NCBI GenBank assembly: GCA_035578155.1
Contig: JAPWDM010000015.1
Coordinates: 7,624,709 to 7,688,708 of the forward strand
Reading direction: 5' to 3'
Length of the DNA stretch: 64,000 nt
Source of the DNA: Brachynemurus nebulosus
Taxonomy: Eukaryota; Arthropoda; Insecta; Neuroptera; Myrmeleontidae
Notes under the pieces: model-generated
Told to the model about the DNA's origin: nothing
The model's database searches: none
Seen by the model: the letters and a program-made list of their open reading frames with translations, nothing else
Made by a program: the position numbers and the translations under genes
Part shown: piece by piece, positions 1-64,000 of the stretch
How the letters are laid out: each line of letters starts with the position of its first letter
Position numbering within the stretch: the first letter of the stretch is position 1

Positions 1-512
1 TACAAAAAGACCTAAAACAGTAACTAATATAGATGAATTTACTGAATTTGCTATTAGGCAAACGATTTATACTATGCAGAAACACGTAAGTGTCATTCTT
101 ATGTTTTACTTAATACTGAGATAAGATAGCACCTAATTTTTTTATTTTATTTTAGGACGTAGCGCAACAACATATACGGTTCTGAATGAATTAAAAATAA
201 AAGACATTTTTCATAGTTCCCGAATGTCATTAGTTAGAATATTACACAACTTAGGATTTGCGTGGAGAAAAGAAAATAATCGGTCATTTTTAATGGAGAC
301 AGAAAATATTGTATTTCGGCGATACAATTTTCTGAAATCGTACATAAGAAATAAAAATTCAGAAAATCCACTTCCAGTTGTCTTTCTAGATGAGACATGG
401 ATTTTTCAAAAAGGAACGTACGTAAATACGTGGCAAGACGGGAAAGTTGAAAGCTGCCGCAGTCAAGGAGAAGGAGGTCAAAGGTATTTAATAAGTACAG
501 AAAAATAATTAT

Positions 513-603
<91 letters not shown>

Positions 604-1705
604 AAAAAATATAATATATACATACATAAATGAGATAAATTTATTACAAATTTTATATTGCTCTAGATACATAATTGTTCATGCCGGCAATAAAAATGGA
701 TTTATTGAAGGGGCCGGACTTACTTTTGCCTCAAAAAAGTCAACCGGTAACTATCACCACGAAATGAATTCGGATAATTTCATAAAATGGTTACAAACCC
801 AATTACTCCCGAGTATCAAAGAAAAAAGTTAATTATTTTAGACAACGCGACTTACCATTCAAAATTAGTAAGTTTCTATTGACCACTTTTATTATTATTT
901 TATTGATATGTAATTGTATTTCTATATTACAGACAGAAAATATCCCAACTGTAGCCAATAATAAAAGTCAGCTGCAGGAATGGTTAAGAAAAAGGGGTAT
1001 TTATTTTGATGAAGGCTGCTTAAAACAAGATCTTCTACAATTAATTCAAGCGTAAGTTAATATAAATAACTTGAAATTTAAAAAATAACAAATGAAAAAA
1101 TACGGAATTTCAGGATAAATTTCAATTTCAGTTTATTCGATTTATCTTTAAAAGACGATAAATTAAAATTAATAAAATAAAACACTATTTTTACGGCTAA
1201 TTATGTCAGAGTTCTGAACACACAAGCATTAGTACATAATATTATAATATATAATACATACATTCGAAATTATATGTACAAGTTACTTTGTTTTTTAATA
1301 TTCAAGTATAATTTTTTGTAATGCGTTAATATTTTTTTCTTTTTTAGAAATAAACCAAAAGAAGAATATTTGGTAGATAAAATCATTTTAGAGGCTGGAC
1401 ATTATGTGTTGAGGCTTCCCCCGTATCATTGTCAGTTCAACGCGATTGAGCATATATGGGGGATTGCAAAAAATTATTATAATACAAATATTGGAAGGGA
1501 TGGATGGGGAAAAATTCAAGCTTTAAACATGTGGCAGGAAGCTATAACTCAAATTACACCCCAAATGTGGCAGGATTCGGTTCGCCATGTCGAAGAAATT
1601 ATTGAGGACTGGTGGAAAAGGGAAGTAGGTATCGATGCAGGAGACATTAATCCCTTAATTATTAACTTAGGAGCTGAATCAGAAGATGAAGAAGATGATT
1701 TGTAA
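1..1705 (+). pseudogene. Tc1/IS630-type DDE transposase, multi-exon, broken
   Basis: Cut-and-paste transposase of the Tc1/IS630 superfamily, running off the left edge. Visible exons are about 1-85, 156-514, 665-867, 933-1051 and 1348-1705, with GT-AG introns at 86-155, 868-932 and 1052-1347. The acidic triad is present: Asp in FLDETW (codon 389-391), Asp in ILDNATYH (841-843) and Glu in FNAIEHIWG (1448-1450). The LPPYHCQFNAIEHIWG block is typical of this group in hemipterans. Damage: the reading frame does not join cleanly at the first intron, a long (TA)n tract sits inside the DDE domain, and one base appears missing near 826-832, just before the second Asp. The tail from 1655 is acidic. I infer a dead copy; the N-terminal DNA-binding region lies outside the window. 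Confidence 0.8.
515..600. repeat. (TA)n microsatellite inside the transposase exon
   Basis: About 43 TA units interrupt the DDE domain between the first and second catalytic Asp. The tyrosine/isoleucine reading frames across it are artefacts. Confidence 0.97.
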
Positions 1706-2091
1706 TATTATAAAAAAAAAAAAACAACATATGTTTATTACTCTGAATTAATAAAATATTTTATGTACAATAACGTTTGTTTTTTAATTTCCTCAGTACC
1801 TACACATTTTTAAAAAATAAATATAATATTAATCTTCAAAGTTGTATATTATTTAAATTTAACTTCTATCTACAACATTTTTTTTAAAAACATTTTTATT
1901 ATAATTTTTTTAAATTGTCAATACTGAAAATAAAAATATTAAAAACGACTGTAAACAAACTAAATTTGTGGTAGAAGAATGGAATTGTCACAACATTTGG
2001 TACCGACCATACTTTCAATGTGTGAAAAACAACCAATTTTACAGATATGTGATAAATAAAAAATAGCATTGTTATTCAAAAAAAAAAAAAT

Positions 2092-2433
<342 letters not shown>

Positions 2434-4951
2434 ATAAAAATTTTTTTAAAAATAAACAAAAAATTTTTTTTTATTTTGCTATATTATGTAAACATGTGTT
2501 GATTGTCGAACTTATATGTACCATATTGTACACAAAAAAGCGAACAGTTTTTCATAAATTTTGATTAAAATAAGTTTATGAAATATTTGTTTTAGTTTTT
2601 AAAATTTTGTAGTTTTTTATATCACAGTGCATTATGAATACTGCAAATGCCATAACTCTGATATTTAGTATTTGCATTACACATTATTAATTTAGTAACA
2701 AATTACATTGAAAACTACACTTATTAATTACCAAACAAATAAAAAAAGAACAGAACAGAACAATGAAAAAAATACACAAGAAAAATTTCCATGTGTTGTA
2801 ATTTTTCAAAAATTAAGAACAAACTATCATAAAACATGAATTTTTAAACTATAATAACTAAATACCCGTTTTATGTATTGGTATGTATGTCAAATTCTGT
2901 ACTGTGTGTTCCATATTCGATAGTTTTGCAGCTAAAGTACATGAGTGAAAAACTAATAACAATGTTTGATAACGACTTATTTTTTCCTCTCTCAATTTTC
3001 TCACTAAGATCAAAAATTAATTTTTAAACGATTTTAAATATAATCTATTTCACTTAAATTTAAACATGAGTCATCACTTACGACTTTGAGTAATTCCCGT
3101 TTTCTTAGCTTTATCTCTTTCATTGTTTCAAATGCGTAAATTTTAAATTTGCAGTTTGTTTTTAGAAAAGAATAGAAGATTAATTAGTTTCGAATATAAG
3201 AATTATTTAATTTTTTGACGATGACTCATGCTCAATTGTATTTGAAACGGGGTATAGTTAAAAGTTTGTAAAGAAAAACAGATGTGACGAAAGGCCAATT
3301 ATATTAGAAACAAAAATGTATTTCAATTATCAAAAAGAAAATTTTTTATTCATAATTGAGTAACTTTAGAGGAAAACTCTAACGGAAAATGCGAAACTAT
3401 CTGCATCAGTTATCATTATCGTAAAATTTTAAAATGTCCACATGAAAGTCACCGCTGTAAATTTTTTACCAAATTTATTCTTTTATTTCAACAACACTTT
3501 GAAATACCAATTTACCTGGATACTTACAAACACACAGATACTTACAAACACACAGACATCCATATCATCGTCACAGGCTTAGCCAAAAATTTTTTAAATA
3601 AATAAACAACTACATAATATGTACATAATATGTACATAGTTGGTATGGCTTATATTATACAACCTTGGCCAAAAGTATTAGGCACCCCCATAAAACACGT
3701 ATAACATAAATTAATTTAAGAATGACTTATCTGTTTAATAATAGAATGAAAGGTAATACTAAAAGTTAATTTTAAACAATAGATAACGGATTTTAAGGTA
3801 CCATAAAACACCTGGTCCAAAAAACGTGAAATATGAAGTTGTTTTTGACTACAGTATGTTTTCACATTTGGCAGTTTCCAAGTGAAGTACATGAGAATAA
3901 AGGGAAATTAATAACAATGTCAAATAACCGTTTATTTTTTCATCTCTCAATTTTCCCACTAAGATCAAGAATTCATTATTAAACAATTTTAAAAAGTTAA
4001 AAGTTTGTAAAAAGAGACAGATGTGAAAAAAGGCAAATTATATTACAATCAAAAATTTATTTAAAATCATGAACTTTACTTTAGCTGCAAACCCATCATA
4101 AATAACCCATAATACATAAGTATTAGTTTTCACAAAAATCGACTTTTAAGCAGTATGCAAGTTTAAACAGATCAAATTGGAACTTGTAAATGGCTAACTC
4201 TCTCATCGGGGGAAACACCCCAAAAACTCGTAGTTTTAGATTTTAATTTTTTTTGTATTTTTATAATCTGCAAGTGTTGTGTAGCTGTGCTGGGCTATTA
4301 GTTTTGCAATAACTGTTTGTTTCTGTAAAGTACATGTGGGCAAAATGACCCATGCGTAAACCACCTAAAACATTCTTTTTCGTTTTTCTCCAAATCAATT
4401 GCAATAGGAAAGACGAAAATAACACAAAATAATAGTGCGCTAAATAAATAAGTAACGTACCTAAATTCGCTCACCTAAACCCAATAGTTCAGAAGTAAAA
4501 TTATTTTATAATGGAAAAATTCAACCGCCATTTTTCAAGAAGCCTGTAAACCGATTTGTGCGTTTTAAATTTTTATGGATAGTACTAATCGAATAATATC
4601 AAACAGGAAAGAAAATTCATGAGGAATCATCTCTACCAGTTTTTATAAGAAAATTTCAAATTGTTTCATGAAAAATTGTCAAATAATCTTATTTATTAAC
4701 CGATGAAAGTGTTACGTACAAAGGAAAATGGATTGAAATCATAGTTTAAGTTGTGATTTGAATAATTTAGCTTAACTTTTTTCACTTTCATTAACTTTAA
4801 TCACGTGTAATTCATACTGACACTTATGGATCATATTGTATAGTAATATAAAATTTTTGTTAAAAGGATAAAAAAGGATGAGAACATTATGAGAACAAAA
4901 TTTGACGTCAAAATTTTAGTTACTATTTTCTCACACTCCCGTACTACAAGT
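2434..4951. other. AT-rich non-coding stretch with an old internal duplication
   Basis: No coding region found. A diverged module is present twice in direct orientation: blocks at about 2940-3030 and 3245-3340 are matched, closer together, at about 3888-4075. This is probably a decayed repeat of unknown type. Confidence 0.5.
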
Positions 4952-4957
4952 TTCATC
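4952..4957. repeat. 6-bp target-site duplication TTCATC, left
   Basis: TTCATC directly precedes the left terminus (AGTAGTAG) of the palindromic element and is repeated directly after its right terminus at 16236-16241. Six base pairs is the duplication size made by Polinton/Maverick integrases. Confidence 0.9.
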
Positions 4958-4992
4958 AGTAGTAGAAATATGGGGCTACGGGATCCTCCTTC

Positions 4993-5069
4993 CCTCCTGC
5001 CGACTTTTTGAGTGACCTCGGCAGGAGGCAAAACTACCGAGGCGGTTCTAGAAGCCTCCGGCGGTGGGT
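4993..5069. other. Terminal hairpins of the palindromic element (left)
   Basis: A perfect 11-bp stem, CCTCCTGCCGA (4993-5003) with TCGGCAGGAGG (5018-5028), encloses a 14-nt loop. A second stem, GAGGC/GCCTC, follows at about 5039-5063. Both are much more GC-rich than their surroundings. The mirror copy lies at 16124-16200. I infer a role in end recognition or replication, as for hairpins in other linear DNA replicons; this is not shown. Confidence 0.6.
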
Positions 5070-5085
5070 GGAGCAAAACTTGGTC

Positions 5086-5212
5086 TCCAACCTAACGATA
5101 TCTAGTGAAATTTTTTTCTAACCTAACAGAACCCAATGGAACTTGACCTAACCTAACGAAACCTAAGCGAACTTAGCTTAACCTAACAAAATTTTTTTCT
5201 AACCTAAGAACT
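5086..5212. repeat. Degenerate CCTAA (TTAGG-like) motif cluster
   Basis: Seven or more AACCTAAC/CCTAAC words are interspersed within about 125 bp of the terminal repeat. They resemble the insect telomere unit TTAGG but are degenerate and not in a regular array. The mirror copy is at 15981-16107. Confidence 0.55.
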
Positions 5213-5428
5213 GAAAAATTCCCTAACAGATGGCGCAGCCACCTTCGAGCCCTGTGAATTCGCTACTAGATGGCGTTGCTAGTCTGGATTCCTGTGTGTA
5301 AGTTTGAAAAATTGTCAACAGATGGCATCGAAAACCTTTTTTTTGATAGTTAAACTAGCCATTAAAAGATGGCCTTGCTTTCATAATTTTATAATATTTT
5401 TATCTGAAAACAGGCTTAAACTGTCAGC

Positions 5429-5718
5429 TGACGTCACTAAAGGTAAACTGATATCAAACAGCGAAGATTTCTCTCTAATATGCGAAAATGAATTTTATCA
5501 TATGATTGTATATTTTTATCTGAAAACAGGTTTAAACTTGTATAAATTGTCAGCTGACGTCACTAAAGGTAAACTGTTATTAATAGCGAAGATTTCTGTC
5601 TAATATGCAAAAAAAATGAAGCAACAGGTTTTAACCTGCATGGCTACATAAAGTGTGATAAATGACGTCATCAGGCTATCTTTCTGCTATAAAAGGGCGC
5701 GACAGAATTTCTTCAGTT
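5429..5718 (+). promoter_or_regulatory. Promoter of the 132-aa gene: three CRE sites, TATA box, initiator
   Basis: Three perfect TGACGTCA palindromes (CRE-type bZIP sites) lie at 5429-5436, 5555-5562 and 5663-5670. The first two sit in a duplicated context reading CAGCTGACGTCACTAAAGG. A TATAAAAG box (5688-5695) is 27 nt upstream of the A of an arthropod initiator TCAGTT (5713-5718), which is ideal spacing for RNA polymerase II. Transcription would start near 5715, about 94 nt before the ATG. The mirror promoter is at 15475-15764. Confidence 0.72.
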
Positions 5719-5808
5719 ACAATTTTGTTCGAAACTTTAGTGAAAAAACATTAAATCTTATTGTTGTGAATTTTCAATTGTTGTGTTAACAATTAATTAT
5801 TGCCAACA

Positions 5809-6207
5809 ATGGAATCCATTACTACTGGTGCTTCATCTGGAAACAGAAACTTAATTCAAAAAATGGCTGGAAATTTTGTGGAGGAATTGAATCATCTTGG
5901 TGCTGTTAAACGATGGATTAAACTTTCTGATATGCAAATTGGAAAAGTATATAAAATAATGGGCGCAAGTCAATTGCCGTCAAAATTCGATTCATCGAAA
6001 ATGAAGACAATATTGGAATTGGAAATTGGATACATTTCGTTACCAGCGAGATTTGACAATTTGAACGAGCAGATGCTGGCATGGTTGCAAAGCAATCCAA
6101 AACTGGGTATTATGAATAATGGACCCATTGGACTAACTCATAAATTGCAATTCAAAACGTTGGATCTTCTTGAAATCGTGGAGGATGCTGAATGGCGAAT
6201 TTTGTAA
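5809..6207 (+). CDS. 132-aa protein of the palindromic element, possible OB-fold DNA-binding protein
   Basis: First ATG downstream of the TATA/Inr promoter; the frame is open further upstream only through a non-ATG codon. The protein begins MESITTGASSG and is predicted mainly soluble, with no signal peptide or membrane segment. Seen: a basic/hydrophobic middle (IKLSDMQIGKVYKIM, then a Lys-rich stretch) and beta-type segments ending GLTHKLQF. Known: short proteins with a KVYKI...LPARF...GL.H..F layout occur in arthropod Polinton-type repeats. I infer a possible single-stranded-DNA-binding (OB-like) role from that layout only. An identical second copy lies in the right arm. A rearranged fragment of a related gene occurs at 44758-44828 inside the second Polinton-like element, which ties the two families together. 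Confidence 0.62.
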   Translation: MESITTGASSGNRNLIQKMAGNFVEELNHLGAVKRWIKLSDMQIGKVYKIMGASQLPSKFDSSKMKTILELEIGYISLPARFDNLNEQMLAWLQSNPKLGIMNNGPIGLTHKLQFKTLDLLEIVEDAEWRIL

Positions 6208-8922
6208 TTTACTCTCTTCAAAATGTATTATTTAATTGTACTATGGATTTTAAAAATTTCAATATTGTATCAATTTTTACATATATTTAATAAAAATTAT
6301 AAAAAAACAAAAAAAAGACCAAAAAACAAACAAAAAAAACCAAAAAAAAAAACAAAAAAAAACAAAAACAAAAACAAAAAAAAAATTCGATTTTTTTTCA
6401 ATACCCATCGCTAGACATTGATTTATATTCTAGTTTTGATTATGCCAGATTATATTACATTATTTGGTGTTCAATAAAAAAATTTAAAAATCGATTTTTC
6501 AGTTCATGTCTCGTCCCTAAATCACAATTTTGAACTAAGTATAAATCATACATAATACATATTAGTAATATATGTAATAATACATATTAGTAATATTTGA
6601 TATGCATCGTAGGTATTGTAAGGTTTTATGGTGAATAATTATAAAACAAAAAAAAGATTTAATATCCCCTGAAAACGAAAAATTTAATTTTCATAATAAT
6701 TTCAAAACTCTATATTTTATAATGTTATAACCAACTATGCCTTTTAATAGCACAAAAATTCCAGTTGCATACAGCAAAACAGCTGACGAATTAAAATTTC
6801 ACATGCCGCTGTATCGCATATGTAAATCTCATATGTGTACATACATACATGTGACTTGTTGTAATTTTTATACACGAGTATAATACCAATTGAAAAATTT
6901 GCTTGTGAAAAATAGGAAAATCTTCTTCCTCAGCAATTGAAAATTCTATTAATATTAGAAAATTTATTTCCGGTAATAGTATTGTTAGATACTAGAACAA
7001 CTGAAAACTTTTAAAACAAAAATTTTGTTCTATTTGAAAACCATAGTTTTTGTTTGTTTTCGCGCGAATTGTGTACAAAGCGTCAGCTAAATCTTTAATC
7101 AACTAAATCAGCTAAAATTGTTACATACTTACGTTATAAATATCTAAGTGTGTATTTTTCTTTTAAATATATAACTTATAAATACTCATGATTACTTTAC
7201 TATATAACTGTAATCACGCGATATCATGTTATAAAATACATAAGAATTTACTCATTTAATGTAAAAATATTTGGTCATCAACAATTAAATAAAAACGAAT
7301 TTTTTTTAAATATATATAGTAATATAATATTTCGCATATATACAGTACTCTGTTAAAAGTATGGGTTTCTACACCGTTAAAAACATATATTTTATAATAT
7401 CAATATATTGTAAAAAAATCATATTTCTTAATATTTTTAAAACTGAATATGTAATATCAAGAATTTAAAACAGTTTTGAAACATTAATTTCTCCTCATAA
7501 TATTTTTTTTGTCTTAAATTAATAGCACAATGTTCCATATATTTTAAGAAAATTTTTCTTTTAATATTTTATAACTTATCTAAAAAATTTATAGCTATTT
7601 TTTATCCAAAAATTTATTACTTGCTATTGTTAAAAAATTAGTTAAATATATCTATAGGTATTAAGTGACCCCTAGTTTTGTGAAAGACGGTAGTAAGAGC
7701 AATTCATCTTAAATACGAAATTATTTTATCAATGCTAAATAAGCGTTTTTTTTCTCATATTATCATACTCCAATATATTGTATATTATTATAATTTATAA
7801 AAATGTGTTTTATTTATTAAAAAATTTAGCAAAATTTTAAATAATATCACGTCAAAATAATATTCAGAAGTCAATAAAAGACAATAGCAGTAAATTTATT
7901 AAGATAACTATAAATAAATATTAATCTAATGTTGAAATATTTATTAACAAATAGTACTGCTTAGTAGAAAATTAGGTACCTATTGTTTTGTTTTCAAATT
8001 TACCTTTTTGCAATTAAAGAAAATTTTAGTAACTATCGATACCTATATAAAACGATACCCATAAAAGACAAGCATGCTCTGATCTCAACAATTTTTTCCC
8101 ATGTTAAATTTGTATGTTCTTACTTCGCTGAAACTTATTATGTTTATATATTCCCCCAATATTTTCTACCATAAACAATAGTTATAGCAAGCTAGGTAGG
8201 TATTGAATAAGTATTTTTTGTTTGTTAATTTATTGATGATAGAGAAAAAAAAATTTATGATTTTATAGACAGTGAAATACATTTAAACTATTTTTTGCAG
8301 TTTAATTTTGTAAAAACACCTAAAAATTATCAGTCACAGACAAATATTTCTAAGCAAACGAATTGAAAATGTAGTTTTATATCATAAGAATAAATGCGTA
8401 TATATAGGGTGGACAGTAAATAACTCTCATAATTTTTAAAGAGCGGATGAAAACTTTAATTTTGGATTACGAAATTTTATTTTTTTTCCGGAGTTAAGCT
8501 GCATTCAATTAATTAACCCTTTCCTGCACAGCAGTTTTAGATCATTACTGTGCAAACGATACTTCAAATTAGCAAATCATTAATAACATGGGTAAATACT
8601 TATTAGCAAGAATTACATAGTTTACACATATGTTCTATCGCACCAGAATGTTAATAGGACAATGCGATTTAATTGCCTATATTCAGGAGCAAGCAAAAAC
8701 ATTACCTATTTTAATAACTTAGAAAATACACATTACATAGTTCGTTGTAAGAACAATCATTTCGGTGATCTTTTTTTTTTTTTAACGAATTACTAAATTT
8801 GCTTAAGGACTATGGTATGTAAGAAATAACAACACTCACATAATTTTAAAATAATTAACATATAGCTATTGGAAAAGTTACAAAGATTTTTTTAACAACT
8901 TATTAAATGCTGATAGCTTATT
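6208..8922. other. Non-coding interior of the left arm
   Basis: About 2.7 kb between the 3' ends of the two converging arm genes. It contains poly-A/CAAA-rich sequence just after the 132-aa gene (6295-6385) and many TA-rich words. At about 8402-8500 a copy of the GGGTG...AAATAACTCTC MITE end is present. No gene is supported. A strictly homologous stretch occupies 12271-14985. Confidence 0.6.
8403..8505. mobile_element. Fragment of the GGGTG MITE family (left arm)
   Basis: TATAGGGTGGACAGTAAAT followed by AACTCTC matches the left end of the MITE at 2245. A mirror copy is at 12688-12790. No clear partner end was seen, so this is a truncated copy. Confidence 0.45.
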
Positions 8923-10056
8923 TTAATATCTCCTATAGGGCCTTAAGTATAACCCTTCACCCGAAATTTTTTCATCACCATCGTTGGCGACTGTATTCTC
9001 GTCATCATCAGCTTCTCCTTCGCTCGCAGTATCTTCGCTATCGCTAGTAGATGTTTTTTCATCATCATTGAATACATATTTTAACACTGGTTCAATAATA
9101 TCATGCTTTTCCAATTCCCTGGTTATTGAGATAATCCGCTTTCCAATGTCACTTTCCTTTAAATTATTAAAATGGCTTCGTTTTTTCTCGTTTTCGATAT
9201 AATCCGCGAAGCTGGGATTTATAATATGACTCCTTTCCATTAAATTGCACACAGTATTAACCATTTCTTCTCCAATTTGCGTCTGAGTCGCTAAACTTCT
9301 TAGTTCATCAACTAAATGGTTCGGGTCATCAAAATATTCTTCTCCATCAACAGGTTTCGAATGGCCATTATGAAGGTTAGTATTTTCATCATCATATTTG
9401 AAACGTTTAGCTTCTCCATTTATTGAATTAGATGTTGAAGGTTGGTCCTTTTCTTCCGAATTTTTATCTTCTTGTTCTTCATCCTTTGCGCATGCGTTCT
9501 GAAGCTCTTTGACCATTAATATGTCTAGAGCAGTTTGTAAGAGACCAGCTATCTTTGGAGTAAAACTTGTTTCTTTGTAGTTATCAGGCGATGGTAAATG
9601 CTTTTGTTCATCAGATCGATTATCTTCGACATTTACCGATTGTAGAATATTATGCGAGTTTTTTAAAGCGTGGAATTTACTTCTGATTGCTTCTGCTGCA
9701 GCCATCATACTTTCATCAAAAGTATTCAAGTTTCTTTTAGATAGATCTGTATCATTTTCGTGTTGATTTTGAAATACTGGTGCTTTATCTTCCTTTTCTT
9801 CATTTCTTGCTTCAAAACTATATTCGGTTTCATTATCATCATTTTCATCATTAGATTTTGACGATTCACTTTGTCTCCTGTTCTCCGCGCTGTTCACTTG
9901 TGTCCCATTATTTACCGTGGTATATTCAAACTGATTATTTGCGATCTGGTCATTATTGTTTGTTTCATGTTCCTGAGTATGCACTCTTCTTTTCATATGA
10001 CGTAAAAGAGAACTTCTCCGCGAAAATGTCTTGTCACAACGTATACAGTTAAACAT
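8923..10056 (-). CDS. 377-aa C2H2 zinc-finger protein of the palindromic element, left copy
   Basis: Begins MFNCIRCDKTFSRRSSLLRH: one C2H2 finger at the extreme N-terminus (C4, C7, H20, H26, with a long five-residue H-H spacing), followed by a Lys/Arg patch that could act as nuclear localisation. Residues about 30-130 are low-complexity and acidic (Asn/Glu/Asp/Ser). Residues about 130-190 and 250-330 look helical (DELRSLATQTQIGEEMV and SDIGKRIISITRELEKHDI). The C-terminus is a highly acidic tail. No enzymatic motif. The N-terminal finger resembles the N-terminal fingers of the DNA polymerase B gene at 38.7 kb, a common feature of Polinton-type proteins. I infer a DNA-binding or replication/packaging accessory; the exact function is unknown. 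The frame is intact and identical to the mirror copy. Confidence 0.75.
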   Translation of the reverse strand: MFNCIRCDKTFSRRSSLLRHMKRRVHTQEHETNNNDQIANNQFEYTTVNNGTQVNSAENRRQSESSKSNDENDDNETEYSFEARNEEKEDKAPVFQNQHENDTDLSKRNLNTFDESMMAAAEAIRSKFHALKNSHNILQSVNVEDNRSDEQKHLPSPDNYKETSFTPKIAGLLQTALDILMVKELQNACAKDEEQEDKNSEEKDQPSTSNSINGEAKRFKYDDENTNLHNGHSKPVDGEEYFDDPNHLVDELRSLATQTQIGEEMVNTVCNLMERSHIINPSFADYIENEKKRSHFNNLKESDIGKRIISITRELEKHDIIEPVLKYVFNDDEKTSTSDSEDTASEGEADDDENTVANDGDEKISGEGLYLRPYRRY

Positions 10057-10091
10057 TTTGATAGATGTGAAGAGTTCGATTTATAACATAA

Positions 10092-10127
10092 CACTGATTA
10101 GTTTTTATATCGACATGATCTTATATA
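10092..10127 (-). promoter_or_regulatory. TATA/Inr promoter of the left 377-aa gene
   Basis: On the minus strand TATATAAG (10120-10127) lies 32 nt upstream of the A of TCAGTG (10092-10097), about 39 nt before the ATG. It is the mirror of the right-arm promoter at 11066-11101. Confidence 0.65.
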
Positions 10128-10158
10128 GTACAACCAGAGCAGAATTGACGTAAAGTAA

Positions 10159-11034
10159 CGCCAACAGTAAAGCAGCACAGAGACTGGTGCATTTTAGAAT
10201 TTGTTTTTGGTGTAATTTGATGTCTTTATGGCGTATTTTTGATTTAACTTGGAATCATTTGGTGTCATTTGGTGTAATTTTGGTGTATTTTTGGTGTAAT
10301 TTTGGTGTAAATTAGGTGTTATTTGGTGTAATTTTGGTGTAATTTGGTGTATTTTTGGTGTAAATTTGGTGTAAATTTGGTGTATTTTTTGGTGTCATTT
10401 GGTGCACCTTTGGTGCAGTTTGGTGTCATTTGGTGCAGTTTGGTGTCATTTGGTTCACCTTTGGTGCAGTTTGGTGTCATTTGGTGCACTTTTGGTGAAT
10501 TTTGGTGCACCTTTGGAGCAGTTTGGTGTCAATTGGTGCACCTTTGGTGCATTTTGGTGTCATTTGGTGCAGTTTGGTGTCATTTGGTGCACCTTTGGTG
10601 CAGTTTGGTGTCATTTGGTGCAACTTTGATGCAGTTTGGTGTCATTTGGTGCACCTTTGGTGCAGTTTGGTGTCAATTGGTGCACCTTTGGTGCATTTTG
10701 GTGTCATTTGGTGCAGTTTGGTGTCATTTGGTGCAGTTTGGTGTCATTTGGTGCAACTTTGGTGCAGTTTGGTGTCATTTGGTGCACCTTTGGTGCAGTT
10801 TGGTGTTATTTGGTGCACCTTTGGTGCAGTTTGGTGTCATTTGGTGCACCTTTGGTGCATTTTGGTGTCATTTGGTGCAGTTTGGTGTCATTTGGTGCAC
10901 CTTTGGTGCAGTTTGGTGTCATTTGGTGCACCTTTGGTGCAGTTTGGTGTCATTTGGTGCAGTTTGGTGTCATTTGGTGCACCTTTGGTGCAGTTTGGTG
11001 TCATTTGGTGCACCTTTGGTGCATTTTGGTGTCA
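10159..11034. repeat. GT-rich minisatellite spacer between the palindrome arms
   Basis: 876 bp of 10-11-bp units of type TTTGGTGTCA, TTTGGTGCACC and TTTGGTGCAG, grouped into a 31-bp higher-order unit. Units are degenerate on the left (TGGTGTAATTT types from about 10265) and homogeneous on the right, and the array stops abruptly at the right arm. The plus strand is strongly G/T-rich. Long open frames here in several phases (FGVIWCTFGAVWCH-like) follow from the repeat and are not genes. Confidence 0.93.
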
Positions 11035-11065
11035 TTACTTTACGTCAATTCTGCTCTGGTTGTAC

Positions 11066-11101
11066 TATATAAGATCATGTCGATATAAAAACTAATCAGT
11101 G
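11066..11101 (+). promoter_or_regulatory. TATA/Inr promoter of the right 377-aa gene
   Basis: TATATAAG (11066-11073) sits 32 nt before the A of the initiator TCAGTG (11096-11101). With its mirror it forms a divergent pair firing outward from the minisatellite. Confidence 0.65.
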
Positions 11102-11136
11102 TTATGTTATAAATCGAACTCTTCACATCTATCAAA

Positions 11137-12270
11137 ATGTTTAACTGTATACGTTGTGACAAGACATTTTCGCGGAGAAGTTCTCTTTTACGTCATATGA
11201 AAAGAAGAGTGCATACTCAGGAACATGAAACAAACAATAATGACCAGATCGCAAATAATCAGTTTGAATATACCACGGTAAATAATGGGACACAAGTGAA
11301 CAGCGCGGAGAACAGGAGACAAAGTGAATCGTCAAAATCTAATGATGAAAATGATGATAATGAAACCGAATATAGTTTTGAAGCAAGAAATGAAGAAAAG
11401 GAAGATAAAGCACCAGTATTTCAAAATCAACACGAAAATGATACAGATCTATCTAAAAGAAACTTGAATACTTTTGATGAAAGTATGATGGCTGCAGCAG
11501 AAGCAATCAGAAGTAAATTCCACGCTTTAAAAAACTCGCATAATATTCTACAATCGGTAAATGTCGAAGATAATCGATCTGATGAACAAAAGCATTTACC
11601 ATCGCCTGATAACTACAAAGAAACAAGTTTTACTCCAAAGATAGCTGGTCTCTTACAAACTGCTCTAGACATATTAATGGTCAAAGAGCTTCAGAACGCA
11701 TGCGCAAAGGATGAAGAACAAGAAGATAAAAATTCGGAAGAAAAGGACCAACCTTCAACATCTAATTCAATAAATGGAGAAGCTAAACGTTTCAAATATG
11801 ATGATGAAAATACTAACCTTCATAATGGCCATTCGAAACCTGTTGATGGAGAAGAATATTTTGATGACCCGAACCATTTAGTTGATGAACTAAGAAGTTT
11901 AGCGACTCAGACGCAAATTGGAGAAGAAATGGTTAATACTGTGTGCAATTTAATGGAAAGGAGTCATATTATAAATCCCAGCTTCGCGGATTATATCGAA
12001 AACGAGAAAAAACGAAGCCATTTTAATAATTTAAAGGAAAGTGACATTGGAAAGCGGATTATCTCAATAACCAGGGAATTGGAAAAGCATGATATTATTG
12101 AACCAGTGTTAAAATATGTATTCAATGATGATGAAAAAACATCTACTAGCGATAGCGAAGATACTGCGAGCGAAGGAGAAGCTGATGATGACGAGAATAC
12201 AGTCGCCAACGATGGTGATGAAAAAATTTCGGGTGAAGGGTTATACTTAAGGCCCTATAGGAGATATTAA
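11137..12270 (+). CDS. 377-aa C2H2 zinc-finger protein of the palindromic element, right copy
   Basis: Identical in protein sequence to the copy at 8923-10056 (same single N-terminal C2H2 finger, acidic linker, helical middle and acidic tail). The two copies point away from each other across the minisatellite, each with its own promoter about 40 nt upstream. Exact identity implies either very recent origin or ongoing conversion between arms. Confidence 0.75.
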   Translation: MFNCIRCDKTFSRRSSLLRHMKRRVHTQEHETNNNDQIANNQFEYTTVNNGTQVNSAENRRQSESSKSNDENDDNETEYSFEARNEEKEDKAPVFQNQHENDTDLSKRNLNTFDESMMAAAEAIRSKFHALKNSHNILQSVNVEDNRSDEQKHLPSPDNYKETSFTPKIAGLLQTALDILMVKELQNACAKDEEQEDKNSEEKDQPSTSNSINGEAKRFKYDDENTNLHNGHSKPVDGEEYFDDPNHLVDELRSLATQTQIGEEMVNTVCNLMERSHIINPSFADYIENEKKRSHFNNLKESDIGKRIISITRELEKHDIIEPVLKYVFNDDEKTSTSDSEDTASEGEADDDENTVANDGDEKISGEGLYLRPYRRY

Positions 12271-14985
12271 AATAAGCTATCAGCATTTAATAAGTTGTTA
12301 AAAAAATCTTTGTAACTTTTCCAATAGCTATATGTTAATTATTTTAAAATTATGTGAGTGTTGTTATTTCTTACATACCATAGTCCTTAAGCAAATTTAG
12401 TAATTCGTTAAAAAAAAAAAAAGATCACCGAAATGATTGTTCTTACAACGAACTATGTAATGTGTATTTTCTAAGTTATTAAAATAGGTAATGTTTTTGC
12501 TTGCTCCTGAATATAGGCAATTAAATCGCATTGTCCTATTAACATTCTGGTGCGATAGAACATATGTGTAAACTATGTAATTCTTGCTAATAAGTATTTA
12601 CCCATGTTATTAATGATTTGCTAATTTGAAGTATCGTTTGCACAGTAATGATCTAAAACTGCTGTGCAGGAAAGGGTTAATTAATTGAATGCAGCTTAAC
12701 TCCGGAAAAAAAATAAAATTTCGTAATCCAAAATTAAAGTTTTCATCCGCTCTTTAAAAATTATGAGAGTTATTTACTGTCCACCCTATATATACGCATT
12801 TATTCTTATGATATAAAACTACATTTTCAATTCGTTTGCTTAGAAATATTTGTCTGTGACTGATAATTTTTAGGTGTTTTTACAAAATTAAACTGCAAAA
12901 AATAGTTTAAATGTATTTCACTGTCTATAAAATCATAAATTTTTTTTTCTCTATCATCAATAAATTAACAAACAAAAAATACTTATTCAATACCTACCTA
13001 GCTTGCTATAACTATTGTTTATGGTAGAAAATATTGGGGGAATATATAAACATAATAAGTTTCAGCGAAGTAAGAACATACAAATTTAACATGGGAAAAA
13101 ATTGTTGAGATCAGAGCATGCTTGTCTTTTATGGGTATCGTTTTATATAGGTATCGATAGTTACTAAAATTTTCTTTAATTGCAAAAAGGTAAATTTGAA
13201 AACAAAACAATAGGTACCTAATTTTCTACTAAGCAGTACTATTTGTTAATAAATATTTCAACATTAGATTAATATTTATTTATAGTTATCTTAATAAATT
13301 TACTGCTATTGTCTTTTATTGACTTCTGAATATTATTTTGACGTGATATTATTTAAAATTTTGCTAAATTTTTTAATAAATAAAACACATTTTTATAAAT
13401 TATAATAATATACAATATATTGGAGTATGATAATATGAGAAAAAAAACGCTTATTTAGCATTGATAAAATAATTTCGTATTTAAGATGAATTGCTCTTAC
13501 TACCGTCTTTCACAAAACTAGGGGTCACTTAATACCTATAGATATATTTAACTAATTTTTTAACAATAGCAAGTAATAAATTTTTGGATAAAAAATAGCT
13601 ATAATTTTTTTAGATAAGTTATAAAATATTAAAAGAAAAATTTTCTTAAAATATATGGAACATTGTGCTATTAATTTAAGACAAAAAAAATATTATGAGG
13701 AGAAATTAATGTTTCAAAACTGTTTTAAATTCTTGATATTACATATTCAGTTTTAAAAATATTAAGAAATATGATTTTTTTACAATATATTGATATTATA
13801 AAATATATGTTTTTAACGGTGTAGAAACCCATACTTTTAACAGAGTACTGTATATATGCGAAATATTATATTACTATATATATTTAAAAAAAATTCGTTT
13901 TTATTTAATTGTTGATGACCAAATATTTTTACATTAAATGAGTAAATTCTTATGTATTTTATAACATGATATCGCGTGATTACAGTTATATAGTAAAGTA
14001 ATCATGAGTATTTATAAGTTATATATTTAAAAGAAAAATACACACTTAGATATTTATAACGTAAGTATGTAACAATTTTAGCTGATTTAGTTGATTAAAG
14101 ATTTAGCTGACGCTTTGTACACAATTCGCGCGAAAACAAACAAAAACTATGGTTTTCAAATAGAACAAAATTTTTGTTTTAAAAGTTTTCAGTTGTTCTA
14201 GTATCTAACAATACTATTACCGGAAATAAATTTTCTAATATTAATAGAATTTTCAATTGCTGAGGAAGAAGATTTTCCTATTTTTCACAAGCAAATTTTT
14301 CAATTGGTATTATACTCGTGTATAAAAATTACAACAAGTCACATGTATGTATGTACACATATGAGATTTACATATGCGATACAGCGGCATGTGAAATTTT
14401 AATTCGTCAGCTGTTTTGCTGTATGCAACTGGAATTTTTGTGCTATTAAAAGGCATAGTTGGTTATAACATTATAAAATATAGAGTTTTGAAATTATTAT
14501 GAAAATTAAATTTTTCGTTTTCAGGGGATATTAAATCTTTTTTTTGTTTTATAATTATTCACCATAAAACCTTACAATACCTACGATGCATATCAAATAT
14601 TACTAATATGTATTATTACATATATTACTAATATGTATTATGTATGATTTATACTTAGTTCAAAATTGTGATTTAGGGACGAGACATGAACTGAAAAATC
14701 GATTTTTAAATTTTTTTATTGAACACCAAATAATGTAATATAATCTGGCATAATCAAAACTAGAATATAAATCAATGTCTAGCGATGGGTATTGAAAAAA
14801 AATCGAATTTTTTTTTTGTTTTTGTTTTTGTTTTTTTTTGTTTTTTTTTTTGGTTTTTTTTGTTTGTTTTTTGGTCTTTTTTTTGTTTTTTTATAATTTT
14901 TATTAAATATATGTAAAAATTGATACAATATTGAAATTTTTAAAATCCATAGTACAATTAAATAATACATTTTGAAGAGAGTAAA
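12271..14985. other. Non-coding interior of the right arm
   Basis: Mirror of 6208-8922, with the same features reversed. No gene supported. Confidence 0.6.
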
Positions 14986-15384
14986 TTACAAAATTCGCCA
15001 TTCAGCATCCTCCACGATTTCAAGAAGATCCAACGTTTTGAATTGCAATTTATGAGTTAGTCCAATGGGTCCATTATTCATAATACCCAGTTTTGGATTG
15101 CTTTGCAACCATGCCAGCATCTGCTCGTTCAAATTGTCAAATCTCGCTGGTAACGAAATGTATCCAATTTCCAATTCCAATATTGTCTTCATTTTCGATG
15201 AATCGAATTTTGACGGCAATTGACTTGCGCCCATTATTTTATATACTTTTCCAATTTGCATATCAGAAAGTTTAATCCATCGTTTAACAGCACCAAGATG
15301 ATTCAATTCCTCCACAAAATTTCCAGCCATTTTTTGAATTAAGTTTCTGTTTCCAGATGAAGCACCAGTAGTAATGGATTCCAT
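14986..15384 (-). CDS. 132-aa protein of the palindromic element, right copy
   Basis: Exact mirror of the gene at 5809-6207, starting at the ATG whose complement ends at 15384. Its promoter (mirror TATA at 15498-15505, initiator 15475-15480, CRE sites at 15523-15530, 15631-15638 and 15757-15764) lies toward the right terminus, so this gene reads inward from the element end, like its twin. Confidence 0.62.
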   Translation of the reverse strand: MESITTGASSGNRNLIQKMAGNFVEELNHLGAVKRWIKLSDMQIGKVYKIMGASQLPSKFDSSKMKTILELEIGYISLPARFDNLNEQMLAWLQSNPKLGIMNNGPIGLTHKLQFKTLDLLEIVEDAEWRIL

Positions 15385-16235
15385 TGTTGGCAATAATTAA
15401 TTGTTAACACAACAATTGAAAATTCACAACAATAAGATTTAATGTTTTTTCACTAAAGTTTCGAACAAAATTGTAACTGAAGAAATTCTGTCGCGCCCTT
15501 TTATAGCAGAAAGATAGCCTGATGACGTCATTTATCACACTTTATGTAGCCATGCAGGTTAAAACCTGTTGCTTCATTTTTTTTGCATATTAGACAGAAA
15601 TCTTCGCTATTAATAACAGTTTACCTTTAGTGACGTCAGCTGACAATTTATACAAGTTTAAACCTGTTTTCAGATAAAAATATACAATCATATGATAAAA
15701 TTCATTTTCGCATATTAGAGAGAAATCTTCGCTGTTTGATATCAGTTTACCTTTAGTGACGTCAGCTGACAGTTTAAGCCTGTTTTCAGATAAAAATATT
15801 ATAAAATTATGAAAGCAAGGCCATCTTTTAATGGCTAGTTTAACTATCAAAAAAAAGGTTTTCGATGCCATCTGTTGACAATTTTTCAAACTTACACACA
15901 GGAATCCAGACTAGCAACGCCATCTAGTAGCGAATTCACAGGGCTCGAAGGTGGCTGCGCCATCTGTTAGGGAATTTTTCAGTTCTTAGGTTAGAAAAAA
16001 ATTTTGTTAGGTTAAGCTAAGTTCGCTTAGGTTTCGTTAGGTTAGGTCAAGTTCCATTGGGTTCTGTTAGGTTAGAAAAAAATTTCACTAGATATCGTTA
16101 GGTTGGAGACCAAGTTTTGCTCCACCCACCGCCGGAGGCTTCTAGAACCGCCTCGGTAGTTTTGCCTCCTGCCGAGGTCACTCAAAAAGTCGGCAGGAGG
16201 GAAGGAGGATCCCGTAGCCCCATATTTCTACTACT

Positions 16236-16241
16236 TTCATC
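16236..16241. repeat. 6-bp target-site duplication TTCATC, right
   Basis: Directly follows the right terminus of the palindromic element and matches 4952-4957. Confidence 0.9.
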
Positions 16242-16952
16242 CCCTAAAATTTAACTCCCAGCCACCCCTATTTGTACAAATTTAAAAACTTTTATATAAT
16301 TCAATATCTCTAAAAAAAAATTTGTGGTAGTCATCCTTTGTATTTTTTCTTTATCTCTAGTCATTTTCAAAATAATGAGTATTTTATTCAATCTTGCCAC
16401 AAAAGTTTTTAATTTTTGTTACAAAATTTTTCCAAGAATCATCCCCATTTATTTTACTTTATAGTTTCATGACACTCGAGTAGGTAGTATGATCTAAGAT
16501 GATTTCCCCTTATAGGCAATTCTTTAACTGAATAATGTATTATGACAATTTTTTATGAAAAAATTTTGAAATTTTTCTATAAAAACTGGCAGAGTTGATT
16601 CTTCATTGATTTTGTTTTACCGTTTGATAGTACTTGATTAGTACTATCCTTAGAAATTTAAACGTCCAAATCGGTTTGTAAGATTCTTCAAAAATGGCGG
16701 TTGAATTTTACATTATAAAATAAATTTACTTCTAAAATAACAGATCAGGTAAACGAATTTAGGTACGTTACTTACTCATTTAAAGTACTATTACTTCACA
16801 TTTAAAGTACTATTACATCAAAATCAAAAAATACTAGTTCTGGATGTTTCCCCTTATCAGACAATTATACAAATATGTACATAAATTATCCATGACATTT
16901 TATAAAATAACAAGACTGCGACTACGTTCACTACTAATAAACATAATATTGT
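16242..16952. other. Non-coding AT-rich flank
   Basis: No gene or repeat boundary recognised. A diverged stretch about 16540-16700 resembles 4500-4680 (words such as AAAATGGCGG and TACTTGATTAGTACTATCC-like text in opposite orientation), suggesting an older repeat on both sides of the palindrome. Confidence 0.35.
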
Positions 16953-16954
16953 TA

Positions 16955-18090
16955 GGGGTACCCATAAGTAATCAATTATTTCATTGATAACCAAATAAAA
17001 GATTTTATTTTTTATTTAATTGAAGACATCAATGAATGAAGGTGTTATGTCACATTTTTATAATTTTACCAGTAGAAGCGTTTGAAAGTTTTTTATTTAC
17101 ATATACTTCCCATGCAATAGCACATGTTTATTATTGAATTTCTGCAAAACTATTGGATGAAATGAAACCAAATTTGAATATATGATACTTCGGCATAGAA
17201 TATTTCGAAATTTGGCAAAAAATGAATTTTTGAAAAAATTTGACATAACACCTTCATCCATTGATGTCTTCAATTATACATTTAGTCAATTATGTAACCT
17301 CTGTCGTTATCGAGGACCTTTTGCCATTTTGTTGACAGAATTTCAATCCTGGTTCATAAAATTCAATTGGTTTTGACGAAAAAAATGATTCTAGGTGAGG
17401 TCGCACATGAACGATGTTTTTAAAATTTTTATTTCTTAGAGAATATTTCATGGATCGGAATAAATGAAAGTCAGATGGCGGTATATCTAGAGAATAAGGA
17501 GGATGTAGTAACACTCCCCAATTCAGCTGCCTTATTTTTGTTGAGTTAATTTTTTCTGCATAAGGCCTGACATTGTCGTGCTGTAGTATGACACTTTTTC
17601 AAAAATGACGAGAGCTGGCCGTTTTATCAACAGTTCGTTATGTAATCTATCTAATTGTTGGCAATACAATTCAGCTATAACTGTTTCCTCCGGCTTTAGC
17701 AGCTTAAATGAACTATTCCTATCTCTATCGAATTATTCGATCACTGTCGGATAATTCAAAATCACCACTGGGAAATTTTCTAAATCAACGCTGACGCTTA
17801 CTGACTTTCAGTACGTTCTCATACACATCACAAATTTCTTTTGTTGCAATCGTTCCATTAAAACCCGATCAAAAATGAAAAAGCATGCAATGACGTAAAT
17901 GTTCTTCTGTTGATTGATTGTCTCCCATTTTGCACTAATGTAAGAAAACTTAAATTTTTATTATGAACACAAAGTCAAGGTCGCGTGCCGCAGTATTATG
18001 CACTAAAAAGCATGTTAACAAGTCAACACTCTGAATTAAACCGAAGCAAAAATTCCTAATTAAAAATAATTGATTACTTATGGGTACCCC
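16955..18090 (-). mobile_element. Mariner-like element, decayed
   Basis: Inverted termini starting GGGGTACCCATAAGTAATCA at 16955 and ending with the complement at 18090, each flanked by the TA duplication (16953-16954 and 18091-18092). Length 1,136 bp, normal for mariner. It contains a broken transposase on the minus strand. Confidence 0.85.
17290..17935 (-). pseudogene. Mariner transposase pseudogene
   Basis: Reading the minus strand from about 17935: a fragment like the mariner N-terminal HTH region (KEICDVYENVLK, then FPSGDFELSDSDR), then the catalytic part. The second Asp motif appears as LQHDNVRPYAEK and the third as HPPYSLDIPPSDFHLFRSMK, followed by the normal C-terminus ending near 17290. 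The first Asp motif and much of the middle are missing, and stops break the N-terminal half. Family-typical length would be about 345 aa. Inactive. Confidence 0.75.
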
Positions 18091-18092
18091 TA

Positions 18093-18683
18093 ATATATTA
18101 TAATAATAAACATAATATTATTATGCAATGTGAAAAACGAATTCTACTTACACATACATATAAAAGTTAAGTAAGTGTGTATTTCATACACAATAAATCA
18201 GGGTTCCGTAGTACCTGCTACTATTTTTGCGGTTGTGCAACCTATGGTATTTTTTACGGTTTATTATGCAAATAAATAAATTACTTGACAATGTTATTTG
18301 CACTAGTGTTACCCGAAAAGCCAATTAAGTAATAATTTGATTCCTTACAAATCACATCGACTATGAATTACATAACTCTGAAATGAGTTATAAAAAAAAA
18401 AAAATTGTTAAAAGAACCTTAGTTTGATTTAAGGGATTTTTCTAATGATATACTGCACAATAAGATACATGGAATTATTTTTGAAATTAGTTACAAAAAA
18501 TTAAAATTTTATCAATTTTTCAACATTTCTCTTAATAATTTGGATTTTAATTTTTTAAAGACGTTATCTAATTTTAAAATATACTTTCATATAAAATGTC
18601 ACTTACTGGGAACCATTTTTATGTCATCGAAGGATGACATATTAACATTGTTGTGTGATCATAGTGGGGGAAACATTATTATA
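18093..18683. other. Non-coding AT-rich DNA
   Basis: No gene or mobile-element structure recognised. Confidence 0.4.
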
Positions 18684-18844
18684 TGTAGAGTACATCCATA
18701 TTGAATAAACGCAAGAGGGCTGTAGAGTTGTACATGCATATTGAATAAACGCAAGAGGGCTGTAGAGTTGTACATGCATATTGAATAAACGCAAGAGGGC
18801 TGTAGAGTTGTACATGCATATTGAATAAACGCAAGAGGGCTGTA
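18684..18844. repeat. 40-bp minisatellite, four copies
   Basis: Four near-identical 40-bp units, each containing CATATTGAATAAACGCAAGA. The first differs in one base of the ACATCCAT/ACATGCAT word and the last is cut after GGGCTGTA. Confidence 0.95.
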
Positions 18845-19590
18845 TTCTCACTGTACTTAAAAAACGAGCCAAAAAATCATAAATATACACTTTCACTGAG
18901 GTGACATTACTTAGTGCGTGTCAAAAACACGCACTTGACGAATTTTTTCGTATTTATAAATAAGGGTTTCGAAATTTTTCTTCGGGGCCCTGAATGACTG
19001 TATTTTTATGGGTATCGTAGGTACATAATTTTAAATTTATTATTTTTATGAGGACTAAAAAAAAATTCTTTGGTTTTTTTCTATTACTATTACATATACA
19101 CATTCATATACATAACAGATAATGACCTAATGAGTAATGACTTACTAACCTATATTTTTATACAGCTGTTTTTCATGTACAATGACCTACAAAAATTTTA
19201 GAAAAATTCTAATTAATTGTTTAGAATGAATTTTTTTTTAAAGAAATTTTTAAACCTGATGTAAGTCAAGGATATTAAATTACTGGAGTCGTTTGCAGAT
19301 GTTTGCCAAATTTATAAGTATGAAATATTACCTGCAATTGTTTTATTACAAAATATGTTCAATTATTTTTGTACGCTACTGTACACTTAATTTCAAAAGA
19401 TTCGGTAAACATATTTTGTTGACGAAAAGTTTAACATTCAAAAAAACAAAAACAAAAAATATGTTAGGTAGTCAGAGCCTGATTAAGGATTTTTTTCTAG
19501 GGGCCATTTTTTAATAAGTTTTTGACGATCAAATATTTTTGAAATGAAACTTGATCGGGACAAATTAACTAGCAAAACTTAATTAGTAAA
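18845..19590. other. Non-coding DNA
   Basis: No supported gene. Contains a short palindrome GTGCGTGT...ACACGCAC at about 18915-18931. Confidence 0.35.
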
Positions 19591-19595
19591 CTGAG

Positions 19596-19773
<178 letters not shown>

Positions 19774-19941
19774 CGTCACGTAATATATGAACACACCAAA
19801 AAAATTAGAAATAAATAGATTTTAAACAAAAGAATACATACCAAGGGTGGCATCGAACCAAGTACAAATTAAGATTTAAACTATTAATAGATTTGAGCGT
19901 TACTTTATGGTATTCCATATTTGTAAACAATAGACAAATAC

Positions 19942-21265
19942 TTTGCAAAATACCACTTTTATTTTTGAAACCGTAACAATATTGTTTCGAACCGTTAGTT
20001 CATTTTCAAACAGAATAAAAATTATATTCGACACATGCCCTTATATACTAATTTTATCTACCTATACTTATGAAAGAGGAGTGATATATGGTGTGGAAGT
20101 GGAAGGGGCGAGGGTAGTGGGAGAATCCGAAAAACAAGAAAAACAAGATTACATTACATGTGACAAATGCAAACAAACACGTGACAAAAGACTGAAATTG
20201 ACAAAAAGACAATATTACAGGAAAATACAATTTCAAAGGTTTAAATAAATTATAATATTGAAAATAAAGTTATATTTATTTATTTATATTGCTTCTAGGA
20301 TTGTTAACTTCTGTCCTTTGTTTGCCTCGTGTAGCACGGTAATTTCTCGTTCTAGTGTGTGTCCGGTATCAATTAAATGCCTCGCAAAAGCAGAGTCCGA
20401 TTTCTTATTCCTATAGAATCTGAAATGCTCTGCTCTCCGAATTTCAAAGTTTCTGCAAGTTTGACCGATGTAAAAACACTATTGCACAAACACTAAACAC
20501 ACAGTTTAATTTGTAGATACCCGATTTTTTAAGTTTATCAATTTTTGTTTTATTGTTATATATTAAGTTTCCTAGATTAAAGCCTAAATGCTATATTTAC
20601 GTTTGATTTTCTAGAATTTTTTTTAATTTTATCTGATACATTATCAAAATATGTGATAGTTTTAAAGTTAGTTTTTGGTTCTGGTTTAACGAAGGGGTAA
20701 ATTTCTTTTAAAATTTGTTTAAATTCTTTCTTAGCTATTAATTTATCGATTAAGTTTAAATTATATCCGTTATTATTCGCTATTATTTTATATTATTTAT
20801 TTCTTTTTGAAAATTTTCTTCCAATAAAGTTATATTAAACGCTCGGTGGACCATGGAATTATAGGCTGCAATTTTATGTTGATACAGGCTTATTAAATCA
20901 TTTGGAATTGTAATGCCAGAGTAAGATGGTTTTCTATATATGTTGAAATCAAGCTTATTGTTAAGTTTGGTTATAGTTAAATCTAAAAAGTTTATGCTAT
21001 TATTTTTTTTTCTACCTCTAAGTCAAATTGAATTTTTGGATTTAACGAATTTATTGACTCTAAAAATTTTTGCTAGTTGGCGGATCGATCCATCGAAGCC
21101 TATAATTATATCGTCCACGTATCTATACCAAAATTTTACATGTTGTTTGGGCATGTATCGAATAAAATTTTTATTCTGTTTGAAAATGAACTAACGGTTC
21201 GAATCAATATTGTCACAGTTTCAAAAATAAAAGTGGTATTTTGCAAAGTAAAGTATTTATTTATT
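19942..21265 (-). mobile_element. Penelope-like retroelement relic with inverted ends
   Basis: A reverse-transcriptase/GIY-YIG fragment on the minus strand is bracketed by a roughly 100-bp inverted repeat: 19942-20040 is the diverged complement of 21148-21265 (shared words include CCGTTAGTTCATTTTCAAAC). Short inverted terminal copies of this sort are typical of Penelope-like elements. Confidence 0.7.
20290..21160 (-). pseudogene. Penelope-like RT + GIY-YIG fragment
   Basis: On the minus strand the frame shows the RT catalytic block KFWYRYVDDIIIGFDGS, the downstream block INFLDLTI...FNIYRKPSYS, HKIAAYNSMVHRAF, and later the GIY-YIG endonuclease signature YIGQTCRNFEIRRAEHF, ending near LEAI-stop. 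Frames are broken by stops and shifts (for example between the RT and SINFLD blocks). It differs in sequence from the Penelope element at 22.3 kb, so it is a separate family. Inactive. Confidence 0.78.
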
Positions 21266-21269
21266 ATTT

Positions 21270-21908
21270 ACAAGATTTAAACTGACATTATGAATACTTT
21301 TTACTAATTCATTACAAAAATACTTGCAATTTTAATAGAAATAATATCTTTAGGTTTTTGTACTCCAGCAACGGACATAAAAATGATCTTTTCTTCGATC
21401 TGTTACATTGAATCCAAGCTTCGATAATAAAGAACCTAATTGTGCGCATGTGTGAGTCGCAGTACCTCGCTACTCGCTAAACACGGAGAACAAGCGATCC
21501 TCATACCTTCATGTACTAGATTAGGGTAACAGAAAGGGTTAATCATCATTAATGTGCATTACCAATTTCTGAATAATAATAAGAAAAAGTAATTTTTACA
21601 TTACACTCTACGAAGAATAAATTTTAGGATGTGGCTATTTATACATACAGTATATATACGCCAGCCTACGGTAACTCGCATGTATTCATATGGCGCTCAC
21701 AAGAACTAGGGTGCTCTGAGGGGAATTGGGCCAGTCATTTGTTGTACCTGGTACGGAGGAGGCAGGGTATAAAGTTAGATGCCTATCTGTAAGAGTTTTA
21801 CCTTAGTGTTACGTGTGTGACTACGTGCTACGTACTGATATTGCGTTACGTAAGCATTTAAAGTGTCTAAATTATAAACTTCCCGGCAGGCCAGGACGTT
21901 TATTTTGC
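21270..21908. other. Non-coding insertion target of the LTR element
   Basis: No gene supported. At 21625-21670 a copy of GTGGCTATTTATACATACAG matches the 33-bp tandem arrays at 35.1 and 45.6 kb. Confidence 0.4.
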
Positions 21909-21912
21909 CCGC
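21909..21912. repeat. 4-bp target duplication CCGC of the LTR element (left)
   Basis: Matches CCGC at 32410-32413 beyond the other LTR. Confidence 0.75.
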
Positions 21913-22430
21913 TGTAAGGTCTCCCCTCTGAGGGTGGTTTCTTTTCCCCAGGAAGGACGTTACTTTGTTGTAGTGTCTCTTAGATTTCTAATCTTACTAG
22001 GCGTAGGTTCTTCCTCTCCTTACTGGATTTAGTTATCGGCAGGAGTCACTGGAAATTCTTATTATAATTTCCACACTTTTGTTGTGAAATTTAACGTTGT
22101 TCACGAAATAAAACAAAATTTACTTTAACGTATTTTATTAATTTAAAGAGATTTGTTTTTACAAAATAAATTTTACAAAATTTTTAGACAAATTTTTGAA
22201 TAAATCGTTATCTTCGTATAATATTTAATAAAAAATCTTTTTAGGGATCGTCCCACGAGATACGAATAAACGTTGTTTAAAAACTAACCGATAACAACTA
22301 ACTAACTCAAACTCAAACTAAACTAAACTAATAATTTACTGTTGAGAGGTTTACTTTGTGAAATTTCATTTTAAATATTAAAAATATTTAAAGTTTCAAT
22401 TACTTTGTCAATTTCACTAGAATTGAGTAG

Positions 22431-22480
22431 AATTTACTAAACGCGTTTTCAATCTCGCGACCATCATCAGAGTAATTGAA
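22431..22480 (-). ncRNA. Hammerhead-ribozyme-like motif, minus-strand copy
   Basis: Reverse complement of the motif at 24465-24514 and identical to it: CTGATGA core, GNRA-capped stem II, GAA, palindromic AACGCGTT in place of stem III, then the stem I strand. Confidence 0.6.
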
Positions 22481-22723
22481 GAAATGTATGTGGGAGTGTA
22501 ATAAATACTCTTAAAAATGAATTTGGGAAAAACCCGTCATTATACTATTTCATATGAAATAGGCTGTACAATAACGTACCTGAAAGACGATGTTGATAAA
22601 CCAGTTTTGAATAATAGAGATAATTATTTTTATCTGTGTAAGGTAAGAATTTTTAACCAATATGTTTAAGAATAAAGGAGGGGTGTCCAAAATGTTAAAG
22701 TTGCTGAAATTATATTTTTTCGT

Positions 22724-23634
22724 TTAGAAGTTCAGTTTTAATAAAGGTGAATTATTTAGGTCGTTTTGATCATTTAAAACCTCCACTTGTGGGTCACTGT
22801 TCAATCTATTAATTTCAAGAGCCTCCAAGAGATTCAGTTTTGTACCCTTTTGACAAATATGTAGAACTTTTGGTTTGTGATTTATATTGGGGAAATGACC
22901 TGTTTCTAAGACGTGTAAACCAAAATTTGAGCTATGAATTTGAGATCCAACATGTTCCTTATACCTTGTCTCGAAGCTGCGACCCGTCTGTCCCACGTAT
23001 TTAGCATTACACTGCGAACAATCTAAGCGGTAAACTCCACTCTTTTTTAGCGGATCAGTTTTTTCTTTTGCGTTAAAAAGTGAACGGCCGAGGTTTCCAA
23101 ATGAACAGAAGGCGGGTGATATATTATATTTTGAAAATAAATTGCCTATTTTTTGTGAGATGACACCTAGGAAAGGGAGTGATACATAATGTTTTGGATC
23201 TGGACCAGCAGTAATAGATGGATATATTTGTTCAATGGTGATTTTGTGTTGTTTTTTACGAATGAGTTCATTTATTAAATGGGTTGAAAAACCGTTGTTG
23301 AGGGCGATTTGTTTTATTGTGTTGAGTTCAGTTTCTCGGTCTTTTGGTAGAAGAGGAATAGCGAATGCTCTGTGGATCATTGAACGATACGCAGCTAGTT
23401 TGTGGGACCTGGAGATAAAGGAGTCAGCAGGTATAGTTAAATCTGAAAATGATGGTTTACGGTAGATATTATAAATGAATTTATTGGTGTCTCTAAGGAT
23501 GGTTATATCAAGGAAATTTATGGATTGGTTTTCTTCTATTTCTTTGGTAAATTGGATTTTTGGGTGGATGCTGTTGAGATATTTTAAATAGTTGTCCAGC
23601 TGTCGGTCTGTTCCTTTGAAACCAACTAGGTTGG
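22724..23634 (-). pseudogene. Penelope-like RT C-terminus and GIY-YIG endonuclease
   Basis: Genuine element sequence starts at about GFKGTDRQLDNYLKYLN; the open frame extending to 23710 includes residues read through the inverted copy and should be ignored. In order: RT thumb region (NFLDITILRDTNKFIYNIYR, then HKLAAYRSMIHRAF), a linker, and the GIY-YIG nuclease (GVYRLDCSQCNAKYVGQTGR, then FETRYKEH), followed by EALEINRLNSDP and the stop at 22724. The upstream RT with its YVDD motif is missing, so this is a 5'-truncated, inactive copy. Penelope elements use such proteins for target-primed insertion. Confidence 0.85.
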
Positions 23635-23678
23635 TTTGAAAGGAACAGAACGACAGCTGGTTGTTCCTTTGAAACCAC

Positions 23679-24221
23679 CTCATTCGTAAAAAACAACACA
23701 AAATCACCATTGAACAAATATATCCATCTATTACTGCTGGTCCAGATCCAAAACATTATGTATCACTCCCTTTCCTAGGTGTCATCTCACAAAAAATAGG
23801 CAATTTATTTTCAAAATATAATATATCACCCGCCTTCTGTTCATTTGGAAACCTCGGCCGTTCACTTTTTAACGCAAAAGAAAAAACTGATCCGCTAAAA
23901 AAGAGTGGAGTTTACCGCTTAGATTGTTCGCAGTGTAATGCTAAATACGTGGGACAGACGGGTCGCAGCTTCGAGACAAGGTATAAGGAACATGTTGGAT
24001 CTCAAATTCATAGCTCAAATTTTGGTTTACACGTCTTAGAAACAGGTCATTTCCCCAATAGAAATCACAAACCAAAAGTTCTACATATTTGTCAAAAGGG
24101 TACAAAACTGAATCTCTTGGAGGCTCTTGAAATTAATAGATTGAACAGTGACCCACAAGTGGAGGTTTTAAATGATCAAAACGACTTAAATAATTCACCT
24201 TTATTAAAACTGAACTTCTAA
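23679..24221 (+). pseudogene. Inverted partial copy of the Penelope-like ORF
   Basis: Encodes the same C-terminal segment in opposite orientation, from the HKITIEQIYPS block through GIY-YIG (KYVGQTGRSFETRYKEH) to the same stop codon. It starts abruptly at CTCATTCG, consistent with 5' truncation or template switching during insertion. Confidence 0.82.
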
Positions 24222-24464
24222 ACGAAAAAATATAATTTCAGCAACTTTAACATTTTGGACACCCCTCCTTTATTCTTAAACATATTGGTTAAAAATTTTT
24301 ATCTTACACAGATAAAAATAATTATCTCTATTATTCAAAACTGGTTTATCAACATCGTCTTTCAGGTACGTTATTGTACAGCCTATTTCATATGAAATAG
24401 TATAATGACGGGTTTTTCCCAAATTCATTTTTAAGAGTATTTATTACACTCCCACATACATTTC

Positions 24465-24514
24465 TTCAATTACTCTGATGATGGTCGCGAGATTGAAAAC
24501 GCGTTTAGTAAATT
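24465..24514 (+). ncRNA. Hammerhead-ribozyme-like motif, plus-strand copy
   Basis: CTGATGA (24475-24481) is followed by a stem II TGGTC/GATTG capped by the tetraloop GCGA, then GAA and AACGCGTT (24498-24505), a self-complementary sequence as in minimal hammerheads that work as dimers. Stem I pairs AATTACT (24468-24474) with AGTAAATT (24507-24514) with a one-base bulge. Predicted cleavage is after the T at 24506. Penelope-like elements are known to carry minimal hammerheads in their terminal repeats. Called from sequence only. Confidence 0.6.
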
Positions 24515-24594
24515 CTACTCAATTCTAGTGAAATTGACAAAGTAATTGAAACTTTAAATATTTTTAATAAACTAAACTAAACTCATTGGTTGGT

Positions 24595-24597
<3 letters not shown>

Positions 24598-24678
<81 letters not shown>
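24598..24678. repeat. (TA)n microsatellite in the 3' LTR
   Basis: About 40 TA units; the same tract lies in the 5' LTR (31738-31820), with different interruptions. Confidence 0.95.
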
Positions 24679-24681
<3 letters not shown>

Positions 24682-25268
24682 GTATCGAAAATTCCAGAAA
24701 AGTTTTAGCAAACATCAATTTAAAAAGAAGAACAAAATTATAAAAGTAATTAACACAAGTGAGATAGATGTATATTAGGTAGTTTTAACATATAATACAT
24801 AATCATAAATGGAACATTATAGAATATTTGAAGAAGCAAATCGAAATTTCCACAAGTACATAATGACAACAACCTACCCTTACTGGCTCACACACAGAAT
24901 AAACGTACTTAAATAAACAAACAATTACATATTTCTAAGAATCTGATGATCCAAAGAAATACAATCAATATTTTTAACATTTTGAAATATATACCACCCT
25001 TATGGCAGAAAATATGTGTACAGAAGAGTACAGTTGAGTACATAAATGATTAAATTTAAGTTAATTTAATATTTAATTGCGGGAAAATGGCGTTTTAAAT
25101 AAAATATAGTGAAATATTGTTATAACTAAATTATATAAGATTGAATATTGAAAAATGTGGTGATGACGTCACAATAAAATGGTCACGCCTCCAAAATAAT
25201 AGCCAATAATATTTCGTAAAAGAAACAAAATGGCGGACCGTAATATACACGAAAAGTGTGACATTACA

Positions 25269-25280
25269 CACCCCCACCCC
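25269..25280 (-). promoter_or_regulatory. Polypurine tract of the LTR element
   Basis: On the minus strand GGGGTGGGGGTG lies directly before the 3' LTR start (TGTAATG), the expected plus-strand primer site. Confidence 0.75.
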
Positions 25281-26052
25281 AAATCTCGAACAGCTGTGTA
25301 AAAATGCAGCTGGGAGAGTTTGTTAAACATGGTGATATATAATTCATTAACATAATCATTTTCTCAGAATTCAACAAAAAAAAATGAAATTCCTTTATTA
25401 AATAAATTAAAAACTTCTCTCCCTTTTATTTTACATTCAACTTAGAAAAACAAAATAAATTCAATTATAAATTTTACCTTCAATGTATAATAATTATAAC
25501 AATAAATAAATATTAATAATTTCAATCTTTAGTCAACGACATCAGTTTATTAAAAGTGCAAATATATCACTGAAGTATTATTGCATTATTCGATTATTTC
25601 GAGTAAAGCGGTTCGTATTTTGTAGTAACTTCATACGACAGATTCAATTCATAAAATGCTATCAATAACGAGTTTAATGTCAAAATCAAGAACGAACAAA
25701 ACGTCATAAATTGAGTAGTTATTTCGATAATGAAAAAATTTGTCAATATAAATATCACGATTAATCGGTCGAGAGGATGTCGTGTCCCGCCACTAATACG
25801 TAAATACGTAATTATTATAATATTAAGCATCGTGCTACGAATAAATATACACATTTCAAATCTTTTCGGTTAGATTCGGTCGTTTAAACGTTCGAATTAA
25901 ATACGATTAACGAATATTATTTTTATTTTAATACCGTAAAGTCAAAATCGATTAATAAATTTACACGATAAGTGAAATAAGTCACAATTCAGGAAATAAT
26001 AAACGACAATTCGAGTAATACATAACGTATAATCGGGTATATCTTATCAAGA
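25281..26052 (-). other. Region between pol and the 3' LTR
   Basis: A short hydrophobic frame of 86 codons (25594-25854, minus) occupies the place where some gypsy elements carry an envelope-like gene, but it has no recognisable motif and I do not call it a gene. Confidence 0.4.
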
Positions 26053-29000
26053 TCATTCTTTAAATGGTTTTAAATGTATAGCATTATAAGCTCCTTTAAT
26101 TAATCGTGAATCAGGGTAAACTAAAACGTATGCATTCGGGCATTTCACTTGAGATACGACGAACAGGTCTTCGTATAGAAGTTTGAATTTTTTGACAACC
26201 TTGTCCTTTGCGGAGGAACGAGGATGCGTTCTTACAAGTACTTTATCTCCTACATTATAAACTTTAGTATCATATGTATCATGTCCGGCTACGCGAATCT
26301 GAGCCAATTTACGTGTTTTTTCGAGTGCTAGATTAAATTTATCTTGAAGAGACGGTTCTTCGTTATTTGGAAAATTAAGTAAATGTTCAAACGGATTAGG
26401 GGGTTTTTTCCCAAACATAAGCTCATAGGGAGCAAAGCCAGTAGCTTCATGCGGAACAAAATTTAAACAATTTTCAATAAATTGTACATAATCGGGCCAA
26501 CTTGAATGTTTATTATGACAGTAAGTTCGAAACAAACGATTAATTTCACGGTTAACTCTTTCTTCGGGGTTAGCTCTCGGGTTATATACACTTATAGTTC
26601 GTACATTAATGCCAACATTTTTTAAGGATTGTTGCCAAACGGGTGAGACAAACTGGCTACCGCGATCGGAAATTATCGTTTCTATCATACCAATGTTAGG
26701 AATAAATGAATTTAGAACTTTATTACTAATTGCTTAGAAGTGGCCCTACGAAGGGGATATAATTTCACAAATTTTGAAAAATTATCTTTAATTATAAAGA
26801 GCATATTTAATCCTAGCTTTCCAGTAGGAAGAGGTCCATACAAATCTACATAACAGTGCTGTAATATGCGTTCGGAAATAATACTTTGAAGAGGACCCTC
26901 ACTATAAGAAGTTTTAACTTTTGATTTCTGACAAATTACGCATTTATCTAATAATTTCTTACTGCGCGAAAAAAGATTTTTAATGTAAAAATATTGATTT
27001 ATTAAATAACAGATCTTCCTAAAACCATAATGACCATAACTACGGTGAAAATACCAAATAACTTTATCAACAAAGTTTATAGGAACTACTACACGCCAAT
27101 TGTACGGTGGTGACTTATTACGATTAAATAATATCCGATTAAAAATTTGATATGAATCTGTTAAGTTATCTATATTGTTTATAATTTGAATACAGGCTGG
27201 GTCACTATTCTGATATCTAACAACTTTATTAACAAAGCTAATTATAGAATTCTCTGAAAAATCCAGCCTTAAATTATTACAAATTACGTTATTTTCTAAT
27301 TCGTTTACAATGGGAATATTAGCTATACCAACAAAAGGTTGAGAAAAATCTGAGTTAGGTTGAATATCCGGACTAGGGTTACGTAAAAATGTATCTGCAA
27401 TAAAATTATCCTCACCTGAAATATACTGTATCGTAAAATCATATTCACCCAGAGCGAGAAACCATCTAAGCAATCGACTACTCAAAATTTTAGCATTTTC
27501 TAAAAATGTTAAAGACCTATGATCTGTTTTTACTATTATTTTATGACCTAATATGTATGTACGGAATTTTTTGAATGCAAAAACTACTGATAGTAGCTCG
27601 CGCTCAGAAACGAAATAATTAATTTCACTAGGTAAAAGGGCTCTAGATACAAACGAAATAGGATTATGAGTTCCGTCATTGTTTAACTGATATAAATAAG
27701 CAGCCATGGCAAAACTAGAAGCATCGGTTTCTATGTAAAATTCTTTGGAGAAATCGGGGAATTTCAAGATAACTGACTGTTTAAATAATTCAATTAATTT
27801 ACGAAAATTTTCCTCTTCTTCAGTACCCCATGACCACTTAGAATTTTTCTTAAGTAAATGAGAAAATTTAGACGTATAATAGCTATAGTTAGGAAAGAAT
27901 CGTCTATAAATGTTCAATACACCTAAAGCTGATTGTAAAGATTTAACGTTAGTTGGTGATTTTAATCTATTAATGGCTTCAATCTTAGATTCATCTATTC
28001 GAATTCCGGCAGCTGAAATTATATGACCAAGAAAATGTACTTCGGGTTTAAAAAATGAACATTTTTCATAGTTAATTGTGACACCGGCACTAGATAATTT
28101 ATTTAAAACTATTTCGATATGACGTAAATGCGAATTAATATCTTCTGAAGCTATTACGATATCATCGACAAATATATGGCAAAATTCTTGTACTTCTGGT
28201 CCTAAAATATGATCCATACATTTCAAAAATGCACCCACCGATAAATTCAATCCAAAAGGTAATCTACAGAATTGATAACATTTACCATTAATTAAAAATG
28301 CTGTATATTTTCTACTGTCCGGATGAATCGGTAATTGCCAATATCCTTTAACTAAATCTATTGAGGAAAAGATTTGCTTGTTTTGAAATTTACCCAATAC
28401 GTATTCTACTGATATAGGGCAATCAGAATCAGTAAACAGGACCCTATTTATACCCCTTGCATCTAACACTAATCGTATAGTTCCATCCTTTTTCATAATT
28501 ACATGAACAGGGTTTGAATATTCCGAATAACTTCTTTCAATTATTTTCCATTTTAACATTTTCGAAATTTCTTTCTCTACAGCGGGTAAACGAGCATAAG
28601 GTATAGGATAGCATTTAGTTGAAAACGGTTCATGTTCACGCACTCGAAATTTGCAATAATAATCTTTTACACAACCCGGTTTTTTCGAAAAAACAAATTG
28701 ATATTCACTTAATAAGTCAAATAACTTATTTTGGGTTTCGCGGTTGAGATGGTGTAACTGACGGACATGGGATTCAATGACATCTAACGTAGTAATCACT
28801 TCTTCATTTTCATTAAAGGCAAAATTATCAAGTTGATAAACCGTATCATCGTCTAATTGCTCGAAACGCGCAACATCCAAAGTTAAGTTATGTGTAAATT
28901 CATCGTTAAACGCATTATTATCCGGTACACTAATCGAATGAAAATCTATTGTATGGCATCGACCATCAATACTAAAAGTTAACAAATTATCAGAAAAATC

Positions 29001-29474
29001 CAATTTTGCACAATATTTTTTAAGCCAAGTAACACTTAGAATACAATTTGTAACTAAATCATCAATTAATAAACAATTTATAGGTAACATAATATCACGA
29101 TACCACAATTCGATATACGCCTGAAATTTAATAGGCTTAGAACGCTTTCTCGTTGCCGTTGTTATATAACATTTAGGAGTAGGTATCAAAGGTAACCGTT
29201 TACCGTATCTCTCAAAATATAAGTCATCTAATTTTTCAAAAAATTTTGTATTCATACAGTCTATATTACAACCACTATCGACAAGAGTAATAACATTAAA
29301 ATCCAAAAAATTTAAATTAAGTAAAGGTAAAATCATACTGCTACGATCCTCCGGACCCGTGCCCGAGTTGAAATTATTGTCGTCGGTAAGTTCATCAAAC
29401 ATATTATTAGCTAAGATACTGCATATATAAGTTTCGGAAAGATTGAAATTATTATTAACATTACTATTAAACAA
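26053..29474 (-). pseudogene. pol: Ty3/gypsy pol polyprotein with one frameshift
   Basis: Two consecutive frames: 29474-26712 (920 codons) and 26688-26053 (211 codons), joined by an apparent one-base loss near 26712. Domains in order: aspartic protease (LVDSG, Asp66), reverse transcriptase with FVDD (residues 435-438, an F variant of the usual YVDD), RNase H (YIETDASSFAMAAYL and VKTDHRSL), zinc-binding HHCC of integrase (HRSYGHYGF to DKCVICQKSK), and the integrase core (Asp877 in CYVDLYGPL; then ISDRGSQF Asp and the NPEERVNRE Glu in the second frame). The C-terminal tail after GEDN-like VGDKVLVRTHPRS is typical. Apart from the frameshift the polyprotein is complete. Confidence 0.93.
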
Positions 29475-29539
29475 TGAAATATTATTAAAATTATTAGGAT
29501 CAATGACCTTTAACGGTGATTCCGTTCCAAGGTCGTTAT

Positions 29540-31105
29540 TTAGTTTTCCCAGTCATACGAAAAATTTGGGAACGATGTATCAATACGATTCGTATTTGAA
29601 TTATTACTATTTTGATTGTTATTATTACATGGATTTTCGACATTACTAGCGTTATTATAAGAATAAGTACTATTCCGACTTCTGTCAAATGAAACATGTC
29701 TTGTATTCCCTCGTATATTACGTTTATAGCGTTTATAATTATATTCATGTAATGTACTAGGAATGTTATCCCAACCGTTATTATCATTAACTGCATTAGT
29801 ATTTAAATTCGTGTAGTTTATACTACAATCTTTACTATTAAAATTTTTATTATCGTTACTATAAGCTAGAGAATCTATTTCCTGTAATTCCTCGTATAAC
29901 TCACTTAAATTTCGACAATGTCGTAACATGCGTTTGGTATCAAAATGTTCTTGTGCTAATAAAAATACTAGTTTCCAATTTACAATTTAAATACCTGGTT
30001 TGTCTAAACCAATACAGCAAGTGACTAGTTAATTTTGATTTGACGGACGTACGGCCTTTATTAGTATAGAAATCTAATAAAATTTTGTTCTGAATTTTCT
30101 GATTCCAGAAAACGGACAGGAACCACTCACGGAACTGCTGATAAGTGCTTATATTAGTTTCGTGTAAAGAAAAAATATTTTTAACATTGTCAGTTAATTT
30201 GCTTTTGATAAAACGTAATTTATCTAGTTCAGAGAAATGAGCACAATCGGGTTCATTGAAAACATTATCTAGCGAATTTAGAAATTCAACAGGATTGTTT
30301 ACATTAATGTTTCCATCGAATTCTTTAATATTAAATAAATTTTGTCGTATTATAACGGATAAATCTTGACTGTTATTCGAAGAATTACTCGAAAGATAAT
30401 TAGAATTATTTGCATTGAACATTATATTAGCATTTTGTAAATTTGACCTATTTATATGTTCTTTTATTTCAGTTATTTCTAAGTTAATATGTTCTATTTT
30501 ATTTTCAGTGTCAACTATTTTATTAGCAAGATCTGTAGTTAGATCATTAATTTTGACTTTAATATTATTTTCTAAACAATGAACTTTACTACTTAATGTA
30601 TTAATTTCGTTACTACATTTTTCGATTTTAGTATCGTTAATTAAATTATTTTCCTTAATTTCTATTACAATTGTATCTATACGGTTATCTAATTTTTCAC
30701 ATTTGTTATCGTATTTTTTATTTAAACTAGCTATTTTATTATCAACGGATATTTTAAATTCGCTTATTTCCGTTTTAAAACATCTTTTAAGTTATTCTCA
30801 ACTAATTTTATACTTTCATTTGTTAATTGCATATTATTTTCAATTACTTGTACACTTTTACATAAATATTGTAACATGTCTTGAAAACTTTTTAAGTCAA
30901 ATACCTGTTCTTTTGAATTCGTCGTAGTGTCGGTAATATTTTTTCCTGTTTCATCGGCTTCCGGCATTTCATAAGTACTATCGATCGAAATTATGTCGCT
31001 TTGATCGCTGGTTTGGTTCTCTGCTAACTCGTTCTGACTCTCAATCACAGATGGTGTTGACGTCGCCATCTCCATTTTATTTTCGTCGAAACTCGTCGTA
31101 TCCAT
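29540..31105 (-). pseudogene. gag: Gag-like gene with two frameshifts
   Basis: Three consecutive minus-strand frames: 31105-30764 (starts MDTTSFDENKM), an in-phase continuation from about 30780 into 30422-29940, and 29929-29540. The first part ends in coiled-coil heptads (long Leu/Ile/Asn/Lys helix through 30430). The middle resembles retrotransposon gag (FDGNINVNNPVEFLNSLDNV, later FREWFLSVFW). The last part is Asn-rich and basic, with no CCHC knuckle seen. Frame breaks near 30780 and 29935 disable it. It sits between the 5' LTR and pol, as expected. Confidence 0.75.
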
Positions 31106-31282
31106 TTTGAAGATTTACACAACACTTGTTGATTACACTATAACTCAAACACGAAGAAAACTTTACTTCACTGCAAAATTTCACAAACACTTAAAATTTT
31201 CTCCAATACTCGCAACGACGATGACGATTCGAAAGTCGATTTCAAACGCTTTTAATTATATTTTCAGCACTCCTTTACCACA

Positions 31283-31306
31283 ATCCCCGCAACGGCGATG
31301 CCACTT
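31283..31306 (-). promoter_or_regulatory. Putative primer-binding site
   Basis: Three bases inside the 5' LTR end (TGACA) the minus strand reads TGGCATCGCCGTTGCGG. TGG is the expected complement of a tRNA CCA end. The tRNA identity is not assigned. Confidence 0.45.
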
Positions 31307-31737
31307 TGTCAGGTCTCCCCTGTGAGGGCGGTTTCTTTTCCCCAGGAAGGACGTTACTTTGTTGTTGTGTCCCTTGGATTTCTAATCTTACTAGGCGTAG
31401 GTTCTTCCTCTCCTTACTGGATTTAGTTGTCGGCAGGAGTCACTGGAAATTCTTATTATACTTTCCACACTTTTGTTGTGAAATTTAACGTTGTTCACGA
31501 AATAAAACAAAATTTACTTTAACGTATTTTATTAATTTAAAGAGATTTGTTTTTACAAAATAAATTTTACAAAATTTTTAGACAAATTTTTGAATAAATC
31601 GTTATTTTCGTATAATATTTAATAAAAAATCTTTTTAGGGATCGTCCCACGAGATACGAATAAACGTTGTTTAAAAACTAACCGATAACAACTAATTAAC
31701 TTAAACTCAAATTAACTAAATTCATTGGTTGGTCAAC

Positions 31738-31822
<85 letters not shown>

Positions 31823-32409
31823 GTATCGAAAATTCCAGAAAAGTTTTAGCAAACATCAATTTAAAAAGAAGAACAAAATTATAAAAGTAATTAACACAAG
31901 TGAGATAGATGTATATTAGGTAGTTTTAACATATAATACATAATCATAAATGGAACATTATAGGATATTTGAAGAAGCAAATCGAAAGTTCCACAAGTAC
32001 ATAATGACAACAACCTACCCTTACTGACTCACACACAGAATAAACGTACTTAAATAAACAAACAATTACATATTTCTAAGAATTTGATGATCCAAAGAAA
32101 TACAATCAATATTTTTAACATTTTGAAATATATACCACCCTTATGGCAGAAAATATGTGTACAGAAGAGTACAGTTGAGTACATAAATGATTAAATTTAA
32201 GTTAATTTAATATTTAATTGCAGGAAAATGGCCTTTTAAATAAAATATAGTGAAATATTGTTATAACTAAATTATATAAGATTGAATATTGAAAAATGTG
32301 GTGATGACGTCACAATAAAATGGTCACGCCTCCAAAATAATAGCCAATAATATTTCGTAAAAGAAACAAAATGGCGGACCGTAATATACACGAAAATTGT
32401 GACGTTCCA
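31307..32409 (-). repeat. 5' LTR of the gypsy-type element
   Basis: 1,103 bp; on the minus strand it starts TGGAACGTCACA and ends GACCTGACA. Includes a (TA)n tract at 31738-31820. It differs from the 3' LTR at scattered positions. Confidence 0.9.
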
Positions 32410-32413
32410 CCGC

Positions 32414-33000
32414 GAAATTTAAATATACTTTTATATATTTATTATGAATATATGGGATTCAAATGAAATGTAACAATTGGATCTATTTGTGCAATATCAG
32501 TTAAAAATCACTTAGATACGCGAACTACTGGTAAAAAAATTAACTACTGCCAGTAGGCAAGGTTTGTTTATTTAGTTTTTGACAATTTACAAAATTTGTG
32601 CTGTTTTAGTCTGCAGAATACAAACTGGCATATTTTTTTGAATATAATCCTTAATTTTTCACAATAATTTACTTTTTCCAAATAAAAACGGTCAATTCCA
32701 AATTGCTACTATTTATTTAGATCTGTTTTTGCCATCTGGTGATGAATGAAAAAACTATTGCCAGTAGGTTAAATTTTACGTAATATTTAGAATTACCTTC
32801 GAAAACTTGTAATTTCATTATTGACTTTATTTGGCGATAAATCTCAATATTAAGACCAGCAAAAAAACCAGACAAAATTCATTGTTGTTTTCATTCATTC
32901 TTCGGAAATTTTAAGGAAATTTATGTAAATCCTCGTTCTTCTCTCTTTCTGTTGTAGATTAAAAATTTTCACATCCCTAAGGCACCTACAATACGAAATA
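32414..33000. other. Non-coding DNA
   Basis: No gene. Three diverged CTACTGGTA/CTGCCAGTAGG words at about 32526-32770 hint at an old repeat. Confidence 0.35.
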
Positions 33001-33017
33001 AATAAATAAATAAATAA

Positions 33018-33085
<68 letters not shown>

Positions 33086-33093
33086 TTATACGA

Positions 33094-33173
<80 letters not shown>
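33000..33173. repeat. (AAAT)n then (TA)n compound microsatellite
   Basis: AAAT units (33000-33018), a TA tract, a short unique bridge with CGAGCA (33085-33097), then another TA tract to 33173. Confidence 0.95.
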
Positions 33174-33175
<2 letters not shown>

Positions 33176-33179
33176 TCAA

Positions 33180-33748
33180 ATTCTTAATAAAAAGAAAAAC
33201 TGAAAAGGATTTTTTTTTACAAGGCTTCTGTTTAAGTTATGACCTAAAAATTTTTTTCTTATTCTCTTTAATTATCGTTACTGCGTGACTCTTACGTAAC
33301 TTTTTCTCTTATGTATAATGTACAATTTACAATTTCAGTTACTTAATCTACTATTAAATTAAAATTGTAATCACTAATCAGTGTATATAACATTTAAGTT
33401 GTTTGGCTCCGGGCTTGAAAATTTCAAAATGTGATTTTTCTTAAATGGTTCTAAAAAATTTCTTAATTTTTCTTAAGTCTAAAACGAGTTTACATAGAGC
33501 ACTAGTTAAAAAATTTACCATATATGATTTTTTCGCCGTTCTATAGGAGCAGAAAAAAGTTAAAAATTTGTTGAATTCTGGCCAAAAACTTATTTTCTTG
33601 ACAAAAAATGCTCCGAAGAAATGGTCATCGTATGTTTCCGACTAACAATTTTTCTTATTCTAGGATAAACAATCCTGTTTGTTGTCCTAAAAATAAAGGA
33701 TAGTAATTAGTAACGTGTATGGACTCACTATATTACCCGTATATTTAA
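33180..33748. other. Non-coding DNA
   Basis: No supported gene or repeat. Confidence 0.35.
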
Positions 33749-33750
33749 AT

Positions 33751-34270
33751 TAGGGTTTCCGAATTTCCGACCTCGATTCGATTTTATCGAAAATCGATTT
33801 TTAGAGAGCCGATCTTCGATTTTTTGTATCGATTCTTTGGAGACCAAATCGATACAGAGATCGTGAAAAATTTACGGGATCTTTTTCAAATTTAAATTAG
33901 AATATTTTAAGTAAAAATATGATGTTTTTTCAAAATTATTGTAGAATATATTTTAACTACTTTATGTTGTCAAATAATTTTACCACTTTTATGATATTTA
34001 TAGAAAATTGAGTCAAATTTTTGATTCGTATGACACTTTTAACACAAACTGGAAACCACTTTATTTATATAAATTCAGCAATTCATCTTCAAAGGAAATT
34101 GAAAATTTGTTTGAAAATGATTAGCTAATAAAAAACTTCAATAAAACTTTTATATTTCTTTTATTTTCTATAAGTACAAAAATTGAATCGGTTTTCGTCA
34201 GAGCGATCTTTTGTAAGCCGATTTTCTCCCGCATCGATCTTTCGATCTTCTGCAGAGATCGGAAACCCTA
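33751..34270. mobile_element. MITE with TAGGGTTTCCGA termini
   Basis: About 520 bp with inverted ends TAGGGTTTCCGA (33751) and TCGGAAACCCTA (ending 34270). The interior near both ends is rich in CGAT/ATCG words (ATCGATTTT, GATCTTCGAT), i.e. subterminal repeats. No coding region. The flanking duplication is unclear because the target is ATTTAAA-rich. hAT-like by appearance only. Confidence 0.6.
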
Positions 34271-34281
34271 ATTATTTAAAT

Positions 34282-35125
34282 GCCAAATTAAAAAAAAAAA
34301 ACAACTTAGAACTTACATTTGAACCACATTTGAACAAATAATTTGTTGGATATACTCCAAAAAAAATAAAGATATTCCACAATGATATTCAAGCAAAAAC
34401 AGTATTAATTACAAAAATAAAAACATTTATACCAAAAAAAAAAAAAAAAAATACAAAAAACGAAAATAAAATAAAAAAATAATAAATAAATTTTTAAAGT
34501 TATGAAGATTAATTCATTTTCGCCATGTTGGGCATTTTTGATTTTAAACACATTTTAAAACATTTACACGAGTGCACACGAGGTTAAAAGGTTAATTTGT
34601 TTTCTATAACGCCTCTAAAATAGAAAACAACATAGTGTGTTCCTGAAACATTAGTAAATATTTTTAATGTATTCTAAATACGTCATGATACAATAATATA
34701 GATTCCGCTCAAAATAGGGAAGAGTAAATAAGTCACCTTCCCTATTTTAAGCGTAACATACAGGTGAACTAAATATCTATGTATAATGCATATATATTTA
34801 CTAGGTTACTAATACACCGTAACCAAGAGTTAAGACATGCTGCGATGCCCAGTTCTCCTAATATTTTTAGTTTATTACTTTTTAATATAAACATGTTTGA
34901 ATGTGTGTGTGTTTGTTTACAATATTTCCTTATTTTAGGTTTGCTTATTTTGAAAGAACGCTGTAACAACAATGGTAATATAAATAAAAATATTTATAAT
35001 TATTCTGAAACCCACTGTACCAGTTTGTAGGCTGCTAGAGGTAGCAAATTTTACCCTGTTGGAGTAAGGGGATTGTCGGATACATACATATACATGTGGT
35101 CTCCACTTTTGCCTATCTTAGTTAC
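34282..35125. other. Non-coding DNA
   Basis: No supported gene. Contains poly-A/T runs and TTTATTGTAAA-type words. Confidence 0.35.
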
Positions 35126-35290
35126 TAGCCCGTGGTATACGCAATTGGCTATTTATACATACAGTATGTATACGCAATTGACTATTTATACATACAGTAT
35201 GTATACGTAATTGGCTATTTATACATACAGTATGTATATGAAATATGCTGTTTAAACATGCAATATGTATACGGAGTCGGCTACTTCTTA
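35126..35290. repeat. 33-bp tandem array, left copy
   Basis: Four to five units containing ATTTATACATACAGTATGTA separated by CGCAATTGGCT. The reverse-complement array lies at 45530-45722. A single unit lies at 21630. Confidence 0.9.
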
Positions 35291-35459
35291 CCGTATTTTC
35301 CGACATATAATGCGCACTTTGAGCATTGGTGACAGTAAAATAACATACAATAACGAATTTATCGATTCAAATACTAACGAATTTATTGCGTACCACCGAT
35401 TGAATTGAAATTTTTTGTATAATCTTTTTAGCTTAAGAATCTGTACAATCTTTTTAGCT

Positions 35460-35825
35460 TAAACGGATTTTTGGCGACATGTTGCATATCGAGGATCTAA
35501 AGTAGTAAAAATTAGTATAAGAGATAAGTAGACAAGTATACTTTCGGATTTCTCCGACTAAATTTTTTTTATATACTCTTCTTGGCCTAACAGTAAGAAA
35601 TTATTTTCTAAATTAATTTTTAGAAACGTTGATCGAAAGTGTATTTTTTAATCTTTTGAATACATACACAACTAAAAAAAGGTTTCCGTTACTATGGCAA
35701 TAAAAACTAGAGACAGATTCTTATAGAATTTGATCAGTGGAACAAAAACGCAAAAACAATTTTTTTAGATATCCTGTTTAGTTTTCCAGATAATACGTGT
35801 CATATTTCTAAAACTTACTATCATG
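35460..35825. repeat. Diverged inverted repeat flanking the second Polinton-like element
   Basis: Matches the complement of 45200-45425 at moderate divergence (shared blocks: ACGGATTTTTGGCGAC, AGTGTATTTTT, TTCCGTTAC.ATAGCAA, ATTCTTATAGAA, ACGTGT). With the tandem arrays this forms an older inverted pair around the later Polinton-like insertion, possibly the ends of the P-type element or a separate repeat. Confidence 0.55.
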
Positions 35826-35829
35826 AGGT

Positions 35830-36555
35830 AATGGATTGTATATTATACACACACATACACATATCGTCAGTTGAGTATTGGTTTATTCCAAGTCCACTTC
35901 TTAAAAAATTTTTCTATGTGGTTGTTTTGGTAGTTTTAGACATTGAGCAAGTCGAAACCACTATCAGAAAAAAACTTAAAAAATGGCCTAAAAAATTGGT
36001 ACAAACAAAACCTAAAAAAATGGTACAAACCAATACTCAGCTGACGATATATACCCTATTTCAAATACAGATCATGTGTCAAAGTTACAAAATTAAATAA
36101 TTCTTATATTGAAAACAAATCAATCTTCTATTCTTTTCTAAAAACCAACTGCAATTTTAAAATTTACGTAAGTGCAATAATGGAAGAGATAAAGCCAAAA
36201 AAACGGAAATTATTTAAATTCATAAGTGATGAAGTATGGTTAAATTTTAGTGAAATGGACCATACCTACCATACCTAGTATCAATTTTTATGGATATAAA
36301 CTCATTTTTAAATATATTTTTTGAATGATAAATTTGGTTTTTATTCATAGAAATAAGTGAAAAATGAACGGGACATCATTAATGAAACCGCATTCTTGGG
36401 CAAAGAGTAATTATTTACAAATGAGCCTCGGCGTGTAATCTCTTTAAAATTATCATATTTAATTACCCTTTGCCTGAAAATGATGTTTCAATGATGTCGT
36501 CCGGTCCATTTTCCACTTATTTTATCAATAAAAGCCGTAATTTACCGTAATTATC
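35830..36555. other. Non-coding DNA left of the second Polinton-like element
   Basis: No supported gene. The 89-codon frame at 35831-36100 is Lys/Gln-rich with no family resemblance. Confidence 0.35.
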
Positions 36556-36561
36556 TATCCA
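36556..36561. repeat. 6-bp target duplication TATCCA, left
   Basis: Repeated at 45180-45185 directly after the other terminus. Confidence 0.88.
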
Positions 36562-36633
36562 AGTAGTGGGTTTTGGACAGTTCTGAGCCAGCTCCTTGCA
36601 GGAGCCGTACGTATAGCATACCCTTCGTGTATA

Positions 36634-36710
<77 letters not shown>

Positions 36711-36878
36711 CGTACTCTTTGAGAGGTGGTACGTACAGAGTACATACACCTAACTTTCGTCAGAATGAGTGATGCAACAATATTCTGTTGAGTTTTCCCT
36801 GGGATCAAGTTACAAAAAGGGTTAATTATAGTAAAAAATTGTGTCAGTTTCAATTGGTGAACCGTGAATCGTTCTGCA
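36562..36878 (+). repeat. Left terminal inverted repeat of element 2
   Basis: 317 bp, from AGTAGTGGG to GTTCTGCA. It contains a small hairpin GCTCCT-TGC-AGGAGC (about 36591-36605), an imperfect palindrome around a (TA)n tract (36637-36708), and a conserved inner half. Length differs from the right copy only in the TA tract and a few bases. Confidence 0.9.
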
Positions 36879-37343
36879 TTCACAGTAAATGTAAGTAATT
36901 GTTTTTTAAATATTAGAGTTACATATTATTAGTCACTGAAATGTTTAGCCATCGATAATGTACTAGATTACAATTAAAACGATTTCTTTCTCTGTAATAA
37001 AACTAGCATATTTTTTATAAACTAAGTACTCAAATTTGTATTATTTACTTGTTTTTTCTAATGATAAAAATTTTTTTTAAATATAATATTTGTATTTTAA
37101 TGCGCAGCCTTATTTATTAAATTTAAATTAAGAAGATTATCCTTTGAATGTTTTATATGCTTTCTAATCAAAAACTATTTTTATATAAAGATTTCTCTTT
37201 GATTTAAACAGCAGCCCTTTAAATATTATTGGGATTACTGCTCAATTTTAAGTGAAAACTTTATAAACTTTATTCGTAATTCTAAGATGATTTGTTGTTG
37301 ATTTAGGTGAAGTTTTTCTCTGTGCAGATGCTGGTGGTTGTGG
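36879..37343. other. Non-coding interior next to the left terminal repeat
   Basis: No supported gene; presumably 3' to the minus-strand spliced gene. Confidence 0.4.
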
Positions 37344-37850
37344 TCAAACTGATTCGTTTCCAGAGTCATTTTCACTACTAGCTGACATTGACGTATGACG
37401 TAGTACAGAATTACGATGAGCCAATTCAAATGCATTTAATCTAATCCGCATAAAATTTAAGTGATGCTGTAATCTATGTAAAATTTTAGGCTGCAATCCT
37501 GAACATAATACAATACTCGTAAATATAACAATTAGTGAAGTCGGCGGGCCCTGCTTCACAGGGTCCTCATAACACGAGAAAAATCAAAACTAGTTTTCCA
37601 ATTGTCCTAACTAAAAAAACCTTTGATCTAAGCTAACCTAACTCGCTTTTCAAGTTTATAGTTCTTTCATACCTAATTGCATCTGATGTATGGCTTGTGG
37701 AATAGGTACCCATTTCCTGCTTGTAATATCATAATATGACAATTTTTCAAAATAATTTGAATGTTCCATTAAATTATGATTAGGTTCTTCACAGTCAGGA
37801 ACGAAGGAAGAAAAAGGAGCACAAACGTCTATTTTCATCCATTTTTGTTT
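37344..37850 (-). CDS. Unknown spliced gene, last two exons visible
   Basis: Minus strand. Exon A 37850-37673 follows an acceptor TTTTTATTTCAG and ends before the donor GTATGA. Exon B 37498-37344 follows an acceptor ATTATGTTCAG and ends in TGA. The intron is phase 1 and the joined frame is open throughout, about 110 codons. Exon A contains KIDVCAPFSSF and YFEKLSYYDITSRKW; exon B contains a basic helical part (HRLQHHLNFMRIRLNAFE) and an acidic Ser-rich end. No family recognised; no signal peptide or enzyme motif. Any upstream exon between 37850 and the polymerase promoter was not identified. It could be a captured host gene or a lineage-specific gene of the element. Confidence 0.45.
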
Positions 37851-38130
37851 CTGAAATAAAAATTTTAGAATATTTTACAAACAATATTCCATTGACTCTG
37901 TAAAATATGAAGCAATTTTAAAATACAATACAAATGTTATTTGACGTTCCCATCTTAGACTTATAAAATTAGACTTATTTTTTCCCCGTAGGATAAAATA
38001 TTTGCTATTTTTTAATAATTGTTGCATCATAAGAATTGTAAATATTATTGCATCATATCACAACCTGTTGAGACATGTTTAAAAGCTGTAGACGCGGGTG
38101 GTTGAAGTGTGGAGGGGGGAGGGGAACCGC

Positions 38131-38166
38131 TATATATAGGAGTGGCGCATCGACGCTGGCTCAGTT
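38131..38166 (+). promoter_or_regulatory. TATA/Inr promoter of the polymerase gene
   Basis: TATATATAGG (38131-38140) lies about 30 nt upstream of the initiator TCAGTT (38161-38166). A purine-rich G tract (38111-38122) is just upstream. Confidence 0.7.
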
Positions 38167-38223
38167 ATTTGCAAGAAATTGTGGTGTAAGCATCAAATTA
38201 GCAGCAGCAGCAATAAGCTTGAG

Positions 38224-38713
38224 GTAAGCAACAAATCTTCTAAATAATTATCAAAGGATACAAGGAAAAGCAATTGTAAGTATTAAGTTATTACAGGCAT
38301 CAACATTATTGACCTATTATCATATCCATTTTCATTGTTGTATTCATTATTGTAGTACCTATCCTATTGTAAAACCTATATTGTTGTATCCCTCCTATTG
38401 TTGTATTCATTGTTGTATCTCTCCTATTGTTGTACCTATTGTAGTACCTAACCTATTGTCATACCTGTCCTATTGTTGTACTTATCTTATTGTTGTACCT
38501 ATCCTATTGTTGTATTCATTGTTGTACCTATCCTATTGTTGTACCTATTGTAGTACCTATCCTATTGTCATACCTGTCCTATTGTTGTACTTATCTTATT
38601 GTTGTACCTATCCTATTGTTGTATTCATTGTTGTACCTATCCTATTGTTGTACCTATACTATTGTCGTATTATATTGTTGTAACCGTTTTCTAATACCAA
38701 TATTTTATTTCAG
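38224..38713 (+). repeat. 5'-UTR intron filled by a 17-bp minisatellite
   Basis: Donor GAG/GTAAGC at 38224 and acceptor TATTTCAG at 38713, 10 nt before the ATG at 38724. From about 38310 to 38690 it is a tandem array of GTTGTACCTATCCTATT-type units, with a repeated higher-order block of about 109 bp (compare 38434 and 38543). Open frames inside it are artefacts. Confidence 0.75.
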
Positions 38714-38723
38714 ATAAAGCATA

Positions 38724-41060
38724 ATGGAAGCATTCAATTGTGAAAAGTGTAACAAATCGTTCACACACAAAATTTAAACCGTCACATCAAAAGCATGCAT
38801 TCAGATGTGGAGTTCCAGTGCCATGAATGTGGGAAAAAATTTAATCGTTTGGATAATTTTAAAACACATTTAAAACAAGCACATAATTTGGAAACTCAAA
38901 AACGACCGGCAGCAACAATGGACAACGAGCATTCACCGAACAAAAAATCTAAACTGGACAACAATAATGAACTGGCAACGGCGATGGAAACTGATAATTC
39001 TCTAATTGAAACGAGACGATGTGATATATGCGACCTTGAGATACCAACGTCACGCTACTACGGGCATTTACGGAGTCTTGAACACAAGAATCGCGCAAGT
39101 ACTCAAGTGGAAAACGACGAATTTGTTGAAAAAGTAGCAAGCGCATATAAAAATCGAATTATCAGTTATCGAATACGAGCTTCGGAAAAATTTACAAATA
39201 TCAACGAATTTTTAAAACACATTGAACTCAAAGTGATGCGTCTATTAACACACGAACTGAGACGACATGCAACATTCAAGATAAATATGGAATTATTTGG
39301 ACTGTACACACTTGAAAAGGCTGGAAAAACTCGAGCAGAAACAAAATCATTCAACACGAACAAAATAGTGACCGAGGCAACGGATTTGGATGAAATGTAT
39401 ACCGATTTTTCTCAAACCCTCAACACCAAGAGCGAAGAGTTTAAGCACAAAGAAACAGGATGGACGTTGCAAGAGGTTAAGTACTTGGAAATTAATATTA
39501 ACAAGTTTATTCCTCTTCGCGGGTCATCCTATATACCACTACCGGCGTGGATAGAAAAGAAGAGAGCGGTTGTAAACGTTAAGAATGCTGATGAAGCATG
39601 TTTTTTGTGGTCAGTGGTTTCGGCGTTATATCCAGTTCCACACACCAAACATCCGCAACGAATATCTACATATCCACACTACTCTACAGTTTTAAATGTT
39701 GAAAGAATCAAGACTCCGATAACATTAACAGACGTTAAACAATTTGAGAAACAGAATGATATAAGTATAAACATGTACGGCGTTGATGGGAAAAATATTG
39801 TTGGACCAATATACTACACAGAACAAAGAAGACCTAGACACGTCAATCTGTTATATATTGAAGACGGAGAAAAATCACACTACTGCTGGATTAAGAATTT
39901 AAATAGGCTTGTTGGAAATCAATTATCAAAACACGATGGAACAAAATGGATTTGTGATGGATGTCTTCAGTTTTTCAGAACAGAAGATCGGTTGAAGGAA
40001 CACGAAAAACGAGATTGTAATCATGTCTACACCGTACTCCCTTCACCGAAAAAGTCTGTCTTGAAATTTGAAAAATATCACAAACAACTGAGGATGCCGT
40101 TCGTTATCTACAGTGATTTTGAAACCATTTTGAAGCCAGTTGACACTTGCATGCCTGATCCAGCAGCGTCATTTACCAACACAACATGCATTCATGAACC
40201 ACATAGCTTTTCTTATTATATTAAGTGTAGTTATGATGATTCACTGAATAAGTTTGAACTGTATCGGGGTCCGGACTGTGGAAACAAGTTCCTGGAGATG
40301 TTGGACGAGGAAGTGAAACGTATTTACAATATTATAAAAATCAAAGCGCCAATGAAGCCGCTAACACCATTGGAAGTGATAAAACACGAAACGGCTACAA
40401 AATGTTTCCTTTGCAGCAAACGTTTTTACAACGATCTCAAGAATCGTAAAGTGCGAGACCACGATCATCTTACAGGAGCATATAGAGGTCCTGCGCACAA
40501 CAACTGTAATAAATTATATAGAATGCCGAAATTTGTGCCCGTCATTATCCACAATTTATCTGGATACGATTCACATTTTATCATCAAAGAACTGGGAAAT
40601 GCAAAGGAAAAAGTAAATGTTATACCAAACAACAAAGAAAGGTATATATCATTTACTAAATATGTCCAGCTGAAGAAGAAAATTACGACGACGACCAACA
40701 GAGCGATGATGATTGTGCAGATGAATTTCAAGATAATGATGAAGATGATTTCGATGGTGACGAAGAGGAAGAAAAGGACATTAGAAAAATGAAAACTATC
40801 CAATTACGGTTCATAGACTCGTTTCGATTTATGGCTAGCAGTTTGGATAAATTATCAAGCAATTTAAATACCGATCAACTTAAAGAAACGCGACGAGCAT
40901 TTCCAGAAGATCGCCATTTCAATCTGATGAGGTAGAAAGGGGTGTTTCCATATGAATATATCACAACTTTTGACCGTTTAAATGAAACAGTACTACCGCC
41001 GAAAGAAGCATTCTACAGTCAACTAAATGCAGCACATATTAGTGATGAAGAAATTTTCAT
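38724..41060 (+). pseudogene. Protein-primed-type DNA polymerase B, N-terminal half, broken
   Basis: The natural start is the ATG at 38724, 10 nt after the 5' intron. Zinc finger 1 (FNCEKCNKSFTHK) is broken by a small deletion near 38780, so the long open frame starts at 38795. Fingers 2 and 3 (QCHECGKKF...H, CDICDLEI...H) follow, then a conserved block (LPAWIEKKRAVVNVKN, then DEACFLWSVV), a further finger (WICDGCLQFF), the exonuclease I motif YSDFETI (Asp441 and Glu443 of the open frame), an HNH-like Cys/His block (CFLCSKRF and RDHDHLTGAYRG, about residues 535-572) and IHNLSGYDSHFI (Exo II). A frameshift near 40660 moves the reading to another frame through an acidic linker to FIDSFRFM, a stop at 40933, and KGVFPYEYITTFDRLNE to about 41060. 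The palm and thumb with the catalytic Asp residues are absent. Replicates Polinton-type linear genomes in intact relatives. Confidence 0.88.
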
Positions 41061-41330
41061 ATTCATATTACCTTATGATGAAATCATTTTTAAATCTGTT
41101 TTTACTAATTACAAAAAGTGAATATTTTAAACAAGTATTATATATTCAAAAAATATTTAAGCTTACTGATTTAATATTATTAAACCTAAAATTATTGTCA
41201 AATTTATTGAACCTGTTGAGAAAAAGCGAAATGATTTTATCAGTTGTTGTTTAGAGCATAATTTTTTTTTTAGCGAATGTTAATGGTGATTTTCCACTTA
41301 TTTTTAAAGCATATTTTTTTTGTTTTAGCG
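41061..41330. other. Sequence replacing the lost polymerase domain
   Basis: Abrupt change from polymerase sequence to AT-rich DNA; no coding signal. Confidence 0.4.
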
Positions 41331-41440
41331 GCTGCCGATGGTATTATGCATGTTAAGACGGCGTATACCTCAATGGAATGAGGGATATAATCACATCGGT
41401 GACGTAGGCGGCGGTTACATGTCAAAAAAAAAATAGAATA
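41331..41440 (+). pseudogene. Possible last exon of a small spliced gene (copy A)
   Basis: After an acceptor TTTTGTTTTAG a frame of about 36 codons starts RLPMVLCMLRRRIPQW and ends in a Lys run and TAG. It occupies the same relative place (before related non-coding sequence) as exon 3 of the gene at 42229-43165, which also starts xLP-V. Upstream exons are lost at the polymerase junction. Weak call. Confidence 0.28.
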
Positions 41441-41635
41441 ACATAAATTTTTTGTTTTTTTGTTTTTTTCTAGATCCTTGGAGCAAAATTTTTAGTTCTA
41501 TATAGTTTAGTTTAGTTTAGTTAAATTAGTTTTTAAAAAATAGTTGATATTATAGTTGTAGTATAGAATAAATAATTTTTAAAAAATTTTTATTTTCTTC
41601 TTTTTTTAATACCAGAGTTTAAAAACAATTTTTTT

Positions 41636-41689
41636 TCAGTGCTTTGTTTAGTGGTTTCTTTTTCAACTATTTAAGTTTTAATTTCATGC
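41636..41689 (+). promoter_or_regulatory. Initiator and 5' non-coding exon of small gene B
   Basis: TCAGTG (41636-41641) precedes a short stretch ending at the donor ATGC/GTAAGT (41690). A diverged copy of the same block is at 43372-43413, again with initiator and donor. No TATA box seen. Confidence 0.4.
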
Positions 41690-42228
41690 GTAAGTATACA
41701 GTAAAAATAAATTCCATGTTATTTATATAGAGTAATTGATTTCAATGAATGGAATCCATTTTTAATTTTTTGGGTACTTTCATTTGACTTAAAAATGGTT
41801 AAAAATTAGTGTATCCTAATTTGAAAACTGATGAAAATATTAGCTGAAAAAAGTAGTTTGAAAATTAAGATGTAAGATGAAGAATATTTTAAAGCATCCA
41901 TTACTGCTAATTTCTTGAGGTAGCTTTTCATATCGAAAATTTACTCCCAATCAATTTCCTCGTTAAAAATTTTGTCTCAATCAGTCCGTTTTGAAAAATT
42001 TCACATCAAATTTTCTATAAATCATTTTTTCAGAACTTTTAAAAAGGTTAAATGACTTTATAACCAGTTGTATACAATAAAGCTTAGATTTATATGTAAT
42101 TGTTAATTAAGAATCTTTATGAGATTTTGAGCTTTTCTCAGCAAAAATTCATACGCCTATGTACATTTCTGGTTACACTTTAAATTAAATTATAAAATTT
42201 TTAGTTCATTACTTTTATTTAGTTCATC

Positions 42229-43165
42229 ATGACTGATAATAGTAACACAACAATGGACAATTTCCCAAGTACGTTATATATTGTAAATAGTTTTTAAAAT
42301 TATTATGATACATCGATTGAATGATTTTGTTGATCAATTAATCACTATCGAAATGGCTTTGTGTATTACTACAAAATTTATAATTTTAACTTTTTGTTGC
42401 AGCTTCCGAAATCGTAGAAGTGGCGCGGGAGTTGCTACCCGCTGATATTCGTGTAAGCTATCTTAAAATTTTTTAAATATATCTTTTTTTTATTTTTTTT
42501 ACAAGAACACGCAACCAATTAATCGTGTTCTTTGGGGGATTGCTGTATTATCGATATCGAAAATTTTTAATAGTGAATGATACGTAACAATCATCGTTTT
42601 TATTTATAACCAGTAAAATTCCACCTATTCCTGTTCAATTCACGCACAGTTTGAACCAAATAGATTTAAAATTGCTATTAGGAGAACAGAAGTAGTTATA
42701 CAGTTATACTTTAATATCAGTGGTAATTGTGTAATTTAAATTATAAATTAATGTAATGACTCGGTTGCATGTAATTTAAATTACAAAAGTAATTAATTAT
42801 GCCCAACACTGTTTACATATTGTTGTTCGAATATTTAAAATAGATAAGTATTATTTGCATCACAATATGTTTACAATTTAAACATTGTAAATTATCAACC
42901 ATTTTTTCAAAACCTAGGGAAATCGTAGCCTTATAACTATCATTCTTTACTACAAAATTTTAACCCTTTTTAGCTTTAAAATTTGCTAAAGCAATTAAAA
43001 TTTTTTACTTGTATTTAGGACCTACCAGTAGTAATAATTTTTTACTACGGGGAGGCGTCAGAAGAACTAACATCACTAATGAGGTTCTTAGGGCTCATTA
43101 GGGGTGTTATGGTGTACTATATCCCGGACTATAGGATGGGGTACATAGAGTTATATCTTAGTTAA
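42229..43165 (+). CDS. Small three-exon gene B, 78 aa, unknown function
   Basis: Exons 42229-42268 (40 nt, from ATG), 42403-42452 (50 nt) and 43019-43165 (147 nt, ending TAA). Junctions are canonical: GTACGT...TTGTTGCAG and GTAAGC...TTGTATTTAG. The joined frame is continuous: 13 codons plus one base, completed in exon 2; exon 2 ends on a codon boundary. The product starts MTDNSNTTMDNF, continues with SEIVEVARELLPADIR, and has a hydrophobic/aromatic C-terminal part (LPVVIIFYYGEAS, YYIPDYRMGY). No signal peptide. Each exon alone is too short to stand out, but frame and splice sites agree. Partial related blocks up- and downstream suggest a tandem family. Function unknown. Confidence 0.52.
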
Positions 43166-44757
43166 GGTAATATTTTTAAGTATACAAATTTTGGAATAAA
43201 TTTTAATTTTTTTTTTTTTTTGTTTCAGAATTATTATATATTTTTTTATTTTTATTACTTATTAGTATTTTATAAGTTATTTTATAAGTTAGTATTTCTT
43301 AATTAAAATTAGTTATTAAAAAAATTTTGACTTTTTTCTTCTAAGTACCCAAGTTCAAAACAATTATTTTTTCAGTGTTTTTAGTGCTTATTTAAGTTTT
43401 TTAATTTATGTGTGTAAGTATAATTTATAAAAAATTATTGTGTGTGCAGTATATATATAAGAGCTGTATAGATTTTTTAATGATGTTAAATGATGAACAA
43501 TAAAAAAATTTAAGGTATATAATTGTAACCGATGTGTGAAAAATTTGTTACTTGAGTGTATCTATGTATTACATGTAGGTATATTATAGGATGTAGATTT
43601 ATCATTACAACGTTGATATAAATATGTAATATCTTTCTGCTTAGTAAACGTTTTTTATAATTTGTACGTATAGACAGTGAAATTATTTTTTTATAGAAAT
43701 AAATTTTTTTAAAATTATGCTAAAATATTAAAAATTTCAATTTGTTAATATGTTTATAAGTTATTAATAAAAAAGTAAAAAGAGAGATTTCACATTTCTT
43801 AAAAACATTCCTGTGTTTATATTTCTCTGAAATGAAACTCAGAAACTGTACATGTAAAAACTATTTTTGTTGAAAACTATTTTTTATTATTAGTTCAACA
43901 TTTACATGGTAGTTATATGATAAACATCAGCCAAATTATTTAAGTTAATGATATTTGGAAGACTTATGTGGCTTACATTAGGTGTTAGTGTACACTATGT
44001 TTCATTAGAACTGTTGGGGAGCAGACGTTTTTTCAATCAGCTGTTGAGTCTAATTTTGAGGTTTAAATTATTATTAATCGGTTTACAGGATGGCTGGTTG
44101 TTGAAGAAATTTCTTGATAGTTTGGTGATAAATTATTAAACGGATTCCAGCCTAGTTTCGCTGTATAGTTGTTTATTACAGATGTACCACGGTGCCTTAT
44201 TCTTAGGACTTTATTCTGAAATGATTCTATTTTACCAATAATTTTGTTTTTGAAGCTGTATTTTGTATTTACACGCTAAGAATTTTCATATCAATTTGAG
44301 TGTTCATTTTATAAAACAAAATATGCTTGTTTTTATTGTAGGAAAAAATTTTTTAACTGTTATATCATTGCTGGGAATAAAATTTCAGTGATTAATAATA
44401 TGTATAGCATAAATTTTGTATGCGAGCTCCAATATTAGTATAATTAAAATCACACAATTTTTTTTTGAAACCCACTGTACATCTAACATGTATTTTTATT
44501 TCCATGTCGCAAAATGATATATGTACTGACCTCTCTAAGTTAAATATGGTACTTTATTAGTCTAATGTGAATATATCTTGTTGACTCATTACAGCTGCTT
44601 TTGATTATGTAATTAGATCGAACTAAAACGCGGACAGATGTCATTATGTATACTGCAGGACCAGAGAACATGCAGGACAATTCACGTTAATTATATTATT
44701 TTATTAGATTTATGTGAATATAACTTGTTGACTGGTCTGATGCCTTTGGCGTCTTTT
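43166..44757. other. Mostly non-coding interior of element 2
   Basis: Contains the diverged copy of the 5' non-coding exon block (43372-43413), implying a third gene copy downstream, but no matching coding exons were found. Otherwise AT-rich. Confidence 0.4.
43960..44265 (-). pseudogene. Possible Jockey-type LINE reverse-transcriptase remnant
   Basis: The minus strand shows IESFQNKVLRI followed by RGTSVINNYTAKLGWNPF, reminiscent of the block after the RT core in Jockey-clade LINEs. Short and interrupted by stops. Low certainty. Confidence 0.28.
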
Positions 44758-44876
44758 GATACATATCATTGCCAGCGAGATTTGACAATTTCTAATTCCA
44801 AAACTGTCTTCATTTTTAGCGAATCAAAGTAGTAGCAATATGAGGCTACGGGGACCACCTCCCCACCTCCCGATTT
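44758..44876. mobile_element. Rearranged remnant of the palindromic-element family
   Basis: 44758-44791 matches sense codons of the 132-aa gene (CCAGCGAGATTTGACAATTT identical to 6041-6060). Immediately after, 44792-44826 matches the antisense of the preceding part of the gene (around 5986-6022). From 44828 a terminus reading AGTAGTAGCAATATGAGGCT matches the palindromic element's end (AGTAGTAGAAATATGGGGCT) and runs to 44876. So a terminal fragment with an internal inversion was incorporated next to the right terminal repeat of element 2. Confidence 0.72.
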
Positions 44877-45044
44877 TGCAGAACGATTCACGGTTCACCA
44901 ATTGAATCTGACACAATTTTTTACTATAATTAACCCTTTTTGTAACTTGATCCCAGGGAAAACTCAAGAGAATATTGTTGCATCACTCATTCTGACGAAA
45001 GTTAGGTGTATGTACTCTGTACGTACCACCTCTCAAAGAGTACG

Positions 45045-45106
<62 letters not shown>

Positions 45107-45179
45107 GTATACACGAAGGGTATGCTATACGTCCGGCTCCTGCAAGGAGCTGGCTCAGAACTGTCCAAAACCCACTACT
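44877..45179 (-). repeat. Right terminal inverted repeat of element 2
   Basis: 303 bp, complement of 36562-36878, with a shorter (TA)n tract (45046-45101). Ends CCCACTACT and is followed by TATCCA. Confidence 0.9.
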
Positions 45180-45185
45180 TATCCA
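45180..45185. repeat. 6-bp target duplication TATCCA, right
   Basis: Matches 36556-36561. Confidence 0.88.
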
Positions 45186-45199
45186 ATATAGTAAATTTT

Positions 45200-45722
45200 A
45201 CTTTAACACGTAATATCACGAAAACTAATCAAAATATCGAAAAACTTCATTCTTTCTTTTTTGTGCTACTCACCAAGTTCTATAAGAATTTATTTTTAAT
45301 TTTTGTTGCTATGGTAACGGAAAACATCTTTTAGTAACCCCTAAACTTGACATTCGAAGGGTTGAAAAATACACTTCCGGTCAGCGTCGCCAAAAATCCG
45401 TTTAGGGGATAATTTCTTAAGCCAAAAAGATTATGTAAAAAAGAATTCAGCTCATTCGGAGGTATTCGGTTATTATAATGGTTTAGTTATAATAAAAATA
45501 TTAATTGTAATAATAACGCATTCAGTCAGTATGTATAAGTAGCCAATTGCGTATACATACTGCATGTTTAAATAGCTAATTCAGTATACATATATCACAC
45601 ATATCATATGTATAAACAGTCAATTTCGTATACATACTGTATGTATAAATAGCCAATTGCGTATACATATTGTATGTATAAATAGCCAATTGCATATACA
45701 TACTGTATGTATAAATAGCCAC
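45200..45722. repeat. Inverted partner of the left flank, ending in the 33-bp array
   Basis: 45200-45425 is a diverged complement of 35460-35825. 45530-45722 is the complement of the array at 35126-35290, with units containing TACATACTGTATGTATAAAT. Confidence 0.6.
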
Positions 45723-45734
45723 ATCCTAAATTTT

Positions 45735-47397
45735 AAGCCTTCTAAACATACTACGATTTGTAGCGAACATTTTGCACCTGAAGCATGGATCAATCATCCT
45801 AACTTAAATCGGCCGTATCTTCGGGCTGATGCTGTTCCATCTGTTTTTAAAGCATTTCCCGATCATCTGCAAAAGAAACCAATCCAAGAAAGAACTAGAA
45901 AACACAAGATGATTGAAAATCGACCCAAACCATCTGAATCATTTAAAAACACTTCTTTGGTTCATAAATTTGACCCAGTTCAGTTGGAATTATCTGAGCA
46001 ATTACCAACAAAAGGGATCAATGTCGAGAGTCTTGCTATCTCTTTAATTCAAAAATCAGATTCAGTTCAGTTGGAATTGTCTAAACAACTACCAGTAAAA
46101 ACAACAAAAGTTGAGAGTCCTACTAAAACTTTACTTCGAAAAAAAATTAAAATCCTAAACCAAAAAATTAGGCGAAGGAATAAAAAAATAACTTTTCTAA
46201 GACAGTTATTAAAAGTAATGGAAAAAAAAAGACTACTAGAACGCGATGCATGTAACATTATTGAAAATAATTTTGACGGATTTTTAAAAATGAATTAATG
46301 AATAAAATAGTTACTGCCACAGGGCGACGCTGTAGTTTAGAAACTAAGCAATTTGCTGTAACATTATTTTATTATTCTCCGAAGGCATATAGCTTCCGCA
46401 GGTTCTACTTGATTTTTAATTATAATTTACGAATATCAGTACTTAATTAACTAATAATTTATGAACTTATAATTAATCTTACATGATTTTTTTAGATCCA
46501 TTTTGTCATTACCTCACTCTAAATCTGCTAGAAATTGGGTGTCTGCTGTTAATGCTGAGCCAGGGTTCAACAAATATGTCTTCCAGGAGCTGAAAAAAAT
46601 GTCAGCTGACGTATGGAACCAGAAAGAAAACAAATTTGTTGGTTTCTGTGATTATGGTAATAATATCCAAATCGAAGGGTCAGAAATTCTAGCGACAGAA
46701 ACTCTTACATTTATGTTAGTTTCTTTAAGTGGAAAATGGAAATGGCCCATTGGTTATTTTTTTATAAACAAAATAACAGCATCAGTCCAAGCTCAGTTAG
46801 TAAAAACGGCTTTAATATTAGCCCATGAATCTGGATTAAATTGTCTAAGTGTGACATGTGATGGTACATCTACAAATTAGAAACATTAAACCAACTAGGC
46901 TGTGATTTACATAAAGATACATATCTTAATATAAAAAATTATTTTCAAGATCCTTCCACGGGTGAAAAAGTGTTTTTCGTTCCTGATGCTTGCCATAATA
47001 TAAAATTAGTTCGAAATGCGTTGGGCACTTATCGTTGCTTTGTGGCTCCTAGTGGAGTAATTAAATGGTCGTATTTCGAAAATTTACTTAAATTACAAAA
47101 TGATATGTCATTTAAATTTTCAAATAAATTGGAAAAAGCTCATATAGAGTGAGAATTAAACAAAATGAATGTCAAACGTACGTCACAAACTTTCAGCTCC
47201 TCAGTTGCTGATGCTTTCGAATTTTTAAAAATATCACAATAAAGGATTTTATATCTAGTGATGAAACAATTAAATTTACACGATTAATAGATCGCTTATT
47301 TGATTTTTTAAATTGGAGGAATCCTTTCGGGAAGGGTTTTAAACAGCCCCTAACATTATCAAATATAGAATATACGTTTACGCGAGAGTCACCTTCC
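45735..47397 (+). pseudogene. P-element (THAP-type) transposase, first half, broken
   Basis: Starts in the second half of a THAP zinc-finger domain (TTICSEHF...W, then LRADAVPSVF, the AVP-type motif), followed by a Lys-rich coiled coil (KIKILNQKIRRRNKKITFLR). After an intron-like gap (46298-46496) the catalytic region begins: LPHSKSARNWVSAVNAEPGF, later FVGFCDYGNNI (metal-binding Asp region), KWKWPIGYFF and SVTCDGTSTN, then VFFVPDACHNIKLVRNAL. Lesions: one-base loss at 46877, Trp-to-stop at 47150, another shift near 47240. The frame ends in QPLTLSNIEYTFTRES where a large element is inserted. The N-terminal half of THAP is missing. The second half resumes at 56.5 kb. Confidence 0.85.
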
Positions 47398-47757
47398 CCC
47401 CCTCAGAAGCGGTAGAAGGTCAAATGCACTGAGAGAGCATTTCTTAGGTATATGAATGAATTTAACAGAGTATTCGTGCAGTTTAAAATTTATAATTAAT
47501 GAAAATTATATGTGCATATTATTTAAAAATTATCAGATGATAATTTTCAAAAAATCAGACATATTCGAAGGGTTAAACACCCCCTTAGACTGAATAAAGC
47601 CAGCTAGAACTATACATAAGAAAGCATCAGAAAACTGTGAAGTTAAGTGAATTTGATGAGAAAAAAATTATTTGTTCAGTACATAGACATTAAATTTAGA
47701 TTGTTTATTTATTAAGTAAATAAATTAAATTTAGCTTAGTATTAATAAGCGGTATCA
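47396..47757 (+). repeat. Left terminal inverted repeat of the 9-kb element
   Basis: Matches the complement of 55898-56195 plus 52990-53071. A second weaker copy of its GTCAAATGCAC block at 47756-47770 begins a partial internal repeat. Confidence 0.8.
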
Positions 47758-47990
47758 AGTCAAATGCACCGATAAAGCGTAACTTATGTATATGAATAAA
47801 TGGAAAAAATATTAGTCAGCATTTTGGTATTAATTAATAGAGTTGATAATATCTAACGAAATATGAATATAATATTTTAATATATTATTTCATATATTTT
47901 TTGCCAGTATACTTTTGACTCCGAAAGTTGAAGGTAATGTTTCGAAAGAAAATTTTAGAAACAAAATTGCAGTGAAATAAATTGATAGTC

Positions 47991-50900
47991 ATGGAAGAAA
48001 ATGTAGAATGTGTTATTTTGTCATGAGAGTAGGGGAAATGTGATTTTATTTCTTGAGAAATCATTGAAAAAATATAAAAGTATATCGAAATCACGACAAA
48101 AATATAAACTTAAATATAAAGATATGGTTTTACCAAGTGGAGAGATGGAAGGTGGTTACCATAGAGAGTGTTACAAGACATTTACAGCACTGATGAAAAA
48201 ATATTAAGAAGATCCAGACGTGACTCCAAGACCATTAACATCAACGGATGAATCTACTAGCTCTACTACACCAAGATTTGACAAAACTCTACGATCTGTA
48301 GAACAAGAGGCATCAACTTCAATGACCCACGAGGTATTTGAGAATGTAAGTGATCTTGATTCAACCTTAGAAGAGATTCCTACCGAAAGCGATGTGCTTG
48401 TTTTGCAACCTTAAAAGAAAAAAACATCGATCTAAAGTCCAACCCCTTCATGAATCTGAAACAGAATCATTAAAATCCTCAATGATAGATTTTGTTAAAG
48501 ACCGAGAGGAACACAAAGATTTATACAAGAGATTAATAAATTATTTTTCTCCAAAAATATAATAAAATGAAATTATCAACGAAAGAAACAGTGGAATCTA
48601 TTTGGCATGAGCGTCGAAATTGTCATCAGAGAGCATTTGAAGAAATCCGTCAATACATACAATAAAATGTTATTGACAAAGGTCGATGTTTTTTTCTAAC
48701 TTCCATATATAGACATTACACTGCATTGTTAGAAATTGATCCAAAAGAAAATTCAGAAAAAATAGATTCTACATTTACACGTCAGCATCTTCAAGATAAA
48801 ATAATTCAACATTTTCGTAATGATATTAAATTTATAAACACACACAATAGAAAATTAATAGCCCCAAAGTATCTTTCAGTGATTGATGATCATTCATATG
48901 AACATTTGCAAAATGAAGATATTTTACAGAGCTGCGTTGCTTCTAAGGAAAAAAATATTAGCAACTAAACCTCAAAAATTACTAGCGAAAATGTCAACTC
49001 AGGATCTTATAAAAGGAGAAATCACGTTACCAGAAACATTGTTAGACTTTTATCATGTCTTGCTTAACGGTAGCAGTAGCCGAAATAATAGTACAAAACG
49101 TTTGCGTATTGCCAAATCATTCAGCGAAGATGTTGTTTATGGAATTTATAATGGCAAAATCAAAACTTCGAAGCATATTCTTTTAGGTTTAACCTTAGAA
49201 AGTTTAACAAGCAGCAGGAAAGTAATTGACACTGTCAATCGAACATTGTATTTGTTATCAAGGAGTTGAAGAATTGGAAACAGAGGTGACATATCGCGCG
49301 TTGGCTGTCTCTACCTCGTATATCAAAAGCTACATGTTTTAGGACACACAAAAAACATATTAAATAGTGTATTTACATATATACTTATCTATATATATTT
49401 ATATATATATGGGTAGCCAACATCAAAGGGTGTAATTAGCATAAATCTTAAGCTCATAGTGATGAAAACACGGATTTAAAATATGTTTTTTTTGTGTCCA
49501 AAAATTGGGAGTTTTGAGATACGAGGTTGAGACAGAGTACGCGCGATATACTTCAGTAGAAAAGTTGACTCTCTTACCAGAGACTATAAGAAAATCTTCA
49601 GAGCTATGTACTGGAGTAGCCTATGATAACTTTGATCGGTTTGTCGAAACCAGAAGTGTTAAGGATACACTTCATGACACGGTAGGAATCATTTACCAGA
49701 ACATTACTTCCGATATTGTTGAATCTTCAGATTCTCCATGTGTAAATGATGATCCCTTACAAAAACGTAGAAAAAGGAGAACTTTTGAAGCGATAACATC
49801 TGAAATTGTTTCTTATCCTAAGAAACCGAAAATGATAGATACTTTAGGATCAACTGGTAATAACACATAAAATTGTTCACCCAGGAATCTTAGATTATAC
49901 ACAAACATAGATATGACTTGGATGATAAGTCATACTTTACAAATACCTGACGTGCCTATGTGGGTTGGATTCAATAGTCGAATTGATGACAATGATAGTC
50001 CAAAACAAATAATCTCTTATTTAACTCCAATCAATTCATCACCAACAAATACATCAGCTGTTTTAGAGACAATGAAAAAAAGTTTGGAAATTGCAGAAGA
50101 ATTACAACAACCTTATATCCAAGTAACATACGATCTCGCAATTGCAAAAGTTTCTCTACAAATTCAGTCAACAAAAAAACCTATGTTTGATAAACTATTT
50201 ATACATTTAGGACCTTTTCATATTATGATGGCATATTTTAAAGCTGTTGGAAAAGTAATAACTGACTGTGGATTAACTAATGTTATGGTTGAAAGTAACT
50301 TGATAGCAAATGGTTCTTTAAAGGAATTTCTTGAAGGAAAACATTTTAACAGATGTAAAGGATTGCATCCTCTTATGGCACTAGGGTTGGAGGTACTTCA
50401 CTTTCAATCATTTTTACAAATGAAAAATATAAAATGTACTGACGAGATGATAGAGGAAGTAAAAAGGTTACAAAGTTGTAAAAAGTCATCATTCAAAATC
50501 GAAAATGATGAAATTAAAACAATATTTGAAGATTTTTCACGATTAAAGGAACAAACACTCAACGGAGAACATGGAAAAACTTCTCAATTTTATTTAATCT
50601 ATATCAATATAGTAAATTATTATTTAACATTGTCAAGAAGCATCCGTATTGGAGATTTTGAGCTGTTTAAATATGTTCTACCAAAAATCACAAATTTATT
50701 TTTTACATGTAACCAGCCAAATTATGCTCGGTGGACTGTCAAATACTTAGATAATTTATTGAAAGTCAACGAAACTCATCCTGGTTTATCTGATGGATTT
50801 AAAAAAGGATTCTTTGGAATTAAGAGAACCGATAAAACATTTTCACGACAATCCACTGATTTAGTTTTGGAGCCAACAATTAATGCAGATGCTGCTAGAA

Positions 50901-52950
50901 GACTTACAGGAGTTATACATTTTACAAATTCGATCTCTGCTCGTCAACGATGGGCTCGAAGCCATGATGTAAGAGAAACAATAATAAGTCATGTTTACGA
51001 ATATTTAGGTTTACAAAAACAACAGAATGTTTCAGCAGATTTAGATAATAACAATATTAAAAATAGTATTACACAATTGCAAAAATTTATTACGACTTTT
51101 GAGAAATTCATCAATCCTTTCAGCCAAACAATACCTAGAGATCAATTAATCAACATTTCATCTGGTAAAGCAGCGTCTAATGAAGTAGAAAATTTTCTTT
51201 TGAATTTAGAGAAGATGGGCGATCAAGAGAGACATACTTTCATACTTGAATGTCAAACCAATATCAGCAGATTTGAAAAAAGTATTAAAAAAATTACATT
51301 TAAGAATTTTAGTTGTGATTATGAGAAAAATAAAAAAGTTCAAATAGGAGGTAAAATACAAGAAATAAAGATCCAGCGAGATTTATTTGGACGTATGCTT
51401 GGAATTTCGATAGATTTTAATATCGATATATCTAAAATTCTTTCATACCCAATAACACCAATGCCTATGTCGATGTGCCATTTAGATAGTACTATTTGTA
51501 AAACTGAAAAATCTGCATTAATGAAGCATTTGGAAAAAGAAATTGAACACCAACCACCTCCTCACATAGATGTAGTTATAATTGATGATTTCTTCTTATT
51601 GCATACTATGACAGAAGTTCCAAAGACGTTCGGGAATATCTCCAAAAAAATATTACAAAAGTTTTGCATCGCGAATTGATATCATATTCGATCAATATTT
51701 CACGCCATCAATCAAAGACTACGAAAGAAGTCTCCGTCAAGAATTTTCAAAACTGGACTTTACTATAACTGGACCTGATCAAGTTCGACCCTCTGATTTC
51801 ACAAAAGAATTAAAAAAACTCTAAATTTAAGGAAGCTCATTGATTTCTTCATATTACATTGGGCAAGTGATGAAGTTGCTCCATTAATTGCCGATAAAAT
51901 AGTTAATGTTAATTTCAAACAGTGTCATTCGTTCGTTACTAATAATGATGATAAAGTTATATGCAACATACTTGAAGATCTTACATGTCCAGATCATGAA
52001 GAAGCAGACACAAAAATTGAATATCATTTGCGCAACATCGAGTATGAGGCAAATATTGTTATTAGAGCTAGCGATACTGGCATCGCTGTTATAATACTTA
52101 CTCATATGGATCATATCAAAAGTGAAAAGTCACATGTATGGATGCTTTCAGGAACTGGAAATAAAATGAGATACATAGATCTCACAACAATTCATAAAAA
52201 TCAAGGGAATCTTGTATGTAAAAGTTTGCCTGCACTTCACGTTATGACAGGATGTGATTATAATCCTGCTTTTTTCAAAAAAGGCAAAGTTAAGCCTTTT
52301 AAATTATTGAAGAAAAAAGAAGAATACCAAAAAATGCTTGCTAATTTTGCCAATGTTGATTTTTATAATGAAGAGGAGAAAACTATCGCTTTCAACACGG
52401 TCCAGCAGTTAATCTGTGATTTATATAATGTAGCAGGCATAAATGATGTAGATGCGGCGCGACTGTTTATCGATACCTACACAGCTGCAGATATAAATGA
52501 ATCATTTCAAATGAAATTAAGAAATTTCGACGCGAGTAATCTACCTCTTTGTAAGAGTGAACTCATTCAGCACGTTTTAAGAACAAAATATATCGCGAGC
52601 ATTTGGACCAATGCTCACTTGAAAAACCCTTATATATACAACCCAGAAGATTATGGATGGATGATCAATGATGACAACCAATATGAGTTTAAATGGTTCG
52701 AAGGCGATCAATTACCGAACTTGGTCAGTGATACACTCAAAACTCAATCAGATACTTTTTTCAAATCAAAAGTTAATTTTAATTCAATGGCAGCTAAGAA
52801 TCGAATAAACGTGTTTATTTTTTACAGAAATATCAGAAGAAGACAGTATTGAAACCAATGAAAGCAATCAATTACATGACTGGGAAAATGATGAGAATTA
52901 TGGAAATAATGAAGATGACGATGACAACGATGAAAATAAAGATGATTGAA
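47991..52950 (+). pseudogene. Degenerate gene of the 9-kb element with XPG/FEN1-like C-terminal nuclease
   Basis: One ancestral frame broken by many shifts and stops. N-terminus (47991-48205): a Cys/His pattern ending GGYHRECYKTFTALMKKY, then a Ser/Thr-rich linker. 48465-49270: a helical region. A MITE interrupts at 49291-49549, after which the frame resumes (YTSVEKLTLLPETIRKS). The longest intact piece is 49913-51679 (588 codons): MWVGFNSRI, ITYDLAIAKVSLQIQ-like, FDKLFIHLGPFHIMMAYF, and HFTNSISARQRWARSHD. The C-terminal part shows EEADTKIEYH, ASDTGIAVIIL and ALHVMTGCDYNPAFFKKGKV, spaced like the acidic motifs and helix-2-turn-helix of XPG/FEN1 nucleases (my inference). It ends in an acidic tail near 52948. 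The second Asp of the usual DTD is Gly here, so even an intact version might be inactive. Confidence 0.65.
49291..49549. mobile_element. 259-bp MITE inside the pseudogene
   Basis: Inverted ends of about 75 bp: ATATCGCGCGT...CTACCTCGTAT at left and the complement at right (ATACGAGGTTGAGACAGAG, then CGCGCGATAT). It splits the coding frame between LETE and YTSVEK. Interior is TA-rich. Confidence 0.8.
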
Positions 52951-52989
52951 TATAGTGTAATATTAAGCATGAGTAAAATATATACATGT

Positions 52990-53071
52990 GTATTTATTAG
53001 TTAATACTAAGCTAAATTTAATTTATTTTCTTATATTAACAAATAAACAATCTAAATTTAATGTCTATGTA
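52990..53071 (-). repeat. Inner part of the right terminal repeat of the 9-kb element
   Basis: Complement of about 47676-47757. Continuity with 55898 is restored if the pogo element and one TA are removed. Confidence 0.8.
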
Positions 53072-55897
53072 TGGGAAAGTGGTCACCATTCGTACGCGGG
53101 GCACATTCGTACAGTTAGTATAACAGAAAAACTACACTGCACACAAACACGCCTTTGCTTGTGTACGTAGACATACCGGCCACCATGTTGCTAGCGGAGT
53201 GTCGAGCCAGTTGCACTACGGTGTATCACATGATAAGACGTAACGTGTTTCCGCGCGCAGTGAGTATATTTTAAATTTTAAATTTTAAATTTTAGTTCGT
53301 AATTGTAAGTAGAATTGTTATGTTTTGACAAAATGGTGATGATTGATTAATGTTAACATTGTTTATTTTGAGCTTTAATTGTTATATTTCTCAAATTAAA
53401 TTAGAATTTGTATAAAGTTGTATTTTAATTTTGTGCAAAGGGATGGGGTGCATTCGGACAACCAGACAGGGGGCACATTCGTACGCGTACGAATGCTCCC
53501 CTTTAGATTTTATTAACCACCAATATATCAAAATTCAATTTTTATGAAATAAAATATAGTATTACCTTTTAAAATTATGGTGCAGACAGCACAATAACAT
53601 ATTTTTCCTTTTATGCAGTATTCTACTTCTAACTAAATGAAATATTTTTATTAAGTCAACCTTATAATTAATATTTTATTGCAGAATCATGGTACGAAAG
53701 TATAAAAAAAAGGGTACGCGTACTCAAGAAGTGGATGAAGAGTCCATGAATTTAGCAATTGATGATGTAATACAAGGACGGTTGTCGTATAGGAAAGCCG
53801 CGTTAAAATACAACATCAAAACATCAACGTTGGAAAGCAGAGTCAAGAAATTTAAAGATGGCTCTAACGCCGATGGACCCTCACGAACTTTTCATTCAAA
53901 ATTCACGAGTCTACAAGTATTCTCCCTGGAAGAAGAGGCACGCTTAAATGTCTATATTACTAATTGCTACAAAATGCATTATGGGCTAACGACAGTGCAA
54001 ATTCGGAAACTTGCATACGAATACGCGAAAGCGTTGAATTTAAAATATCCAGCGAAATGGGACGAAAATCAAATGGCTGGCTTAGAGTGGATGCGTAAAT
54101 ACAGGGAACGAAACGCCAACCTCAGTCTGCGAAAGCCAGAAAACACTAGCGCTGCTCGATCATTCGCGTTTAATAAGAATGCAGTCCAAGAGTTCTATAA
54201 TAATTTGGCTGATGTGTTACAGCGACATAATTTTGCTGCCGACAGGATATTTAACTTTGACGAGTCCGGCGTGTCTACTGTTTTAGAAACTCCTAAGGTT
54301 TTGGCTCCTAAATCACAGAAACAAGTGGGACAAATCGTGTCAGCGGAAAGAGGCGAATTGATAACATTTGGTGCTATTATTTCTGCGAGTGGAAATACTA
54401 TCCCTCCGCTATTTGTATTTCCACGGGTGCACTACAAAGACCATTTTCTTGAAGGTGCGCCTGAAGGAAGCCTCGGAGCTGCTAATAGAAGTGGGTGGAT
54501 AAATGCTGACATATTTGTTTCAGTATTAAAGCACATTCAGAAACACACACTGAGCTCTAAAGAGCATCCTATTTTACTGCTATGTGATAATCACGAAAGC
54601 CACATCAGCTTACAGGCTATAACATATGCTCGAGATAATGGTATCATTTTTGTGTCTTTTCCGCCGCACACAAGTCATCGATTGCAACCTTTAGACGTTG
54701 GAGTGTTCGGCCCATTCAAGGCAAAGTTGAAAATAGCGTTCAATAATTGGCATATGTCGAATCCTGGAAAAACAATTAACATTTATAATATTCCTAAACT
54801 AGTAAAACTTGCATATTTCGAATCTTTTACCGCAAAAAATATAACAAGTGGATTTGAAAAGCCAGGTATATGGCCGTTCAATGAAATGGCCTTCAGCGAT
54901 GAAGATTTCGCTCCCATTAACGTGTATGCTTCAAATAATTCGGTAAATGTGCCACCTAATCCGGAAACAAGTACTGTCGCTCTAGAACCACAACCTTCCA
55001 CCAGCGTGCCATCGACTGATATGAATGATTCAGATATTCGTGATCAGTCGCCTTCTATGCTCCAAAATCCTCAAGATATTGTTACCGAAACTGGCGAACC
55101 TTCCACTTCTGCGGCTGAGGCACAATCTGAACCGAGTTCTTATCTTCCCATAACACCAGAAGTCATAAGACCTTATCCTAAAGTTGTTAGAAACAGAAAA
55201 ACCAATAAAGGAAGAAAACCGGGTAAATCCCGTATATATACAGATACACCTGAAAAAATTGAACTAGAAGAGAGACATAGACAGAAAGAATTGAAAAAAA
55301 TAGAACAGGAAAGGAAAGCCAGAGCCAAAGCAGTGAAACGTAGTTTGAAGGAACTTAATTCAAGACAAAAGAAAAAGAAAGCTAAGAAAATAGAAAGCGA
55401 TGAAGATTCAGAGGAATCTGAAGGATCGCAATTTAGCTTGCGGGAGAGTTCAACATCTCCAGTTGATTTAGAAAACTAAGGATGAACGATTTTATTTTTT
55501 TTTATTTTTCTAAAGAAAGATTTATCGACTATGTGTCAAATCACATATTACTAAGTTAGTTCTTTTTGATAAATAAATATTTTAATAATAATTAATAAAA
55601 ATTTAACAACTTTAATTGGCTTTTTAATTACCCTGTATGAATCTACCCCGTGGCGTACGAAAGTACCCCACCTACTGTACGAACGTACCCCGTACGTGGG
55701 GTACGCTCGTACAAATATCTTATCGTAGAAAAATGGCTATAACCCTTTAACCTTTTGACATAATAGTTTCGGACTTTTTTGTAACAAACTACAATATATT
55801 TGTTACACTTTGGTACATAAACTAGATAAATTCGACAATTAATCGTAAAGTAAAAAAATAAAATCTAAAAAGTGTACGAAGGGTAACCACTTTCCCC
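53072..55897 (+). mobile_element. Pogo-like DNA transposon, apparently complete (2,826 bp)
   Basis: Termini TGGGAAAGTGGTCACC (left) and GGTAACCACTTTCCCC (right), flanked by TA (53070-53071 and 55898-55899). Both ends carry extra copies of a GGGG.AC.TTCGTAC-type motif (53095-53120, 53465-53500, 55640-55715), likely transposase-binding sites. Contains an intact transposase with a 5' non-coding exon. It inserted into the right terminal repeat of the 9-kb element. Confidence 0.9.
53689..55479 (+). CDS. Pogo-like transposase (DDE_1), intact, 596 aa
   Basis: The ATG lies 4 nt after a splice acceptor (TATTTTATTGCAG), so a 5' non-coding exon is likely (a donor-like GTGAGT/GCAGTGAG region near 53258). 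Domains: Psq/HTH at about residues 10-55 (SMNLAIDDVIQGRLSYRKAA), a CENPB-type second DNA-binding region at about 75-150, and the DDE_1 catalytic core with Asp191 (FNFDESGV), Asp300 (LLCDNHESH) and Asp336 (LQPLDVGVFGPFK), a DD35D arrangement. The C-terminal part is Ser/Thr/Pro-rich, then Lys/Glu-rich coiled coil (LEERHRQKELKKIEQERKA). Full length, with no internal stop. This is the most likely active transposase in the window together with the hAT at 58 kb. It acts in the nucleus on its own termini. Confidence 0.93.
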   Translation: MVRKYKKKGTRTQEVDEESMNLAIDDVIQGRLSYRKAALKYNIKTSTLESRVKKFKDGSNADGPSRTFHSKFTSLQVFSLEEEARLNVYITNCYKMHYGLTTVQIRKLAYEYAKALNLKYPAKWDENQMAGLEWMRKYRERNANLSLRKPENTSAARSFAFNKNAVQEFYNNLADVLQRHNFAADRIFNFDESGVSTVLETPKVLAPKSQKQVGQIVSAERGELITFGAIISASGNTIPPLFVFPRVHYKDHFLEGAPEGSLGAANRSGWINADIFVSVLKHIQKHTLSSKEHPILLLCDNHESHISLQAITYARDNGIIFVSFPPHTSHRLQPLDVGVFGPFKAKLKIAFNNWHMSNPGKTINIYNIPKLVKLAYFESFTAKNITSGFEKPGIWPFNEMAFSDEDFAPINVYASNNSVNVPPNPETSTVALEPQPSTSVPSTDMNDSDIRDQSPSMLQNPQDIVTETGEPSTSAAEAQSEPSSYLPITPEVIRPYPKVVRNRKTNKGRKPGKSRIYTDTPEKIELEERHRQKELKKIEQERKARAKAVKRSLKELNSRQKKKKAKKIESDEDSEESEGSQFSLRESSTSPVDLEN

Positions 55898-56195
55898 TAC
55901 TAAACAAATAATTTTTTTCTCATCAAATTCACTTAACTTCACAGTTTTTTGATACTTTCTTATGTATAGTTCTAGTTGGCCTTTATTCAGTCTAAGGGGG
56001 TGTTTAACCCTTCGAATATGTCTGGTTTTTTGAAAATTATCATCTGATAATTTTTAAATAATATGCACATACTGCACGAATACTCTCTTAAATTATAAAT
56101 TTTAAACTGCACGAATACTCTCTTAAATGCATTCATATACCTAAGGAATGCTCTCTCAGTGCATCTGACCTTCTACCACGTCTGAAAGGGGGGGG
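55898..56195 (-). repeat. Outer part of the right terminal repeat of the 9-kb element
   Basis: Complement of about 47396-47680, with a small internal duplication (GCACGAATACTCTCTTAAAT occurs twice at 56074-56129). Confidence 0.8.
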
Positions 56196-56464
56196 TGTTA
56201 GACCCTTCGGATAGGTCTGGCCTTTTAACTACTGACTTAGAATGGTCATTTGAAGACTCTGTGTAAATTTCAGCTTTTATAATTTAACGTTAGAGAGCTC
56301 ATGTACTGCCCCCTTCTAATACCTGATACCTACCGAAGGCACCATTACTCAAGGTTTATAACTCCCAAACATTGTTCCCTACATCAGTGAGAACACGTAA
56401 AACAATTTCCAGCTTTTATACTTTAACGTATATCTGGCATGCCCTGGCTCTTAGTCTATTAATG
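56196..56464. other. Unassigned spacer before the P-element sequence resumes
   Basis: No gene. Begins with TTAGACCCTTCGGATAGGTC, resembling an internal block of the adjacent terminal repeat (TTTAACCCTTCGAATATGTC), so it may be part of a second, truncated end of the same family. Confidence 0.45.
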
Positions 56465-57479
56465 CAAGAGAATAATTATTTATTTTTATTAAAAGATAAA
56501 AATGGTGTTTTGTTATGTCGATCGGGCAGAAAAACATTTATATAATTGGTTTAGCTACAGCTGTTAAATCAATTTTTGATATTGGAAAACTGATTATGAC
56601 CAAACCTCAAAGTAAAACAAAATATTTACTTACATATAAATTTAGCCAAGACCATATAGAACTTTTATTTAGTCGAATTAGACAGAAGTTTGGTTGTAAT
56701 AACAATTCAAATGTTCAACAATTTAAAGCAGCTATGAAAACAACTATTACTAAAAAATGCTATATCGTCATCTACGTACAGTAACTGTATAGATTCAGAT
56801 TCAGACAATATTGGATCTATTTTCAAAATAAAATGGAAGAAAAAATTTATTATCGAAACAGATGATTTTGTTATAAATAATAGTGGACCTGTATAGTCTG
56901 ATGATATTTGTAACACCCAAGAATTAATACAGCATCTAAATAACTCTAAATGGATAAATTTAAAAGAAAATATTATATTTTATATTAGTGGATACATAGT
57001 TAAAAAAAATTAAATTAATCAAGTGCTGCAATTGTCTTCAAATGCTGATCAGTAATAATACTAACACTGACCATAATTATTGTAAAGTAGAACATTATAC
57101 AAGATTTTTGAACTTTGTAAACAGAGGAGAATTAATATCTCCTTCAGAAAGTGTCTTTAAAGTAGTTAAGGAAACAGAATTACAGTTCCGAATACTCACT
57201 AATAATAGTAATAATATTACTGTCAAAAATATAAAAAAAGGCAAGGCAAAAATTTGCCTTAGACAATAACGTTTTCCCAAATTCATTTCAATGTGCAAAT
57301 AAAATTGAAATCGGATTTGAAGATCCGCATAAATTAAAATTAATTAGTAGTATTTGCGAATTTTATCTACAAATTAGATGTTTATCTTTTGGGAATTTTT
57401 ATACAAAAGAAATTTTAAAACCGGTGAGTAAGCGGCACAGATTTAATAAATTAATATTATTTAATAATATGCAACTATG
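56465..57479 (+). pseudogene. P-element transposase, second half, broken
   Basis: Continues the gene cut at 47397: LATAVKSIFDIG, then the hallmark YLLTYKFSQDHIELLFSRIR and NNNSNVQQFKAAMK, followed (after frameshifts near 56765 and 57015) by YISGYIVKK, the conserved FVNRGELISPSESVFKVV block, and a C-terminal YLQIRCLSFGNFYTKEI ending near 57479. Stops and shifts make it inactive. Together with 45735-47397 it covers most of a roughly 900-residue P-family transposase. Confidence 0.85.
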
Positions 57480-57733
57480 ATACTATGAATAAATAAATTA
57501 TAAAACTCTGAAATGGATCCTCTAAGCTTTTCCTTTTATAATTTTCTTATGTAAATATTTTAAATAAAATGATTTTTACATGTACATTTTGGTGTTTTAT
57601 TATTAATAAAAAATGTTTATTAGTTAATTTTATCTATTATTAATCTTTACGGACAGATTTCAGTAGATATTTATTACATATTAAAAATATTTAAAAAATT
57701 AAAAAAAGTTGAAAAAGTAATAGTATTATAATA

Positions 57734-57874
57734 CACTGATTTCTCGTTGTAAGCAACTTGAAATAAAATCATATATCTTACTCTTTTTAGATAACAAAAT
57801 TCGCATATACATAAAAAGAGTAAGGCTTATGATTCTATTTCAGTTTTGATGTTGCTTACAACGAGAAACCAGTG
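57734..57874. mobile_element. Fold-back MITE (141 bp) flanked by TA
   Basis: Nearly all of it is an inverted repeat: CACTGATTTCTCGTTGTAAG...ACTCTTTTT with its complement ending CGAGAAACCAGTG. TA lies on both sides (57732-57733 and 57875-57876). Mariner-type by target. Confidence 0.85.
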
Positions 57875-57953
57875 TATACATAAGTGCTCTTTTATCCTTC
57901 TATGTAGTGGCTGGCATGACGTCACACTGGTTTCACTTTTACAAATATTAGAT

Positions 57954-60608
57954 CAGTGGTTCTCAAACTTTTTTAATGACGGAACCCTTTTGGGAAGCAA
58001 AATACTTGATGGAACCCTACAATAAAACAATTATTTTTATAAGTGTATTCTTTATTAATCAGCATAATAAAAGTACAATGTAACAGTTACTAATTATTAT
58101 TTACTTCACCACTTGCCAAGGACAATAATAGAAAACATTAAAAAAAGAAAAAATCTAACTAGTGGGAGGTATGAAACTGTTTTTTATTTTTCATCAATTG
58201 GTTGATATCAGGTTTGATGGAAGAAAGTTGGAGTCTCATATCAGCTTCGGCGTCCAGTCTATTGCGATATTTTGTTTTCGTGGCTGCGTAGGTAGAGAAT
58301 CCTGTTTCGCACAAATATGTAGTTGGGAACGGGAGAAGAATATCCAGAGCCATTTGGCCAAGCATTGCATATTCATGTTGGATTTTGCACCAAAAATCAT
58401 TGAGAGGCGTCGTTTTGAACAGTGACTCCATACTTGTGTCTGATGACATTTCTAAAAGAGATTCATATATCTCGTTTGACATGTTTTCAGGCTTTTCCAA
58501 GTTGGGTAAAAAAGGATTATAAATCCATGAATTCACTTTAATTTTTGTATTGTGTTCTTCGGGAAAATACTTTTCAAGAGATGCGCGCATCGAACTGAGA
58601 TATTGGACCAATTCTTCAAACACATCATCTTCAAACATTTCTGAGTCGTTTTCACTAACAAACTCACTGAGTAACGTAAAGCTTTCTATTTCTTTCTTAC
58701 CAATGCAAATGATCCAAAAATCTAATTTTCTTTTAAAAGCAGTTATTTTATTATAGGCCTGAAACACTGTTGTCTGTTTACCTTGCAACGATAAATTCAA
58801 TTCGTTAAGTTTTTGAAAGATATCCGCCATAAAAGCCAATCGGAACAACCAAGTTTTATCATACAAACGGTCCTTCAAATTAAAAGAAGTATCTGCTGAA
58901 AGAAACATTTGTAACTCGGCTCTAAGTTCAAATAGCCTTGTTAAAGTTTTACCCCGAGACAGCCATCGCACTTCTGTATGGAGCAGCAGTGTTTTATGTT
59001 TGCTGCCATAATCTTCACACAATAATGAGAACAATCGGGATTGTAGTGGTCGTGATTTGATAAAATTAATTATTTTTACCGCTTCATCCATAACTAATTT
59101 TAGATTTGACGGCATTTGCTTCATCGCAAGTGCTTGTCTATGCAGAATACAATGACTGGAACTACAATTAGGCGCTTTATTTTTCATTCGTGACACTGCT
59201 CCTGCTGTTTTACCTGTCATCGCCTTGGCCCCATCTATACAAATGTCAATGCAATTGTTCCAACTGAGATTATTTTCTTCAAAAAATATATTTATTTTAT
59301 TAAAAATTTCTTCCCCGGTAGTGTTTGTAAGCAGCGGTGAACACATAAGCATGTCTTCTTCAAAAGAACTTTTATATGGATATCTCACAATAACCAGCAG
59401 GATAGCCAAACCAGCGACATCAGTCGACTCGTCCATTTGCAAGGCGAATCGTGTATTTTGTAGACGTGTAACTAGTTCTTGTTTGACGTAGCTTGCCAGA
59501 TCATGGATTCGTCGTGAAACAGTATCGTTTGATAGCGGAACAGTAGAAAGATGCTTTGCAGATTTTTCATCGAGCATACATTTTGTTATGTCTAATACAC
59601 ATGGTTTTATTAAATTTTCAGCGATAGTGTGCGCTTCACCTGCTTGTGCAATGCGATAGCTAACTAAATATGATGCCTCCGTGGCCTTTTCGTTGATAGT
59701 TTGTGTTACATGCATCATATTTTTTTGACTTTCTAATAACTGATCTTTTTTGCGAACAAAAAATTCTTTATTCTTGTCTTTAGACTCGGAGTGTACAGTT
59801 TCTAAATGTCGGCGCAATTTGGCAGGTGCCATGGAACTATTAGGAAGCAGTTTACTACAGAGCATGCAGAGAGGTGGGCCGTTGGAATCAACAAATCCGA
59901 AACTGATATAAGATTCATCATACTTCCTTCTTTTCGTCTTTGAAACCGTCGAGCTTGACGTCGTGGCATCATCTTTTGGATCGGTGATTGCTATATTCTC
60001 CGCGCGCACTGCTTTTGAACATTCAGCGTCATTAGAAGATGTTGTTGCAACACGTTTAACACCTTTAAGCCAACGTTCCATTCTTCTTTATTTATAATGT
60101 TACACGTCAGGATAGTGGGGTTTAAATAATGCACAATCGTTACTGCGTATAAGAGACTAAATTTAGTACCTACAGTGAAGAAATGTATAAAACTGAAACA
60201 ACAGAATACAGCAGGCAGTAAAACAATGAACACTATTTTCTCGCTAGCGAGCTTGTACAGCAAAAATCCACTTGTCGCACACTCCAAGAAATGCGACATC
60301 GGCATTAAGTGAGAGAGGAGAGTCCATACATCGCTTACACACGGACACTGCTTCTTAAGTATGTGTGTGTGTCCACACAACGTACTCGCCTCAGTCATAG
60401 GCGGTCCTGTATCGTCATGTTGTATGCTTATCTTAAAGTATTAGTTATTTACCTACGCATGTTACACATATTACAGATTTTGAATCGATTATTGCAATTG
60501 TTCATTGTTTATTTTATTGCAATATATTATTTTCTAAATTCTTGCGGAACCCCGACAGAGGTATCATGGAACCCTAGGGTTCCGCGGAACACACTTAGAG
60601 TATAGCTG
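57954..60608 (-). mobile_element. hAT transposon, apparently complete (2,655 bp)
   Basis: Ends CAGTGGTTCTCAAAC (57954) and a diverged inverted partner ending GTATAGCTG (60608), flanked by 8-bp near-identical duplications TATTAGAT/TAATAGAT (57946-57953 and 60609-60616). GGAACCCT blocks lie just inside both ends. Contains one intact transposase gene. Confidence 0.85.
58159..60081 (-). CDS. hAT transposase with BED finger (ZBED5-like), intact, 640 aa
   Basis: Starts MERWLKGVKRVA, as many members of this subfamily do. BED-type zinc finger at about residues 52-98 (CMLCSKLLPNSSMAPAKLRR, then HLETVH). hAT catalytic residues predicted at Asp217 (LQMDESTDV), Asp283 (CIDGAKAM) and Glu592 (LCETGFSTY). 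The conserved LHTEVRWLSRG block follows the second Asp, and the C-terminal dimerisation region (LLPFPTTYLCETGFSTYAAT) is complete. The family is the source of domesticated vertebrate ZBED5/SCAND3 genes. No frame damage, and its own element ends are recognisable, so it may be active or recently so. A 5' intron is not needed; the untranslated leader reaches toward 60400. Confidence 0.94.
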   Translation of the reverse strand: MERWLKGVKRVATTSSNDAECSKAVRAENIAITDPKDDATTSSSTVSKTKRRKYDESYISFGFVDSNGPPLCMLCSKLLPNSSMAPAKLRRHLETVHSESKDKNKEFFVRKKDQLLESQKNMMHVTQTINEKATEASYLVSYRIAQAGEAHTIAENLIKPCVLDITKCMLDEKSAKHLSTVPLSNDTVSRRIHDLASYVKQELVTRLQNTRFALQMDESTDVAGLAILLVIVRYPYKSSFEEDMLMCSPLLTNTTGEEIFNKINIFFEENNLSWNNCIDICIDGAKAMTGKTAGAVSRMKNKAPNCSSSHCILHRQALAMKQMPSNLKLVMDEAVKIINFIKSRPLQSRLFSLLCEDYGSKHKTLLLHTEVRWLSRGKTLTRLFELRAELQMFLSADTSFNLKDRLYDKTWLFRLAFMADIFQKLNELNLSLQGKQTTVFQAYNKITAFKRKLDFWIICIGKKEIESFTLLSEFVSENDSEMFEDDVFEELVQYLSSMRASLEKYFPEEHNTKIKVNSWIYNPFLPNLEKPENMSNEIYESLLEMSSDTSMESLFKTTPLNDFWCKIQHEYAMLGQMALDILLPFPTTYLCETGFSTYAATKTKYRNRLDAEADMRLQLSSIKPDINQLMKNKKQFHTSH

Positions 60609-60616
60609 TAATAGAT

Positions 60617-60833
60617 GAACACAGTTAGGTATCCAGTATACGTATAGAACATCCTTGGGATTTACGGATCTTACTTCAGTACGAGTCACGTGGTAAGGAA
60701 CAACAAGGAAGAAGCATATTCCTTTAGTGAGTGTTAAAAAGAAATAGAACGTCTACTATAAGGGTGTGTTCTTAGTGTTCTAAATTCTAAATGAATTTAT
60801 TTGTAATTAATCGAATATTAAGGAAATTCTATT
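60617..60833. other. Non-coding DNA
   Basis: Nothing recognised. Confidence 0.4.
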
Positions 60834-60835
60834 TA

Positions 60836-62071
60836 GGGTTGGGCGGGGTAAAAAAAAGACAAAATCAAATTTTTTCATTTTTCATATAGAAAATATTTAA
60901 ATTTTTAAACAAAAAAAATACTGCATGATGTTAAATTGTTTGTATTTTAAGATTTTGCCTGTTTTTTCACTCAAGCTAATGGCATAAATCTATAAAAAAA
61001 TAAAAACCTTGTCTTTTTTTACCCGCCAAATGGTGTAAAAAAAAGACAGTGGAGGGTAAATAAAAGACAGACCTCTAACTAATAGGATACTACAAGTACA
61101 TGATTGGAAGGGTAAAAAATAGCTTGGGTAATTAGCAGTACAACACTTTTTATTTCACAACTATTTCTACTACAAAATTTTTTATAGATATATTTAAATT
61201 TTACGTATTATAAGATTAAGCAGTAACAAAAGTCAGAAAAAGTTAACTGATGCAAAAGCTTGACTTACAGGAAATTTCTTTGGACTTTAAATATTAAAAT
61301 AATTTTTATTTCACAAACGTACCACTAATACAAAATTTATTCTAGCTCATTAAAAAACCAAATATGTTAATTTGAGGCTGTCTTTTTTTTACACCACTTT
61401 ACATAAAGTAAAAAAATAAAATAATCTATGAATGAGTTAAAAATACTAAATGTGTGCAGTAAAGCATAGTTATATATTATAAAAACATAAATAAATTTTC
61501 ATGGGTCAAAAATACAAATTTTCGAATGAGCTGAAATTGATATCCATGAAAACCGTCTGCTCACAAACAAAAAAATTGTTTTATTGAAGAATCAGTATTT
61601 TTTTAATCCATAAAATATACATAAACATGCCATTATACAGTTTTAAAATGAAAATCCTTGTCAATAATTTTTAATTTTTCTAAATGTTAACCCCTTGTTT
61701 TGTCTTTTTTACCCCACTTTTTTCTTTTTTTTAACATATAAAAAAAATTACAAGCAGTCGGACCATTTAAATAAAACTTTGTACTTTACATTACTAAAGC
61801 ATATAGAATAACAAGAAAAAAATACAGCACTCTATCTTATCAGATTTTTTACTTACTGAAAAAGTTTATCGTCGCGGAGTGAAAGTTTTTCGCTCATGAA
61901 TAACAGAAGTTTGGGAGAGAATTTTTTTATGTTATAAAGCCCGTTCCAGAAAATAATTTTTTGGCCCAGACAGCTTAAAATACTAATGTATTTGGTTGTA
62001 ATATTTTTTATTTTTTGAATTTAACACTGTTGAGTTTAATATAACTGTCTTTTTTTTACCCCGCCCAACCC
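60836..62071. mobile_element. Non-autonomous element, 1,236 bp, GGGTTGGGCGGGGTA ends
   Basis: Inverted ends GGGTTGGGCGGGGTA followed by a run of eight A and GACA, flanked by TA (60834-60835 and 62072-62073). The interior repeats the end motif: GTCTTTTTTTACCCGCC (61013-61030), TGTAAAAAAAAGACAGTGG (61034), GTCTTTTTTTTACACCAC (61380) and GTCTTTTTTACCCCACTT (61702). No coding region. By TA target and structure it is a pogo/Tc1-type derivative. Confidence 0.82.
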
Positions 62072-62073
62072 TA

Positions 62074-62605
62074 TATTTGTATTTACTGTAAGATTGTTTC
62101 AATTGTATTGACAAATTTGTTTCCAAAAAATTTGAAGGCAACAATTAAAGCCGTATTTTAAGTGAATATTTTGGCGGTTATTACTTAATGTTTACAATCG
62201 ATTACTAGTATTTAAACTAGATTATACTAGAAATTTCTAGATTATACTAGAAATACTTGTCAACTCAATGATATTTATTATTTGATAGTAAGTATACTAC
62301 GAACTAAATCTGTTATAATCAACGAATAATTTAAGTTTGGAATCCGAACCTTTATTAGTAACCACAATTTAAGCGAATATTTGTAAGTGACTAGCCTCAA
62401 CTGTTGTGCTGTAAGCGGTGATCGCTTAGTGACCGGTGTGAATGTGTGGTATATGAATGTCTGTTTTTTTGTTTTTGTTTGTTTGTTTTCTTTTCTTTAT
62501 CTCATTCTTGTTTTCTTCTTTTCTTAAGGAAAATTCTATGAACAACTTAATCAACTTCAGCCAACCATTGTAATAAGCTTTTCGGCTTTAGATACAATAA
62601 AGTAT
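62074..62605. other. Non-coding DNA
   Basis: No gene; contains a T/G run (62463-62525). Confidence 0.4.
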
Positions 62606-62606
62606 T

Positions 62607-63545
62607 ATTTTTTTTTTTTTTTGTGTTAAAATTGGGGTACTGCTGCCGGTGGATGGCGCGGTCAGCAGCACCCGGCGGCATCGCCATCGAAGGGCATGCG
62701 CCGCCAAAACGGGAAAATGATAAAAACGACACATAGAGACAGGAACACATAAATGCGATAGACAACGGACAAACATACACATGATAAAATTCACCGATGA
62801 GCCCTGCCATCCCAGGGCTTCTTAACGAGCGGACAGTCCCCGGTGGCGGGACGCTAAGTACTAGCCAGAACGTCCGACCTCCAAGGACCGAAAACCAACG
62901 ATGAAACTCACTCCGAGGTGGAAAGGGACCCGGAGTGGAGGAAACCGACTAAAAATAAAGTGTACAAAAGAAAGACTAGAAGAATATTTTGCAAACAATA
63001 TCACAGACAAAAACTTATTACGTCACTGGGGAACCACCGGCTCACCAGTGACGCAATAAGGGATTAAAACAATACCGCTGCAGAACCATGAAAACAGGTC
63101 TACAGCGGCATAGCGAAAAATAGATAAAATAGAAACGTAAAAGACGAGAAAAATTAAAACAAAGAGAGAATTAAAGTAGACTTGTTAAAAAGACAAAACA
63201 AATATATCACAGTGATTAGATTTCTTTGCTCCGTAACACGATTCCGCTCTCCGTAACCTCGACAATTTCGAAACGGCTTCGTCAATACCAAGGAACTCGC
63301 CCATGTAAGGACAGTTGACGTCTGATTACTAGGCTACATGTACTTTTCTGTCAGATATCTGATTACTAAGTTACATGTGCTTTTCTGTCAGACGTACGGG
63401 GTCTACTTACTGGGGAGACCGGTACGTTGACTAGGCCACGTTCGTCCGAGTCGAGGTCACAGAAAACGGAACAATGCCACAGAGTATCACAGTAGATTTG
63501 ACCAAAGTCCCTATCACTTCGACGGGACGGAAGCGGCCCAGGACG
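62607..63545 (-). mobile_element. GC-rich, hairpin-rich unclassified segment with an A-tail on the minus strand
   Basis: Base composition changes sharply at a T-run (62608-62622), which is a poly-A tail on the minus strand. Just before the tail lies a 9-bp stem (62637-62645 with 62663-62671, one wobble). Further hairpins: 16 bp with one mismatch (63014-63029 with 63045-63060) and 10 bp with one mismatch (63075-63084 with 63099-63108). A roughly 38-bp direct duplication (CTGATTACTA.G.TACATGT.CTTTTCTGTCAG) lies at 63321-63395. No coding frame is convincing. A retroposon (SINE or LINE 3' end) is the likeliest reading; it ends near 63545 where transposase sequence starts. Confidence 0.45.
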
Positions 63546-64000
63546 CCGACAAATGGTAAATTTGCTCCTCCGTTAACAATTTATAAGTATACAAGAATAC
63601 CAGGAAACATAATAAAAGCGGCTCCTCCGAACTGGGGTATAGGGAAAACAGAAAATGGTTGGATGATTGGGGAGAGTTTCTACGAGTACATGGCTAATGT
63701 TTTTCTTCCTTTTTTAAATAATTCTAACATCCCTCGCCCAGTTGTAGTATTTCTTGACGGACATAAGTCCCACCTCACATTTCATTTAAGTAAATTTTGC
63801 CGAGAAAATGGCATTATATTAATGGCATTATATTAATTGCTTTATATCCAAATTCGACCCATATATTACAACCACTTAATGTGGCCGTTTTTGGCTCAAT
63901 GAAGAAGAACTGGAAAAAGATAGTTAGACAATGGCGAATTGATAACGATAAAGAAATAACCAAAGCTGATGTCCCACTTGCATTATCAAAAATAATATCG
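63546..64000 (+). pseudogene. Pogo/jerky-type transposase fragment, frameshifted
   Basis: DDE_1 core fragment running off the right edge. Recognisable from GKFAPPLTIYKYTRIPGNI through WGIGKTENGWMIGESFYEY, the second Asp motif VVVFLDGHKSHLTF, and after a break the third Asp region, here HILQPLNVAVFGSMK with Asn where Asp is expected. The frame breaks at a 14-bp tandem duplication (63810-63823 repeated at 63824-63837). The first Asp and DNA-binding domains are missing; upstream codons from the ATG at 63474 belong to the adjoining segment. Inactive. Confidence 0.8.

Follow-up and report, generated by a model that had tools for sequence, protein, structure and literature searches.

An 11,278-bp palindromic transposon with Polinton-type ends in Brachynemurus nebulosus

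A transposon at positions 4958-16235 (11,278 bp) of a stretch of Brachynemurus nebulosus DNA consists of two inverted arms around an 876-bp spacer, has Polinton/Maverick-type ends, and is flanked by a 6-bp direct repeat. The whole stretch analysed, hereafter the window, is 64,000 nucleotides long (assembly GCA_035578155.1, contig JAPWDM010000015.1, positions 7,624,709 to 7,688,708 of the forward strand). The structure, the ends, the duplication, the one-sided decay of the array in the spacer, the open genes and the links to Polintons are observed directly. We consider the element to be a young non-autonomous Polinton/Maverick derivative, formed when a larger Polinton-type element had one of its ends duplicated in inverted form by copying back, a reading to which we assign a probability of roughly 0.55.

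Structure of the element and its insertion site

The arms, spacer, termini and non-coding features of the element are as follows.

4952..4957, no strand, left target-site repeat TTCATC, a direct repeat abutting the left arm
4958..10158, + strand, left arm, 5,201 bp, first bases AGTAGTAG, one mismatch to the right arm
4958..5077, + strand, G+C-rich terminus, 46% G+C over 4958-5300, with an 11-bp inverted repeat CCTCCTGCCGA/TCGGCAGGAGG
5118..5191, no strand, subterminal tandem repeat, 30-bp unit, 2.5 copies
6208..8900, no strand, A+T-rich stretch of 2.7 kb, 23% G+C, without long open reading frame or recognisable genes
10159..11034, + strand, spacer, 876 bp, TTTGGTG-type minisatellite, left side decayed, right edge sharp
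11035..16235, - strand, right arm, last bases CTACTACT
16236..16241, no strand, right target-site repeat TTCATC, a direct repeat abutting the right arm

The two arms (4958-10158 and 11035-16235, 5,201 bp each) pair without indels at a coordinate sum of 21193, the one mismatch lying at 7588/13605. The original prediction had described this indel-free pairing at the same sum, to which the one mismatch is now added, and its estimate that the repeat makes up about 92% of the element is borne out by the arm lengths. Foldback-type elements are recognised structurally by inverted repeats that form nearly the whole element around a short middle, and at 92% of its length the element has this form. Pairing ends outwardly exactly at AGTAGTAG and CTACTACT; left of the element it runs at 29-32% per 100-bp block, the flanks being unpaired apart from TTCATC, and inside the spacer it is 0-23% in the blocks examined. 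Folding of three pieces of DNA taken from both ends gave a weak excess over shuffled sequences (z between -1.6 and -2.3). With one difference among 5,201 paired bases, either the palindrome arose recently, or the arms have converted one another, or the assembler has smoothed them; the figure fits a young insertion.

Palindromes are a known error of long-read assembly, and the structure is known from the assembly alone; a false inverted duplication has to be weighed. An artefact of this kind would be expected to have mirrored flanks or arbitrary ends, whereas here the flanks differ and the middle is asymmetric. Because the palindrome stops at transposon-like termini set within a direct repeat, and because its spacer is asymmetric, we regard an assembly artefact as very improbable.

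The ends of the element follow the Polinton/Maverick motif (AGT)2//(ACT)2, and the TTCATC repeat is a perfect target-site duplication of the 6 bp typical of that group. Among vertebrate Mavericks 5'-(AGT)2//(ACT)2-3' ends are the commonest and intact elements have 6-bp duplications, the repeats of the end motif being thought to permit the jumping-back step of protein-primed replication (PMC8097293, accessible part). A 6-bp match at the spacing of the element occurs at 40 of 52,700 window positions (0.08%). A 25-base terminal pattern, fitted to copies already in view, occurs three times in the window (at both ends and at 44828) and in none of 100 shuffles; it has no exact match in IMG/VR or GTDB contigs. 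The boundaries originally proposed, namely these termini within a TTCATC direct repeat, are confirmed, and the description of the ends as Polinton-type draws support from the vertebrate Maverick rule (PMC8097293, accessible part) as well as from the links to a PolB gene and a second terminus presented below.

The spacer had been described as an 876-bp minisatellite, which is correct for its length and too simple for its content: the first 26 bases are without self-similarity (matches begin at 10185), and the next ~210 bp consist of decayed TTTGGTG units. A regular array then extends from ~10400 to 11034, the right arm starting immediately after it. The array lies in one orientation, with 70 TTTGGTG against 0 CACCAAA, and the unit has no exact match in IMG/VR. 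Across 22 bins of 40 bp, of which neighbours are non-independent, array regularity correlates with position (Spearman 0.69, P 0.0004), a gradient that arises mainly from the decayed left portion, regularity being almost flat from ~10400 onward. The left ~240 bp of the array are irregular, whereas towards the right its units stay regular until they stop abruptly; on this evidence the left junction appears to be native and the right one to be a break. The right junction has only TT in common with the array unit, and a 2-bp overlap carries no evidential weight.

A one-sided array edge would be produced equally by duplication within the chromosome, in which an ordinary inserted Polinton broke internally, the free end turned back to copy the left end, and the product rejoined at the right terminal repeat, so that the element never moved as a palindrome. 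Such an event would also have kept the 6-bp duplication. We consider it unlikely, however, as rejoining would have been needed exactly at the old right terminus, and mismatches do not cluster in a way that would betray an earlier, short terminal repeat. We favour copying back of a Polinton end before insertion, for which a mechanism is proposed below.

Gene content of the arms

Each arm contains two genes, both open and convergent, the outer encoding 132 and the inner 377 amino acids. Their positions, with those of the promoter-like sites, are as follows.

5688..5717, + strand, TATA box and TCAGT initiator-like site of the 132-aa gene, from a pattern search
5809..6207, + strand, 132-aa gene, left copy, with the motif YISLPARFDN; shards at 44755-44828 support coding
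8923..10056, - strand, 377-aa gene, left copy, with a C2H2 finger at the N-terminus, an acidic middle and the end GEGLYLRPYRRY
11066..11100, + strand, TATA box and TCAGT of the 377-aa gene, right copy, from a pattern search, mirrored at 10127 on the minus strand
11137..12270, + strand, 377-aa gene, right copy, mirror of the left copy
14986..15384, - strand, 132-aa gene, right copy, mirror of the left copy

The inner frame spans 385 codons between stops and is far beyond chance, since 200 random arms matched for dinucleotide composition gave frames of at most 159 codons. The outer frame spans 136 codons; 95% of the random arms reach at most 111, and given their maximum of 159 this frame is insecure on length alone; its coding is supported by the relic shards found elsewhere in the window.

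The proteins were compared with Pfam, a set of 5.8 billion proteins, IMG/VR, solved structures, PHROGs and PolB sequences, mostly using queries that carried 1 or 3 extra residues before the first Met. The 132-aa protein matched no family in the Pfam scan, nothing at E 0.001 in the 5.8-billion protein set (2 candidates examined), nothing in IMG/VR and, by sequence, none of the solved structures. Its structure prediction from the single sequence reached a mean pLDDT of 40, and for this reason no fold is claimed. The idea that it might be an OB-fold single-strand-binding protein finds no support in the present data. The 377-aa protein had no match at E 0.001 in the protein set (1,866 candidates examined) and none in IMG/VR; its C2H2 finger was detected by Pfam at E 0.0005, under the curated cut-off. 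With both proteins as queries, PHROGs returned one match below 1e-3, to a family of unknown function, at residues 2-46 of the 377-aa protein.

The pattern TATAWAR-N18-30-TCAGT, which was picked after reading the sequence, occurs in the window only at 5688 and 11066, at their mirrors 15505 and 10127, and at 38133, the start of a PolB gene. Shuffled sequences contain 1.05 such sites per strand (up to 4), or ~2 over both strands; three independent sites are about what shuffling yields and constitute no excess, so that any interest lies in where they fall.

Pfam scans of 13 stop-to-stop frames of at least 61 aa in the arm and 3 in the spacer, a set that could miss shorter, spliced or very diverged genes, revealed in the element no family of polymerases, integrases, proteases, packaging ATPases or capsid proteins. 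Two Lys/Asn-rich frames over an A-tract and one spacer frame gave weak matches to unrelated Pfam families, and one frame across the left end and another outside the element matched no Pfam family.

Polinton-related loci in the window and a proposed origin of the palindrome

Two further loci of the window bear on the affiliation of the element.

38133..41118, + strand, PolB gene, broken and shortened, its start preceded on the 5' side by a promoter-like site and a minisatellite
44755..44877, + strand, remnant of a related element, 132-aa gene shards followed immediately on the right by a 50-bp copy of the terminus starting AGTAGTAG

The terminus copy (44828-44877) is 82% identical to the first 50 bp of the element, from base 1; its score is 32, a value that 100 shuffles of the flanks did not approach (highest 14). 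When the entire arm served as query, a control stretch (one of four) scored 33, above the 32 of the terminus match, so that the distinction of this match is limited to the 50-base test. The two shards, FDSLKMKTVLELEI and YISLPARFDN of the 132-aa gene, lie in opposite orientations and have modest tblastn E-values (0.010 and 0.011). Their 24 codons comprise 16 that are identical, 6 with silent changes and 2 with residue changes, and 8 of the 11 base changes fall at third codon positions. The locus looks like one relic inserted into another. Terminus and shards together sit 3.6 kb from the PolB pseudogene, and no whole autonomous copy was seen in the window.

The PolB gene, at 38.7-41.1 kb, encodes an Endonuclease VII-type domain above the Pfam cut-off and has a match below threshold (E 0.016) to the Pfam family of organellar and viral PolB. 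At a cut-off of E 0.001 the gene has 282 relatives, and it has no match in IMG/VR. Among the 120 relatives listed, those with names are mostly from insects, the best (from Episyrphus) is 47% identical, and some carry the Pfam viral and organellar PolB domain. Because these 120 match 38771-41118 in more than one piece, past the open frame of the query, the gene is evidently broken. We take its family to be the PolB of Polintons.

By tblastn against the element, 120 of the 282 relatives gave 18 matches, contributed by 9 proteins and confined to the N-terminal finger of the 377-aa protein and its mirror, with no polymerase match beyond the finger; together with the Pfam scans this upholds the original prediction that no core gene is present. 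In a single comparison the first finger of the 377-aa protein matched residues 1-22 of the Episyrphus relative at 12 of 22 positions (E 1e-5), and when fingers were compared across the 120 listed of the 282 relatives and the window PolB, the four closest to the 377-aa finger were all N-terminal, at residues 2-4. The possibility that the 377-aa protein is a shortened PolB was rejected beyond the finger, the best E against the window PolB being 0.10. The C2H2 finger is a common module, and the remainder of the 377-aa protein is without a PolB match.

Five distant PolB loci contained no convincing relative of the 132-aa or 377-aa gene, the best tblastn E-values being 0.41 and 0.69. A shared gene order at the PolB locus, read from 44.8 to 38.3 kb as 132-aa gene, A+T-rich stretch, convergent finger gene and minisatellite, was also considered and amounts to similar order only: outside the terminus and shards the best DNA score was 28, against a maximum of 28 in 40 shuffles and 29, 33, 23 and 28 in four control stretches.

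Under the copying-back interpretation, the parental end would have held the terminus, the 132-aa gene, the A+T-rich stretch, the finger gene and the start of the minisatellite. While the linear DNA was being copied by strand displacement, a 3' end that had broken or stalled within the minisatellite would have folded back and primed on the arm just outside the array, beside the finger-gene promoter and 876 bases back. Copying of this strand to its own 5' end would give a hairpin in which the minisatellite forms an 876-base loop, later the spacer, and a second round of synthesis would give a linear molecule bearing the identical end twice. As such a molecule would have an origin and an integrase site at both ends, a helper PolB could copy it and a helper integrase could insert it, both enzymes presumably being supplied in trans by other Polintons. 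We infer the fold-back event, the help in trans and an inversion that preceded insertion. The fold-back step is read from a single copy, no second full copy and no whole helper Polinton having been seen in the window.

Each strand of the element could form a 5.2-kb hairpin, and readthrough over the middle would yield long double-stranded RNA. The element may instead belong to a stable satellite lineage of palindromic, hairpin-forming Polinton parasites that have long bred true with two genes of their own in each arm. In favour of such a lineage, both genes are open and have promoter-like starts, the search of 5.8 billion proteins, within its sensitivity, recovered no relative of either, and 6 of the 8 changed codons in the 132-aa shards are silent. 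A single palindromic copy is known, however, and the sharp right edge of the array and the near-identity of the arms also fit one recent event, so that we hold this reading to be doubtful. Similarly tentative is the notion of a self-maintaining palindromic satellite that forms a 5-kb hairpin, carries its two genes twice, depends on Polinton proteins and might direct double-stranded RNA against its helper; virophages, which live off giant viruses, offer a parallel.

Comparison with known systems

The element shares with Polintons/Mavericks its (AGT)2//(ACT)2 ends and 6-bp duplication, and a Polinton-type PolB pseudogene lies in the same window. It differs in its terminal repeat (5,201 bp, against 46-1,447 bp in intact vertebrate Mavericks) and in its size (11,278 bp, against 12.7-24.6 kb), both ranges being those of the accessible part of PMC8097293, and in that no core genes were detected. 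No palindromic, foldback, non-autonomous or long-inverted Polinton was found in the literature searched, whose scope lay mostly outside subscription papers and Repbase, and the accessible parts of PMC6431247, PMC3573991, PMC5127031 and PMC5601938 describe none. The original claim that no described Polinton class has such a structure is uncontradicted in that literature.

Like the element, copies of Foldback/Galileo in Drosophila consist almost wholly of long inverted repeats, contain inner tandem repeats and are non-autonomous, and Galileo shows foldback forms arising from a normal transposon (PMC3573991, accessible part). Galileo belongs to the P superfamily and has terminal repeats of up to ~1.26 kb and 7-bp target sites, in contrast to the open genes and Polinton-type ends of the present arms and to the 6-bp duplication (PMC3573991, accessible part). 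The element could on this comparison be a foldback transposon of another superfamily that resembles Polintons at its ends by chance, long terminal repeats with inner tandem repeats being typical there (PMC3573991, accessible part); the ends, the 6-bp duplication, the Polinton links and the 7-bp sites of Galileo (same source) speak against this, and we judge it highly unlikely. Since foldback structure is known in other transposons such as Galileo, we regard the element as a variant and not as a new kind.

With virophages and other satellites the element would share a dependence on the enzymes of a helper; it differs from them in that no capsid, packaging or replication gene was detected in it. 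The inverted repeats of mavirus have been likened to Polintons (PMC5127031, accessible part).

Protein-primed replication is expected for Polintons largely by analogy with adenoviruses and tectiviruses (PMC8097293, accessible part). The literature search produced no usable account of snap-back genomes of protein-primed replicons. Defective adenovirus genomes with the left end at both ends arise in virus infection and need a helper. They resemble the element as we interpret it in being protein-primed linear replicons with one end duplicated in inverted orientation and in requiring a helper, and differ in being products of infection, whereas the element is a chromosomal insertion. Because papers on adenovirus packaging place the packaging signal near the left end, genomes with the left end twice would be favoured. 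If the copying-back interpretation is true, a snap-back-like product that lies in a chromosome, correctly ended and flanked by a 6-bp duplication, would record protein-primed replication and would imply that a replicated linear form of a Polinton can be inserted; Polintons would then gain a class of defective or satellite forms.

Inverted repeats beyond the palindrome

Another large inverted repeat lies at 22376-24569 (898 bp, 99.2% identity, approximately 400 bp between the arms), and both of its arms encode a near-identical peptide, which to our eye is reminiscent of the GIY-YIG end of a Penelope-like element; its minus-strand frame had no Pfam match at 1e-3. An inverted repeat pair of 94% identity (36561-36878 and 44877-45180) carries an AT microsatellite, and position 44877 is both the end of the terminus relic, a 50-bp copy of the palindromic element's terminus, and the start of one repeat copy. 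Downstream of that copy in coordinates, and elsewhere, the window contains the following features.

Other features of the window
45576: THAP-domain frame
26053-31114: retroelement (parts: reverse transcriptase, RNase H, integrase zinc-binding)
53683-55476: DDE_1 transposase-domain frame, plus HTH_psq domain
63435-63836: DDE_1 transposase-domain frame

The retroelement, which we class as Ty3-type, is flanked by repeats that are approximately 96% identical (24534-25269 and 31670-32410; 21913-22332 and 31307-31725). Because HTH_psq is present alongside DDE_1, we take the 53683-55476 frame to be pogo-like.

Arm end and finger protein of the palindrome

CCTAA(C) is repeated in the subterminal part of the palindrome arm (5100-5215), which we regard as resembling TTAGG, the insect telomere unit. 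The 377-aa protein, which has an N-terminal C2H2 finger, terminates in ISGEGLYLRPYRRY (12226-12267, mirrored at 8926-8967). Its ISGE-G conforms to the adenovirus-type protease cleavage rule, and this putative site is a possible sign that the product may be a virion protein.

Minisatellites 5' of two genes

A CCTATTGTTGTA-type minisatellite (38348-38682) is located between the start of the broken Polinton-type PolB gene and its promoter-like site, apparently within a 5' intron. A minisatellite is likewise present directly 5' of the palindrome's finger gene.
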